NCBI RefSeq assembly: GCF_004359215.1
Contig: NC_090624.1
Span: forward strand, 1,846,503-1,910,502
DNA from: Bremia lactucae
Taxonomy: Eukaryota > Oomycota > Peronosporomycetes > Peronosporales > Peronosporaceae
Length of the DNA stretch: 64,000 bases
Direction: 5' to 3'
Shown here: positions 1 to 64,000 of the stretch, piece by piece
Layout of the letters: each line of letters begins with the position of its first letter
Numbering within the stretch: position 1 is the stretch's first letter
Notes under the pieces: generated by a model
Database searches by the model: none
What the model saw: only the letters and a program-made list of their open reading frames with translations
What the model was told of the DNA's origin: nothing
Translations under genes and position numbers: made by a program

Positions 1-415
1 TTCGACTCCCCTATACTTAGAGACGTCAATCTTTAAGGTTTCGGGACGACACGTGTGCGTCATCCCAGGTACAGGGGTCTGTACCTGTTGTAACCTCAAC
101 AGTTCTGCCTGTTGAGAGCCTTGCTGATTCAGCAAGGCTACCTTCTCCTTCATCTCGTCAAGTTCATGTTGTATGAACTTGGCGATGGCTTATCAAAGGG
201 CATCTCTCTCCAAACCGGACAGCATGGCCAAAATGGCATCGTTTCCTACGGCCGAACTCATTCGTTCGACCGCACTCCTTTCTATGTCGCCTAGAAAGGA
301 GTAGCTATCACGCGGAACGTGATGCGTATTTCCATTTTCATCTAACATGTCCATATTAGATGATTGGAATTGTGGTCCTTGGACGGACTACAAAGTGCTA
401 CCAGGTGTAACGGGG
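1..415 (-). mobile_element. Family A gypsy element, 5' leader and gag N-terminus (cut by window edge)
   Basis: Read on the minus strand, this matches the leader and gag start of the A copies at 9008-9410 and 19840-20230. It shares the Met-Asp-Met start (codons at 354-346), the conserved serine-rich block and a GVEED-type segment near base 1. The primer-binding-like motif (minus strand TGGTAGCAC) lies just inside the LTR at about 405-413, two bases from the LTR end. The element is truncated by the window edge, so its pol lies outside. Confidence 0.8.
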
Positions 416-874
416 CACTACCGACTTGTACTGCTTCAGTACAAGTCCACTTCGCACTGCGTCAGTGCGAGTGGTGCCTCACGTCACTTCACGTACACTA
501 GTACGTGCAGAGGAAGTCTTCTCTATAAAACACTTGCTTTCAAGATGGTTAATTAAAAACTGTATTAATATAATTAAGTTCTTCTTGTCGATTTACTTAA
601 TACTAACTTAATTATAAACTAATACAAAACATGTACTAAAAGTCTTATCTGTCTTTCTCTTTGCGCGCGTTTAGCGCTGACTGGATCGCGGAGAAAGTAG
701 ATATAATGGTCTATGTCTACCAATGGATAAGCCTTTAGAATATTACTATGTAAAGTAATATTCACCAAATATTAAATTAACATTTAAAGGTTGTTAATTA
801 ATTCATTATCTAAAAGGTAAATAAATAAATACAACCTTTAAATGTTAATTTCATGTAACGATGCACCCCGTTAA
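416..874 (-). repeat. Family A LTR, minus orientation (5' LTR of the edge element)
   Basis: Starts TGTAACGGGG and ends CACCCCGTTA on the plus strand, so it is the reverse complement of the A LTRs at 8585, 19399, 26825 and 51289. It adjoins the gag leader of the edge element through a PBS-like motif, which makes it that element's 5' LTR. The outermost bases (expected CA) are lost where a plus-oriented A LTR fragment begins at 876. Confidence 0.85.
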
Positions 875-875
875 A

Positions 876-914
876 GAGGCAGTGCGAAGTGGACTTATAT
901 CGAAGCAGTACAAG
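876..914 (+). repeat. Family A LTR 3' tail, left part, split by B1
   Basis: Matches the last ~60 bases of a plus-oriented A LTR (GAGGCAGTGCGAAG ... GCAGTACAAG). It continues at 8546-8564 on the far side of element B1. B1 therefore inserted into this LTR. Confidence 0.75.
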
Positions 915-1396
915 TGTAATGGGGCACGCATCGGTTGGAGAACCGTTGTTGCGGTACTTTTACTTTATTGGGCAAAATACTCTTTTATCTAATTTAAAAT
1001 CGTTAGTTACTTAAATTCCATTTATTATGGGTTACAAATGTGGTCGCCGCCAAATATAAATCTGGCGGCCAAAATCAATTTTTAATTATTTAGGGCAAGG
1101 TTTATAGATTCAAATAATTAAATAAAGTGCAGTTCCCCTTTTGAGCTTAAAGCGTCAAGTGCCTTCCTAAGGCTTGCGCATTGATCTGTAAGCGATAGAA
1201 GCCTTTCTAAGGTATACCTCTAGGGCACTAGTTGGAATTTGGTTCTACGAACCTCTGAATCCATTGAACAAGGATTCCTTAAGCTTTAGTAGCTTGTACG
1301 ACTCCCGGAGTTGTTAAACCCATTAATTCAATAGAATTAAGTGACTCTCTGAGTCTGAAAGTCTTCTCTGACTTTAGGAGCGAGGTATCCGCTACA
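915..1396 (+). repeat. B1 5' LTR
   Basis: Begins TGTAATGGGGCAC and ends CCGCTACA (TG...CA), 482 bp. It repeats with small changes at about 8061-8540, and in inverse, truncated form at 15904-16338. TSD base string ACAAG immediately precedes it. Confidence 0.9.
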
Positions 1397-1412
1397 CCTG
1401 GTAGCAACTCGT
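1397..1412 (+). other. B1 primer binding site
   Basis: Two bases after the LTR comes TGGTAGCAAC. The same TGGTAGCA start follows the 5' LTRs of families A and D with the same 2-nt spacer. This is the expected place and form for a tRNA 3'-end complement (probably initiator Met). The tRNA identity is inferred and was not checked. Confidence 0.6.
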
Positions 1413-1457
1413 TGTCAATCTACGCCTAAGTCCTTACAAGTCTAAATTCTCTCCAAA

Positions 1458-2510
1458 GTGGAAGAGGTTCCAGAATTGTCAGAAGCGCAACGCGCCGCTT
1501 ATGACAAGCTCAAAACCTTATTCGGGCTCAAGCACGTGGAATTTATTATCTCCAAGGGACCAGAGATCTTACATGCAAGGCTTGAAGCCTTCATGCGGTA
1601 CGAAACCTCCCTGATCGGTCCGGTACAGGACCACTTAGCGGCATATATGCCAACTTGGTACATCTCTGTACCTGACTCAGAGCCGAGGGCTCGCCCTCTA
1701 ACTGTAAATGTGAAGACATTTGAGGGAGAAAATCTCCTTTTTTGGATTAAGCAGATGGAAATGTCCATTGATTCCGCCTTGTTCTTAGCAGTACGGCAAA
1801 AGGTGGCTATGGCCATTTCCAAACTTGGAGGTAGAGCCAAGGAGTGGGCACTATCGTGCAGCACGTCCATAAACGACGCTTTTCACTCATGGGATTTGCT
1901 GAAACAGCAAATGATCAGCATGTTTGCACCGCCTGATTAGGCTTTTCGCATGCGAGCACGGCTCCAAGCGACTCGACAGGGTAAAAGAACCTAGGGGACT
2001 TTGTCCAGGAGTTTAGAACTCTCATCGCATCTACGCATCAAGACCCGGTGCAAGAGGCAATTGTAGTGACCATCTTTATGGGGGGGTCTCAATGAGGGCG
2101 CTGCCCGGACGGAATTGTTCCGATCTCATCCGGCTACGTCGAAGAGCCAGTTGCCATAGCGCTACGCGCCGAGTTTGACTTTAAGTCTGCTCGCGTTAGC
2201 ATGCCTGTCTACCGAACAAGCTCTTCGAGCACATGGGTTCCGTCTAAGAGTAAAATTTATGGATTTAAGCCTCGTTGAAGAAGGAGAAGACGCTCTTCAA
2301 GCTGTGGAACAGCATAAGACCATCCGTAGATGTTATATGTGCGGAAGCACGAAACATTTACGCCCTGCCTGCCCTCTTCGAAATTCGCGTAAAGCTCGAA
2401 AGTGCTCCAACTCCGACCTATACCAGAGATCTGGTACGGTGCGGGAAAACGTCGATACCCAGTAGGTGCGGGGCGCCCTACTGGGGAAGACCTAGACTTG
2501 GTTGAACCTC
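1458..2510 (+). pseudogene. B1 gag, broken
   Basis: The reading frame opens at 1458 with a 160-residue Gag-like segment (helical, containing a GRAKEWAL-type motif typical of gypsy capsid). A TAG at 1938 stops it within the capsid domain. Homologous reading continues in other frames to a CCHC zinc knuckle at about 2331-2372 (Cys-X2-Cys-X4-His-X4-Cys), followed by basic residues. At least two frameshifts separate capsid from nucleocapsid. Gag would form the particle and bind element RNA. The ATG at 1458 is the first one after the leader. Confidence 0.75.
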
Positions 2511-2974
2511 AAGGAGGTGAGAATAAACAGAACCTAGCCCCAATTAGCTCGGTGCTCAATGGCACGGGGCGAGAGTACAAGCCCGGCTTACTATTCGTTC
2601 AAGCGACTGTAAAGGGGTTTGATAAGCCGTGGTCAATTTTAATTGACTCAGGAGCGTCTTGCAATCATGCTCGACGCCTTTCCCTTGAAGGAAGTCAACA
2701 ACACGCTGAGGCGCTTAGAGCGCATGAAGGTGATACAATCACTGTTGGCTTAGCGACTGGGACTCGTGTCACTGTTCCCAAAGTTCCATTGAACTTAGGT
2801 ATAAAGTTTCTAAACTTTCACAGTATGGAACGCTGTCTCGTCCTTTATTTGGATTCGAGATATGATCTCATCCTTGGTATGGCCTGGTTGGAACACCATG
2901 AGCCATGGATCGATTGGAGGTCTAAGACCTTTGGCGCCACGCGCAAAGTTCCTAGCAAAGTTTTGGAGTCATGA
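2402..2974 (+). pseudogene. B1 aspartic protease (retropepsin) domain
   Basis: The frame contains Ile-Asp-Ser-Gly-Ala-Ser at 2641-2658, the catalytic triad form of retroviral-type aspartic proteases. A downstream YDLILGMAWL motif at about 2860-2890 is the conserved second hydrophobic strand before the RT linker. The enzyme would cut the Gag-Pol precursor. The frame ends at a TGA at 2974, so it is not fused to the RT that follows. Confidence 0.75.
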
Positions 2975-3118
2975 ACCCACGTTTGCTAGGCAACAAAAGC
3001 GCTATTGGCGCGGATCATTGAATGAGTCTGTCAGTGTTTTAGACATTGGCATGTCTGAGTTAATAAACGCTAATGTTAAAAACATTAATTCTGAGCCCGA
3101 CTCGGCAGAATAAGTGGA

Positions 3119-3841
3119 ATGGCACGTGCTCCGTCGAGTGACACTCGTTATAATAACGATTTACTAAATGCTGAAAGCATTGTTGGCCTAAGGCCGAATC
3201 ATCAACGGTGCAATATCTCTGAGATACGTGGAGTGGCACGTCTAAGTCCACCGAGTATGGTCGGCCGAGGTGGCATCATACTGAGTGTCAGTAGTGACAC
3301 TGTTGGTGGTTCGCCAGGACCTCAAGGGCGCAATATCCCTGAGATAAGTGGAGTGGCACGTCTTAGTCCACCGAGTGTGGTCGGCCGCAGTACCATACTG
3401 AGTGTCAATAGTGACACTATTGGCGGTTCGCCAGGGCATTTTGGGTCAAACCCTCCTAATGCACGTGAAGCGACACGTAAACGTTCGCTGGATAAGGAAG
3501 TTGAGTTACCTAACTCCTTGTCGGATGTCAAATTAGACACCATGTCTTGTATAGAACCAATACAGGCTGGAAAACCCGGGGACGTGAATGTCCCGGCCTC
3601 TAAGAGGCGTATTGTCTCCACTCCAAGACAGGTTGGACACGAAGCGTGTATACCCCCACAAAGTGATACGAGTGAGCAAGTACATAAGCTTGTAGATGGC
3701 GTAACCGGTAACATTGAGGGGGATGTTAGCCTTGCAGCAATCCCCTCGTTACATGCTCTTTTAGAGCTAGACGAAATGTCTATTGATGAATGCGGTCGAG
3801 ACTTAAAAGCTGGTGACTTATCTGAAATGGTGGTAATTTAA
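3119..3841 (+). pseudogene. B1 protease-RT linker with internal repeat
   Basis: A 240-residue open frame between protease and RT with no enzyme motif. It contains two adjacent copies of a ~38-residue unit (GVARLSPPS ... DTVGGSPG / GVARLSPPS ... DTIGGSPG), coded by about 3224-3434, and is otherwise Ser/Pro/charge rich. The length and low complexity suggest a flexible spacer in the Pol precursor. Functional significance is unknown. Confidence 0.5.
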
Positions 3842-3844
3842 CCT

Positions 3845-4860
3845 ATGGTTGAGTTAAACTCATCGTCACTTCTAGACGAAGCTGTCCTGGATGACACAAA
3901 AGCTGCACTTAATGCGCGAAATGGGTCATCGCTCCTTAAAGATTCCACGGATCCCTTTTATTCCTTAATTAAGGAATTCCAAGATGTGGTATGTAATAAT
4001 CCACCATCTGTTTTACCTCCGGATAGAGTGTTCGTCATGAAATTGACTTAGTTCCGGGAACCAAATACTGTGTCACAAGACAATGGCCTTTACCGAAGGA
4101 GCAGAGTGACGTCATTGACGATTTCTTCCGTGCTAAGCACGAGGCTGAAATGGTACGAGAGAGCAAATCTCCTCATTCGACACCGACATTTAGTGTCAAA
4201 AAGCCAAATGGTAAATGGCGCATCGTACATGTTTATAATAAGCTTAATGCTGCCACTATACCAGCACAAACCCCTATTCCTAGAAAGGATGTTCTTCAGA
4301 ACAATATGGGATGTACAATGTACAGTGCATTGGACTTGGTCGATGGTTACTACCAATTGCTCATGCGAGCTAGTGATATCCCGCTTACAGCGGTTAGCAC
4401 CCCAAGCGGCATGTTATGGGAGTGGCTGTTTATGCCTCAAGGGCTTTCCTACGCCCCGGCAACATTTAATCGTCTAGTGACGCAACTGTTTCGCCCTTAT
4501 CGAGGTTATGCGCAGACTTATTTCGATGACATTTTTGTCCATAGTCGTGCGGAGCAGGATCGGTCGGATATGGAGAACCATTTAGACCATTTGCGAGAAG
4601 TGCTCGAGTGCATGCGCACAAATAAATTGTATGCCAATGTATCTAAATGCATTTTTGGCGCAGACGAAATTCCTATTTTAGGATGCTTCATTGGAAAGCA
4701 AGGCCTTAGAGCGGATCCTGCTAAGGTAAAAGCCATAGTAGATTGGCCGGTTCCTAAAATCAAAAGGATTTGCGTAAGTGGTTGGGTCTCGCCAATTATT
4801 TACACAAATATAGCGAAAATTACGCTGATATGGCTAGGATGCGGAATGGTGCTGGAATAG
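3845..4860 (+). pseudogene. B1 reverse transcriptase domain
   Basis: The RT reads mostly in one frame from 4150 to 4860. It has the WRIVHVYNKLN block, the MPQGLSYAPATFNR block, and the active-site YFDD at about 4519-4530 (gypsy RTs usually have Y-X-D-D). The thumb-side LGCFIGKQG motif follows. The N-terminal part (3845-4140) lies in other frames, separated by a TAG at 4049 and frameshifts. The domain copies element RNA into cDNA. Frame breaks near 4770-4880 separate it from RNase H. Confidence 0.8.
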
Positions 4861-4888
4861 CACAGAACATAATGCTTTTCGAGCAGTT

Positions 4889-5353
4889 GTGAATAGTCTT
4901 ATCCATGCCCCGATTCTGGCACTGCAAAACCCAAATTGGCCTTTCAGTGTCGTCTGTGACGCATCAGATATTGCCATTGGCAGTGCTCTGTTACAAACAG
5001 ATGTTGATGGGCACGAACGTGTTATTGTTTTCGAGTCTAGACAGCTTAAAGCTGCGGAAAAGAACTACCCAGTTCATGACAAAGAGTTACCTGCTACGAA
5101 GTATGCTCTCGTCAAATTCAGAGCTCATCTGCTCGGCTCTAAGCCGTTTGTGATTTATACAGATCACGCGTCATTACGCACGGCGACTAAGTCGGCCCAT
5201 CTCTCACAGAGAATGCCCCGATGGCTATCCTTTTTTGCGGAATACAACTTCGAGGTGAAGTATAAACCCCGCAAGCAAAATGCTTTGGCCGATGCGTTAT
5301 CACGCAGACCGGATTATGAGCTTTTTAACGACTATCTCGTCTCCTATTCCTGA
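4889..5353 (+). pseudogene. B1 RNase H domain
   Basis: 154 residues with VVCDASD (first catalytic Asp), the YPVHDKEL block (catalytic Glu region), the YTDHASL block and a terminal ADALSRRP motif. This is the standard gypsy RNase H signature set. It removes the RNA strand during reverse transcription. It is broken from the integrase by a TGA at 5351. Confidence 0.8.
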
Positions 5354-5359
5354 ATTAAT

Positions 5360-6564
5360 CCGTTCGGCTTACGCCCAGGATGAACAGTGTGTAGCTCTGC
5401 AACGAGCTTTAAAGAACTCGGATTCGGGTATTACAATACCGGCACGTTTGCGTGCGATAACAACCTGTTGCTCTATTGCACAGACATCGCGGACCCTCCG
5501 CGTGTCGTTGTTCCTCATGATGAGGATTTGAAGTACCGGATCCTCTATGAGGCACACGATACTGTCCTTGGTGGTTATCTCGGTAGAGAAAAGACCTACG
5601 GCTCTATAAGCCAGAGTTATTGGTGGCGTAAACTTTGTAAACGGGTCAGCACATATGTTCGCACATGCGAAACGTGCTAACGGGTTAAACCCTCGGCACA
5701 TGTTGCTGCGACACTGGCGAGTCTTCCCGTCCCTATAGGATGCTGGGAGTCCATTCGTATGGATTTTGGTTTTGAGCTACCGAAAGATTCGGCCGGTAAC
5801 TCCGGTATAGTGGTCTTTGTTGACCGATTAAGCAAAATGGCTCACTTAGCGGTCGTGCCGGATTCCAATGATGGAGAGGGTTCAGCTAAGCTGACCATCG
5901 ATCGCGTGTTTCGACAACATCGTTTGCCAGTGGCAATTGTCTCTGATCGGGACCCCCGTTTCACGGGTAAATTCTGGAAATCAATTTTCTGAGTGCTTGG
6001 CACCAGATGCGATATGTCCACTGCGGACCATCCGCAGACCGATGGTCAAACTGAATGTGTCAATCGCGTAATTGAAGACTTTTCAGCAGCGTGTGTGCTC
6101 AGACAGCAAAGCGCTGAAGCTTAATGCTCCCAGTGGTGGAGTTTGCGTTAAATAACGCTGTCCATGCCTCTACAGGCTATACTCCGTTCTATGTGAACGG
6201 TCTTACCCACCCACGCGTTCCATTAACAATACAACTGCGTGATTCAGGGCTTGGTGTGGGGGGGGAATTAGCCGAGAGGCTTGCTGATATCAGCCCTGTT
6301 ACCGTTCGGAAACAAGTAAGCGAGTTTCTCGCGACGCGATTTAATTTCTTAAGACACGTAAGGAATACGATGGCTGATACCCAAGACAAACAAAAAGAAC
6401 AAGCAGATGCCAAAGGCAGAAGCTGTAATAATACTTATATGGTCGGAGACCGAGTTTTACTAAACGCTAAAAATCTACCTACTAACTTGTTTCCGCGGTC
6501 TTTAAGACCAATTTGCGCCCGCGCTTTATTGGACCATTTACGGTCGTGGCCAAGAAGGGTCTAG
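5360..6564 (+). pseudogene. B1 integrase (zinc, core and C-terminal parts)
   Basis: The HHCC-type zinc region is at about 5530-5680 (YEAHD, then CETC), ending in an in-frame TAA. The core begins at 5759 with MDFGFELP and a FVDRLSKMAH block (first catalytic Asp), then VSDRDPRF (second Asp, about 5939-5962). A frameshift follows before the TDGQTECVNR block (catalytic Glu) at about 6030-6065. The C-terminal DNA-binding part is 6124-6564. Breaks at 5678, 5990 and 6121 make it non-functional. Confidence 0.8.
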
Positions 6565-6625
6565 CTTACGCTAAACCTTCCTAGCAAGCTGCGTACACAC
6601 CCAGTATTTTACATTGGCTTGCTTT

Positions 6626-8100
6626 TTAAGCCATACCGGGACCCTTCCCACGTGGACTTGAAGGCGCTTGCGCCGAGACAGGCGGTCGTGCCGCAGATTG
6701 TTGCATCCTCACCAGCATATCCAACTGGCCCTCTAAACGAGGCTGCTGACGCTCCAGCGTCGAAAGACGGTCCCGAACCGCCTCAAAAGAGCTCTCAACC
6801 CGAGCAAGGACCTCACGGAGAAGTTGCACCTCGTGCCGTAGAGCATCAAATGCTTCCGCGAAATTTCGGCCCCCCCCTCCCGCGCTGCTTGATGCGCGGG
6901 GGAACCTTCAGTTTCATGTGGAGAAACTTTTAAAGCGACGTCGTCGTGAGGGTCAATACCAGTATCTGGTGAAGTGGCTTGGGTACCCCTATTTCGAAAA
7001 CTCTTGGGAGTTCGAGGTACCTCTTCGGCAAGATTGCCCGTACGCCGTTGACGTTTTTGAGCGCCAAGCTCAGGGTCAACTCGCGTCAAACGACGATTCC
7101 CACCACTAAACGTGGGATTAGGTGGATCTAAAGCCTCAGTACGGCTTCGATCCTTGGTTGTTCGGTCAACCGAAGCACTGAAATATCGGCTAGGCCTCTC
7201 TTCGTTTTGTGGCATAAAATTCCAAACGTTATTGGCCTTTGGCCTTAAGCTTAGCGAAGTCGAAGCGAAGCTTCCGTTCCAAATGAACATCACCTCTATC
7301 CGCAGACTCTCAGATATTCCAGATATTACGGAGTTTGCGGACCCGGTGAACCCAGTTCTCCAATGAGACTTCGTTTTCACTCCTTGTATCGTTTGGAAAC
7401 AAAACGATCGGCTTTCCCCCCATGGAGGTCACCGAAGCCCCACGGGCTTGATCACATAAACGCGTCAGATACTGGCTTCGCGTCATTACCTTCGGCGTAA
7501 GGTATTGCTCATGAAGAGCGTCGCGGGCAGCGATCTCCTCCGGCGTTCTCGCCAGGTCACCAGAGATCCAGATGGCCAAGCTATGACCCGCTATCTCTTT
7601 GAGACGCTCGTCCGCACTAAGCGGAGTGAATCTGTATCCACTATGAGCCTTAGCATTCGCTATCTCGGCAGCTCGACGACGAGCTCTTTCCTCTATGAGG
7701 ATTATTTGCTCTTGCTCTTCATCGAGCGGATTCGTAATGATGTTGGACTCAGGGTCCCGTGTCCTGCTCAATGCAGTTAAGACATCAACGGCACCACGTT
7801 CTGGGAACGGATTCGGGGCCGACGTTCATCCGGAGGAAAAGGCGTGAGCGAACGCCGCTCTTTTTCCTCCTTCTCTGACTGAGAGTGACTTTCAAAGTCC
7901 ACCATTCCCTCATCGTCGAGGAATGTGCTCAGAGTATGTGACTCACGCTTGATTGTCATGAGGCAAAGGAAAGAATAACACAACCGAGCGATTGGCTGTT
8001 TAGGTTCCAACCTTAAAGAGCAAATGAAGCGAATGTTGTCATTCATGTCAACAGTCTGATGGGGGCACACATCGGTTGGAGAACCATTGTTGTGGTACAT
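6626..8100 (-). pseudogene. B1 antisense ORF with C-terminal coiled coil
   Basis: Reading leftward from the 3' LTR, long frames cover 8100-7777, 7771-7310, 7380-6733 and 6829-6626. They are interrupted by about three frameshifts; one lies in the C run near 6870-6879. The N-terminal part is rich in Asp/Glu/Ser/Lys (DDEG, KEEKER). The middle has ARTPEEIAARDALHE and MTRSQYLTRL blocks. The C-terminus is a Leu/Arg/Glu/Gln heptad-like segment (VQLLREVLARVESSF, LEGQLDMLVRM). The same protein, ending in the same Met-Ala-stop, is found at copy B2 (16294-17706). The coil overlaps sense integrase/chromodomain coding. The true start may be the internal Met near 7965 rather than the one within the LTR. 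No known family recognised. Confidence 0.6.
6918..7109 (+). pseudogene. B1 chromodomain at the pol C-terminus
   Basis: 63 residues with QYLVKWLGYP, then FENSWEFEVPL. This is the aromatic/WEP-type chromodomain fold that ends chromoviral integrases and can direct insertion to modified histones. The expected aromatic residues are present (Tyr, Trp, Trp). The preceding frame (6619-6933) runs in another phase, so the domain is detached from integrase in this copy. Confidence 0.8.
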
Positions 8101-8540
8101 TTACTTAATGGGCAAAATACTATTTTATCTAATTTTATAATAGTTAGTTACTTAAATCCCATTTATTATGGGTAACAAATGTGGTCGCCGCCAGATATAA
8201 ATCTGGCGGCCAAAATCTACTTTTAATTAGCTAGGGTAAGATTTACATAATTCAATAATTAAACAAAGTGCAGTTTCCTTTTGATCTTAAAGCGTTAAAT
8301 GCCTTCCCTAGGCTTGCGCATTGATATGTAAGAGATAAAAGCCTTTCTAAGGTATATTTTCTTGGGCACTAGTTGCCAGTTGGCTCTACGAACCCCTGCA
8401 TCCCTTGAACTAGGATTCCTTAAGCTTTAATAGCTTGTACGACTCCCTGAGTTTTTAAACTCATTAGTTCAATAGAACTAAGTGACTCTCTGAGTCTGAA
8501 AGTCTTCCTCTGACTTTAGGAGCGAGGTAGCTCCGCTAAA
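8061..8540 (+). repeat. B1 3' LTR (5' edge deleted)
   Basis: Matches the 5' LTR from GGGCACACATCGG to CCGCTAAA, followed by TSD ACAAG (8541-8545). Compared with B2, the purine tract and the first ~11 LTR bases have collapsed: B2 reads (minus strand) CTGATGGGGGAGGG then TATAATGGGG, while B1 has CTGATGGGGGCAC only. The deletion post-dates insertion because the TSD is intact. Confidence 0.85.
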
Positions 8541-8545
8541 ACAAG

Positions 8546-8564
8546 TCAGTAGTGCTCCGTTATA
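8546..8564 (+). repeat. Family A LTR 3' tail, right part
   Basis: TCAGTAGTGCTCCGTTATA continues the A LTR fragment of 876-914 across B1. It is followed by 20 unassigned bases before the next A LTR. Confidence 0.65.
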
Positions 8565-8584
8565 AGTTTTAACAAGTTGATACC

Positions 8585-9007
8585 TGTAACGGGGTGTATC
8601 GTTACATAAAATTAACACTTAAAGGTTGTTAATTAATATGTTATCTAAAAGGTATATAATATTTTTTGGAGAATATTACTTTAAGTAGTACTGTTCAGAA
8701 ATTTTATCCATAAATAGGTATAGGCCATTATATCTATTTATCCCGCAGACAAATTAATTGTAGATGTAAGCAAAAGAGAGACAGATAAGATAAGATTTCA
8801 ATTGCATGTTTAGTATTAGTTTATAACTATGTTAGAGTTAACAGATAGAAAGAAGAGATACTTAATTATATTAAAACAGTTTTCATTTAACCCTCTTTAA
8901 GCCAATTGTCTTAAAGAGAAGTCCTCCTCTGCACTTTCTAGTGTACGCGAAATAACGTAAGGCACCACTCGCAACTGAAGCAGTACAAGTCGTAGTGCCC
9001 CGTTACA
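8585..9007 (+). repeat. Family A LTR, plus orientation
   Basis: 423 bp from TGTAACGGGGTG to GTGCCCCGTTACA. It is followed after CC by a TGGTAGCAC primer-site motif (9010-9018) and a gag start, so it acts as the 5' LTR of the next element. Confidence 0.9.
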
Positions 9008-9057
9008 CCTGGTAGCACTTTGTAGTCCGTCCAAGGACCACATTTCCTTCATCTAAC

Positions 9058-10060
9058 ATGGACATGTTTGATGAAAATGGAAATACGCATCACGTTTGGC
9101 GTGAAAGCTACTCCTTTCTAAGTGACATAAAAATGAGTGCGGTCGAACGAATGAGTTCGACCGTAGGAAACGATGCCATCTTGGCCATGCTGTCCAATTT
9201 GGACAGATGCCCTCATTTCAGCCATCGCCAAGTTCATACAACATGAACTTGACGAGATGAAGGAGAAGGTAGCCTTGTTGAATCAGCAAGTCTCTCAACA
9301 GGCAGAACTGTTGAGGTTACAATAGGTACAGACCCCTGTACCTGGGATGACGCACACGTGTCGTCCCAAAACGTTAAAGATTGACGTCTCTAAGTATAGG
9401 GGAGTCGAAGAAGACTCCCTCTTGAGATGGTTTGTCGAGTTATACGATGTCATAAGGGCACGTCACATCGTCGACGATGTAAATGCAAGTTGCATTTGCT
9501 CAGTCAAAATTGGCAGGTCGTGCCAAAACTTGGGCATTGGGCCTTAAGTTGCGCGACCCATACGTCTTTGGGTGCTAGAGGCTTTTAAAGCCCGGCTCAA
9601 ACAGACGTTTAAGCCGCCAAGGGCTGAGTTCAGAGCTCATTCAGAGCTTCTGAAACTCAAGCAAGGCAAGCGTGATGTTCACGCATATGCCCAGCACATA
9701 CGACTCTTAGCGAGTTGTGTCACAAACAACCCAGTTCATGAACACACGTTGATCACGGTGTTCATGCAAGGTCTTACGGATTGCCCCGTAAAGACCCACC
9801 TGTTCTGCTTGGAACTGGATACGCTTGAAGAAGCAATATCCGTAGCTAAACAGGAGGACTTTAGCTTGAGACAGGCTCAAGCTAGTTCGTCATCATATCG
9901 TCCTCCAAGACGACACGAATAAGGTCCAGAACCCATGGACCTTTCTTACAACGAAAGCGAGAGACCTCGCTATTCGAGCAACAAGCGATTGCAGAAATGA
10001 CATCGCTGCCAAAAATAGGAAACTACGCTCATGAGTGCAGTGCCCCACGCCTAGCACCGA
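9058..10060 (+). pseudogene. Family A gag (in the chimera), broken
   Basis: Starts with Met-Asp-Met at 9058. Frames at 9058-9246, 9347-9547 and 9572-9922 carry the family A Gag in order: GVEEDSLLRWFV, the FKARLKQTF capsid motif and the DVHAYAQHIRLLASCV helix. A CCHC zinc knuckle is recognisable across a frameshift at about 10006-10040. Frame breaks at ~9246, ~9547 and 9922 separate them. Gag would package element RNA. Confidence 0.75.
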
Positions 10061-10171
10061 AATGTACTGAACGTAATTTGGACCGTATGCCAAAAATGGC
10101 AACGGTCGCGGGTCCGACGTTGTTGCGAAATCGCAACAGCGAGGCGGACCGCCAAAAAACGGTCGGGGTCA

Positions 10172-10565
10172 GTGGAGGCGCAACGCCCTACTGATCCAGC
10201 AACTTCAAGAGAACTTGTAAATCTCTTGACTAAAGTTGCTCCAGACACACAATCATTATGTGTCTCTGCACCTGGTGATGAGGTATTCCTCATCACCTTG
10301 AAATTAAAAGTGACAAACGATTTGTCGCTCGGAGCCCTAGTGGACTGCGGAGCGTCGAATAACTTTTTCGTCGCCACTCACTAGAAGGTGGTAGGCTCAA
10401 ATATGTTGAGCGCGACATCCCTCCAACGAGGATGACGGTGCGTCTAGCGACAGGCGCATCGATAACAGTGATGAAACGTGTAGTCAAATTTCACTACACG
10501 TTAAGAGATTTACAGTACGATGATGACTTCATCGTACTGGATTTGGATGAAAAATCTGATGTCAT
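10172..10565 (+). pseudogene. Family A aspartic protease, N-terminal part
   Basis: The frame at 10172-10384 contains ALVDCGASNNFF. This is the retropepsin active site with Cys in place of the usual Ser (Asp-Cys-Gly rather than Asp-Ser-Gly). A TAG at 10382 interrupts it. Reading resumes at 10432 with MTVRLATGASITV and ends at the N at 10566. Confidence 0.6.
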
Positions 10566-11049
10566 NTTTTTGATGATTGGTAATGTTGAAGATAAGGTTG
10601 CTGCCGATGCAACTCATGCTGTTAATTTCGTGGCCAATGGCATATCGAGTCCCGACGCGATGCATCCCATCGCGTCTCCCATCGCTAATTTTGCTCCTAA
10701 AGAGTCCACTTCTCCTGTAAGTTCGGCTGCTGTGACCGAATTCCTATTACTACGGCAAAGTATCACGCGTTTTGTACGCGATGCACTCCAAGAAGCAGTG
10801 GATAAACAAAAGGAGAACGCGGACAAGAGAGGTCGAAAGAATATGCTGACGTTCAAAGAAGGTGACAGAGTCTTATTATCGACAAGCGGATTACCAGACA
10901 CATCAGTAACGAATTTGGGCGCTAATAAATTAGCGCCAAGATATATTGGGCCCTTTCGGACTGTTAAAGTTCATGGAGATGCCTACACGCTAGATATACC
11001 TACCTACCACTATGCGTTTGCACCCGACATTCTATGTCGGGCGCCTTAA
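10432..11049 (+). pseudogene. Hybrid frame: protease tail joined to family C integrase C-terminus
   Basis: 205 codons run open across the N at 10566. The first 44 residues are family A protease. From about residue 80 the frame is an integrase C-terminal region (ITRFVRDALQEAVDKQKENAD, FKEGDRVLL, then YIGPFRTVKVHG), which normally lies more than 3 kb downstream. The juxtaposition is not a normal Pol order. The frame ends just before the HPTFYVGRL motif, which continues at 11012 in another frame. Confidence 0.6.
10566..10566. other. Ambiguous base N at family A / family C junction
   Basis: A single N lies in GTCATNTTTT. Left of it is protease of family A; right of it is family C sequence. It probably marks an assembly join or unresolved position. 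Confidence 0.6.
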
Positions 11050-11093
11050 GGCTTACCTGCCGGCGGATCTCCCTTTGGTCCTTCCTCGCTCTT

Positions 11094-12529
11094 CTATATC
11101 GACTCAAAGTCCGACAACCCCTGCCGACGACGCTGACGACGACTGGGACGAAGTTCTGCACGAGCGCGAGCAGACCCGTTCTGTTGGGGTCCACTGAACG
11201 CAGCAGTCTCGAGCTGTCGTAGACGCTCCACCAAGCTCTGCTGCTCCCGTCGGGTCCTCTCGGCAGCCTCTGTCGCAGCTGCTGCACGATCTCGAGCCCT
11301 CTCGGCCATCTCACGGGCATCCAGAAGGCCGTTCTTCGCCTCTTCAGTGTCAGCACGAAGGAAATGAAGCTCGTCACTCGACGGCACAGGCGCCCGATTA
11401 TGAGAATCGGCCTTCAACCCAAGAAGCCTTCCGTCGTGATGCTCCTCCTCCCTTGGTAGATGCATCGGGTGAGCGACGCTGGATTGTGGACCGTATCGTC
11501 GTCATGAAGACCCCACGCCTCTTCCGCCGAGTAGTGACTCGGCGCCATCGAAGAGTCGTTCTAAAACGCATTATAAGGTCCGATGGTTGGGTTATTCACC
11601 AACGGAAGACACGTAGGAGCCTCGAAGTATGCTGGCTCGCGATGTTCCTGACGTCGTTGAGGAGTACGAGACCAGTAAGAGGTCGGCGAACGCGACCGAC
11701 GCTGTTGACTGCTTCCACGATCCCGCGAACCGCGACGTGCGTGAATTGGCGATCGACGACGATCTCCCGAGCGACTCCGACGTCTTCTACGAGGCTCGGG
11801 AGCATTTGGATACCTTGACGATCGAGAGCGACTACGAGAACGACCTCGGTGGTCGTAAGACAAACGATCTCGGCTACGTGAACGCCTCCATTGATCGACA
11901 GGGCGCTCCCTCATGTGACGCAACACAGATACTTGGAGCTCTGAGAGGCTCCTCTCATAGCGTCCGGTCCATGGTCGGATGTGCTGGGACATTCCCCGTG
12001 CACACACCATGTCGTCCCATTCCTGCCGCATTGGTCGCGGTCTCTCCACGTAACACTGTGGGCACCCTTCACGGACATGGACGTAACACATGTGGAACTC
12101 ATCACGAGTCAAATGACATACGCGTCGTCGTAAGTCGCCAATAGCGTGGACGCCATGAGTATCTTCGCGTCCCTCGATCCAGGACGTGAAGGATGTCCCT
12201 TCACGTCGACTCGCGTTCTAGCGTCTGATGAAGGCACACCAAGACCGTTGCAGTGCGTCTTCAGTGTATGCGTGATTCGTTCCTTTGCCTCGAACGTTAC
12301 GGTATCGTGTGAAGAGATTCTTCATGGACTCTAGTGATTCAGGTTGGTGAGCGCCTTCAAGGCTGTACAAGCCCCACGGCTTCAAGTCGTCATCCATGGT
12401 CTGCGGTGCATGCTCTCTTCGAAGTGTCTGATGACCCCAACTGTCGTTTGGGGTCGAGTCGCGTCGGTGTTCAGGATTCATGCTGCTCAGTTGTTCGTGA
12501 CTGAGCAGATTCGAAGACCAAGATGACAT
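11094..12529 (-). pseudogene. Family C antisense ORF: Cys cluster, SR-rich region, coiled coil
   Basis: Starts at 12529, about 105 bp inside the 3' LTR, and reads leftward. The first ~100 codons end at a TAG (12220-12218), but the same frame continues without further stop to 11561. It includes a Cys-X9-Cys-X7-Cys-X2-Cys cluster (about 12065-12125, CHLTRD ... GCPQC) and a strongly basic SR/RD-rich stretch (RSRSRDR, RGRSRSRSRSS, RRRRRSRSGDRRR; about 11640-11930). After a frameshift, 11465-11094 encodes a long Ala/Arg/Glu helix (AREMAERARDRAAAATEAAERTRREQQ) predicted to coil. SR repeats suggest RNA binding or nuclear localisation; that is inference. No family recognised. Confidence 0.6.
11453..11690 (+). 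pseudogene. Family C chromodomain with premature stop
   Basis: Reads ERRWIVDRIV at 11468-11497, then after a frame change HYKVRWLGYSPTEDT, TAG, EPRSML. The stop at 11608-11610 replaces the conserved Trp of the WEPRS motif (TGG to TAG). This is the C-terminal targeting domain of a chromovirus Pol, inactivated here. Confidence 0.7.
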
Positions 12530-12620
12530 GTCGTTGGAGTTCTCGTTGGGCTTTTCGTTGGACTATTCGTTGAGAAGAAACTTTCTGTGTATGGCGCTTA
12601 CGTCACGGTAAGCGCAACTT

Positions 12621-12634
12621 AAAGAGGGGGATGA
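12621..12634 (+). other. Polypurine tract of family C
   Basis: AAAGAGGGGGATGA lies directly before the 3' LTR, where plus-strand DNA synthesis is primed in LTR elements. Confidence 0.65.
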
Positions 12635-12950
12635 TGTAATGGGGCAATTCATTATATTAAGTAGTCATAGTTTTATTACATAATTACATACATTAAGTGT
12701 AGGCAGTATCCGGATAGCGGATACTGCGCGTCTATTTATTATTGGTTTATTATTGGGGTGCCAGACCCAATGATTAGCCAATAATACCTAGTTCTATATT
12801 TGAGTGGTTCCCATGAGCTAGGGAACATATTCGCACTTACTGCGAATTACAAAAACACAAATAAACAGAGTTAAAATTACCTTATAAATCACAGCGCTTC
12901 CTCAGCTTCATTATTAGTGTAAGACGGTAATGAGCTCTCACCCCGTTACA
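12635..12950 (+). repeat. Family C 3' LTR
   Basis: 316 bp from TGTAATGGGG to CCCCGTTACA, with near-perfect 10-bp inverted ends. It abuts a minus-oriented family D reverse transcriptase at 12951. No matching 5' LTR is present in the window. Confidence 0.8.
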
Positions 12951-13780
12951 GCAACGGCCATTATCTGGTCACACAATACTTGGTGCCAGGTTTGAGGTCT
13001 ATCTCGTGCCCTAATCTGCTGGTAGGCGGCTCGGCACTTCTTCTGGAACACATCGCGATGTTCCCACAGAACCTCAAAGAACGGACTGTATCTCAAGGCA
13101 TCCCAGCCTTGAGCAGCGAACCAATTATTTTTGTCCATTTCGAGGACGCTCTCGTCCATTGTGGACGACGAGCAAGAGTCCACCAAGATCTCTTCCGGAA
13201 CTGGTGTGACTATTTCGTGGATAATTCCTCCCTCTAATTCGGCAAGTTACAGATCTCACGACATCTCTGGGAGATTTACAATCTCCTCGGCAGATTTTAA
13301 GATTTGCCGGAGCACCTCAACTGAGGATGCCTCCGCAATTTCGTCTTTGACGGCCTCGAATACCTCGTTCGAAGGCTCGACCTCTTTAACAGAGATAAAT
13401 CCAAAGGTTACTCATTTAGACGTGCCTTTGTTCGTCCTAATCTGTCGGGTACTAATTTGCACTCCTATCTAACGCACCCCTTCCAACCGCACCAGGCTAT
13501 AGGCACTGTGTCGGTTTATGCGACGCATGACTTCCTGTCAGATCGCCGTCTATTGCCACAGGCTCTCGGCTCTGTGCAGGACGGGACACATGACTACTTG
13601 TCATTGCCCTATTCACTACCTCAGTCTCCACGAGCTAAGATGAATTGGTGACGTTTGACATATCGTCAAAGCACCCTCAACTGTGTTCGACACGACATCA
13701 GTTGCACACGCCTCTCGCAGGATCACATCCTTTTCCGGTGTCCTGCGTAGAGTTTGCAACTGTACGTGTACGCCAGTCTT
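12951..13780 (-). pseudogene. D1 protease-RT linker and RT N-terminus
   Basis: The frame at 13186-12938 ends in LWEHRDVFQKK followed by ARDRPQTWHQV. This is a degraded form of the usual gypsy RT entry (EHRDVFP..., then RHEI...PGTKYCV). It stops at the family C LTR. The part from about 13190 to 13780 has no domain motif and holds short broken frames, probably the linker. Confidence 0.5.
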
Positions 13781-13781
13781 T

Positions 13782-14066
13782 TTATGGTAGGTACTCTGCC
13801 AACCATGGCATACCTAGGATGAGGTCATACGGACTCTCCATACCTAGCACTGTAAACTTCTCTTTATAAAAGAAGACACTAAAGCTGAAGGCGAGTTCTA
13901 CCTGAACTCCTTCAGATTTTACGAGCGTATTGTTCGCTAAACGAACGGTCGCCCCTCCTCGCTTGCCATCCTGGCAAAGCGACTCAAACATCGCCAGTCT
14001 CTTTCTTAGAGCCGCGAGTTTCACAAAATTTTGTGATGCACCCGAATCCACTAGGAGGGTCATCAC
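13782..14066 (-). pseudogene. D1 aspartic protease
   Basis: 94 codons with LLVDSGASQNFV (active-site Asp-Ser-Gly) near the start, and SPYDLILGMPWLAEY near the end, which matches the conserved strand before the linker. It looks intact over the domain but is separated from gag by stops at about 14070-14190. Confidence 0.75.
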
Positions 14067-14192
14067 CTGGTCATAGCCTCTTACTTGAGCGCTATAGACC
14101 AGCAGGGTTGAGGTCCGAAATTCGAAACCTCAAAGACTCTGCTACCCATTTGTTCCACAACTCTGATTTTAGGGGTAGCTTCAGAGTCCGCG

Positions 14193-15338
14193 TCAGTAGG
14201 TCATTCCGCCCCTACTGCGCTCCTGCATTTCCCAACCCTTCAGTGGTTTATGCAGAACTCCTGCGTCTTGCACGTTGGTTCTTGCCATCGCCCTTTGGAA
14301 GGGAGTCCTCTTGCTGGGCATCTTTGCCCCAGCAGGGACCCTGGAATAGCAGCAAGCCATCATATGGCCGCGCTGGCCGCATTTATAGCAGACAACGTCT
14401 GCATTGCCCAACTCCATGGGAGTGGCATCTGACCTCTCGGCCGACGGCTTATACCAAGTTGTCGCCGAGGCACTGTTGTAGGATTGCTCCTCAACACAGG
14501 CAATTTGGATTGCCTCTTCCATCGTCGACGGCACCTTTCTGAAAAGGGCCTGTCGCGATGGGCCATGCCGTAGTCCGTTCATAAACGTGGGCACCTTAAT
14601 GTGCTCCGGAATTGGACCTACGGTTATGGACGCCGACAGCGAGCGCATCTCTTGCAGATACTCTTGCAGAGATCGCTTCGCCTGTCGCGCTCCAAAGAAG
14701 CGCGCCTGAAGCAACACTTCGTTGTTCGGCGGCTGGTAGATGGCGCGAATCTTTTCCTTGTAGATCGCCCATGTAGGGAACGCCTTTCTGTCCGCCATAA
14801 GCGCCGAGTAAGCCCACTCTGAGGCCTTACCGCGCAGATGCGACATGGCGTACGACACCATCCGGCTGTCGTCCTCGATGAGCTGGACAACACCGCATTG
14901 CTCCACGGCTAAACGTTAGTGGACAATCGTGTGCGCCGCAGCTCCATCGAACATGGGCGGGTCCATCCGAATGGGCCTTGGCTGATGCGGCCGGGCAGAG
15001 AACATTTCAGCAGTTCTGGTGAGAGCCTCGCTCCGAGTCTGCTCATACCTCAGCTCATCCTGGGTTTGAGTGACGGACTCCGTCGCAGCATGGTTCTGTG
15101 CCTCGGACGCGGCCCTCCGCTGTCCGAGCAGAAACGCCTCAAACTGCTCCAACTGAGCAACTTGTTGCTCAGGAGGACTACCCAGGAGCCTGGCCAGGGC
15201 TTGTTCACCAAGTCCCTGCGCCATTAGCCCTGCCACCTCCCGATGATGTTCGGAGAGGTGGGGAAAATGAGCCCAATCAATGTTGAGGCTCATCCTCACG
15301 TACACACGCCGAGATGCGGGTCGTGGGAAGGATTTCAA
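14193..15338 (-). pseudogene. D1 gag with one in-frame stop
   Basis: Read leftward from 15338, the first part (140 codons) has a Gln/Ala/Glu-rich helix and a DPPMFDG motif, then a TAA at 14918-14916. The same frame continues as capsid (GKASEWAYS, IRAIYQPPNNE, LQEYLQEMRSL) to a CCHC zinc knuckle CYKCGQRGHMMACC at about 14395-14354. It ends at a TAG at 14193. One substitution separates it from an open ~380-codon gag, so this is one of the less decayed gags in the window. Confidence 0.75.
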
Positions 15339-15340
15339 GT

Positions 15341-15349
15341 GCTACCAAG
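15341..15349 (-). other. D1 primer binding site
   Basis: Minus strand reads CTTGGTAGC immediately next to the LTR end CCTACA, with the same TGGTAGC core as families A and B. Confidence 0.5.
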
Positions 15350-15903
15350 TGTAGGCGGGCACGTCGTAATGCGGCCACGCTCTAATTAGACGCACACCCT
15401 AGCACAGCAAGGAAGCGGTTTAACCTGCTTCTCTTGAATGCAGTGAGGTAGTTGATCTGGGTACGTTAGCGACCTCACCCAACACACTAAGTACTGTGAT
15501 TAAGAGTCGTCACGGGAGCGGTAATCCGGCTCCTCGTGCGCACTTATCATGTAGGAAGTAGTTTTCAGACTGATTTATATCTAATCGTATTTAGAAATAA
15601 TACCTATTTTACCAATTAAAATGTCATCTCTATAGATAACACTTAATATGTATTGCGAGCGTATCTTTATAGATACCTCGCGTAACGGATGACGCTAGTC
15701 GTCATCACGGATGTTGCTGGGCGTCATCCCTCCTAATGTGAATGCGCCCATGTGCACCACATACACAAGGGTTGGTCACTAATGTGCACCACACCCGAGT
15801 GTTGAATCTAATTACTATAATTTAGTTATTGACCATCCCCTTAAGTACACCAAGTATACTTTACGGGGACTGTGTAATATTAGGGCAACTTTAGCCCGTT
15901 AAA
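15350..15903 (-). repeat. Family D LTR (5' LTR of D1)
   Basis: On the plus strand it runs from TGTAGGCGGGC to TTTAGCCCGTTA. Near-identical copies are at 34248-34788 and 42233-42787. It includes the repeated GGATGACGCT/GGCGTCATCC motif and AT-rich tracts. It abuts a truncated B LTR at its outer end; the terminal CA is lost. Confidence 0.85.
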
Positions 15904-16338
15904 CAGAGAGTCACTTACTTTCATTGAACTAATGGGTTTAACAACTCAGGGAGTCGTACGAGCTATACAAGCTTAAGGAATCCTAGTTGAAGGGATTCAG
16001 GGGTTCGTAGAACCAAGTGGCAGCTAGTGCCCAAGAGGATAAACCTTAGAATGGCTTTTATCTCTTACAGATCAATGCGGAAGCCTTAGAAAGGCACTTA
16101 ACGCTTTAAGATCAAAAGGGATCTGCTTTTATTTAACTATCTTAATCTAAAACCTTACCCTAGCTAATTTAATTTAGATTTTGGCCGCCAGAGTTATATC
16201 TGGCGGCGACCACATTTGTTACCCATAATAGATGGGATTTAAGTAACTAACTATTTTAAAATTAGGTAAAAGGGTATTATACCTCATAAGTAAATGTACA
16301 ACAACAACGGTTCTGCAACCGATATGTGCCCCATTATA
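15904..16338 (-). repeat. Family B LTR, truncated (3' LTR of B2)
   Basis: Reverse complement of the B1 LTR, starting within it (CAGAGAGTCACTTA) and ending CCCCATTATA. About 47 bases of its 3' end are missing where the D LTR begins. The internal purine tract of B2 follows at 16339-16352. Confidence 0.85.
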
Positions 16339-17706
16339 CCCTCCCCCATCAGACAGTTGACACAGAGGGACAACATTCGCTCCATTTCCTCTTTGAGGTT
16401 GGAACCTAAACAGCTAATCGTTTGGTTGTGTCTTACTTTTCTTTATCTCCTGACAATCAAGCGTAAGTCACAGACTCTTAGCGCCTTCCTCGACGATGAG
16501 GGAATGGTGGACTTTGAAAGTCACTCTCCATCAGAGGAGAAGGAGAAAGAGCGTCATTCTCTCACGCCTTCTACTCCCGATGAATGTCGGCGGGCCCCAA
16601 ATCCGTTCCCAGCACGTGGTGCCGCTGATGTCTTAACTGCATTGAGCAGCGAATCCGCTCGATGAAAAGCAAGAGCGGATAATCCTCATAGACGTCGGGC
16701 TGCCAAGATAGCAAAAGCTAATGCTCATAGTGAATATAGAATCACTCCGCTTAGTGCGGACGAGAGTCTCAAAAAGATAGCGGGTCACAGCTTGGGCACC
16801 TGGATCTCCCATGACCCGGCGAGAACGCCGGAGGAGATCGCTGCCCGCGACGCTCTTCATGAGCGATATCTTACGCCAAAGGTAATGACGCGAAGTCAGT
16901 ATCTGACGCGTTTACGTGATGAAGCTTGTGGGGCTTTGGTGATTTCCATGAGGGAAAGTTCCGATCGTTTTGTTTCCAAACGAAACGATGAGTGAAAACA
17001 TAGTTTCATTTGAGAATTGGGTCCACCGGGCCCGCAGCTTTTGTAACATCTGGAATATCAGCGAGTCTCCGGATATGGCTGATGTTCGTTTAGAACAGAA
17101 GCTTCGCTTCGATTTCGCTAAGCTTTAGGCCAAAGGCCAGTTACGTTCGGCATTTATGCCACAAAACTAAGAAAGGTCTAGCCGATATTTCAGTGCTTCG
17201 GTCGACCGTACAACCATGGATCGAAGCCGCACTGAGGCTATAGATCCACATAATCCCACGTTTAGTGGTGGGAAGCGTCGTTTGACGCGAGTTGACCCTG
17301 AGCTTGGCGCTCAAAAACGTCAACGGCGTACGGGCAATTTTGCCGACGAGGTACCTCGAACTCCCAAGAGTTTTCAGAAGAGGGGTTCCCTCGCCACTTC
17401 ACCAGAAACTGGTATTGACTATTACGACGACGTCGCTTCAAAAGTTTCTCCACGCAAAACTGAAGGTTCCCCCGCGCTAAGCATTTGATGCTCTAAGGCA
17501 CGAGGTGCAACTTCTTCGTGAGGTCCATGCTCGGTTGAGAGCTCTTTTGAGCCGTTCGAGACCGTCTTTCGACGATGGAGCGTCAGCAGCCTCGTTTAGA
17601 GGGCCAGCTGGACATCCTGGTGAGGATGCAACAACCTGCGGCACGACTGCCTGTCTCGGCGCAAGTGCCTTCAAGTCCACGTTGGAAGGATCCCGATATG
17701 GCTTAA
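16294..17706 (+). pseudogene. B2 antisense ORF
   Basis: Homologue of the B1 antisense ORF. 16294-16665 carries the charged N-terminus (DDEGMVDFES, KEKERHS) and starts inside the LTR. 16792-16995 carries the ARTPEEIAARDALHE and MTRSQYLTRL blocks. 17216-17488 carries a basic segment (KRQRRTG). 17483-17706 carries the C-terminal heptad region, ending in the same Met-Ala-stop as B1. Relative to B1 there is a short deletion near 16660-16700 and separate frameshifts. Two independently decayed copies sharing one order and one C-terminus argue for a once-functional ORF. Confidence 0.6.
17262..17453 (-). pseudogene. B2 chromodomain
   Basis: 63 residues closely similar to the B1 domain (QYQFLVKWRGNP, ENSWEFEVP). 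The Tyr of the B1 KWLGYP motif is replaced (RGNP), which would alter the aromatic pocket. It is out of frame with integrase. Confidence 0.75.
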
Positions 17707-18399
17707 TCAAGCCAACGTTGAACACTGGTGTGTATGCAGCTTGCTACGAAGGTTCAGCGTAAGAGCTAAGCCCTTCTCGGCCACGACCGTAAATGGTCCA
17801 ATTAAGCGCAGGCGCAATTTGGCCTTGAAGACCGCAGAAACCAAGTTGGTAGGTAGATTTTAGCGTTTATTAAGAATCGGTCTCCGACCTATAAGAATTA
17901 ATACAGCTTCTGCTTCGGCATCTGCTTGTTCTTTTTGTTTGTCTTAGCTATCAGCCATCGTATCCCTTACATGTCTTAAGACACTAAATCGCCTAGCGAG
18001 AAACTCGCTTACTTGTTTTCAACGGTAACAGGGCTGATATTAGCAAGCGAATTGGCTAATCCTCCCCCACCAAGCCCTGAACCACGCAGTGGTATCGTTA
18101 AGGGAACGCGTGGAGGGGTGAATTCGTTGACATAGAACGGAGTATAGCCTGTAGAGGCATGTAAAGCGTTATTTAATGCAAACTCCACCACTGGAAGCAT
18201 TGATCTCCAGCGCTTTGGTGTCTGAGCACACACGCTGCGTAAGACGTCTTCAATGACGCGATTGACACGTTGAGTTTGATTATCGGTCTGCGGGTGGTCC
18301 GAAGTAAACATATACAATCTAGTGCTGAGCACTCGGAAATTGATTTCCAGAATTTACCCGTAAGACGGGGGTCCCGATCAGAGACAATTGCCACTGCAA
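17477..18399 (-). pseudogene. B2 integrase core end and C-terminal part
   Basis: Contains VAIVSDRDPRLTGKFW (18399-18340), then HPQTDNQTQRVNRV (catalytic Glu position read as Gln), VEFALNNALHASTGYTPFYV, and the IN C-terminal region down to 17477. The first part of the catalytic core has been replaced by a duplicated upstream segment (18397-18441). Confidence 0.7.
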
Positions 18400-18441
18400 G
18401 GACAGTATCGTGTGCCTCATAGAGGAGTCGGTACTTCAAAT
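18397..18441. repeat. 45-bp direct duplication, copy 1 (copy 2 at 18571-18615)
   Basis: The 45 bases starting CAAGGACAGTATCG recur exactly 174 bp later. Copy 2 is in its normal place in the integrase zinc region (YRLLYEAHDTVL). Copy 1 sits at a deletion joint inside the core. Confidence 0.85.
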
Positions 18442-19143
18442 GCGCCGAGGGTTTAACCCGTTGGCAAGTTTCGCATGTGCGAACATATGTGCTGACCCAT
18501 TTATGAAGTTTGGGCCACCAAGAAATCTGGCTTACAGAGCCGTAGTTTTTTTCTCTACCGAGATGACCACCAAGGACAGTATCGTGTGCCTCATAGAGGA
18601 GTCGGTACTTCAAATCCTTATCATGAGAAACAACGACACGCGGAGGGTCCGCAGTGTCTGTGCAATAAAACAACAGATCATTATCGTTAGAAAATCGATG
18701 TAAGCTTGCACGCAAACGTGCCGGCAATTTAATCCCTGAATCAGAGTTCTTTAGAGCTCGTAGTAGAGCTACACGCTGCTCATCCTGGGTGTAAGCCGAA
18801 CGGATTATTTCAGGAATAGGCAACATTATAGTCATTAAATGAGAGAGCTCATAAACTGGCCTGCGTGACAACGCATCGGCCAAACCATTCTGCTTGTAAG
18901 GTTATTATTCACATCGAAAATGATGTCGGCGAAAAAAGAAAGCCATCGAGCCAATCTCTGTAAGAGATGGAGTGACTAAGTCACAGTGCGTAAATACGCG
19001 TGATCTGTATGTATTACAAACGGCTTGGAGCCTAGCAGATAAACTCTGAATTTGACGAGAGCATACTTCATAGCAAGTAACACTTTCTCATGAATTAAAA
19101 AAGTTATTTTCTACAACTTTAAGCTGTCTAGACTCGAACGCAA
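18442..19143 (-). pseudogene. B2 integrase zinc region and RNase H C-terminus
   Basis: The frame at 18883-18173 has the terminal RNase H motif ADALSRRPVYE, then HLGREKNYG and VSTYVRTCETCQRVKP (HHCC motif, intact Cys pair, unlike B1 where TAA follows). 18884-19143 holds degraded RNase H (tdhAsL and LLGSKPF reading backward) with frameshifts. Confidence 0.7.
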
Positions 19144-19398
19144 TTACACGTTCACGCCCATCAGCATCTTTTTGTAACATAGCACTGCCAATGGCCAATC
19201 CGATGCGTCACAGACGACACTAAAATGCCAATTAGGATTTGGCAGAGCCAGACTCGGGGCATGGATACGACTCTTCTTTACTGCTTGAAAAGCTTTATGC
19301 TCTGTGCTAGTCCAGCACAATTTTGTATCCTTTTTAAGGATATTAGATAATGACTCAGCCATAGCAGCGTAATTTTCGCTATATTTGTGTAAATAAAT
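19144..19398 (-). pseudogene. B2 RT C-terminus / RNase H start
   Basis: 72 codons with SNILKKDTKLCWTSTEHKAF (RT connection) and FSVVCDASDWPLAVL (first RNase H Asp). It ends at the insertion of the A2 LTR. Confidence 0.7.
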
Positions 19399-19839
19399 TG
19401 TAGCGGAGTGTATCGTTACATGAAATTAACACTTAAAGGCTGTTAATTAACATATTATCTAAAAGGTATAGAATATTTGGAGAACATTTCTTTGCATTGT
19501 AATTTCCGGAAAGCTTATCGATTGGTACATAAAGGCCATTATATCTACTTTCTCCGCGGTCCAGTCAGCGCTTGACGCGCCCAAAGAGAGAGACAGATAC
19601 GGATTTGTCACATGTTTTGTATGAGTTTACAATTAATTTAGTATTAAATAGATAGAAACAGAAGAACTTGATTACGTTACATACAATTTACTTTTAACCT
19701 ACTTTAAAGCAAGTGGTATAAAGAGAGTCTTCCTCTGCACGTACTAGTGAACGTCAAGTGACGTGAGGCACCACTCGCACTGAAGCAGTGCGAAGTGGAC
19801 TTGTACTGAAGCAGTACAAGTCGGTAGTGCCCCGTTATA
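19399..19839 (+). repeat. A2 5' LTR
   Basis: 441 bp, TGTAGCGGAGTG to GTGCCCCGTTATA, followed by CC and TGGTAGCAC (primer site, 19842-19850). It is inserted in the B2 reverse transcriptase. Confidence 0.9.
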
Positions 19840-19889
19840 CCTGGTAGCACTTTGTAGCTCGTCCAAGGACCGCAATTATATCATTTAAT

Positions 19890-20870
19890 ATTGACATGTG
19901 AGATGATAATGTGAATTCACATCACTTTTCGAATGATAGCTACTCCTTTCTAAGTGACATAGATAGGACTGCGGTCGAACGAATGAGTTCAACCGTAGGG
20001 AACGATGCCATCTTGGCCATGCTGTCCGGTTTGGACAGAGATGCCCTCCATTCAGCCATCGCCAAGTTCATACAACATGAACTTGACGAATGAAAAGGTA
20101 GCCTTGCTGAATCAGCAAGGCTCTCAACAGGCAGAACTGTTGAGGTTACAACAGGTACAGACCCTGTACCTGGGATGACGCACACGCGTCGTCCCGAAAC
20201 CTTAAAGATTGACATCTCTAAGTATAGGGGAGTCGAAGAAGACTCCCTCTTAAGATGGTTTGTCAAGTTGGACGATGCCATAAGGGCACGTCACATCGTC
20301 GACGAGCAAATGCAAGTCGCATTCGCTCAATCAAATTTGGCAGGTCGTGCCAAAACTTGGGCATTGGGCCTTAAGTTGCGCGACCCATACGTCTTTGAGA
20401 CGCTAGAGGCTTTCAAAGCCCGGCTCAAACAGACGTTTGAACCGCCAAGGGCTGAGTTCAGAGCTCGTTCAGAGCTTCTGAAACTCAAGCAAGGCAAGCG
20501 TGATGTTCACGCATATGCCCAGCACAAACGACTCTTAGCGAGTTGTATAACAAATAACCTTGTTCATGAACACACGTTAATTACGGTGTTCATGCAAGGT
20601 CTTACGGATGGTCCCGTAAAGACCCACCTGTTCCGCTTGGAACTGGATACGCTTGTAGAAACAAAATCCGTTGCGGAACAAGGGAACTTTAGCTCGAGAC
20701 AGGCTCAAGCTAGTTCGTCATCATATCGTCCTCCAAGACGACACGAGTTTGGAGGTCCAGAACCTATGAACCTCTCTTATATCGAAAGTGAGAAACCTCG
20801 CTTTTCGAACAATAAGCAATTTAAGAAATGCAATCGCTGTCAAAGTTAGGCCACTACGCTCATGAGTGTA
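19890..20870 (+). pseudogene. A2 gag
   Basis: The Met-Asp-Met start is lost (ATT GAC ATG TGA at 19890). From 20175 a 224-codon frame carries the whole capsid: GVEEDSLLRWFVKLDD, LAGRAKTWALGLKL, FKARLKQTFEPP, DVHAYAQHKRLLASC and FMQGLTDGPVKTHLFRLEL. It continues into the first half of a zinc knuckle (KCNRC) and meets TAG at 20847; the second half (HYAHEC) is in another frame. Capsid would assemble the virus-like particle. Confidence 0.8.
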
Positions 20871-21876
20871 GTGCCCCACGCCCAGCACCGAAAGGTACTG
20901 AACGTAATTTTGGACCGTGTGCCAAAAAGGGCAACGGTCGCGGGTCCGACGTTGTTGCGAAATCCCAACAGCGAGGCGGACCGCCAAAATCGGTCGAGGT
21001 CAGTAGGGGCGCAACGCCCTACTGATCCAGCAACCTCAAGAGAATTTGCAAATCTCTTGACAAAAGTTGCTCCAGACATCGATCCGTAAATATGTCTGTT
21101 AAGTTTTCATCAGATGGCTATCTTATGAGCGTTCTGGAGCGTCCACAAGCGTGTGGATGTAACTACGACTGAGTGCGATGGCCTCACTTGTGGTACGGTC
21201 GTTAGCACGACTGCACAAGATCACAGTGGGATTATAAAATCGCACTATGGTGCCATCTGCCGGCGGCTGTGAGAATGCACAGGCAGCGCCGAATGTCCAC
21301 CACTCGAATAAGTCAAGAAGATTGAGACATGAATATACGCCTAGCGAGCGACATTCAAGTAATATACCGATTGTCAAAAAGGGCCAACACGATGATTCAA
21401 GGTCAAGAAGAGAGTCGGTCGTAGAGGAACCGACTGTGATAGCGCAATCACAGTCGGAGGGCGTTGACGGAATAAGTCCCCACGTTCTTGAGAAATTTTT
21501 TTCCTCAAATAGTTAATGCTGAAGTGACTAGACTTCAGCATCCCGAGGGATTAATCCCTCAGCAGCCTGTGGATAAATTCCACGATGAAACCGAGACATT
21601 GTATGTCTTGATTAATGACGGATCAAGAGTAGGCGCTTATACTCTTGATCTGTATGCGCCTCCAAAGTTAACTTCGGAGATAACTCAATTAAAAACCCTG
21701 GAACCCAAACGGTTCTTGAGAGATCTGCAGGGTGGTAAAATCAAGCAGATCTGCGTACTCGTCACAGAGGACGAATAAGTATCCGATACGCGGTCAGCGG
21801 TAACTTTTTGCAAAGAACGAACGAATTCTCAGCAGCTCATCGATGGACGAAAGTGTCCTCGATGTGAAGACTCGGA
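20871..21876 (+). pseudogene. A2 nucleocapsid tail and linker, protease deleted
   Basis: After a recognisable tail (up to about 21085) homologous to 10060-10250, the sequence departs from the chimera copy before the protease active site, so the Asp-Cys-Gly motif is absent. 21247-21778 holds two linker frames (NKSRRLRHEYTPSERHS; LFNDGS-type YVLINDGSRVGAYTLDLYAP) without enzyme motifs. Confidence 0.55.
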
Positions 21877-22878
21877 ATGAGAGATATACTACTCAATCCT
21901 GGAAGTCACTTAAGACAAGCCCTTTACAAGGATTTAATTGAATTCAGGGATGTATTCCCTGAAACAGTTTCATGCGAGTTGCCTGAGGATAAAGGCACTC
22001 GACATGAGATCAAGCTCAAACCGGGCTCGATGTATTGTGTCATGAAACAGTGGCCACTGCCTCGTGAACAAGTACTTGCGATCGATAAATTCTTTATCAA
22101 TCTATTAAAAGCGGGCCATGTGAGGGAGTCAACCTCCCTACATAGCTCTTCGACCTTCTGTGTGCGAAAGGCCACAGGAGTGTGGCGGATGGTGCACGCA
22201 TTCAACAAACTGAATGCTGCAACAGTACCGGCTCAAACGCCGATACCTAGAAAAGACGTAATCATAGATGGTATGTCTAAGAGTACGATCTTTTCGTCTA
22301 TGGATCTGATGGATGGGTTCTATCAAATCCTTATGCGTGAACGGGACATCCCGTACACAGCAGTGAGCACCCCCAGTGGTATGCTCTGGGAATGGCTAGT
22401 GATGCCTCAGGGGCTTAGTAACGCCCCTGCAACATTCAACAGATGTGTAACAAATCTGTTGAGACCGGTGCGGGATTTCGCACCGAGTTATTTCGACGAT
22501 GTATTCGTCCATAGCCGGGCCATGGACGGTAAGACGGACGTGGAAGTTCATAAAACTCACGTTCGTCAGGTTCTTACACTTATGCGAAAGCATAAGTTGT
22601 ATGCAAATCTCAAGAAGTGTATATTCGCTGCAAGCGAAATACCACTTCTTGGGTGCATCGTCGGTAAACACGGCGTGCGCCCTGATCCCGAAAAGATCAA
22701 GGCAATCACCGACTGGCCAGTTCCAGTCGATGTCAAGGAACTTAGAAAGTTCCTTGGTTTAGCGGCGTATTTGCACAAGTACTCTCGCAGTTATGCAGAG
22801 ATGACAGTTCACCTCTCTCGTCTATTGAAAAAGGACGAGAAATGGTTATGGAACGCTGATTTGTCAGCGTTCGTTTGA
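21877..22878 (+). CDS. A2 reverse transcriptase domain (open fragment)
   Basis: 333 residues without a stop, covering the entry region (EFRDVFPE, RHEIKLKPGS), fingers (WRMVHAFNKLN, TPIPRKDV), palm (SSMDLMDGFYQI, first Asp), MPQGLSNAPATFNRC and active-site YFDDVFVHSR (second Asp pair), then thumb (LGCIVGKHGVRPDP) and connection (LRKFLGLAAYLHKY). All catalytic Asp residues are present. A TGA at 22876-22878 ends it before RNase H. In a living element this is an internal part of Gag-Pol, so no independent start is implied; the ATG at 21877 is only the first in frame. Confidence 0.85.
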   Translation: MRDILLNPGSHLRQALYKDLIEFRDVFPETVSCELPEDKGTRHEIKLKPGSMYCVMKQWPLPREQVLAIDKFFINLLKAGHVRESTSLHSSSTFCVRKATGVWRMVHAFNKLNAATVPAQTPIPRKDVIIDGMSKSTIFSSMDLMDGFYQILMRERDIPYTAVSTPSGMLWEWLVMPQGLSNAPATFNRCVTNLLRPVRDFAPSYFDDVFVHSRAMDGKTDVEVHKTHVRQVLTLMRKHKLYANLKKCIFAASEIPLLGCIVGKHGVRPDPEKIKAITDWPVPVDVKELRKFLGLAAYLHKYSRSYAEMTVHLSRLLKKDEKWLWNADLSAFV

Positions 22879-22894
22879 AAGTATCAAGCAAAGC

Positions 22895-23410
22895 TTGATG
22901 CATTCGCCCAACTTGGCGATTGCAGATCAAGACAGACAATTCCATGTGGTCTGTGACGCCAGTCAAAGACCACGCGCTGCCGATTGTGAAATCGGCAGCG
23001 CGTTAATGCAATACGATACAGACGGCGCGGTGCGCGTCGTCTGTTACCAATCGCGTCAGCTGCAACCAGCTGAACGCAATTACCCAGTGCATGACAAGGA
23101 ACTCCTTGCCATGAAATATGCATTGGCTAAATGTAGGGTCTATCTCCTAGGAGATAGACCGTTCATCGTATATACGGACCATGCGTCATTACGCACGGCC
23201 GTAAACAGCCCACACCTCTCGCAAAGAATGGCGAGGTGGCTATCCTTCTTCGCGGAGTATAACTTCTCCGCCGAATATATACAGGACGACTTAATGTCGT
23301 CGCTGATGCGTTATTACGCTGACCCGATTTCGAGTCAGCAGTTCTCTCCAACAGTGAAAATAATTTTGCTGTTGCAACACTCACTACGAGTGTTCCGTCA
23401 TCAACATTAG
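22895..23410 (+). pseudogene. A2 RNase H domain with palindromic insertion
   Basis: Contains FHVVCDAS, then an 8-residue insertion, then EIGSALMQYD; further on YPVHDKELLAMKYAL and YTDHASLRTAV. The insertion (about 22962-22985) forms a perfect 13-bp inverted repeat with the following bases and interrupts the loop after the first catalytic Asp. The terminal ADALSRR motif is degraded (VVADALMRY-type reading in another phase). Confidence 0.7.
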
Positions 23411-24300
23411 TTGATGACATAAAGAAAGCCTACACAGAAGATAAGGACCTTCTATGTTTGATGGATCATTTAATGAATCCATCCCATAAATCTTTTAAAG
23501 GTCTACCGGCTTTATATCGATCGTCATCCGATCGATACACAACACGTAACGGCTTATTGTATTACACAGCCGTTACCGGCGACACCCCACGTGTCGTCGT
23601 CGCAACTCACAATGGTTTGCGCTTGCGCGTCATGTATGAGTGTCACGATGCTCCAACGAGTGGACATCGTTGGGCGTGAGAAGACTTACCTCACAGTAAG
23701 TCGCGACTTTTACTGGCCCTGCCAGTATCAATTCGTGCGCAAGTACATTCGTGCTTGCGAGGTATGTCAACGGGTGAAGCCTAGCCCAACCTCCCCCACT
23801 TCCAGCAGAGTGTTGGCAGCCCGTATCTATGGACTTCGTCTTCGGATTTCCCAAAGACGACCGCAAAAACAATGGAATCCTTGTTTTTGTAGACAGATTC
23901 AGCAAGATGGTACATCTTGCTGTGGTGCCAGAGTCGATTACGGCTCCGGGTTGTGCCCGTGTCTTTATCGACACGGTATTCAAAACTCCATGAGTTACCC
24001 CGTGAATTCGTCTCGGATAGAGATCCACGGTATACGGCGGACTTTTGGCAATTCGTGTTCCGAGCTCTCGGAACACGGCTGACTATGTCAACATCCGATC
24101 ACCCAGAAACGGACGGTCAAACAGAATGCGTAAATCGCGTCCACGAATAGATATTTCGAGGTTACGTCCAATCGTATCCGAATTGGAGCGAGTTTTTACC
24201 GATGGTCGAATTTGCCATCAATAATTCGGTGCATGCGTCTACAACGCATACACCGTTCTTTGTGATGGCTTACGCCATCCTCGCATACCCACCCAATTAG
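23411..24300 (+). pseudogene. A2 integrase, zinc region and catalytic core
   Basis: The zinc region is split by a frameshift near 23670 (YECHDAPTSGH / REKTYLTVSRDFYWP / YIRACEVCQRVKP). The core reads in several phases: MDFVFGFPKDD about 23828, FVDRFSKMVHLAVVPE about 23890, FVSDRDPRYTADFW about 24010-24050, DHPETDGQTECVNRV about 24100-24145 (catalytic Glu present), then a TAG. VEFAINNSVHASTTHTPFF follows to about 24270. Confidence 0.75.
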
Positions 24301-24440
24301 AGGGATCCTTAAGTTTAAGGGGGGGGTGGACTCGCACGAGCAAATCCATTTCTGGCTCATGCTTATCACGCGTCAAAATAAATAACGACGCGAGTGATGT
24401 CGATGTCGAAGAGATCGACATCGAAGACGAGAATGATCTC

Positions 24441-25037
24441 ATGGCAGTACGCACTAAGCGTACTGAAAATGACAAATCAAATGAGTTAGCAGAAGAATTT
24501 CTGCTAACTCGAGAATCAATAATCCGTTTCGTTCAGGATTCCATTGCTAACGCAGTGGACCGCCAGAAACGGAATGCAGACAAACATGGAAGAGCAAATG
24601 TTCATTCCTATACAATAAATGATCTAGTGCTACTCTCTACGGTTAACTTACCTAAGCGATTACTCACCAATGTGGGTAGCACTAAACCACTACCCAAGTT
24701 CATTGGTCCTTTTCGTGTACTGCATCGCAGAGGCAATGCGTACACAATAGAATTGCCACGTAGGATGCGAACGCATCCTACTTTTTACGTTGGTCGGCTC
24801 CGCCATCAGTACGCGGCTTCTTCCGAGGACGGATTTGACCACCCTTTTCAAGAATCCCCAAAAGATTCTTGTGATCGCAAACCAGATTCTCATGTTGAAC
24901 CTGAAGTTTCTCATGCCGGTTCCGAATATCCTCGAAACTGCGATGAGCTGACGACAGCTCATCGCGAACAGCATGATATTTCTGTTCGTACTCCAACATG
25001 TTGTACGCACTCTTCGAACGGTCTTCCAACCGCTTGA
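24441..25037 (+). pseudogene. A2 integrase C-terminal region
   Basis: 198 open codons: TRESIIRFVQDSIANAVDRQKRNAD, INDLVLLSTVNLP, LPKFIGPFRVLHRRGNAYTIELP and RMRTHPTFYVGRL, the standard GPY/F-type C-terminal module. The last 70 residues overlap, on the opposite strand, the coiled-coil end of the antisense ORF. Confidence 0.75.
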
Positions 25038-26749
25038 TATGGTGAGCCTGCACCATCTGCTCCAACGAGCGACGCTTGCCGCGCTCGTGATCAAGCCCCT
25101 CCTCCAAATCATGGAGGAAGTGGTCGATTTTGTCGATCCTCGACATTAGATCCGACATACGGTTCGGATCTAATTTTCCCTCCTCCACCATAACCATTGG
25201 TGGTTTCCCACGGTGATCAACGTTTCTTTGTGGAACGTATCCAAAACCACCGTGATGTGAAGGGGCAGCGAACGAGTTATCTTGTTCACTGGCGTGGTTA
25301 TCCACCTTCACATGATAACTGGGAGCCTCGTTCCCAGCTGGTTGCTGACGTTGAGGGCCTCGTCCGTCAGTATGACGAAACCCATCCGATGGTTCAGAAG
25401 TCCCATCGGAAAACACGCGCCCCTCGCGCTTGTAAATCTATTGCAAAACGTCAATCGCATCACGCATCTCAATAGAGATGCGAGCCCTTCCCCAGGGCGA
25501 AGAAATGGAATAGACATCCCCTTTTACTCTCTTCGTGTTGTCAACACAACACGGACAGGGATCACCCCACGTGAGGCTTGGAAGCCCAGCCTCACGTGCC
25601 AACTGCAATTTATACTTTGCACTGGTTGGAGTTCGTTTCTTCTTCTTCTTTTGACTCTTTTAAAATTTCTAAATTATGTTTATATACGTAATTTCTCTTT
25701 CTTTATCAGGTATTTTAATTCGAACATCTACATCAAGAAATAATGAGAACAGCTATTTTAGGTTTCACTCAGGCTCACGCCAAAAGCTTCTTCACGACCC
25801 CACGCCCTCCTACTCATTAACGCTTACATGTGCTATCGCGTTAACGGCAAAGTATAAGTAACTTGCTTAAGCGCCATCCATTTTCAGGGCTAGTTCTCAC
25901 ATTTAACCCGATCCGCGTTAAGTTTTTGAAGCCAGGCCTCGCGTCCAATGTCTTTGACATTGCGAATGAACGCGTTTCAGGCTTGCATAAGCGAGACTTT
26001 ATCTCGCTTATTGTTGCCACTAAACCATCGATGCTTCAAAAAGAATCGAGATAAAAATCTTCCCCAGCGCGAAAGTTCTTCGCGCTGGGATCAAGGCCAT
26101 GTAGCTTTGTCGCAATAAAAAAAGGATTTTTATTGTGAGGAGTAGTTTCTCCAGACAAGCTATTAAATAGCCGCTCTGGCAAAAGCCACGGCTTCTTTTC
26201 AGGGGCAAGATGAGACATTTTACTGTCTTCATTCCCCAGAGTGGTAACCACTGAAGCAGGGGTACCACAAGAACTTTTCTTACGATGGCTTACGCCATCG
26301 TCATCACCTTGCACAGAAATAGGTGCAGGTGACCGTACGGGAGACGGAACGGGCGATGAGGGATCATCCTCATCGTCGGATCCAAATAGACTATTAACTC
26401 GTCTATCAGAATGAGCCTTCTCATTCGAAGGCTCATAGTCAGCCGCCTGACGTCTATCAGGCGACTGTTCCATTCTCCCGGAGTCGGCCATTTTATCCGA
26501 CTCGCATTCGTAGTCGACTTCCAAAGAGGGGTCGTACTCACGTGGTGAATCACCACGTGCACTCGCAACATCTAGTGTTGTGCGAGTGGAAGATACTACG
26601 GCAGACGTTCCGTCTACCGCAAGAGATAACAGTGCGTCACCCGCGGCTGCACGAACCGCAGCCGAAGGCGCAGCACTATCAAAACCCCGCATGAATTTTT
26701 TCTTCATGCGATGGAATTTAAAATTATGGTTCTGACCAATCAACATCAT
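24778..26749 (-). pseudogene. A2 antisense ORF: acidic N-terminus, basic middle, coiled-coil C-terminus
   Basis: Starts 75 bp inside the 3' LTR (26749). The 237-codon N-terminal frame is Ala/Asp/Glu/Ser-rich (DYECESDKMADSG, FGSDDEDDPSS) and ends after a conserved KLHGLDPSAKNFRAGEDFYLD block. The middle (about 26035-25417) is broken and holds two extra blocks (25637-25895 and 25504-25611) absent from copy A4. The last frame, 25416-24778 (212 codons), is a strong heptad helix (SDLMSRIDKIDHFLHDLEEGLDHERGKRRSLEQ; and a second run to NLLGILEKGG), ending in a basic tail. It overlaps chromodomain and integrase on the sense strand. Copy A4 (48889-50430) has the same parts in the same order. No known family recognised. 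Confidence 0.65.
25197..25475 (+). pseudogene. A2 chromodomain
   Basis: RFFVERIQNHRDVKGQRTSYLVHWRGYPPSHDNWEPRS is the full chromodomain core (in pieces: three-strand sheet plus WEP helix entry), with aromatic cage positions Phe/Tyr, Trp and Trp kept. It is followed by a short basic tail. It overlaps the antisense ORF fully. Confidence 0.85.
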
Positions 26750-26809
26750 TTTAGAATTAAGTGGTCACATATTGACCATCCATCCAATGAAAGTCAGAGT
26801 GATTGTCGT

Positions 26810-26824
26810 TTAAGGGAGGGGTGA
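26810..26824 (+). other. A2 polypurine tract
   Basis: TTAAGGGAGGGGTGA before the 3' LTR. The complementary tract CCCCTCCCTTAA is kept beside the LTR at 48770. Confidence 0.65.
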
Positions 26825-27260
26825 TGTAACGGGGTGTATCGTTACATTAAATTAACACGTAATTGCTAATTAATATATTATCTAAAACGTAGATAATATT
26901 TGGAGGATGTTACTTTATATAGTAATGTTCAGAATTCTTATCCATAAATAGGTATATACCATTATTTCTATTTATTCCGCAGACTAATCAGCTGTAAACG
27001 TAAACAAAGAGAGAGACAGATAAGATTTCAACATGTTTAGTATTAGTTTATAATTAGGTCAGCATTAACAGATAGAAAGAAGAGATACTTAATTATATTA
27101 ATACAGTTTTCGTTTTACCCTCTTTAAGGTAGTTGTCTTAAAGAGAAGTCTTCCTCTGCACGTACTAGTGTACGTGAAATAACGTAAGGCACCACTCGCA
27201 ACTGAAGTAGTGCGAAGTAGACTTGTACTGAAGCAGTACAAGTCGTAGTGCCCCGTTACA
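26825..27260 (+). repeat. A2 3' LTR
   Basis: 436 bp, TGTAACGGGGTG to GTGCCCCGTTACA. It differs from the A2 5' LTR at many positions (for example several indels), so the two did not arise recently from one insertion. Confidence 0.9.
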
Positions 27261-27339
27261 ATATTATTACGCATCTCATAAATACCAATGTAGATAATTA
27301 AGGGTTGTGACTTTATCGGTTCCGAAATGTAATTTAGGG

Positions 27340-27767
27340 TATAACGGGGCACTACGACTTGTACTGCTTCAGTTGCGAGTGGTGCCTTACGTTATTTCAC
27401 GTACACTAGTACGTGCAGAGGAAGACTTCTCCTTAAGGTAACTAGCTTAAAGAGAGTAAAATGAAAGCTGTATTAATATAATTAAGTATCTCTTCTATCT
27501 ATCTTGTAAATGCTAACTCAATTATAATATAATACTAAATATGCAATTGAATTCTTATCTTATTTTATCTGTATCTCTCTTTTGTTTATCTCTACAGCTG
27601 ATTAGTCTGCGGAATAAATAGATATAATGGCCTATACCTATTTATGAATAAGAATTCTGAACATTACTATATAAAGTAATATCCTCCAAATATTATCTAC
27701 CTTTTAGAAAATATATTAATTAACAACCTTTAAGTGTTAATTTCATGTAACGATACACCCCGTTACA
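27340..27767 (-). repeat. Solo family A LTR with target duplication
   Basis: 428 bp inverse A LTR, TATAACGGGGCAC to CACCCCGTTACA. TAGGG stands on both sides (27335-27339 and 27768-27772), the 5-bp target duplication. No internal sequence is attached, so it is a solo LTR left by LTR-LTR recombination. Confidence 0.9.
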
Positions 27768-27772
27768 TAGGG

Positions 27773-29495
27773 GGCTCTAAAAGGGGATCTCTTAAGGAAT
27801 AATTGTTAATTTTGCGATGTAGCGGAATAATGAAAATATTTTATGTTGCCGTTTTTAATCTGTAGTTTTTATTAAGTAAAACAAACAGACGGGGAGGGCT
27901 ACACCGGTTCTTCTAAAATAGTCAAGTTTAGGTTATTCTTAATTAGAAGAATTTTAAATTACTGAACATGATGTATCAATCAATGGCATTAGAGAAAGAT
28001 CAATGCAAAACTAATTGATTTATTTAGGGCAGTATCACCGATATAAACGGTTAAGTTTTTTCTTCTAACTGGCTTTCATAAGGCGCGCCATAAATAGGCG
28101 CTGTCACCCACAGAATTAACTTACATTGAAGTTATAAGCTTGATAAATGTCAAGTGTCTTGACCATTCTTTTATCAAATAAACTTATTAATTAATTTACT
28201 AGTTTAAAGAAAGGTGCCTTCTTCAAAGAAGGACTTGCAGATCCCTAAATCGGGTTGTGCGCATCTGTTTTGTTCCTGATTGCTCAAATATTGTTTATAA
28301 TGCCTTCGGCGACCATTCCAGCTTTAGTTAATTGATTTAAAGTCATCTGCTGGAGCCTAGCAAGACAAAAAATGGCCTAAGAAACGATACAATGTATATT
28401 TGTGAGCCGTTTCCGATAAAAACACTTTGCACTCCAATAAACGCATGCAACAAAAATGCTGCACCTTAACTGGCGAGCCGACTGAATTTCAAAAACGTCT
28501 TTCAATAATACTGTCGACTAAGTTGAACGTTTGTACTCAAACCTGTTTGATACACCGACACACAGCAGTTCGCCAGACAATAGATCCTAGACCACCTCTG
28601 CGCGTTAGCTCTGTCCTTCGAATGGTAGTACTGCCAGCATTTGGTCTTAAACTTCTCATGCATCGCAATTTAATAAATATGTAATTTCGCTTCGTTTTCT
28701 TTCTCAACAAGCAGGCTTCCCATGTGGCCAAACGTTCGGGAGATACGCTTCATTAATCGTCAAATCGACAGGTCTTCTGTCCGTGTTAATTTCAATGCCT
28801 TAAACATGCAGCAGTTGGCTTCGACGTCCCGTCACAAACACCATCAATGCTAGCAGATGCTGCATTGCAGCAGATAAAATGGTCGATTCCGCGTAGTAAT
28901 CTTTATATAAAGCCTCTCGTTCCACGAATCTTAGAGTAGTAGTATCGTAGCACACTTTATGCGAGGTTTTCGTCAGTCAGCGACATACCAGCACCCATTG
29001 GGTAATTAAACAATAAACTGTCTCATCCTCTCCAAACGATTCAATAATTTCAGCGTGAAAATTTTCGTGGCATCGAGAAGCAGGTGCATCGCACATTCCC
29101 GTTACATTTACAGTACGTATGGAAAACTCTCCGCCTCGATGCGCCATGCTAGATTTGTACGGCGCGCGGCTATCGCGGTTGCACGTAAATAACTTGAAAC
29201 AGAGAATCGGTCGCTTTTTATATTCCCAATCGGTTTAAGGTGCTGACAATCTCGCCGTGATATTTTTACTGCAGATGTCGCTCTCTAATTGGTCAGCCCG
29301 TTTCAGATGGTGGGCGTCACAGACCACGTGGGTCGAGACTATTTTCATGCTCTTACGACACCTTTACATTAGCTCTGAGCGGCATCCGCTGCGTCCTCGA
29401 CTTCTTAAGGCTGCTCGTTGTGATGCGTCTCTTGATTTAGGTTCAGACTAAAAGCAGACAGCAACGAAGGCGTTTTGCCAAATTATTTAGGGTTA
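27773..29495. other. Intergenic, no gene recognised
   Basis: AT-rich to mixed sequence with only short unconvincing frames (85 codons at 28427, 64 codons minus at 28731), neither with recognisable domains. The part 27824-27920 is a diverged copy of 33778-33875. I see no tRNA, rRNA or retroelement coding here. Confidence 0.5.
27824..27920 (+). repeat. Dispersed direct repeat, copy 1
   Basis: GGAATAATGAAAAT followed by TTTTATGTTG and TTTTTAATCTGT, then a weaker CCGGTTC tail, recurs at 33778-33875 on the same strand. The pair brackets the block that holds the S/T/Y/P-rich gene and MCM6. Nature unknown; possibly remnants of a short mobile element. Confidence 0.55.
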
Positions 29496-29678
29496 ATGTT
29501 CCGTGTTTCACCGACACTAGTAGCAGCCGCAATGCTTCTGCAGCCTTACGGTAAGAGCTCTACGCCGCCAGAAGATCGCAGTTTGCAGTGTCAAAATCCA
29601 GGCGATTCCTCTTCCGATGCGACTGCAACTCGACAACAGGGCGCGAGTCCATCCAGATCAGCCGTTACCAGCTCGTAA
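29496..29678 (+). CDS. Possible small ORF, unrecognised
   Basis: 60 codons from ATG at 29496. There is a short hydrophobic stretch near the start (SPTLVAAAMLL) and then a polar Ser/Pro/Gln-rich tail. The start loosely resembles a signal peptide but is short. No RXLR or other effector motif is present. It may be 5' leader or noise. Confidence 0.15.
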   Translation: MFRVSPTLVAAAMLLQPYGKSSTPPEDRSLQCQNPGDSSSDATATRQQGASPSRSAVTSS

Positions 29679-29856
29679 TTTAAACATTTCTTCTTTGAAC
29701 TGGCTCGTTTTGAAAGCGACGTTGATTCCTTCGGAAAAGGCATAGAGTGTACTGGTAAGCTTCAAAAGTGCCCCTTTTGCGCTCTTTTTTTGATTTTTTT
29801 TTAACAACATAAATTACGGTAAGCTACCGGCGGAGGCCCAGTGTCATGAAGCCTTG

Positions 29857-29863
29857 CCATTCT
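29857..29863 (+). promoter_or_regulatory. Initiator-like element
   Basis: CCATTCT fits the oomycete initiator consensus YCAYTYY and lies 50 bp before the ATG at 29913. The motif is short and could occur by chance. Confidence 0.3.
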
Positions 29864-29912
29864 TAAAAAAGCCTCGCGCCGCCAAAGTCCTTTCATACAA
29901 ACTTCTAGTACA

Positions 29913-30422
29913 ATGTACGCCAGCCCCCGGTATTCTCGACACCACGGCAGTAACAACAGCTACCAGACGCCGTACACATCGTCGCCTACCAAATACAGCC
30001 ACCCGCCGTACACGTCGTCGCCTACCAAGTACAACACATACAATAGCTACACGTCACCCGAGAAGTCCACGTCGTACCACCAGCGCAATTACACAGATTA
30101 CTACTCGTCGCCCAGTAGTCCGACGTACTATCATCAGAAGCAAGAGCTTTACAACTCGAGCGCCTCAACGGCGTCGTCGTCGTCGCAAGACGGACCGTTT
30201 TACGCCGATGAGCTCGATGAACTCGACGACTATACGATGGGTCTTGCAAGCCCCGATATGACGACAGTCCCGACTGTACCGACGCCGTTAAAACTCAGTT
30301 TGTACGAGCACGGGAAGATTCCTTCTGGTCGCGTCATGGTCTCGGCTGGCAACCAAACGATCGAGTTCTTCTCGTCCGTCGTGAATGCACCGCTCTCGCG
30401 GTGTATGATCGTACAAGAGTAA
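29913..30422 (+). CDS. Ser/Thr/Tyr/Pro-rich hypothetical protein
   Basis: 169 residues with ATG at 29913. The first ~95 residues are disordered and Tyr/Ser/Thr/Pro-rich, with PYTSSPTKY occurring twice in tandem (about residues 20-40) and further YTSPEKS and YYSSPSSP variants. An acidic segment (DELDELDDY, residues ~99-107) follows. The last ~45 residues look folded (KLSLYEHGKIPSGRVMV, IEFFSSVVN). No signal peptide or membrane segment. It converges on MCM6, with 457 bp between stops. No family recognised; the repeats and acidic linker would fit a cytoskeletal or nuclear scaffold, but that is a guess. Base composition (GC-rich third positions) and the clean frame support a real gene. Confidence 0.7.
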   Translation: MYASPRYSRHHGSNNSYQTPYTSSPTKYSHPPYTSSPTKYNTYNSYTSPEKSTSYHQRNYTDYYSSPSSPTYYHQKQELYNSSASTASSSSQDGPFYADELDELDDYTMGLASPDMTTVPTVPTPLKLSLYEHGKIPSGRVMVSAGNQTIEFFSSVVNAPLSRCMIVQE

Positions 30423-30879
30423 GGTAGCGGCTGAGTTTGGCGGGACACACGTTCGAGTCCGTTGGCCTCCCGCTTCTGTACTACTCGTCGCGCTTGCTGC
30501 AGGTGTTCCAAGAGATGACCCTTTATTTAAATTACCACCCCCCTCCCCCTTCAAGAGAACCCCGCGGCCACAAAGTGTACCATTATTAAGGCACGCAGGG
30601 AATCGTCACTGTATAAGAGAAGAAGAAAAAAGAAGGAGGTTCTTCGTAGTTCAATACCCCCCCCCCTTCACCTCAATTAAAATACCCCGTAAGCGCTGCA
30701 GTTTTAGTCCAAGTTGGCCGCTCGCTCCTTATTAGTCCATCGTGTGCTCGTTGCGTAAATCTCTCCAACCTCATTTTTCCGCTGCGTTAGTGTACAATTA
30801 CCACGAATATAGTACCATGCCATTTTATTCATATTACGACTGTGCCTTTGTTTTTTTCAATGTTTTTTTTCTATTAATT
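30423..30879. other. Convergent 3' intergenic region
   Basis: Holds C- and A/T-homopolymer runs (C9 at about 30659, several T runs near 30850) between the two stop codons. Both genes probably end transcription here; no specific signal was identified. Confidence 0.4.
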
Positions 30880-33672
30880 CTACTCAAATGCATAGTTTGG
30901 ATGAAGGGTTAAATACCGCTGCTGGTTCTTCTCATCTTTGTCATCAAGAGACAATTTCTCGGTGCTTTCCAATACTTTCTTCACGCTATTCTCACCAATC
31001 TCGTCATCGTCTTCAAGGTCGACAACCGACAAGATTTTATCATGCACGAGTTTGTCAATCACTGAACAAATCATGTGCTTCTCCCGTATGAGTTCGGCCT
31101 CGGACGTAATGTCTTGAGACGATAAATACCACGTCACCAGCTCTCCTTGTAACACACCTCTTTCGTCGTCTTCAATCTCGTCGTCTTTCAAGTCATCCTC
31201 GTTCAATGGATTACGACGGGCGACACGAACACGATCACTTTGCTCTTCTTTGTCTCGAATGTATCGTCCAATGGCCTTTTGAATGCGTGCAAAGCGCTCA
31301 AAAGTGACCGACGTCACCGTCTTGGATTCCAGCTCGTCAATGTTTCGAGCATCCTCTACCGACTCCCTACAACTCGTTTCATCGTCCTCCTCCTTTTCCT
31401 CCTTGTCTTTCAAATCCGGCATTTCAAACGCAATCTCTTGCGTATCAACGTGAATAATCGACTTGCTCAAGAGCCGATACGCTTCGTAAACGTGTGTCAC
31501 CAACACTTTCTCACTCAAATCCAGTCGTGCCAAAGCTTCCGACAATCGAATCATGGATTCAAGTTGTCGCACGGTAATTCGATACGCAATATTCGATTGT
31601 CCATTACTCACGACATCGTTTTCGCGTAAACTTCGATAACACGCAACCATCGTTCGTTTCGTCTCAATGGTAATCACGGGATTCAATGTCCGAGCAAATT
31701 TAATATACCGCTTGAGTTCTTCTTCACTATACGCACCCGTACTGGTCGTTTCTACCTGCAAGGCCACGGGCATATGCAAATTAACAATATGTTCGGCAAT
31801 TTTCGCATCCGTGCTTTCGTCGCCATCGTCCAAGACGACAAAGAACAAATCAAATCGTGACATAATGGGCGCTGAAATATTGACATTATACTTGAGCGTC
31901 TTGGTCTTGTCGTATCGACCATGATACGGATTCGCCGCCGCCAAGATACTCGTGCGTGCATTCAAAGTGGCTTGAATACCTGCTTTGGTAATCGAGATGG
32001 TCTGTTGCTCCATGGCTTCGTGAATTGCCACTTGATCCATAGGATCCATCTTATCAAACTCATCAATACAACAAATGCCATTATCCGCAAGCATTAAAGC
32101 GCCAGCTTCAATACAATAGTCGCCACTATCGGCATCTCTCGTCACGGAGGCGGTTAATCCTGCCGCGGAACTCACTTTTCCAGATGCGTAGATAGCTCGT
32201 GGTAAAAATCCGACAATGTATTTAAGAAATTGTGACTTGGCCGTTGACGGGTCACCAACAATACAAATGTTAATATCTCCTCGAAGTTCAATCCCTTCAT
32301 ACGTCGTCTTGTGGACACCACCAAAGAGCATGAGTAGAATGCCTTTACGAATCTCGTCGTGACCATACACTGATGGACAAATGGATTTGGCCATTTTTAA
32401 ATACCGATCCGGATCCTGTTGCATCGTTCGAATTGACGCCAATTCTTCGTCACTAAAGTCCTCAAGTCCCGCTTCGTCATGCGCGTCTCGATCGACGCTA
32501 TCGTCCGGGACGTCACTTCGAATGGAAATGCTATTAAAGCGCTGTTCCATCGTTTGAACACTACACGCTAAGAAACACGTCTTGTACGTTAATTCTCGTA
32601 CACCAAGAGCTTTCAGACCGCGTACACCTTCGCCCTGCATGCCTTGTGTACTGTGTTCTCCCGTCTGTCGTCGTGCTTGTGTATTCGATCGATTCGCCAT
32701 AGCTGTCTCGCCACCGGCTTTGGCAAATTTAGACACGTCTGGAACAACAATAAACGTGCCTGTAAACACAACACGGTCGCCAGCTTTTGCCTGTTCGACG
32801 TTTTCATGGCGTAAGATCACATCAATCGACCGCGGCATGCTTCCCGCTGGAATCTCGTCACTATTTTCCTGCACTTTAACCCGTTGCCAGTCGACAAAGA
32901 CAGATTTACTCGTATTGAGTTCCCATGCAAAAGTATTGGCACAGTACGGATTGTGGCACTTGAGAGGCTCCGAGTATCGGAATTGCTGCTCCACGCCCGT
33001 GGTATCGCCGCCACAATCAACACACGTAAACGCACCAAAGAGCAGCTCTGGACGCACGTCGGATGTCCGTGTTACCGTGCCTGAGAACGACAATAACTCG
33101 CCAATGCTCTTGGTTCGAAGATCCCGAATACTAGACAAAGAAGGACGAGGCAATATTTTTTTCTTAGTCCAATACTATTGTCAATTGCCTCTTTACATTT
33201 TTTTTTCGTACTGCGACACGTGCTGGAAATTGTAAAAATTAACAAAAAACTCGCGCTGCGTCTTGTTGGCGTCCTCATTAATTGTATACGCGGCGTCCTC
33301 GTGGCGAATAAACTCAAAGACACTCCGTCGTAAGTACGGTTCCCATCGATAGTATTGCGCCTGAAGAGCCTGGGCCAAGTCAGGATCGAACTCAAGGACA
33401 TGAGAAAAGTCGACAAAGAGAGACGATGTTTCTGTGTGGCGCATCACCTCGGCCTGGTGACTGTAATTAATCTTGGCGGGACGTATACCTTCGTCAGTCT
33501 CATCCTGTTGTCCGTAGCTACATAGAAACTGAAGAAATCGAGCGTTCACAGCCTCAGCCGTTGCGTCGATTAATAGCTCTACGGGTGCGGCACTTGGGTT
33601 GAGCGCGGGAGCTCCGCCACGAGCTCGTTTCGTACCCACGCTTGCTCCATTGGAGCTGCTTGTTGTAGCCAT
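30880..33672 (-). CDS. MCM6: MCM6, replicative helicase subunit
   Basis: Two exons, 33672-33212 and 33130-30880, join to a 903-codon protein (human MCM6 is ~820 residues, budding yeast ~1,020). Motifs in the joined protein: zinc-binding Cys at ~190, 193, 212 and 217; Walker A GDPSTAKSQ ~446-454; Walker B CIDEFDKM ~508-515; arginine finger SRFD ~578-581. The C-terminal part has an acidic insert (KEEKEEDDE) and a winged-helix-like end. The zinc and OB region, with PRGS/PAGSMPRS and VVPDVSKF blocks, is MCM6-type rather than MCM2-5 or 7. MCM6 is part of the MCM2-7 hexamer, which is loaded at origins in G1 and unwinds DNA with CDC45 and GINS. The ATG at 33672 gives MATTSSSNGAS. The gene appears intact and lies between retroelement blocks. 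Confidence 0.93.
33131..33211 (-). other. MCM6 intron
   Basis: 81 nt, GTACGA ... GTCTAG on the minus strand. Splicing joins codons CA+T and restores FYNFQHVS-H-IRDLR, the spacing found in other MCM6 proteins (FYNLP...IRDIR). Unspliced, the exon 1 frame hits TAA. A shorter GTAAAG...CTAAG alternative does not keep the frame. Confidence 0.75.
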
Positions 33673-34247
33673 AAAGTCTGTAAATTGGATACTGCAACAT
33701 AGCTAAAGCGTGAGTTTCTCATAGAAGTTGCTATTCGAGCAACTTGTGCAAGAAGAGGAATGTTGACTTGGAATATTGGAATAATGAAAATGTTTTATGT
33801 TGTCATTTTTAATCTGTCAGTTTGGGGCAATACCAAAAGGTGTGTGGCTATTCCGGTTCCCAATTGATAATATTGAAAACCAAATGATGACTAGAATATA
33901 TATGGGAATTGCTATATTCACACACTTTATCCTTAAATTCACACCTTTATTATTTGTGCGACGGAGGTGGAGTTTCGGCTTATAAGGAAATAAGGGTGCT
34001 GCGAGCAGCCAGGGCACTATTAACGAACCCGTCAATTTGCGAAGGTAAGAAAAGCAACAAACTATTGCCGCGATGCTCGTTCCCGTCTTCAGGAAATCAT
34101 GAATTTCTCCATTTCCGACAAACTTTAACATGAAATCTCAATTAAGCAGGTATGAACCGAAATTTGAAGACATTGTTCAGCTCTTGGAGATTGGCATCGT
34201 TAAAGAGCGTCGTCATCAATTGATGCATACTCATGGAAGGGGTACTG
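33673..34247. other. Intergenic upstream of MCM6
   Basis: Probable MCM6 promoter side (33673-33780), then the second copy of the dispersed repeat (33778-33875) and AT-rich sequence. 34100-34245 may be a decayed gypsy RT entry on the plus strand (PKFEDIVQLLEIGIVKERR), but this is weak. No gene supported. Confidence 0.45.
33778..33875 (+). repeat. Dispersed direct repeat, copy 2
   Basis: Partner of 27824-27920 (GGAATAATGAAAATG, TTTTATGTTG, TTTTTAATCTGT, ATTCCGGTTCC). Confidence 0.55.
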
Positions 34248-34788
34248 TGTAGGCGGGCACGTCGTAATGCGCGCGTAATGCCACGCTCTACTAAGACACA
34301 CACCCCAAAATAGCGAGGAAGCGGTTTAACCTGCTTCTCTTGCGTGCAGTGAGGTAGTTATCGTGGGCGCGTTAGCGACCTCACCCAACACACTAAGTAC
34401 TGCGATAAAGAGTCGTCACCGGAGCGGCAATCCAGCTCCTCGTGCGCACTTATCAAGTAGGAAGTAGTTTTCAGACTGATTTATATTTAATCGTATTTAA
34501 TATAAATGCCTATTTTTACCAATTAAAATGTCATCTGTATAGATAACACTTAATATGTATTGCGAGCGTATCTTTCTAGAAACCTCGCGTAACGGATGAC
34601 GCTGGGCGTCATCCCTTCTAATGTGGATGCACCCATGTGCATCACATACACAAGGGTTGGTAAGAAATGTGCACCACACCCGAGTGTTGGGTCTAATTAC
34701 TATTATTTAGTAATTGACCATCCCCTTAAGTACACAAAATGTACTTAACGGGGACTGTGTAACATTCGGGCGACTTTAGCCTGGTCCA
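34248..34788 (-). repeat. Family D LTR (3' LTR of D2)
   Basis: TGTAGGCGGGC to GCCTGGTCCA, ~541 bp, similar to 15350-15903 and 42233-42787. The inner end is diverged (CTGGTCCA instead of CCGTTACA). A purine tract follows inside (minus AGGGGGATGG, 34789-34798), showing that this is the 3' LTR of an element lying to the right. Confidence 0.85.
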
Positions 34789-34919
34789 CCATCCCCCTAT
34801 AAGAACAAAATTACATTTTTAAATTCGACAAAGAGGAGAGAGGAACTGCGAGCAGGTTTACGCGCCGCTAGTTCACTCAATCAATCTAGCGCACGTGTTT
34901 TTGTAGACGGCGCCAAAGA

Positions 34920-36236
34920 TGCCACCTAAAAGGGGCCACGTTGGTGGGTCGTCTGCGAAGACGCCCACTCAGCCTCACACTAAGCGCCGCGTTAATTCGC
35001 CGGCCGCGTCCAATGCCTTAGTCGAAACGCCGACAGCTACTGCTGCTGCGCGTTAACAGGGCTAAAGGATCCATCCCACCTTTACAGTGAGGATGTTGAT
35101 CCGTCGCTCATTGTCGACTACAATGAGTCGTTACTGTTGCCGTCACCTCATAGAAGTGATACGGACAACGAGCTCATGAGGAAGGATGATGGCGCATTAT
35201 TGCCCATCCAAACTTTTTTCATGGCTCACAACATGGAGACAGCAGCATTTACGAATGATGACTCGTCGTCTGCGCTGGAAAGGGCAGCGACAGGTAATGA
35301 GAGCGCTGTCCAAAAAGGCGCAGACGCTTTTCCGTTGGGTATAACCACAACGCCATATGCTCAGACCATAATCCATAATGGCTCTGACATAGAGGATTCG
35401 GAGCCTAAAGCTCCGCCGACGACACGTGAACGTGCTCAGTTGGTGTCACAAGCCAGTCGTTTCGAACGTGGCTGGCATTCCAAAGATGCCCCCTCCATCT
35501 AAATGGCCTCGTTTAAGCGGGCCAAGAGCGTCGCTCCTAGAGCGCGCTCTTGTAGACGCACGTAATAATTATGGCGTCTTTAAATCATGGAGGGCTCAGG
35601 GAAAATCGCTTTGGCGTATTTTTCCGATCTTGGTCGTGTTGCGTTTAAATGAAACGCTCGACCAATAAGAGGCGTATTTTTTTGCGCTGTATATATCCGC
35701 ATTCCGATGCGATGAAACAGAGCGAATTAATTTCGCCCGCTTATGTGTGAAAGAAATAATGGGCGGTACTGTACCCCCTGTTTCTTCTCACAACGCTGCT
35801 TCTGCTAGTCCATTTGAGACTAGCGAAGAGGCCTCAGCTGGTGCTCCTTTTCATAGGCAGCCACCAAGCCGGGCACATCAATACTTATGGTATCGATCGG
35901 TTTCCAAGAGTCAAAATTCTTCAGGTAACCTTTCCATTGGATGAGGATCTGATACCCTTGCCTCACGGAGCGGTGGGTAAGCAACCTTCCAACAAGGAAG
36001 CGTTGATTCTCACCCACATCCATCAGTGCAGGTGGTGCCCGATCGGAGTGGCGATCTCGCCCACCTACTCGCGGCTGCCTTACCTTCGTCCGTTCAGTCA
36101 TATGCGTTAAGCGCTGCTGAACGACGTATTGCGGATCTCGAGGGTCAAGTCTGTCGACTGACTTCGGATCTCGTTGATGTCCGAACGAAGGCTCGTCAGG
36201 GTTATGAACGCCCGAAGACTCGCATTGCAATTTTAG
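34920..36236 (+). pseudogene. D2 antisense ORF with C-terminal coiled coil
   Basis: Begins 132 bp inside the 3' LTR (34920, MPPKRGHVGGSS, basic, nuclear-signal-like KRR). A TAA and a frameshift occur at ~35054. The next frame, to 35502, is Ser/Asp/Ala-rich (DNELMRKDDG). After another shift, 35465-35668 holds DARNNYGVFKSWR. The last frame, ~36086-36236, is a heptad helix (SAAERRIADLEGQVCRLTSDLVDVRTKA). The coil overlaps, antiparallel, the sense linker between integrase and chromodomain, as in families A-C. This is the fourth family with the same layout; function unknown. Confidence 0.5.
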
Positions 36237-36272
36237 GTAGGGTAGAATTGCTAATAGTACTTTTTCACCCAC
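35820..36272 (-). pseudogene. D2 integrase tail and chromodomain
   Basis: 150 open codons. The last ~60 are a chromodomain (RFLVGRLLTHRSVRQGYQILIQWKGY, FDSWKPIDTI). The usual WEP is Trp-Lys-Pro. The first ~90 are a charged linker whose opposite strand encodes the coiled coil. Confidence 0.75.
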
Positions 36273-37060
36273 TCTAAAGCGTTCATTATTTTTGCGACCA
36301 TTTCGGTCCGCATATTATTTTTGCTTGTCCTGTGCGCTTGCCATTGCGCCACGGACTTTACGTGTGATGGCTAATCGCTCATCCACAAAGCGTTGAGTCT
36401 CGCTCACGCTTTTAGCATCAAACTCGCCTATGATACCGCCAAGAGGTTGGTCATAAGGCGTCGTTTTATTGACCACAGCGAAACTGGCAGGGTCACTAGG
36501 GCAAGTTTCAGTCGTTGAGATGATACCCTCCTGGGTCATCGTCATATTGACGAAACGATGTCCCTCTTTCGCACCGAGCATAGTGAGGGGCCCTCCCCCA
36601 CTATGACTCGAGCTGCGCACAAACGAGACTGGCGTCCGAGGATGGCGCGTCCATTAATATAAAACGGTGTCCAACCCGTACTGACGTGGACACTGTTATT
36701 TATAGCGAACTCCACAAAGGCAATTGCTTGCTCCACTCTTTGGGAGCTGCTATAGTGCGCAAGACATCCGCCACGACCCGATCGGCACGTTCTGTTTGGC
36801 CATCGGTCTGGGGATGATCTGCGGTCGACATGTGGAGCTTGCTACCTAGCAGCTCGAACACATGTCGCCAAAAACCAGACGTAAAACGTGGATCCCGGTC
36901 CTATACTATGGACTCGGGCATCCCGTGTAGTCCGTAAACATGATCCAGGAACAAGAGAGCTGCCTCCTTGCCTGTGATCGATGTTTTACATGGTGCTAAA
37001 TGCACCATCTTGCTCAGTCTGTCTACAAAGACGACTAGGGCTGTCCGACACTTATAATCG
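36273..37060 (-). pseudogene. D2 integrase core and C-terminal region
   Basis: VEFAINNSVHVSTGWTPFYING is clear at 36716-36650, with an integrase C-terminal helix (RFVDERLAITRKVRGAMASAQDKQK) at ~36395-36315. Reading backward, 36770-37060 holds the TDGQTERADRV, DRDPRFTSGFW and VVFVDRLSKMVHLAP-type blocks in mixed frames. Confidence 0.7.
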
Positions 37061-37570
37061 GGCGGCATGCCAAACATGAAGTCTAGACTTACTGACTTTC
37101 AACAGTTGGTTAGAAGTTAGCAGCTTCAGTGGCGCACTGCTGGACGGTGCAGGCTTAATGCGCTGACACTTTTCGCAAGAGCAAAAATAGTTGGCCACCC
37201 ATCTATATAGATGTGGCCACCAAAATTCCTCTGACACTCGTAAGTATATCTTTTCACGGCCCAGATGCCCACTAGATGGCGCACCATGGAGATCGTTTAG
37301 GATCATCAGCTTCAGATCTGTGTCATGAGGCACATAGATTCTCTACGGATTACAAGGTGATAGCTGATGCCATAACAGGCCATCGCTGTAGCTAAAGCGA
37401 TTTAGCTTAGCTTTCAGGTGCGACGGAAGGAAAACCTTTCGTCCACCGAAGTGATCCAACAGCAGGCGACAGTGGTCGTCCTGACTGTAGCTCTCTTTTA
37501 TCTCAGAGGCCAATGAGCTCGTCACGTGGTATGCCTTCATGGCTGCCAACGTCGACGGCTGAAANATCAT
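37052..37570 (-). pseudogene. D2 integrase zinc region
   Basis: 37333-37052 has LKLMILNDLHGAPSSGHLGREK, then CSCEKCQRIKPAP, the HHCC zinc motif. 37570-37343 holds the preceding helical region. A TAG between the two interrupts it. Confidence 0.7.
37565..37565. other. Ambiguous base N at the end of D2
   Basis: A single N in GAAANATCAT. D2 similarity ends here and unrelated sequence follows, so an assembly join is likely. Confidence 0.6.
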
Positions 37571-37889
37571 CTCTTGTTATAGGTCTTGCAGCATAACAGC
37601 AATAAGAATTCAGAGCTCATCGACATAGTCCCTTAGTCCTTATCCCTTGACGAGCAGATAGGTATCGCGATCGAATGCGAAAAGCCTGATTAGGCGGTGC
37701 AAAAATGTGAGACAATTGCTGTTTCAACGAAGGCCACATCGTTACCTACCGCTCAAAAATCAATACGGCAAAAGCTGTAATAGCTCTTTAGCTTCAGTGA
37801 CCGAGTATTGTTTGATGCTAAGAGCATCCGCCAATCACTGCTAGACGCGCCAATGGCGGTGAGCAATGAGTCGCAATACATAGTTGAAA
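37566..37889. other. Unassigned sequence
   Basis: No convincing frame, and no match to the elements of this window that I can see. Probably decayed repeat. Confidence 0.4.
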
Positions 37890-38340
37890 TTTATATAAAA
37901 GTCAGTTAAAATAAGATATCAATCCTTAGATACTTAGTTATATTAACGTAGTACCACCTTTTCCTATACTACGCGTTCGTTAGTATTGATTATCGTTTGC
38001 TCAGAATTCTTAGCAGCTCAAAATCCATTCTCCTCACGTTGTACAAGTCAAGAATTTGGAGGCTCTTTTACCTTTAGTATTATCAGTATAGGTTGGCTTG
38101 TACTGAGGCAGGAATAGCGAAGTGTGACCCGTTACACCTTGTACCACGGACTAAGTATCAAACATGACCATGTTTGATGAAGATAAGAGGAGCTTTCATG
38201 CTACGCGCGTGAGGTTCACTACCTTGAATGGAAGGCCGTTGAGCTGATGAATTCAACTGTAGGTACGACAGCCGTTAGCACAATGTTGTATGCCCGATAC
38301 AGAAGGAATATCAACATGCGGCTATCGCTAGTTCACTCAA
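37890..38340 (+). mobile_element. Degenerate family A LTR end and gag start
   Basis: 37890-38136 resembles the second half of an A LTR and ends CCCGTTACA, followed by a diverged primer site and the A leader. CATGTTTGATGAAGATAAGAGG at ~38166 matches the gag start. It then joins inverted A pol at about 38340. Confidence 0.6.
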
Positions 38341-39770
38341 CAGGAACACAACGCGACTCATAAAAAATATATCTTGCTTTACAGGCGATACATCGACTGG
38401 AACAGGCCAGTCGGTGATCGCCTTGATATTTTCAGGGTCAAGGCGTACACCGTGTTTACCTACGCTGCACCTAAGAAGTGGAAAATCTAGCTTGCAGTGA
38501 ATGTACACTTTTTGAGGTTTGCATACACATGTGCTTACGCATACGTGTAAGAACCTTTATGACGTGAGTACGATGTACTTTAACGTCCGACTTCCGTTCA
38601 TGGCTCTGCTATGAGCGAATATGTCATAAAAATAACTCGGTGCAAAACCTCGCACCGATGTCAACAGATTTATTACAAATCTGTTGACTGTTGCATGAAA
38701 TTACTAAGCCCCTGTGGCATTACTAGCCACTCCCATAGCATTCCGAATGGGGCTCTTACTGCCGTAATCGGAACATCCTATTCACGCATGAAGATCTGAT
38801 ATAAGTTATCCATCAGATACATTGATCGAACGATCGTACTCTTTGACATACTCTTTGACATACCGTCAATGATTACACTTTCTTCTTGAGCAACAAGTCT
38901 CTACGATCGACTCTCCAGTCGATTTATGATTTCGCACTGTTTCTTAATGACAGGCTTCAAATTACTTTCTTGGTTGCTGCATTCTAAGCAAGGATTCTTG
39001 TTTCGTTCCAACCGACTTATTTGAGTGGTCGAACTTCGACGCAATGATGGACATTCGACGCTACATGTGCTTGTGCACAGCGGTCGGATTCTAACACCGC
39101 AGTGTGATTGGTCTCGTGTAGTCGTACTAACAATCGTACCGCAAATGAGTACTCACTCGTAGGACATTTATATGCTTGTAGACAATCCAAGGCGTTCATC
39201 AGATGACCATCAGATAAAAGAAAGACATGCATTGTAACAATTCGATGCGGCCTACCTCGTACTTTCAAGCCATGGTAATCTAAGGATGACACCAAATTTG
39301 TCATCCATATCCAGTACCATGAAATTATTTACCGTACTGTGTACCCATTTGACGTGTATTGAATACCTACTATACGTTTCGTGACTGTTACAAATGCGCC
39401 TGTTCCTAGGCGCACTCTAATCCTTGTTAGAGGTATATCGCGCTCACGAACTTGCTCATGCCATTTTTTAGCGATTGGCGTTGAATCATCTGACGCCCAC
39501 AATCGAAGAGGGACTTTAGCCGCAACTTAGTTGCCAAGTTGCTTTGCAATGTGATAAGGTTAACCTCATCACCTTAGGCAGTCACACACAATGTTTGTAC
39601 GTAAGGAGCAGCTTTCGTAAAAAAATTCAAATTCTCTTGACGTTTCTGGATCAGTAGGGCGCTCTGCACCTACTGACTCCGCGAGATTGACATTGCAAAT
39701 AGCGTCAGGATTGATTGACGCTCCGACAGTCAAAGTCAACTTTCTGCTATCTCTACTGTCAGGCATGGCA
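38341..39770 (-). mobile_element. Degenerate family A pol fragment, inverted
   Basis: The minus strand carries RT pieces (SVGKHGVRLDPENIKAITDWPVPVD at ~38470-38400; the RT palm and fingers in broken frames to ~38960), then the linker, and at 39766-39569 the region between zinc knuckle and protease (GAERPTDPETSREF). The order is consistent with a strongly decayed A gag-pol. No intact domain. Confidence 0.65.
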
Positions 39771-39779
39771 AAGGATTGG

Positions 39780-40900
39780 GCTTTTGGGAAACTAGTTGTG
39801 AATTAATTTTCATTTCCACTTCAGACGCCATCCAGTGTGACTTGTGACTGGCATTCGAGCCTCAACAAGACGAGGCTCGCTTGCGTGCAAACTTTTTCAC
39901 CCTTCGACAGGTCAAGCCGTCGATGCGTGATTCCGTTCAGAAGGCACGACAACTTGCTTCGAGTATTATCACGCAGCAGATCGACATGGCTTCGCAAGTC
40001 CATGTCTTCGTCTTCGGTATGCAGCAGGGCATGACTTCACGCGTGCTGAACTGAAGACCCTCGAAGAAACGTTTGCCCTCGCGCTTCTTGAGGATTACGT
40101 TGTCGCGTCGTCAATTTCAGGCAGCATCGCTACCTCCCCATATACCTGGTCCAGCACCGATGGAGCTTGATGCAATCGAGATCTTTCGTGATCGCGGCAA
40201 CCCTTTACGCCGCAACATTTACAGTCAAATTGCGACGAAGTGTTTTCGATGCGGCAAGACGGGTCATCGTTCGGCCGTTCGCCGCGCGCTCGCGCCGGTG
40301 ACTATAAACACAGCCGTCTCACGGGGAGATGCTGTGTCGTCGGTAGCCCCGCCAAGAAAACGAGCAACCCAGTAGGAGTGGGGCGCCATACTGGCAAAAT
40401 GGAGCCCCGGGTACCCCGGTGGCAGCTCGTGCTCCTAGCTCCAAAGTGACTCATACTCAAATCAATGTCACCACCGTGTGCGAGAGTCAAATCTGATCAT
40501 CATCAGTCTCTTCGTTGCTGGAGTGAATCGACCACTACGAGCGTTGTTGGACTCTAGAGCATCGAATAACTTCTTTCGAACCTCCTATTCGACCGTTTTT
40601 CCGTCTACCATCACGGTTCGAGAAAGTCCGGGTGTTATCATTGTCAAGCTTGGAGATGGTTAACCACAACGTGTTCCGCGCAGAACGTTTTTTTGCCATA
40701 AATTTTTGATGGTTTTGCAAGCAACGATAGGTTTTGACTTACGAGATGTCTACGCATTCGTTTGCAGTTTTGAGATACCTTGACTATCAATGTATCGGCC
40801 GCAGATCGATTGGCTATCTCGGTCCGTCAAGCGCCGAAGTGGATAGGACGTGAGTGAAGCATTCACTCACCTTCTCGTTGCAACGTCCGATTGGTCTCAC
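39780..40900 (+). pseudogene. Family G gypsy gag and protease remnants
   Basis: A frame at 40073-40375 has PAPMELDAIEIF and a CCHC-like knuckle CFRCGKTGHRSAVRR in which the last Cys is lost. 40478-40663 holds ALLDSRASNNFF, the protease active site with Gly changed to Arg (inactivating). 39780-40070 reads as capsid in mixed frames. It is similar in style to the family D gag but distinct. Confidence 0.6.
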
Positions 40901-41000
40901 ATTAGGGTCGTAAGCGAACTTGCCGCGGCTAGAAGTCAGAGGAGGGAGAGAGCGATGGCCCTCTGTGCGCGGTATGTTCGGTCACGCTGATGGAACCAAA

Positions 41001-41275
41001 GAACGAGGCGGTAGAACAGGGGTTCCCGAATACAACTACATCGTTGTCCCAATTCATAACGAGCCGGTCGAACAGAGGTCCCGCATTAAACTACATCGGC
41101 TGAGCAGAGGATCCGATTCACGACGAGGCGGTCGAAAAGAGGTTTTCACAAACAATTACAACGGCTGAGCAGAGGATCCCGATAAATTTTGTGGCGGTTG
41201 AGCTGAGGTCCCCGCATGCTACTACATCATCTAAGCAGCGGCTTCCGATAACTATCGAGGCGGTCAAAAGACAAG
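41001..41275 (+). repeat. Degenerate ~64-bp tandem repeat in the protease-RT linker
   Basis: Units start at about 41003, 41059, 41123, 41189 and 41253 (ACGAGGCGGTcGAAc...), spacing 56-66 bp. Each unit has two half-units (GAGGCGGTCGAA and GGCTGAGCAGAGGA). Read as protein, they give repeated AVE-R and AEQRIPI-type segments. The location matches the linker repeat of B1. Confidence 0.7.
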
Positions 41276-42230
41276 CTCCTGCTTTCCATTGACTATACTG
41301 GGGGACCTGTAGGTCCGCCTGAGACGACGTGGCGGATACTGCACTCCCACGTCTAGAGGGGGGGGGGGTACATTATATCCCTTCGATAGCGAGGTGTCAA
41401 AACGAGCAGGGGCTCGAGACGCAAAAATTCACGCAAAAACGAAGCACGCCGATCTTCGAGATGACAATTGTATCGTTAATTTACTGTTAAAGACGATTTC
41501 GTAGTGATGGAATCCGTTTGCGCGCTTGAAAATGTGGAGAGGCCTCCACATCGCGGCCGCTACATTGCGGTAGCGAGCCCTCCGTTCAAGGCTATAGAAA
41601 TCACATCTCTTTCAAACTAATCGTGGAAATACTTCCTTCACGACCACAAGGCCGGCGATATCGAGCAAGTGTGCGTTATTTATTCACATCCGCACTGAGG
41701 ATCAGCTCAGTGCTACGAAGGTGAGCCTTCGATATTCAAAGCGGGTGTTTTAAGTGTGGCGTACTTAGAAATGTGCCTTCTGTGCTCCCGAGATTCCAGA
41801 ATTCGGTAGCTATTTAAGCAACAAAGGTGTCCGCCCTGATTCTGAGAACGTCTTATCGATATGTGGCCGACACCCATGAACCAGACTGAATTACGACAAT
41901 GGCTCGGCCTGGCGAATTACCTGCACGAAAATACAAACACATTTGCTGAGCTAATTCAGCCAAAGTCGACATTGCTCAAGAACGACGCCGTCTGGTTGTG
42001 GAACGAAGAAAACAAGCGGCCTTTAACTCCGAGAAGAAGAGCTTGTCTGAAGCAAGGTATTGATGATTATTATTTCCCTGATGACACAAAGCTTTTTCGT
42101 GTCGTTTGCGACGCGAGTAATTTTGTGATAGGATGTGCTCTCATGTAATTCGATGCCGAGGGTCGTGAGCTTCCAGTCACGACAGATGAAACCTGCTGCG
42201 AAGAATGATTCCGTCCATGATAAGGGCTTT
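41276..42230 (+). pseudogene. Family G reverse transcriptase end and RNase H start
   Basis: 41861-42148 has MWPTPMNQTELRQWLGLANYLHE (RT connection) and LFRVVCDASNFVIGCALM (first RNase H Asp), then TAA. 41276-41860 contains a G9 run at ~41362 and decayed sequence with no clear RT palm, so most of RT is deleted. It stops at the D LTR. Confidence 0.6.
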
Positions 42231-42232
42231 TG

Positions 42233-42787
42233 TGTAGGCGTGCACGTGGTAATGCGGCCACGCTCTACTTAGACACACACCCTAGCACAGCGAGGAAGCG
42301 GTTAAATTTGCTTCTCTTGCGTGCAGTGAGGTAGTTGTGGTGGGCGCGTTAGCGACCTCACCCAACGCACTAAGTACTTTGGTTAAGTGTCGTCACGGGA
42401 GCGGTAATCCGGCTCCTCGTGCGCACTTATCAAGTAGGAAGTAGTTTTCAGACTGATTTATTTTTAATCTTATTAAATGTAAATACCTATTTTTACCAAT
42501 TAAAATGTCATCTCTATAGATACCGCTTAATATGTATTGCGAGCGTATCTTTCTGGATACCTCGCTTAACGGATGACGCTAGCCGTCATCACGGATGACG
42601 CTGGGCGTCATCTCTCCTAATGTGAATGCACCCATGTGCATCACATACACAAGGGTTGGTCACAAATGTGCACCACATCCGAGTGCTGGGTCTAATTACT
42701 ATTTTTTAGTAATTGACCATCCCCTTAAGTACACCAAGTGTACTTAACGGGGACTGTGTAACATTAGGGCAACTTTAGCCCGTTACA
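42233..42787 (-). repeat. Family D LTR without internal region
   Basis: TGTAGGCGTGC to GCCCGTTACA, 555 bp. No D internal sequence lies on either side, so it is a solo LTR. The flanks GCTTT and GGTTT are only an approximate duplication if the ends are shifted by 2 nt. Confidence 0.8.
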
Positions 42788-42794
42788 GGTTTGC

Positions 42795-43393
42795 AGTGCA
42801 TGAAGCTAAAAGACAGTGCCACGCACCAACGTTGCAGAATTGGAATTTGGCAAAACTAATTGCGCAATATCTGAGTAGCACGAGAGGGCTTAAGTTGCAT
42901 ATATGCATCGACAACAAGCCCATGATACAGGTTCGCATCAAGTGTTACAGATGCTGATTACGCTGTGATCGCAAAGAACGAAACTCAGTCAAAGCTAACA
43001 GTAGCTCCATTTATTAAAATGACAGCAGCTGGTATTGCAAGAAGCAATTTGCAGTTGCGGTTTCGACAGCGGAAGCGGGAATTTCTGCTGCAGCTGGTGG
43101 TGGTCAAGAATTGCTCGGACTGAAGAAATTATTCATTGAGCTCGAGTTACAAGTCCATAATCCAATTTCACTTGCTATAGATAATCAAGCAGCAATTAAT
43201 CAGATCGACAACGAAGCAAGCTCCGCCAGCGCAAAGCATGTTGATGTTGAGCTCAAACTTTTACGTAATTGCAGTGCGAAGGCGATCATCAAACCAAGTT
43301 TTGTGAAGTCAAGATATGCTTGCTGACCTGCTATCTAAGGCATTTCCAGCTCCTAGTGTACTTGAGCATCGCGCCAAGGCAGGTCTCCTGTGA
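42795..43393 (+). pseudogene. Ty1/copia RNase H remnant
   Basis: Frames read AVSTAEAGISAAAGGGQELLGL, SLAIDNQAAINQIDNEASSASAKHVDVELKLLR and ADLLSKAFPAP, the copia-type RNase H end (STAEAEY, DNQAAI, KHIDV, ADILTK motifs). The first part is broken by frameshifts. At 43437 TGTTGGAAATG could be the start of a copia 3' LTR. The only other copia piece is at 59330. Confidence 0.75.
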
Positions 43394-43690
43394 TTGATTT
43401 TTTATTGGTCATGACTCTCCCATGAGTCACGAAGGAGTGTTGGAAATGTTTTGGTTCGCATCGTGTGTCATTCAGACTCCTTAGAGCAGTCGTGCCAATC
43501 CAGTTGACACTTTCCGTCACGATACTTCAGCATGGACTTAGCGTGATACAGCTAAAGTTGTGGTCAATCAATACCTATACTTTACTCTTCAAAGTTCCCT
43601 GTTTGACTTCCTCGCGGATATAAAATTCAGCAACACTACTCTGATGTAGATGATTAGGGTGTGAGGCAGGGATATATAGCATCTCGTAGG
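43394..43690. other. Possible copia 3' LTR region
   Basis: AAGGAG followed by TGTTGGAAATG at 43437 looks like a purine tract plus a copia LTR start. No end or second copy was found. No gene seen. Confidence 0.3.
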
Positions 43691-43913
43691 GAAATATATC
43701 CGCATGTTGCCCTAAAGGTGCAGGTCATGCCACTAAAGAGGCATCAACCCTTAAGGTACTTATTGTGGGACGCTCATCGCTTGAGTGATGAGCAAAGGGA
43801 TTGAGAATTTCCAATCCTTTTACGAGCACGGGGAGCGCTCGTTCTCTGATGTACCCTCTGCTGAGGAGGATCGGTCTCGTCGTACGGGTCGAACGAGACT
43901 CGGGTAACCATCT

Positions 43914-44455
43914 TCAGTATGGAAAAAGGTTCCTAACTATCATGCGACGGTGAATACCCTCGCCAACGAACGAGACAACTCGATCGAACTCCTTTTTTAT
44001 CCCACGGTGGTTCGAGAAGCTTTCAACAAGAAAACGCTTTCTACCACTCAAATCTCTCAATAGGTGTGGAGGGGGAGAAAAAATCGGGATCGCCTCGTTC
44101 GACGAACTGGAATCAACATCATGATTTGGATCATACCCTTTATTATTAAAGGGACGACATTGATCCCGAGCGATCCCGTCATCGCAAATAAGCGGTGACG
44201 GTCGATAACGTTTCTTGTGACCGTTTGAGAAATTGTGCGCAAGTTGCATCTGATCAACTGGCGAACGAAGGACACATCAGTCCTTTAAAAACGAGCTGGT
44301 GACAGCTCGTCAGATGATCTATTCCTTAAAAAGGAAAGAGTGGATCGTCTGATTCATGAGAACCAGACTCTGTCCCGTGACAGTCATGCTTTAGTTCGGG
44401 ACCGTCGGCTTTGGCAGACGCCTTATACTGTTCCGGGGTGATTAGGAATCAGAAA
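43914..44455 (-). pseudogene. A3 chromodomain and linker
   Basis: GRKRFLVESFSNHRGIKKEFDRVV, then decayed WRGYxxxxxNWxP, at about 44055-43920. On the plus strand, 44330-44400 keeps a piece of the antisense coiled coil (DRLIHENQTLSRDSHALVRDRR), so that ORF was also present in A3. Confidence 0.6.
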
Positions 44456-45840
44456 AAGCATCGTATTGATGGTACAGGCGAAAACGCCTGACATAACCGT
44501 AGGTGCGTACGCATCCTACGAGGCAGCTCGATGTGTACGCATTGCCTTGGCGGTGCATTTACACAAATCGGGCCGATATACTTGGGCAGTAAATTATCAC
44601 TGCATCTATTCGTCACAACATGTTTTAGTAGGTTAACCATGGAGAGTAGGACTCGATAGTTTACACTGAATTCGAGTTTGTTTCTCCTTCCATTTTTTGT
44701 CAGAGTTCCGTTTCTGTCGGTCCACCGCATCAGCGATGGAATCCTGTACATAACGGACCACTGCTTCTCTAGCCAACAGGGAATCACCTACTGATTCTTT
44801 TTTTGTTTTCAGTGGGACCGTCTCGCGTTGCAGAGCCATCAAACCTTTCGGTATTGGGAGCATTATCGTTCTCATTGAAAATATTGCTACGATGCTGTGT
44901 CTTTCAACATTGTTAGTAAAGTCAGCAATAGCCTTATCGCTAAACTAAGTTCGTCCACTTCAATGTTGATTAAATCAACATTGGCATCCTTCGCATTGAC
45001 CTTACGGTCAATGCGTGATGAGCAAGAGCTAGATTGTTCATTGCTCGAGCGAGTCCTTCCCCCTCTTAAGTAAGAGTTACTCTCAAAAAAGGTTGTTAAA
45101 CATGGATGGGTAAGCCGTTCATGAAAATCGGTGTAGGCTTTGTAGAAGCTTGCACTGAATTGTTGATGGCAAATTCTACCGTCGACAAGAACTCGCTCCA
45201 AAAAGTAAAAGGGTGGACGTATCCGCAAAGTATTTCTTCGAGGATACGAATTGTTTCGCACGTTCTCTCTGACCATCTGTTTCAGGAGGGTCAGAAGTTG
45301 ACATGTTTTCAGCTGTGTTCCAAGAAATTCTGACACAGATTGCCAAAACTCCGCCGTGAATCTGGGGTCTCGATGTGAGACCAGTTCACAAAGAAACCCT
45401 TGGAGTTGAAATATCGTGTCAATAAAGTCACGATCACAGCCTTTGGCTGTGATCGACTTCGGGACTGCAGCAAGATAGACTATCCTTGTTGAAACGATCA
45501 ACAAGTACAGTAATACCATCATTCTTCTGATCGTTTTCGGGAAATCCGAAGGCGATGTCCATAGATACGGACTGCCAACACTCTGCCGTAACATGTAGAG
45601 GTTTTAAAGAGAGACGGCATTAGGCACTGGTCTTCACACGTTGACAAACTTTGCAAGCACGCATGTACTTGCGAACGAACTAATACTGGCGTGGCCAGAA
45701 GAATTCTGACTTGTCGAGAGATAAGTCTTCTCACTTCCACGATGCCCACTAATTGGTGCATCGTGACACTCATACTTGATGCGTACACGCAAATCATGAT
45801 GAGTGGGGATGACACGCGAGGTATGTCGCTAGGATTGGCT
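44449..45840 (-). pseudogene. A3 integrase
   Basis: C-terminal region at 44875-44449 (LAREAVVRYVQDSIADAVDRQKRNSDKK). Core at 45594-44887 (FPKTIRRMM, LVSHRDPRFTAEFWQSV; the Glu block is damaged as KQMVRENVRN). Zinc region at 45815-45519 in a different frame (YECHDAPTSGHRGSE-type reading, VRKYMRACKVC). Several frame breaks. Confidence 0.65.
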
Positions 45841-46016
45841 GTCTAATACAGTAAACCATTGCGTGTTGTGTATCGATCCGTTGAGGATCCATAGGATTTC
45901 TTCAATCCTTTCAAGGATTGTTGTGGTGGATTTTAAGGTAATCAATCATCCTTTGGAAGGCTTATCTTTTTGATAAGCTCTTATAACGTCGTTAAGTAAT
46001 ATTGACGACGAAACAC

Positions 46017-46735
46017 TTATTGTTGCAACAAAAGCCTTACGCTCACTGCTGATTGTTGCAACAGTGGCCTTATGCTTACTGTTGATTTGCGCAGTCGATC
46101 CAAAATCGGGCCGGAGGGAAGGGCATTAGCGACGACATTAAGTCGTCCTGGCTTATACTCCACGGAGAAGTTATGCCCCGCAAAGAAAGACAGCCTTCTC
46201 GCCATACGTTGCGAAATGTGTGGGCCGTTTACGGCCGTGCGTGAAAACGCATGGTCGGTGTAAACAATGAACGGTCTATCTCCCAAGAGATCGGCCCTAA
46301 ACTTAGCCAGTACATATTTCATGGCAAGGAATTCCTTGTCATTCACTAGGTAATTGCACTTAGTTGGGTAAAAGCTGACGCGACTGATAGCAAGCGTCGC
46401 CCACTGCATCATCAATGTCATATTGCATTAACGCACAGCCGATTGCAAAATCGCTGGCGTTACAGACCACATGAAATGGTCCGTCTTGGTTCGCAGTCGC
46501 CAGGAGTGGCAATTGCGTTACGCTTTGCTGAATACCCCATAATGAACACTGACAATCACCGTTCAATGACCACTTTACATTTTTCATTAACAAAGAAGAA
46601 AAATGTACTGTCATTTCGGTATAATTGAGGAAGTACTCGAGTAAGTACGCCGCTAAGCCGAGGAAACCTTCGAAGTCCCTTTGCATCGACTGGCACTGGC
46701 CAGCCGGTGGTCGCCTTAATCATTTCCGGATCGTG
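46017..46735 (-). pseudogene. A3 RNase H and RT connection
   Basis: 46686-46360: EGFLGLAAYLLEYF, then FHVVCNASDFAIGCALMQYD (first catalytic Asp read as Asn). 46421-46017: NDKEFLAMKYVLAKFRADLLGDRPFIVYTDHA and VVANALPSG (decayed ADALSR). Confidence 0.7.
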
Positions 46736-47430
46736 CTAACTGCTCTGAACGGGATATTCTATTCACGGATGAGGATCTGATAGAATCCATCTATCACATT
46801 TATTGACGAAACGATAGTACTGTTCGACACACCATCAATGATTACGTGTTTTCGTGATATCGGCGTTTGAGCGAATATCATTAGCAGCGTTCAATTTTCT
46901 TAACGCATGTACAATCCGCCACCCTCCTGCTGCTAATCACACACATAAGGTTGGAGAGCTATGTGGGGAGGTTGACTTCCTTACATGCCCGCTGCCAAGC
47001 GATCGGCAAAGAATTTGTCGATCGCTAAAATTTGTTCACGAGGCAATGACCATTGCTTCATGACACAGTATTTTGAATCTGGAATCAGGTCGATTTTGTG
47101 TCAAGGGCATTTATTCTTAGGCAACTCGCACGGTACGGACTTATAGAATATATCCTTTGTCCTCAAAGACTCCTAGGATTGGGAAGTTAAACGTTCCATC
47201 CAAGTCTTCTCATCGAGGACACTTTCATTCATCGATGCGATGCTGAGATCCCGTTCGTTCTCAGGACGTAATATTGCCGACCGAATATCGGCCACGTACT
47301 CGTCATCTGGGACAAGTACGCACATCTGCTTGAATTTACCACTACGCAGCGTTGTAAATTGAGATATCTCCTTGCGTTAAGTTTGGAGGCGCTATTCATC
47401 TAGGAGAGGTTCATAGGTTCCGGACCTCTA
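46736..47430 (-). pseudogene. A3 RT N-terminal part and linker
   Basis: The minus strand carries WRMVHALRKLNAANDIRSNAD-like fingers and the SMDLMDGFYQILIRE-type palm entry. The YFDD palm block is deleted (joint near 46735). 47150-47420 matches the A2 linker (the stretch before the RT, VLDVKTRNE and VLVTEDE type). Confidence 0.55.
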
Positions 47431-48340
47431 TTTTCTTGTCTTCTGCTTGGACAATAAGCATCTGAGTGGATAGAAGCCTATTATCCTCCTTTTAACTCAG
47501 ATCGCTTGATCAAGCGTCTCTAATTCGATCCGGAACAGATAAGTCTTGACAGGACCTTCTAATAATCGCAGTTATCTGTGTTTGCTCATGTATTAAATGA
47601 CCCGCGATGCAACTTGCAAGATGTCGGGTGGTTTAGGCATAAGCGTGAAGATCACGCTTGTCATACCAAAAATCCAGGAGCTGCTCGAGCCCTGAGTTCG
47701 GCACGTGGCAGCTCAAAGGTTTGCTTAAGGCGAGTCTTGAAGACCTCGTACAACCCAAAGACAAATGGGTCGTGAAGCTTAAGCGTAGGGTCCAAGATTT
47801 GGCACGCCCTACCTAGTTGGACATACCAAACTTTACTTTGTCAGATCTCCATCGATGCAGCGAGCCTCTATGGCATCGTCTAATTCGACTACTCATTTAA
47901 AAAAGGAGTTGCCTTCAACTGGCTTTAATTATTAGATGCCAATCTATCAGCTTTCGGCATCTACTTGCTGCTACCGGGCCGACGCATCGCGTCAACCCGA
48001 AAGCTTATAGATTGATATCTATAAATTAAAGCCAAATGAAGGCAACTCCTTTTTAAGATGAGTAGTCGAATTAGACGATAGCAGCATGTAGATGCTGCTG
48101 TCTAACAAATTTAACTGTTGAGCAACCTTTTCCTTATTACCGGTGCGTGTTGTGAGCCTTGCTGGTGAAGCAAGTTTGCCTTATCCTGGGCCACGTCGAA
48201 TTCATGTTGTGTGAACTTGGCAATAGGCGCATGTTGCTCGTCTTTCTGAAAAGCGAGCAATATTGTGCGTACGGGCCGGTCCACGGATGGCCGAACTCAT
48301 ACATTGGACCGTTTTCCATTCGAGATCACCCAAGTAAGTG
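47430..48340 (-). pseudogene. A3 gag with inverted duplication
   Basis: Capsid pieces read on the minus strand (YEVFKTRLKQTFELPRAELRARA at ~47750-47680) and gag N-terminal pieces at 48340-48130. Between them is an 82-bp inverted duplication (47876-48078) of the GVEED region. Confidence 0.6.
47876..48078. repeat. 82-bp inverted repeat (hairpin) within A3 gag
   Basis: Arms 47876-47957 and 47997-48078 are near-perfect reverse complements around a 39-bp loop. Both arms match A2 gag at about 20194-20278. A second small perfect hairpin (AGCAGCAT GTAG ATGCTGCT) follows at 48081-48100. Confidence 0.8.
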
Positions 48341-48360
48341 AATTTCTCACGCGTTACGTG

Positions 48361-48770
48361 GTTCAGTACAAGTCCACTTCGCACTGCCTCAGTGCGAGTG
48401 GTGCCTCACGTCACTTCACGTACACTATTACGTGCAGAGGAAGACTCTCTTAAAACAATTGCTTTAAAGAGGGTTAATGAAAATCTCTATCTAATATAAT
48501 TAAATTCTTCTGTTTCTATCTATTTAACACTAACTTAATTATAAACTAATACAAAACACATAATAAAGTCTTATCTGTCTCTCTCTTTGCGCGCGTCCAG
48601 CGGACTGGACCGCGTAGAAAATGGATATAATGGTCTTAAATACCAACGGATAAGCTTTTAAGATTATTGCCATGTAAAGTAATATTCATTAAATATTATC
48701 TAACTTTTAGGTAACATATTAATTAACAACCTTTATGTGTTAATTTCATATAACGATACACCCCGTTACA
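48361..48770 (-). repeat. Family A LTR shared by A3 and A4
   Basis: Starts inside the LTR (TTCAGTACAAGTCC) and ends CACCCCGTTACA. Gag leader of A3 is on its left and the 3' purine tract of A4 on its right, so it is the 5' LTR of A3 and the 3' LTR of A4 at once. Confidence 0.8.
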
Positions 48771-48888
48771 TGACCCCTCCCTTAAACGACAATCACTCTG
48801 ACTGTGACTGGGTAGAGTGATCACTATAAGACCACTTTATTTAAAACAATGTTGATTGGTCAGATTCGTCATTTTTTAATTCTATCGC

Positions 48889-50445
48889 ATGGTTAACAAG
48901 TCCATGCGGTATGCGAATAGTGCGGCGCCTTCGGCTGCGGATCATGCAGCCGCGAACGACCCATTATTGTCTCTTGCGGCAGACGTTCCGTCTGCCGTAG
49001 TGTCATCTTCTCCCGCAACTCTAAATGTTGCGGGTGCACGTGGTGATGCACCACGTGAATGCGACCCCTCTTTGGAGGTCGACTACGAATGCGAGTCGGA
49101 CGAAATGGCCGACTCGGGGGGAACACAACAGTTGTCTGATCTTCGTCAGGCGGCTGACTATGAGCCTTCGAATGAGGAGGCTCATTCGAGTAGATGTGCT
49201 GGTAGCATTCGCTACAGCATATTCAGTTCCGACGATGAGGATGATTCCTCAGCGCCAATACCGTCTCCCGTGCCGTCACCGACACAATTTTCTGTGCGTG
49301 GTGATGACGATGGCATAAGCCATCGTAATAAAAGTTCTTGGTGGTACCCCTGTCTCAGTGGGTACCAATCAAAGGATCGTAGACTATAAAATGTCTCGTC
49401 TTGCCCCTGAGAAGAAGCCGTGGCTTTTGCCCGATCAACTAATCAAAAGCTTGTGTGGCGAAACTACCCCTCACAATAAATATCCCTTTTATTGCGACAA
49501 AGCTACATGGCCTTGATCCCAGCGCGAAGAACTTTCGCGCTGAGGAAGATTTTTATCTCGATGCTCTTTCAGCATCGTTGGTATAGTGGCAATAATAAGC
49601 GAGATAAAGTCTCGCTTATGAAAGCCAGGAGCGCGTTCATTCGCAATGTTAAAGACGTTGGACGCGAAGCCTGGCTTCAAAGACTTAACGCGATTCGCGT
49701 TAAGTTTGAGAAACGAACTTTAACCGGTGCAAGGTATGGGGAAGGGCTCGCATCTCTATCGAGATGCGCGATGCGATTAACGTTTCGCAATCGATTTACA
49801 CGCGCCAGGGGCGCGTGTTTTCCGAAAAACCTTCTCATCCATCCGATGGGTCTCGTCATACTGACGGACGAGGCCCTCAACAAACGGACGGTCGAGGCCC
49901 TCAACGTCAACAATCCGCTGGGAACGAGGCTCCCAATTGTCATGTGAAGGTGGATAACCGCGCCAGCGAACAACATTACTCGTTCGCTGCCACTTCACAT
50001 CTCAATATTTTTTGGATACGTTCCAGAATAAAACGTTGACCACCGTGGAAATCCACCAATGGTTGTGGCGGAGGAGGAGAAATTAGATCCGACCCATGTG
50101 TCGGATCTAGAGTCGAAGATCGACAAACTCGATCGCTTTCTCCATGATTTGGAGGAGGGCTGGATCACGAGCGCGGTAAGCGTCGCTCTTTAGAGCAGAC
50201 GGTGCAAGCTCATCATATCGAGCGGTTGGAAGACCGTTGGAGTACGAACGGAATATCACGCTCTTCGTGATGAGCTTTCGTCACCTCGTCGTGATTTTCG
50301 AAACACGTCGAATTCGGCATGAGAATTCCCAGACTCAACATTAGAGTCTGGTTCGTGATCACAAGAATCTTTTAGGGATTCTTGAAAAGGGTGGTCATAT
50401 CCGTCCTCGGAAGAAACCGCGTACTGATGGTACGGGCGGAGCCGA
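48889..50445 (+). pseudogene. A4 antisense ORF
   Basis: ATG at 48889, 119 bp inside the LTR. N-terminal frame 48889-49389: SAAPSAADHAAANDPLLSLA and DYECESDEMADSGG, then SSDDEDDSS. After a shift, 49490-49947: LHGLDPSAKNFRAEEDFYLDAL, then NKRDKVSLMKARSAFIRNVKDVGREAWLQRL. After another shift, 49764-50039: HPSDGSRHTDGRGPQ with a short tandem duplication. The coiled-coil end is broken but recognisable from 50090 to 50310 (DDLEEG, ERGKRRSL, HHIERLEDR). It keeps the central part that A2 has lost, and lacks the two blocks at 25504-25611 and 25637-25895. Confidence 0.6.
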
Positions 50446-50792
50446 CCAACGTAAAACGTAGGATGCGAACGCATCCTACGTGGCAATTCTATTGTGTACG
50501 CATTGCCTCTGCGATGCAGTACACGGAAAGGCCCAATGAACTTGGGTAGTGGTTTACTGCTACCCACATTAGTGACCACACGCTTAGGTAAGTTTACCGT
50601 AGAGAGTAGTACCAAGTCATTAACTTTAAATGAAAGAACGTGAGCTCTTTCATGTTTGTCTGCGTTCCATTTCTGACGGTCCACTGCGACAGCATTGGAA
50701 ACCTGTACGAAACGGATTACTGATTCTCGAGTCAGCAGAAATTCCTCTGCTGACTCATTTGTTTTATCTTTTTTAGTGCGCTTTGTGCGCAC
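50256..50792 (-). pseudogene. A4 integrase C-terminal region
   Basis: 178 open codons: LLTRESVIRFVQVSNAVAVDRQKWNAD, VNDLVLLSTVNLPKR, LPKFIGPFRVLHRRGNAYTIELP, RMRSHPTFYVGRL. Close to A2, with more than 100 residues collinear. Confidence 0.75.
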
Positions 50793-50899
50793 TGTGATGA
50801 GATTTTCTCATCTTCGATGTCGATTGCTTCGATATCGACATTATTCGCGTCGTTGTTAACTTCGAAACGTGATGAGCATGAGCCAGAAACGGTTTGCTC

Positions 50900-51288
50900 G
50901 TGCGAGTCCATCCCCCCCTTAAACTAGAGGATCCCTCTAATTGGGTGCCCAATTAGAGGGATCCTCTAGTTTTGGGTATGCGTTGTAGACGCATACACCG
51001 TGGATCTCTATCCGAGACCAGTTAACGGGGTAACTCGTGGAGTTTAAATACCGTGTCGATAAAGACACGGGCACAGCCCGAAGCCGTAATCGACTCTGGT
51101 CTGCAGCAAGATGTTGAACCGCAGCCGAAGGCGCCGCACTATTCGCATACCGCATGGACTTGTTAATCATGCATTCGAATTAAAAGATGACGAATCTGAC
51201 CAATCAACATCGTTTTTGATAAATGGTCTTTTAGTGACTACTGTACCCAATGACAGTCAGAGTGATTGTCGTTTAAGGTAGAAAGTGA
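50900..51288. mobile_element. Tail-to-tail joint of A4 and A5
   Basis: 50900-51107 is minus-strand integrase core (SRIEIHGVCV near the second Asp motif, VPVSLSTRY). 51108-51288 is the plus-oriented 3' end of another copy: antisense ORF start (MINKSMRYANSAAPSAAV, minus), the region before the purine tract and the LTR junction. One 77-codon minus frame (51170-50937) therefore fuses an antisense-ORF N-terminus to integrase. Confidence 0.7.
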
Positions 51289-51727
51289 TGTAACGGGGTG
51301 TATCGTTACATGAAATTAATACTTAAAGGTTGTTAATTATTAAAGTATCTAAAAGGTTGATAATATTTGGAGAATATTACTTTACATGGTAATTTTTACA
51401 GGCTTATCCATTGGTAGATATAGACCATTATATCTACTGTCCCCGCGGTCCAATCAGCGCCGGACGCGCGCAAAGAGAAAGACAGATAACACTTTTAGTA
51501 CATATTTTGTATTAGTTTTTAATTAAGTTAGTATTAAGTAGATATCAAGAAGAACTTAATTGTATTAACACAGTTTTCATTTAACCCTCTTTAAAGCAAG
51601 GGGATTTTGGAGAAGACTTCCTCTGCACGTACTAGTGTACGTGAAGTGACGTGAGGCACCACTCGCACTGAGGCAGTGCGAAGTGGACTTGTACTGAAGC
51701 AGTACAAGTCGGCAGAGCCCCGTTACA
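51289..51727 (+). repeat. Family A LTR (3' LTR of A5)
   Basis: 439 bp, TGTAACGGGGTG to AGAGCCCCGTTACA, preceded by the A 3' internal end. Confidence 0.9.
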
Positions 51728-51769
51728 CTTTATGTGGCTCGTGGCCGCCACTTCGGGAGGGGACTTTAA

Positions 51770-52061
51770 AGCAGTACAATTAATGAGGTTTTATAGAAAT
51801 TACAAGCCTTCCTGCATTAGTGCTGTATCACTCAGCCGCAAGAAGTTTAATTGTGTTGTGCGCCTTCTCCTTGCGGAAAATGAAAGACTTGCGCGCACAA
51901 AACGATTGGAAGTTTATATTAAAATTCTAAAATAATTTGAACCACTACAAACCAGATGTACCTGATCAAATAAAGGCCAATCAAAGCAACCGTAGTCGAC
52001 AGCTGTTGCATTGCATGATAATCACGCAATGCCGACTCCAGACGTCGACGAGAACGACCTT
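51770..52061 (+). repeat. Duplicate of the 5' flank and first codons of the 52677 gene
   Basis: Nearly identical to about 52400-52708, with single-base changes and a ~21-bp indel (CCGCCCGAAGTTTTCG present only at 52521 onward). It ends at the N (52062) within the 12th codon of the gene. Likely an alternative haplotype or contig end joined in tandem. Confidence 0.75.
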
Positions 52062-52062
52062 N
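52062..52062. other. Ambiguous base N between duplicate and LTR
   Basis: A single N in ACCTTNTTAAGG, exactly where the duplicated gene start breaks off into a truncated LTR. Probable assembly join. Confidence 0.7.
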
Positions 52063-52399
52063 TTAAGGTAACTAGCTTAAAGAGGGTAAAATGAAAACTG
52101 TATTTATATAATTAAGTGTCTCTTTTTCTATCTTTGTAAATGCTAATTTAATTATAATCTAATACTAAACATGTAATTGAATTCTTATCTCTATCTCATC
52201 TGTAACTATCTCTTTGATTACTCCTACAGCTGATTAGTCTGCGGAATTAATAGATATAATGGTCTATACCTATTTATGGATAAGAGTTCTGAATATTACT
52301 ATATAAAGTAATATTCTGCAAATATTCTTTACCTTTTAGATAATTTATTAGTTAACAACCTTTAAGTGTTAATTTCATGTAACGATACACCCCGTTACA
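52063..52399 (-). repeat. Family A LTR, truncated, minus
   Basis: Matches 27424-27767 (TTAAGGTAACTAGCTTAAAGAG ... in pieces) and ends CACCCCGTTACA. About 85 bp of its left end are missing at the N. It lies ~280 bp before the start codon of the next gene. Confidence 0.85.
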
Positions 52400-52676
52400 A
52401 GTACAATTAATGAGGTTTTATAGATATTACAAGCCTTCCTGCATAAGTGCTGTATCACTCAGCTGCAAGAAGTTTAATTGTGTTGTGCACCTTCTCCTTG
52501 CCGAAAATGAAAGACTTGTGCCGCCCGAAGTTTTCGTGACCTGCACAAAACGATTGGAAGTTTATATTAAAATTCTACAATAATTTGAACCACTACAAAC
52601 CAGATGTACCAGATCAAATAAAGGCCAATCAAAGCAACTGTAGTCGACAGCTGTTGCATTGCATGATAATCACGCA

Positions 52677-55600
52677 ATGCCGACTCCAGACGTCGACGAG
52701 AACGACCTTGCTGGGGGTCGGCGAAGTCTGAGGTCCATTCACAGTATCAAAAAAAGTAGCCAGTGGCACCGAAAACGGCGGTATACTAGCGCTGAATCGA
52801 ATTCTTTCTCTCGCGTCGAGTACCGAGACCGTGCAACATCCGATTGGGACGAACGTGAGGCTACCAATCGACCGCTTACGAAAGAAGCTTCTATTTTGTT
52901 TAAAGATCTGACTAGATTAGCGGATAACAACGAGCCAGTGCATTATGACACCTTCCGACAGAGTTCCGTGCTCCGCCATAGTAGAAATAGCGAAGCGATT
53001 CATCACAATGTAATGTTTAACGAAGAACGAAAGGAACAAAAGACAGAAGACGAAACAACGGGACAGCTTAATACGGAGCTACTTGAAGCCTATTTAGCCT
53101 ACTGCAAGTCCATTGGGCACGAACCGAATATCACCATAAGCGACGAGACACTTTCGAAAGAAAGTGATAACGAACGAAGTGGCACGGACACCTTAGCGGC
53201 TGCGTATACCCCCGAGCGACCCGCTGTGCCAGTAACCCACCATTTCTGGACCGGATGGTTAGGCACTCGGTACAGCAAACAGCGAGGGTGCGTTCAATTC
53301 TGGGCGTGGCTTGGAATTGGGGTTGGTGTTGCCGTTTGGTTGGGGGTTTCACTCTCCGGATTGCATCTAAATGAAGTGCTACATTTAGATGCATTTATAG
53401 TCCAAAAAAGTCAAGTGACGCAGGATTATACGTATCTCCATTTCTTGGATAAAGTGGATTTTTATCTGACGTACACTATTGAAACGTCGAGTTCGGAGAT
53501 AGTCCCCCCTTTGAACAACTCGTCGTCTTATTTTAATGCATTGCTAATGTACAAAACCGAGTATGAACACTATACGCGAGGTGAACCGTTTCAATATGTG
53601 ACCAAAGGCTCCATACTTCATACGACGTCCGCGCACTTGCCACGTACGTATATTGACAATACCGAAGGCAAGAGTTTATATTTTGTTATTCAACCGTGTC
53701 ACCTCGCACGAGCTCCTACGAAAAACTATTGTCGATCATTTCAATTGCCTTCGAGTGTTTCTTCAAAGGAGAAAATCTATCATTTGAATAACAAAGCCCG
53801 CATGCGTCACCACGCTGCGTGGGAACACTTTGACGTCACGTACATTTCCGTGAATCCCATGCCCGTGTCCTGTCGATCTTCGGGTATTGTCGGAAGTGCG
53901 TATTTGCTCTTGTTCTTACCGTACATTATCATCACATTATTTGGCTTGCGTCTTTTTCAAATGGTGATCCATTGCGAGAGTTTTCGTCAAAATATTGAAC
54001 GCACATATGCCCGAGAGTTAAGTGTCCCGGAGAATGAAGTCGACTATTGGCAACCCGTGCCATGGGATCGAAAAGTACCGAAAACGAGGCTTTGTGGTCC
54101 ATGTTGTTGGCAGAAATGCCGTCGTCCGTATGAACCTTTTTACACGTGGTGGCGTCATGAAAATTACTTTACGTGGATGTTGTATCCGTATCGAAACGAG
54201 CAGCTCTCACGTGGGGAACGCACGCTCATTGTCGTGTGTTCCTTATACATTACGTTCTACGTTGTCTTTCTTATCGTCATGCTCCGCGATTCGTGGGGTG
54301 AAGACATGACCATTTTCAAGTCCGTGGTTGTGTATACGATTCTCGCAGGGGTTTTGCCATCCGGCGGCAAAGCAATTTTTAAAGAACTTTTTAAACTTAT
54401 ATTTCGACAACGACGCAAGTATTTTCGAAATAAAGCCAGTGGGCGTGATCTCGAGACATTTTCCTTTCGAGTGGCGTTTTTTCTTCAATTGCTTGTTGTA
54501 ATTCTTTTAACGTTAGTACAAGGTCCAATTTTTTATATTTGGACGTTCCGGAGTTGTTTGTTTTTACAACATTTTATTTATTATGGGGTGTTGGCGGCTG
54601 TTGCTCGAATGTCGCTCTTGGGGCTCGTGCCGGACTTGGTGTGGTATCTAATCCTCAAGACATGGGGATGGAAGGATTTGTGTCCGTATTGTACGGAACG
54701 TATTAAACACTGCGACTGTTTTAATGACGAAGTGCTGGTCTTGGCCATTGAGCACCTTGGACCAAAGTGGACGCTCATTCGAGACCTGGATCGGCTTTTA
54801 GCGAAAGAGGCTCAGTATGAATCGCAATTTACTTTGTATACCTCGGAACAATTACGCGAACGATGGGACGTGATTGTCGAACGAGCAGAAACACACATGA
54901 CAAAAGTTGCCAAGCTTCGTATGTATTGTCACAAGAAGCAACAAGATGCTTGTTGTACGTCCCGAGTTTTGACACGAAAAGATCACGTCTTATCAAGCTC
55001 GCATTGCGACTTGGAAAACGCACTTGCGAAGGAAGGAATCGAGTCGACTATGCCACTTTGTCATGTGCGTGAAGAAAAGATTTTGGCATTGCATAGTAAA
55101 ATTCAATTGGATGCGTTTGAGAAACATTACGACTCGACGATTGCCGAGGTGTTTACTGCGCTTGCAAGGTCCGTGAAGAGCCGACGTCGTCACGAAGTAT
55201 TAAAGACATGTATGCATGTAGAAGGATTCCACGACATGGTTGAGAGGAAGAGTTTGTGTAGAAATAGCGACGTTAGGGAGACTGGAGAGACCATGTGGGT
55301 CTTTGATACACCGGCACAGCGTCTCGAACGACGACAAGAGGAAAAGTGGCAACGAAAACGCGCGTTTCGGATATTAAAAGACGTTGAGATGGAAAGTAGT
55401 AAAGACTTGTCAGTCGAAGCAGCATCGTCTCCGTCTAGTTTTGATCAAAAGACGCAATGGATGTCGCTTGAAACAGCGCCGAATCGATTGGAAAATCGAC
55501 AAGAAGAGAAAAAAATGATTGTCACGCCACATTCGACGTGTAGTAACACGAAAAGGGAGCAAGATAGCCTTGATCGGGATGGCTACAATAGCGATAAAAG

Positions 55601-55763
55601 CGTGGACGACTTGGAGCGTGGCGAGGCTCATTCTACTTTGTCTGCTCGTACAGACGTTCACACAGTCACTGAACGAAGGACAAGTCGAGTGCGACGATTT
55701 TTAGCATTTGCTGAAGCATTTACAGCATGTCTATCGGCCTACAACCCAAAGGCACAATCTTAA
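52677..55763 (+). CDS. Multi-pass membrane protein, unrecognised
   Basis: 1,028 residues from the first in-frame ATG (52677; the frame is open 18 bases further to a TTG). A ~205-residue polar N-terminus is followed by a first membrane segment (~206-228, WAWLGIGVGVAVWLGV). A ~175-residue loop (~229-403) has three Cys and an N-glycosylation sequon (NNSSS). Five more hydrophobic segments follow: ~404-428 (AYLLLFLPYIIITLFGL), ~516-537, ~546-562, ~596-624 (FFLQLLVVILLTLV) and ~630-660. Between the second and third is a Cys-rich loop (CGPCCWQKC); after the sixth is LCPYCTERIKHCDC. The ~370-residue C-terminus is charged and helical. One TM, a large outer loop, then further TMs is reminiscent of polycystin-type or receptor-like proteins, but no signature is found. 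A single exon with no stop indicates a working gene. An A LTR lies close upstream. Confidence 0.8.
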   Translation: MPTPDVDENDLAGGRRSLRSIHSIKKSSQWHRKRRYTSAESNSFSRVEYRDRATSDWDEREATNRPLTKEASILFKDLTRLADNNEPVHYDTFRQSSVLRHSRNSEAIHHNVMFNEERKEQKTEDETTGQLNTELLEAYLAYCKSIGHEPNITISDETLSKESDNERSGTDTLAAAYTPERPAVPVTHHFWTGWLGTRYSKQRGCVQFWAWLGIGVGVAVWLGVSLSGLHLNEVLHLDAFIVQKSQVTQDYTYLHFLDKVDFYLTYTIETSSSEIVPPLNNSSSYFNALLMYKTEYEHYTRGEPFQYVTKGSILHTTSAHLPRTYIDNTEGKSLYFVIQPCHLARAPTKNYCRSFQLPSSVSSKEKIYHLNNKARMRHHAAWEHFDVTYISVNPMPVSCRSSGIVGSAYLLLFLPYIIITLFGLRLFQMVIHCESFRQNIERTYARELSVPENEVDYWQPVPWDRKVPKTRLCGPCCWQKCRRPYEPFYTWWRHENYFTWMLYPYRNEQLSRGERTLIVVCSLYITFYVVFLIVMLRDSWGEDMTIFKSVVVYTILAGVLPSGGKAIFKELFKLIFRQRRKYFRNKASGRDLETFSFRVAFFLQLLVVILLTLVQGPIFYIWTFRSCLFLQHFIYYGVLAAVARMSLLGLVPDLVWYLILKTWGWKDLCPYCTERIKHCDCFNDEVLVLAIEHLGPKWTLIRDLDRLLAKEAQYESQFTLYTSEQLRERWDVIVERAETHMTKVAKLRMYCHKKQQDACCTSRVLTRKDHVLSSSHCDLENALAKEGIESTMPLCHVREEKILALHSKIQLDAFEKHYDSTIAEVFTALARSVKSRRRHEVLKTCMHVEGFHDMVERKSLCRNSDVRETGETMWVFDTPAQRLERRQEEKWQRKRAFRILKDVEMESSKDLSVEAASSPSSFDQKTQWMSLETAPNRLENRQEEKKMIVTPHSTCSNTKREQDSLDRDGYNSDKSVDDLERGEAHSTLSARTDVHTVTERRTSRVRRFLAFAEAFTACLSAYNPKAQS

Positions 55764-56413
55764 ATTTCGTAATTTATAGGGACGGATATGCAAAATTAAT
55801 TATTTTGTAAATTTATATTATACACTTTAAATTTAATTTCTAAAATTAAAAACGATTATTACGAAAATAAATTAAAAATACAATGTAAAAATCAAAACAA
55901 ATTACTCACATATCTAATATTTTAAAAGTTTTAAAAAATAATTTTAAGTACTAATCTATTCTTTTCAAACATTTTGAATAAATAACGTAATTTTATTTAT
56001 TTAATTTTGTTTTGCATATTTCTTAAAAATATAATATAATGTGGAAATAATCGGATTTGAACCAAAAACCTTCAAGTCCCATTTTTCCTTCTTAAAATTT
56101 TTTTTTTTTTTTTAATATCTAAAATTAACCAAATTCTCAATTATAAAAATAATATATTTTAATTAAAATACTGTTTAAATAAATATTGTGGTTGGAATCC
56201 ATACATCAAATAATTGTTTAAATAATTTTCTGCAAGTTTAAAGGTTTAGTGTTTAACTTAAGATACCATCCGCCAGTCTGTCTTTGTTAGAACGCATGAC
56301 AAATATATCGAGTTCGCAAATCTTCCCATTAATTTCAATCATTTTAAATAAAATAAAAATATTTCGAGGACCTTCTGAATTAAAACGCCGATCAAATTGT
56401 ATATACGACACTC
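55764..56413. other. AT-rich intergenic region
   Basis: Strongly AT-rich with a T16 run at about 56098-56113 and no plausible gene. It contains the 3' flank of the membrane protein gene and the 5' flank of the hydrolase gene. Confidence 0.6.
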
Positions 56414-57850
56414 ATGGGAAACGTAATCTCGGGTCTGGCGTCGCGACCTACGTTGGCTCTATTACTCGTTTGTGTCGGCCACAAAGCTTTCAGTCACATT
56501 ATCTTCTCGCGCTTCCTGCGCTGGTATATCGCTGAGACCCCTCGACTTGTTTACAAAGCCACAGATGGCAACAAAAAGCTTTTATCGCATTGTCACACCA
56601 TCAGTGCGTTCGCTTGACCCATTATTTCCTTAAAAAAAAGTAATGTTGCATCTGTGTTGTTGCCTATTTGTAGCATGTGGCAAATATTATCCGCCCTTGC
56701 GTCTGTTTAATGGACATCTGCAAACCCTATTCTTTGCTTTCGATGAAAGCGGCCCGCGAATCAATTACAAGCGCCAAGTGATGCAAATGCCTGATGGTGG
56801 TATCGTTTCGTTAGATTGGGCACTTTTGCATGACGAAAAGGTGCCCAATTTGGTACAAGACCTAAATGCGTCAGCTTCGTCAACTTGGCTGCAAGATGTC
56901 AACCCCACGCAACGAACGATGATTTTGCTACCAGGGCTTACTGGTGGCAGTGCGGAGAATTATATTCGCAAAACTATTGCCAAGCTACATGATTTAAACT
57001 GGCAGTGCGTGGTCCTTAATGCGCGCGGGTGCGCTAACACGCCTTTAACCACACCGCAACTCTTTTGCAGCGCATACACCGAGGATTTGCGCTTTGTGTT
57101 GCAACAATTGGGCACACAGTACCAATTTGCACACGAAGCATTTGTTGCCACCGGCTTTTCGATGGGGTCAAACGTTTTAGTGAAATATTTGGGGGAGGAC
57201 GGGTACCAAACGAACTTGTCGGGTGCAATTTCGATTGGCAATCCCTTTGATTTAACCATTTGCTCAGCCAACTTTGGCAACTCTTTTATTAATCGCATGA
57301 CATATGATAAGGTTCTTACTAAAAATCTTTGTGAACTCTTTTTTGAAAAGGTCTGCCGCAAGAATGTGTCGACATTTGGTATACTTACACTCACTCAATT
57401 CTTTTTGTTAAGTGCAATGCAATAGATCAGTTTAAAAACTTCCCAGGCGTTGATATAAACGCCATCCGCGCCTCTCAAACAGTGCGTGAGTTTGACGATA
57501 CACTCACGAAACATGTTTTTCACTATGACACGGTCGATGACTATTACCACGATGCTGGGTCTGCGAAGAAATTAAGCGGGGTGAAAGTCCCGCTGCTTTG
57601 TATTAATGCAGAGGATGACCCGATCTGTATTCGCTTGGCGTTGCCGAAAGATGAAGAGATTGAAGCTAATCCAAACATTATTTTGTGTTTGACCAAGTCC
57701 GGCGGTCATTTGGCGTTCTACGAAAGCTCATTGAAAGCTTTAGAACATGACACAAAGGATGGGAATCCCAGGTTTAACATGTGGACGATCGATCCCATTG
57801 CCGAATTCGCAGAGGCGGTGCGATTGAAAAAGACCACAGTTGATGCGTAG
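56414..57850 (+). CDS. YheT/ABHD1-3-type alpha/beta hydrolase
   Basis: Three exons, 56414-56603, 56674-57378 and 57426-57850, join to 439 codons (usual family size ~320-460). A Met-Gly-Asn-X-X-Ser start could be N-myristoylated; a hydrophobic segment (TLALLLVCVG, ~13-22) would anchor it to a membrane. Family marks: NGHLQTLF (~76-83), LLPGLTGGSAENYI (~148-161, oxyanion region), NARGCANTPL (~179-188), nucleophile elbow GFSMGSN (Ser ~226), catalytic Asp in NAEDDP (~362) and His in GGHLAF (~393). Relatives include plant EMB8-like proteins and ABHD1/2/3, some of which act as lipases or phospholipases; the substrate here is unknown. It is divergent from nothing nearby and is likely a housekeeping lipid enzyme. 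Intron ends are inferred. Confidence 0.85.
56604..56673 (+). other. Hydrolase intron 1
   Basis: 70 nt, GTGCGT...TTGTAG. It joins A+CA in phase and links the anchor exon to CGKYYPPLRLFNGHLQT. Confidence 0.65.
57379..57425 (+). other. Hydrolase intron 2
   Basis: 47 nt, GTATAC...CAATAG. It joins G+AT, giving VSTF-D-QFKNFPGVD. It is short but in frame; without it the frame stops at TAG 57423-57425. Confidence 0.55.
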
Positions 57851-58768
57851 ATTTGGCCACAATTTTACGAAGAAGCATTGCCATGTAGAATTATTAAATT
57901 CCAGTTAACGATTTTTTCTATGCCTTTTAGAAATTTTGAAAAAGCTTGTAAATGCATCACTCATCATTTCAATGTTTAATACGATCACTGTTAATTTGTA
58001 TTGCTGCTAATAGAGGCACCTCCAGCAATTTCGATACGCCATTAGTGATCTTAGATGTGCTCTTATATCGTGCATTCTTGACGGATTTTTTAACTTCGGA
58101 ACGATGATAGAGTCAAGGACAAATAAGTTTGTGGATATTCCCGAATAAAAGCGTCTTTATATTGCATTATATGAATTGTAAGCTTACCCACTGCTAACAA
58201 CCGGCATAACAACTATAAGTGCGAAAAACAACTGCCTGACCTATTTTTGGCCTGCATAACTATGATTGTGCGAAGAAGAATTCGAGGCGACCTATTATTG
58301 AGATCTTATTCAGATTTTGACTTTGGCCTAGACTAAAATTGCTCCCACTCATTAATAAAATTTGTGATTGGGTGCCCGGTTTAAATTGTATATTTCTCAA
58401 TGAATTTATCTGGCTGGAAATTGTTGGAAATGGAATCTAATACATTGAAAATTATATCCTACAAATTTTATTTTTGGCCTCTGCGTTTGGGCAACGCAGA
58501 CGTTAATTCAAAAAATAAACGATGTGGTAATTCCCAATCGTTTGGGGAATTGAAAAATCAATCCAAGTATTTTTTTGCAATTAGAAATTCATAACAAATT
58601 GGTTGGTGTGCATCGCCCTTGCCTTCCTACAGTTGAACGTGCAATGCTAACGTTCTCATCATAAAAGCAGAGTTTTGCAGCTAAGCTTCACAAGCAATTC
58701 CATTTAAGCATTACAGTTCTAACTCTTTAGCTTTACATTCCTAGCTCGACGGTCACTATTAAGGTCAT
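57851..58768. other. Intergenic region
   Basis: AT-rich. A 64-codon frame at 58400 has no support. TGTTGGAAATGG at 58428 resembles the possible copia LTR start at 43437, with no further evidence. A 7-bp hairpin (CTGCGTT/AACGCAG) is at about 58481-58499. Confidence 0.45.
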
Positions 58769-59139
58769 TGTAACGGGGCACCCTTCGCTTAACAGCACTA
58801 GTCAACGTACGCTGATTACAGTGAAGGTGGGGCGCCTCGACTACTTTACGTACACGACGTGCAGCGGAAGATAATAGGTAGCTTAGTAGTCTAAGCTACC
58901 AGATATTAGTTCTAAGGCTTTCAAATAGGGAAAAGCAAAACTGTTTTTATATATTAAATTCCTACGTAACGATCTTCTATCTACTGCTGACTTCATGATA
59001 TTTATAGCAAACTATGTATGGCGCCTACTTGTGCACCGTACAATCGGGTCTTATGACGATTGGTGGGGTTGATTTAAACTTAAATCAACCTATCAATAGA
59101 TCTAATGACTATATTTATGTAACGGGACACCCCGTTACA
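58769..59139 (-). repeat. Solo LTR (family F, related to A) with target duplication
   Basis: 371 bp, TGTAACGGGGCAC to ACACCCCGTTACA. GTCAT stands on both sides (58764-58768, 59140-59144). Its U3 start (minus) is TGTAACGGG GTGT CCCGTTACA, a perfect 9-bp hairpin. The termini match family A, but the interior is different. Confidence 0.9.
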
Positions 59140-59329
59140 GTCATGATAGGTGTTATTGTCTGTACTTGTATCCGATCCCGCATCGAATGAAACCTCAGTA
59201 GCGCTAGCTCGAAGCAAGCATGCTTGCATAATTCAATGTCAAATGTGGCGTCAAGGGCTGAATATCCTCAGAAATAGATCGCATGTACCGTGAAAGCGTC
59301 GAATTGGCCAAAGCGTTATACCGGCATCG

Positions 59330-59545
59330 TCTCCATCAATCTCTGCCACGTCAATACCATTCGCTTTGAATCGGCAAGAAAGTTATGTGATTGCAAGCAC
59401 AACTGAGGCGAAATATGTTTTAGCACTAGCATACCGGCCACCTAATTCCAAATACAGAGAGGACAGGAGACCCTTCAAAATCGCTTTGGATGTCACCTCA
59501 TACGAATAGCCAATCGTGCCACAGGGAGCTTGCACTAAGACTAAG
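59330..59545 (+). pseudogene. Ty1/copia RNase H remnant, second
   Basis: RQESYVIASTTEAKYVLALAYRPP is the copia QSxVALSTTEAEYxALA block, followed by decayed sequence. Only ~60 codons are recognisable. 59145-59330 before it has no clear frame. Confidence 0.6.
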
Positions 59546-59559
59546 CTACGTTGTTCATA

Positions 59560-60475
59560 TCGTCGTCATCCATCGCAATCCGTTTGCCTTTAGGCATCGG
59601 GTGGTGTGGAATTAATACGCGCTCACCCACGACAACGTCACGAGTCTTAAGTCTTATGTTGTCATACCGTTAAGTGGTAATATTTTCACCCATTTGCAAC
59701 TCTAGTAAAGCATAATCTAGAGTTTTGATCGCAAGCAAGAGATTGACGTTCATTGAGATATCATGGCCATTACGAGACCCCAAAATCCGTAAAAGAATTG
59801 CTGTTATAACAGGTAGTGGCTTTGGCCATATACTCGACTGAAGTGCTGCTCGCTTCCTCTATTGTTATAATGCAGTGGTAATTAGTCATTATATGCCCTT
59901 AATTCCAAGTAGCGACCCCTTCGACCCAAGGACGCACCCGAACATTTGGGAATAAGTAATCAAGCCACAGCTGTGAAGCCAGTGATGATGTCATAGCAGC
60001 AATTGCCGCTCTAGTATTGTCAACAGCGCAAATTGAATCGTTGGTGGCCGCGTCTGGATTGTTCGTTTCCATGACTAGTTTTCAACATTAAAGCCGTGGC
60101 ACGTTGCACGGCTGTCTATCACGCTATAGGTGGTTGCAATAACGTCTTTCTCACTCTAACTGGTATTTTTAAATGCAGAGAGATTTTAATTGCGATTCGG
60201 AGCTTTGACTCCTTCAACCGCTCAAAATATCATTGATGCACCAAAGGGCATCCAAAGTTTGCTAAAATGAAGCATCAAATGGGCGTACCTAGCTTCTTTT
60301 GTCAGTGTGATCGACCAAAATGTAACACTTTCTACGTTACGGAAGCTGGTATGACTCTGACGGCAAAGTCTTGGCGTAGAGCGACTAGAAGAGAAGGAGT
60401 TGTCGCTGTTGAGACCAAATTGAGAAGTGACTGATTGAGCCAAGTAATTATGAATTGCCCTGCGGCCATCTTGAT
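59560..60475 (-). pseudogene. Degenerate unidentified coding region
   Basis: On the minus strand, fragments in alternating frames look coding: MAAGQFI then NYLAQSVTSQFGLNSDN (60463-60222), NPDAATNDSICAVDNTRAAIAAM with LWLDYLFPNVRVRPWVEGVATWN (~60065-59920), GHDISMNVNLLLAIKTLDYALLELQMGENITT (~59770-59675) and VVVGERVLIPHHPMPKGKRIAMDDDD (~59640-59565). Several stops and shifts separate them. No family recognised. It could be a decayed copia gag/protease or a captured host gene. Confidence 0.4.
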
Positions 60476-60499
60476 TTTCTCTTGTACTATCTAGGTCCT

Positions 60500-60762
60500 A
60501 TCCTATGAACTATCATACGTCCATCACATGTGGTATTTACTCTATTAATCATAGTGTATATGAACCTCATTCTGGAACTTACCCCATCTTGAAATATATC
60601 CCATACGGGATTGTATGTGTTCTGAGTATATTTTAAGCCAATCAAATTTAGGTATACTTTCCTTGAAGTTCTATAATCAGAATATTAAAAGAGACAATTA
60701 TGCACATGTATTTATGTCTTATGACTTAGTGCAGTTACTGGTAACACTGCTACTACGTCACA
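60500..60762 (-). repeat. Family E LTR, minus (3' LTR of the E element; left edge approximate)
   Basis: Inner end TACGTCACA (minus TGTGACGTAG), followed by a purine tract (minus AAAAGGAGGTCA, 60763-60774). The sequence 60590-60762 is an inverted match to 63610-63800. The outer end was not found. Confidence 0.65.
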
Positions 60763-60774
60763 TGACCTCCTTTT

Positions 60775-61020
60775 ACGAAGACGGCTAGTTCTTAAACTGC
60801 TTTGGTCGTCTCTTGTTATTCCAGTAAAGGGTAATGAGCCCCAGAGTCTGTGTTAGGTTCTCCGTGAACTCCCAAGTTGCGTCATTTTTTATTTGCCAAG
60901 CCACCATATCATGTACTGTGGCTTTCCCTTGTACTTGCGAGGATTGATGACTGCTTCAACAAATTGTCCTTCGGTTCTATCGGCTAAGACAACCTTGTGC
61001 ACTTGCTGCGTTCGTTTTAA
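60775..61020 (-). pseudogene. E chromodomain
   Basis: Reading frames combine to FVEAVINPRKYKGKPQYMIWWLG (about 60970-60905) and NDATWEFTENLTQTLGLI (~60885-60830), a chromodomain with TWEF in place of WEP. One frameshift between the two halves. Confidence 0.65.
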
Positions 61021-61911
61021 GTCTTTACGATACGTTTAACAAAGACGTGTGAAAATCTGGGTGCAACTTCAATCATTTCGATATTCCCAACTCATAGGAA
61101 TCTTTTAAAATCTTCTTTAACACGGAAAACGGTCTAATGTATCGTGGAGCCAATTTCTTCGACTGTGCATATCCTTTGTGACGAGTGTCCAGGTTCTTGC
61201 CGTCCGAAAGCACTGAGGCGTTGACTTGGAAGTTCTGCACAAGTCTATTCTTGTCGTAGTAGAACTTCATGCGTTGCGTTCTTGCGCTTCACTCATTCGG
61301 TCTTGCGCGGCCTTCAGCAAATCTTGCGCTTTTTTGTCCATACTTTTGAACTCAGGATCCGATGCCACATCATCTGGCAAATAGGGTACATACCCTAAAT
61401 CCGCTTGAAAGGGTGACATTCTGATCGTAGAATGTATTCGTCGGTAGCTAGCTATAGTTATCTTTGTCTGAATAACGACGCCTTGAAGACAGTCTCCGAT
61501 AAAGGATTTATTCTTTCCATCTGGCCGTCAGTTTGAGGTCGAAACGCGGATGACAGTTTTGGGTCCCAATCTCACACACAATACTCTGCCATAACGTAGA
61601 GGTGATTTTGGAATCGCGATCGGAAATAATGCTTGATAGGCCATGATCCACACGTAGTTCTACATGTACGCGTGGTCGATCTACGTTGCTTTGTCGGCTG
61701 TTTTTGTCGCAATAAATTTTACTCGCTTTGTGATGCGATCGACAATCACCATGCTGGCGTTGTTCCCTTCACCACTGGTGAGAAGTGACACGCGAAGTCC
61801 ATCGACCGGTAGGTATATCTAACGGTTGCAGTAGTCCTGGCTATTTTGTTTGCCTTTCCTTATTGCGCTGGTACATCTTGCATGTATTGACATATCGCTG
61901 GATGTACTTCA
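61021..61911 (-). pseudogene. E integrase core and C-terminal region
   Basis: 61270-61073: KLAPRYIRPFSVLKK (C-terminal GPF-like module with Arg for Gly). 61820-61590 in mixed frames: MDFACHFSP, VIVDRITKRVKFIATK (first Asp), ISDRDSKITSTLWQSI (second Asp). The Glu block is decayed near 61520. Confidence 0.65.
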
Positions 61912-62349
61912 TCATCTTTGGCCAGTAGTATCACTTTCGTACTGCCAAGCAGGCTTTGTAACACCCAGGATGCGTGCCGTTACTGCATCGAGATTCTCAC
62001 GGATGACTCGGTACTTGAGATCTCCGTCATTGGAATTGTACAGACGTGGTGTCTCGTCTTCTCCAGCTTGATAGTTCAGCATACTATCTTGTAAGGAATA
62101 CTTGGGCATTGTATCTCCTTGTATCAACTCCTTGATTATCCATTGTAGCTCTCTGTTCCATAGATACATCGCTTTTGCTGTTTTAGCGACCGTCACCTTG
62201 TTTGGGACAATAGGTGCCACAATTTCACGATTCTGAGCAGTATCTAGTAGCTCTTGCAAGCCGACTTGGGCAGCGTTCCGCTCAAATTCCGATTTTTGTG
62301 ATAATGCATCATCGACTATGTTGGTTTCGCCGGCAATCCACTTGAACAA
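61912..62349 (-). pseudogene. E RNase H end and integrase N-terminal region
   Basis: 145 codons: FKWIAGETNIVDDALSQKSEFER (RNase H end, ADALSR variant), then RLYNSNDGDLKYRVIREN, which precedes the zinc motif. The HHCC motif itself is decayed (GVTKPAWQYESD). Confidence 0.65.
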
Positions 62350-62648
62350 TGGTTGGAACTCAGCAAGCTCAATGAACCATCGTGCAAGTCGCCGATTCGT
62401 TTCTTCTGGGTTAAGATCATCTCAATGCTTTTGTGATCCGTTATCACCGTAAATGGTCGATCTCGATGGTATACTCGCCACACTCGAAGATCATGCATTA
62501 TCGCGAGTAGCTCTAGTTTCCGAACAGGATAGTTCAACTTGGCTGGCTCCATCTTTCGACTAGTAAAAGCAATCGGATGCTCAAGCCCTCCCTCTTTGAA
62601 ACAAGAAGTTCCCAATGGCGAACTTCGAGGTGTCCATTCGGCTGCCAA
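62316..62648 (-). pseudogene. E RNase H domain
   Basis: HPIAFTSRKMEPAKLNYPVRKLELLAIMHDLRVWRVY, then FTVITDHKSIEMI: the NYPVxxxELLA and TDHKSL motifs of a gypsy RNase H. The Tyr-X-X-His-Asp-Lys variant of the A/B families is absent. Confidence 0.75.
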
Positions 62649-63480
62649 AAGGTTGGGTAAAGTCAGGAAGGCATAAAACCGGTGGCGATGTCAAGCGTCG
62701 TTTAAGCTCTTTAAAGCAGCTTAATCGATCGGTCGTGAGCTGGATGTGCTCTCGAGATCGTTTGCCTATGATACTATCGTGTAGTGGTCCGAGAACTAGG
62801 CAAAATTCTTACAGAACCGAGAGACGTACGCGGTTGTCCTTAAAAAGCTTTCGATGTGCTTTTCGTCTCGGGAATTGGCCAATCTGCGATAATCTTTACC
62901 TTGTCGGGGTCCATTCGGACGCCTTTTTTTCCTGACGAAGCCCTAGGCACGGAATCACTTCCACGCAAAACTGGCACTTGGACAACTTTATGCAAAGTTG
63001 TTGTTCCTCTCATCGCTTCAGCACTCTGTCTCAAGCCTAAATGTGTTCTTTTACATCTTACGTTGCGTGAAAAAGAAGATGTCGTCAAAGTAGATCTTCA
63101 TAACGTCCTTAAGGGTACAAAAGACCTTTTGCACTATAAGATTAAACATCACAGGACTATCACTGAGTCCTAATGAAGTGGCAATGAATTTGAAAAGACC
63201 GTCAGGTGTTGAAAAGCTGTAAATGAGATATTCGATTCGCGTAGTTAAATTTGGTAGTAACCCCAAAGAAGGTCCATACATGAAAATAATTGGCTAACCG
63301 CCATGGTGTCGTAGGCGTGTTCATGTTTACCTGCACGAATGGCCAACTCTTGTCAATATAAAATTCAGAATTAATTCTCGAAGAATGCAGCCTACGACGC
63401 TACTCCAGTTTGATCCCCAACACGTAAAGATCATGTAACGAAACCGAACTCTAACTAAGATTGCTTTTGTCGCTCTCGCG
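62649..63480 (-). pseudogene. E reverse transcriptase
   Basis: 63281-63051: FSTPDGLFKFIATSLGLSDSPVMFNLIVQKVF, then IYFDDIFFF (active-site YFDD). The Met-Pro-X-Gly-Leu motif is changed to Thr-Ser-Leu-Gly-Leu. 63088-62840: CVPRASSGKKGVRMDPDKVKIIADWPIP (thumb). Fingers to 63480 are in broken frames. Confidence 0.7.
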
Positions 63481-63609
63481 ATAGAATTTATCCGAAACCT
63501 CGAACACGGCGTCCAAGTCCACGCTGCATGCTGTCAACATTGGTATGGCTTGTCCGAAGTGGAAGACTGCTTTCAACAATTTCATTCCAGGTAGCTCGAA
63601 GCCATTTTG

Positions 63610-64000
63610 TGTGACGTAGTGGCAGTATTACCAGTAACTGCACTACGCCATAAGACATAAATACAAATGCATAATTGTCTCTTCCAACATTTCTGGATAT
63701 AATACTACAAGGAAGGTATACCTAAACGTGATTGGCCCAAAATCTACTAAGAACACTTACTATTCCGTATGAAATATGTTCCAAGATACCTTAAGATACC
63801 TGAACTCCCACAGACATCTGGAACATTTCAAGTTATGTCCGTTCCTGAAAACAAGGATGTAATTTAGGAAATGATACGGCTACGCGAACGGAACCGAGAT
63901 ATCGACTGGGGAACCGGAAGAGTTTCGCCTCCACCAAGGTGAACAACTTCAAAGAAGCTCAACTTAGAGTGCCCAAACAACGTCTAGTTTAACGTGTACA
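63610..64000 (+). repeat. Family E LTR, plus (start; runs to or past the window end)
   Basis: TGTGACGTAGTGGCAGTATTACC begins at 63610 and matches the inverse of 60590-60762 over ~190 bp. Its end is not recognised and may lie beyond the window. 63850-64000 has no gene I can support. Confidence 0.55.

What the first reader, a model, noticed from the sequence alone, without database searches (positions are those of the whole stretch)
6626..8100. Conserved antisense ORF at the 3' end of four gypsy families (A, B, C, D)
Antisense reading frames start near the 3' LTR and run back into pol at 8100-6626 and 16294-17706 (B), 26749-24778 and 48889-50445 (A), 12529-11094 (C) and 34920-36236 (D). The start is 75-132 bp inside the LTR in A, C and D; in B the frame opens within or just outside the LTR. 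All end in a heptad-rich coiled coil on the strand opposite the integrase/chromodomain junction. The N-terminal parts are unrelated in sequence while the layout is the same. Two independently decayed copies each in A and B keep the same blocks and, in B, the same C-terminus. This suggests a selected accessory protein expressed from an antisense promoter in or near the 3' LTR. Comparable antisense ORFs are known from some plant Ty3/gypsy elements; I know of no report for oomycete chromoviruses. Possible roles (regulator, RNA-binding or particle partner, or antisense transcript control) are inference.
Basis: partly seen in the sequence, partly recalled or inferred. Interest (0 to 1): 0.92.

Follow-up and report, generated by a model that had tools for sequence, protein, structure and literature searches.

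The report
Antisense gene hidden in oomycete retrotransposons
Several retrotransposon families in what is likely a downy-mildew (oomycete) genome carry a second gene on the opposite strand, overlapping the end of their main gene; its sequence evolves like that of a conserved protein, and it likely makes a nuclear helper or regulator of the element.

Summary
The window copies do not hold single open antisense frames: the stated intervals are mosaics of frames with stops. But alignments of 26 (A), 21 (B) and 10 (C) copies show one antisense phase with no shared stop for 1737, 1488 and 1515 nt. About 1 kb of it in A and B, and 0.4 kb in C, lies beyond the pol stop, where no sense gene can explain it. 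There, substitutions shared by copies are codon-like in A and B. Against 12 diverged C-like loci, constraint switches strand: the sense frame is constrained in integrase and chromodomain, the antisense frame in the integrase-chromodomain linker, the pol tail and the antisense-only part. Homologues occur in Peronospora, Hyaloperonospora, Phytophthora and Albugo. The A and C proteins have a predicted helical domain, a largely disordered middle and a C-terminal coiled coil, and share an HCCC/CCCC zinc-site-like motif. So this is a real, selected antisense accessory gene that overlaps pol tail to tail. It is a variant of the antisense extra ORFs known from plant and fungal LTR elements (PMC7264820), not found for oomycete chromoviruses in the papers I could search. 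Nuclear regulation is inferred; transcription and function are untested. Family D was only partly testable.

The parts
6626..7959 (-). Family B copy 1: antisense gene (decayed, frameshifted), homologue-supported ATG at 7959, stop at 6628-6626
   Evidence: homologues P0143-P0152
7959..8100 (-). Upstream extension of the B antisense frame; initiator-like site near 8027 (majority position); likely 5' leader rather than coding
6930..7061 (+). Family B sense chromodomain opposite the antisense gene; pol stop at 7107-7109
   Evidence: Pfam PF00385 E=1.1e-12 in ORF 6750-7109
8062..8538 (+). Family B 3' LTR (pairs with 921-1394, 88.6% identity); edges approximate
16294..17706 (+). Family B copy 2: antisense gene (decayed)
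24778..26692 (-). Family A copy 1: antisense gene (decayed), homologue-supported ATG at 26692; interrupted by a 253-nt insertion (about 25641-25893) not in the other copies matched; pol stop near 25475, chromodomain near 25224-25376
48889..50445 (+). Family A copy 2 (subfamily, about 82% identical): antisense gene (decayed)
11094..12529 (-). Family C: antisense gene; ATGs at 12529 and 12481; pol stop near 12141; chromodomain about 11482-11673 by projection from L040
34996..35502 (+). Family D: antisense-only 168-aa open piece beyond the D chromodomain ORF
   Evidence: no stop in 93 of 150 scored matches (hand count); chromodomain in 35820-36314 minus
35760..36236 (+). Family D: putative C-terminal part of the antisense frame, opposite the chromodomain; not tested across copies

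Best explanation
These chromodomain-bearing Ty3/gypsy elements carry a second protein gene on the antisense strand that runs from beside the 3' LTR back across the pol stop to the end of the integrase domain, has been kept by purifying selection while the elements spread, and likely encodes a nuclear accessory protein that helps or regulates the element. Shown: the frame, its conservation where no sense gene exists, its dominance over the sense frame in most of the overlap in family C, and its homologues in other oomycetes. Predicted: a helical domain of about 150-175 residues with a zinc-site-like HCCC (A) or CCCC (C) motif, a largely disordered middle (Arg-Ser-rich in C), a C-terminal coiled coil, and in A and C a basic tail like a nuclear signal. 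Inferred: transcription starts at an antisense promoter at the LTR/internal border; the coil oligomerises the protein; the zinc-like domain and basic tail bind the element's nucleic acid or chromatin in the nucleus and favour its expression, nuclear entry or escape from silencing. The overlap works because the two proteins take turns: in C the antisense protein's disordered part lies opposite the folded chromodomain, and pol's loose linker and tail lie opposite the coil, part of the helical domain and the Arg-Ser-rich stretch. I put the selected gene at about 0.93, a nuclear site of action at about 0.5 and this mechanism at about 0.3.
For: Shared-stop-free runs of 1737/1488/1515 nt in one antisense phase only, with the same relative phase in A, B and C. 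No shared stop in 345/336/140 codons of the run beyond pol, or 321/284/113 counted from the homologue-supported ATG. Shared substitutions there (from that ATG) fall at codon positions 12/11/34 (A) and 12/12/28 (B), while singletons are even (135/141/148 and 112/108/118); N/S 0.68 vs 2.73 (p=2e-6) and 1.00 vs 2.38 (p=0.006) (similar). C vs 12 diverged loci, median omega antisense/sense: antisense-only 0.41/1.08, pol tail 0.41/1.18, chromodomain 1.65/0.26, linker 0.33/1.30, pol only 1.60/0.27; antisense omega below 1 in 9 of 9, 11 of 11 and 10 of 10 loci for antisense-only, tail and linker. No antisense stop in 364 overlap codons vs 8.75 expected (P=4e-5), while upstream pol has 28 vs 29.8 expected. 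Homologues. AF2 models: A helical domain 170-345 and a 107-residue helix; C 53-208 and a 61-residue helix. Motif residues H282/C292/C299/C302 kept in 25/25/25/24 of 25 A-type rows; C138/C148/C156/C159 in 17/17/16/16 of 18 C-type rows. Heptad periodicity of the coils against 5000 shuffles: p=0.0014 (A), none reached (C), 0.0002 (B).
Against: No transcript or peptide was seen. No Pfam domain and no fold match names a function. In the overlap the A counts lean the same way but are not significant against singletons, and B is uninformative. Single-copy differences of the second A and B window copies show no codon pattern. The A-C domain comparison does not exceed shuffled profiles. B lacks the zinc-like motif (0 of 13 proteins) and has no clear basic tail. 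The initiator-like motif is on both strands in A and absent in C. For C alone the stop-free antisense-only stretch is not very unlikely by chance (0.009); there the case rests.
Confidence: 0.8

Rival explanations
1. The open antisense frames are a by-product of codon composition opposite pol, plus chance, with no protein made.
For: Antisense frames opposite coding DNA are often open (general knowledge); the stated window frames are broken.
Against: About 60-68% of the run in A and B lies outside pol (58-64% counted from the homologue-supported ATG) with no shared stop; antisense omega is about 0.4 there in C and shared substitutions are codon-like in A and B. Opposite pol in C, stops are depleted beyond what the sense protein implies.
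Confidence: 0.03
2. What matters is the antisense RNA (double-stranded RNA, small RNA or transcriptional interference); the protein is incidental.
For: The review PMC7264820 (parts 1-2 of 3 read) notes that antisense transcripts of LTR elements may act as RNA.
Against: RNA-only function does not explain third-position freedom and stop avoidance in the antisense frame. It may act in addition.
Confidence: 0.05
3. The protein is structural: a capsid or RNP partner that works in the particle, not in the nucleus.
Against: The Arg-Ser-rich part of C and the basic tails of A and C look nuclear. This is not decisive.
Confidence: 0.2
4. The antisense gene was a separate mobile or host gene that entered an ancestral element recently and is being carried along.
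For: Named homologues are annotated as uncharacterised, hypothetical or unnamed proteins; origin unknown.
Against: It is present in all three families tested, in the same relative phase, across the chromodomain. A proline that the sense Trp-Glu of the chromodomain imposes on the antisense frame is present in 24 of 24 A-type, 16 of 17 C-type and only 6 of 10 B-type rows with a residue there (rows of this genome included). So the arrangement looks old, at least in A and C.
Confidence: 0.1

Closest known systems
Antisense additional ORFs of plant LTR elements (aORF-3R): maize Grande gene23, rice RIRE2, Silene Retand ORF4 (PMC7264820, parts 1-2 of 3 read; PMC11963269, passages)
   Same: Antisense to gag-pol, next to the 3' LTR, present in most copies, protein of unknown function, thought nuclear and regulatory; Grande gene23 is transcribed from its own promoter.
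   Different: Here the host lineage is oomycete (inferred) and the elements carry a chromodomain; the gene overlaps pol by about 476-1094 nt tail to tail and crosses the chromodomain. No TRP28 domain (PF04195) in the representatives scanned. PMC11963269 contains no word beginning 'overlap'.
brtn of the fungal Boty element (Botrytis), antisense (title of the 2011 report seen in the reference list of PMC8365987, passages; also named in PMC7264820)
   Same: Antisense extra gene in a gypsy element of a filamentous plant pathogen.
   Different: Its sequence was not compared here; the named homologues of the proteins studied here are all oomycete.
HTLV-1 HBZ (recalled; its nuclear role is mentioned in passages of PMC11963269)
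   Same: Antisense gene started at the 3' LTR, coiled coil, nuclear regulator: works-like analogy.
   Different: In A and C the basic cluster follows the coil, so the order is not that of a bZIP; no sequence comparison was made; a retrovirus of people, not an oomycete element.
Oomycete aRNH-bearing and chromodomain LTR elements (PMC5348765, passages)
   Same: Oomycete Ty3/gypsy elements with chromodomains.
   Different: The passages seen mention no antisense ORF, and the search listing counts 0 occurrences of 'antisense' in that paper.

Membership tests
Antisense additional ORF between pol and 3' LTR (aORF-3R) | ORF antisense to gag-pol between pol and the 3' LTR | tested here: met
   Antisense-only stretch of about 1036 (A), 1009 (B) and 421 nt (C) between pol stop and LTR side
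Antisense additional ORF between pol and 3' LTR (aORF-3R) | Present and conserved in most copies of a family | tested here: met
   No shared stop in 26, 21 and 10 aligned copies; codon-like constraint
Antisense additional ORF between pol and 3' LTR (aORF-3R) | Transcribed antisense, from its own promoter (as in Grande) | not testable with these tools
   Only an initiator-like motif in A and B, on both strands in A, none in C
Antisense additional ORF between pol and 3' LTR (aORF-3R) | Nuclear protein (as in Grande) | not testable with these tools
   Basic tails in A and C are suggestive only
Retand-type antisense protein | Transposase_28 (TRP28, PF04195) domain | tested here: not met
   No PF04195 at E<=1 in P0001, P0004, P0002, P0003, P0005, P0023 or the D piece, nor in the full lists for 18 C-type and 13 B-type members; for the other A-type members of A1 only 25 of 45 families were shown
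bZIP antisense protein of the HBZ kind | Basic region directly before the zipper (recalled) | tested here: not met
   Basic cluster lies after the coil in A and C; no clear cluster in the two B-type tails shown
Chromovirus (Ty3/gypsy with chromodomain) | gag, protease, RT, RNase H, integrase zinc domain/core, SH3, chromodomain in this order | tested here: met
   Pieced from decayed copies: B PF03732 (below cut-off), PF08284, PF00078, PF17917, PF00385; A PF03732, PF00078, PF17917, PF17921, PF24626, chromodomain by tblastn only; C PF17921, PF00665, PF24626, PF00385. No RT tree was made

The most novel reading that the evidence does not exclude
Oomycete chromoviruses share an ancient antisense accessory gene, with at least three sequence types, that is interleaved with pol so that selection changes strand along one stretch of DNA: the chromodomain is nested opposite the disordered middle of the antisense protein, and pol's integrase-chromodomain linker and tail evolve mainly as the reverse image of the antisense protein. 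It would be an antisense regulator of LTR elements in a third major lineage besides plants and fungi.
Probability: 0.6. Interest if true: 0.82.

Novelty: new variant of a known kind. Interest (0 to 1): 0.74.

Why it matters
Antisense extra genes of LTR elements have been described since the 1990s without a known function, mostly in plants (PMC7264820). Here one is supported by substitution pattern, not only by an open frame, in a separate eukaryotic lineage and with many natural copies. The strand-alternating constraint gives a clean natural example of how two proteins share one DNA stretch, and tells which parts of each must matter. It also suggests that large clusters of 'uncharacterised' proteins in oomycete proteomes (one Peronospora matthiolae cluster has 1335 members) are transposon genes.

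Tried and rejected

Rows dropped: 14 of 40 hit ids for A, 5 of 26 for B and 15 of 25 for C were left out as LTR-only, fragmentary, overlapping or diverged; L033 and L037, near-identical, both stayed. Genome searches scored 40 to 150 candidates each, the best ones. The 12 diverged C-like loci are not fully independent; one pair is above 80% identical over 744 nt, and p values count sites, not events.

Full report
What was checked. The finding names six antisense intervals in the window. Read as single frames they are not open; each carries stops in all three antisense frames. The question is therefore whether the families, not these copies, hold an antisense gene.

Copies. Searching the window's own genome (115.9 Mb, unnamed) gave many copies of each family; only the best 40 candidates were scored per DNA search. 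I aligned 26 A, 21 B and 10 C copies, each oriented on the antisense strand, and counted stops in columns held by the majority of copies, without writing a consensus. In each family one antisense phase has a long run with no stop shared by 40% of copies: 1737 nt in A, 1488 in B, 1515 in C; the second-best antisense phases reach 459, 288 and 600 nt. The sense frame of pol is open over its own part and ends inside this run. The antisense run thus has two parts: beyond the pol stop (about 1036, 1009 and 421 nt) and overlapping pol tail to tail (about 698, 476 and 1094 nt). The relative phase is the same in all three: antisense codon positions 1, 2, 3 face sense positions 1, 3, 2.

Chance. In the antisense-only part no triplet of the phase is a shared stop: 0 of 345 (A), 336 (B) and 140 (C), with odds of about 1e-8, 3e-8 and 4e-3 at the stop rate of the other five frames. 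Counted only from the homologue-supported ATG it is 0 of 321, 284 and 113, odds 1.7e-7, 3.7e-7 and 9e-3. So C is weak on this count alone. In the C overlap, given the pol protein and its codon use, 8.75 antisense stops are expected and none is seen (P=4e-5), while pol upstream of the overlap has 28 with 29.8 expected. Five of 10 C copies have a frame of 489-522 aa from stop to stop; one of these lacks the first ATG. For A and B, protein searches list some nearly full-length matches without a stop, e.g. 1-556 of 559 in A (78 candidates scored) and 1-451 of 451 in B (94 scored); most listed copies carry stops.

Selection, families A and B. Substitutions seen in three or more copies mostly predate insertion; singletons mostly follow it and serve as the neutral control. 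In the antisense-only run the shared ones fall at codon positions 16/13/37 in A and 14/14/30 in B; singletons are even (145/152/160; 130/135/137). N/S is 0.89 vs 2.81 in A (odds ratio 0.32, p=2e-5) and 1.07 vs 2.50 in B (0.43, p=0.005); shared stop gains are 0 in A and 2 in B, against 15 and 20 singletons. From the homologue-supported ATG the contrast is 12/11/34 vs 135/141/148 in A (odds ratio 0.25, p=2e-6) and 12/12/28 vs 112/108/118 in B (0.42, p=0.006). The other two antisense phases show no such depletion. One sense-strand phase is also lowered (A p=0.001, B p=0.04); its third position is the same column as antisense position 3, so it mirrors the same signal, and it is closed by 13 (A) and 7 (B) shared stops. 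In the overlap A leans the same way (14/16/28), B is too sparse; split by domain, the A linker has 9 vs 24 at antisense positions 2 and 3 and pol-only has 11 vs 4, but neither differs significantly from singletons. Differences private to the second window copies of A and B are even, as expected for decayed single copies.

Selection, family C. C copies are about 96-99% alike, so I compared one C copy with 12 diverged C-like loci (64-74% identity over the aligned stretches). Mismatch rates at antisense positions 1/2/3 are .226/.267/.406 in the antisense-only part.309/.274/.450 in the pol tail.235/.477/.238 in the chromodomain.228/.219/.428 in the integrase-chromodomain linker and .203/.382/.162 in pol upstream of the antisense stop. 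Position 2 is the sense wobble and position 3 the antisense wobble. Median omega (antisense/sense) is 0.41/1.08, 0.41/1.18, 1.65/0.26, 0.33/1.30 and 1.60/0.27 for the same regions. Antisense position 3 is more diverged than position 2 in 9 of 9 (antisense-only), 10 of 10 (tail), 0 of 10 (chromodomain), 10 of 10 (linker) and 0 of 9 (pol only) loci with enough sites. So the constraint changes strand along the DNA. The loci are related to one another, so site-based p values are too small; the per-locus consistency is the safer reading.

Homologues. The C protein has 17 matches in a 5.8-billion-protein set, named Peronospora destructor and seven Phytophthora species (fragariae, rubi, capsici, ramorum, infestans, idaei, megakarya) where a name is given. 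The A protein has 193, 120 of them listed, in Peronospora matthiolae, P. effusa, Hyaloperonospora arabidopsidis and unnamed records; one P. matthiolae cluster has 1335 members. The B protein has 11, including H. arabidopsidis, P. matthiolae and Albugo laibachii. None listed carries a precomputed Pfam domain except one integrase fusion. An indirect sign that they too lie opposite a chromodomain is a proline: sense Trp followed by Glu forces Pro in this phase. In the C copy this proline sits exactly opposite the TWEP of the chromodomain. It is kept in 24 of 24 A-type, 16 of 17 C-type and 6 of 10 B-type rows with a residue there, rows of this genome included. This is inference, and weak for B.

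Anatomy. Homologues place the start at 7959 in B (103 nt outside the LTR edge) and 26692 in A; in C at 12529 or 12481. AF2 models (25 and 18 sequences) give for A a confident helical domain at about 170-345 and a 107-residue helix at 430-536, for C a helical domain at about 53-208 and a helix at 385-445; most of the rest is below pLDDT 50. B was not modelled. The coil regions show heptad periodicity beyond shuffles in A, B and C. The A domain keeps H282, C292, C299, C302 (25, 25, 25 and 24 of 25), the C domain C138, C148, C156, C159 (17, 17, 16 and 16 of 18), with nearly the same spacing; the exact pattern is found in 101 of 122 A-type, 11 of 18 C-type and 0 of 13 B-type proteins held. Profile comparison of the A and C domains alone does not exceed shuffled controls. 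No fold or domain match names a function.

Promoter. The oomycete initiator is YCAYTYY, usually within 50-100 nt of the start codon (PMC3599244, passages). Within 125 nt upstream of the homologue-supported ATG it lies at 34-35 nt in 18 of 24 A copies and at 67-68 nt in 15 of 21 B copies (also at 15 nt in 16). As a control, the opposite strand has it in 20 of 24 A copies and 1 of 21 B copies; C has it on neither strand in 10 copies (narrower patterns). So this is suggestive for B, weak for A and absent for C. The first ATGs of the A and B frames lie upstream of these sites, which fits the later start.

Family D. Letters of D copies could not be fetched. A 168-aa antisense piece beyond the D chromodomain ORF was searched as a protein: 93 of the 150 scored matches have no stop in it (hand count; matches often cover about residues 15-166, and the best-scoring copies were chosen). 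That supports D in part; selection was not tested.

How it most likely works. The sense strand has gag and pol with a chromodomain, so the antisense protein is an addition. Its predicted parts (zinc-like helical domain, disordered middle, coil, basic tail in A and C) suggest a nuclear protein that oligomerises and binds nucleic acid or chromatin. I take nuclear help or regulation of the element as most likely (about 0.3 for this exact mechanism); a particle partner is the main rival.

Known kinds. Antisense extra ORFs between pol and the 3' LTR are known from plant elements and from Boty of Botrytis (PMC7264820, parts 1 and 2 of 3 read; PMC11963269, passages; PMC8365987, passages). This case meets their positional and conservation features, lacks the TRP28 domain of Retand in the representatives scanned, and differs by host lineage, by being in chromodomain elements and by the deep, strand-alternating overlap with pol. 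The literature searches named under Tried and rejected listed no report for oomycete elements; coverage is limited to open-licence papers.

Noticed in passing
window 26824-27218, 27357-27768, 8585-8990, 19399-19837, 48355-48770, 51356-51684, 52063-52399: Segments of about 330-440 nt similar to part of the A-family LTR occur many times in both orientations, including a close inverted pair at and just after the A1 3' LTR.
   Followed up: no
window about 25641-25893: A 253-nt insertion in the A1 copy, not in the other A copies matched.
   Followed up: no
protein P0153: An integrase core (PF00665) fused in frame to a piece of the B-type antisense protein: a recombinant or pseudogene.
   Followed up: no
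proteins P0035, P0036 (Peronospora matthiolae): Clusters of 524 and 1335 'uncharacterised' proteins are A-type antisense proteins, so likely transposon genes in a published proteome.
   Followed up: partly
protein P0028: Named 'Core-binding (CB) domain-containing' in UniRef, but no such family was among the 25 of 45 shown for the A1 members.
   Followed up: no
window 52644-55763 (+) and 30880-33174 (-): The two longest open frames of the window, 1039 and 764 aa stop to stop, not studied.
   Followed up: no
G000:C5:4168858-4170195: A C-type antisense protein only 36% identical to family C, matched over residues 24-478 without stops: probably a separate C-type lineage in the same genome.
   Followed up: no
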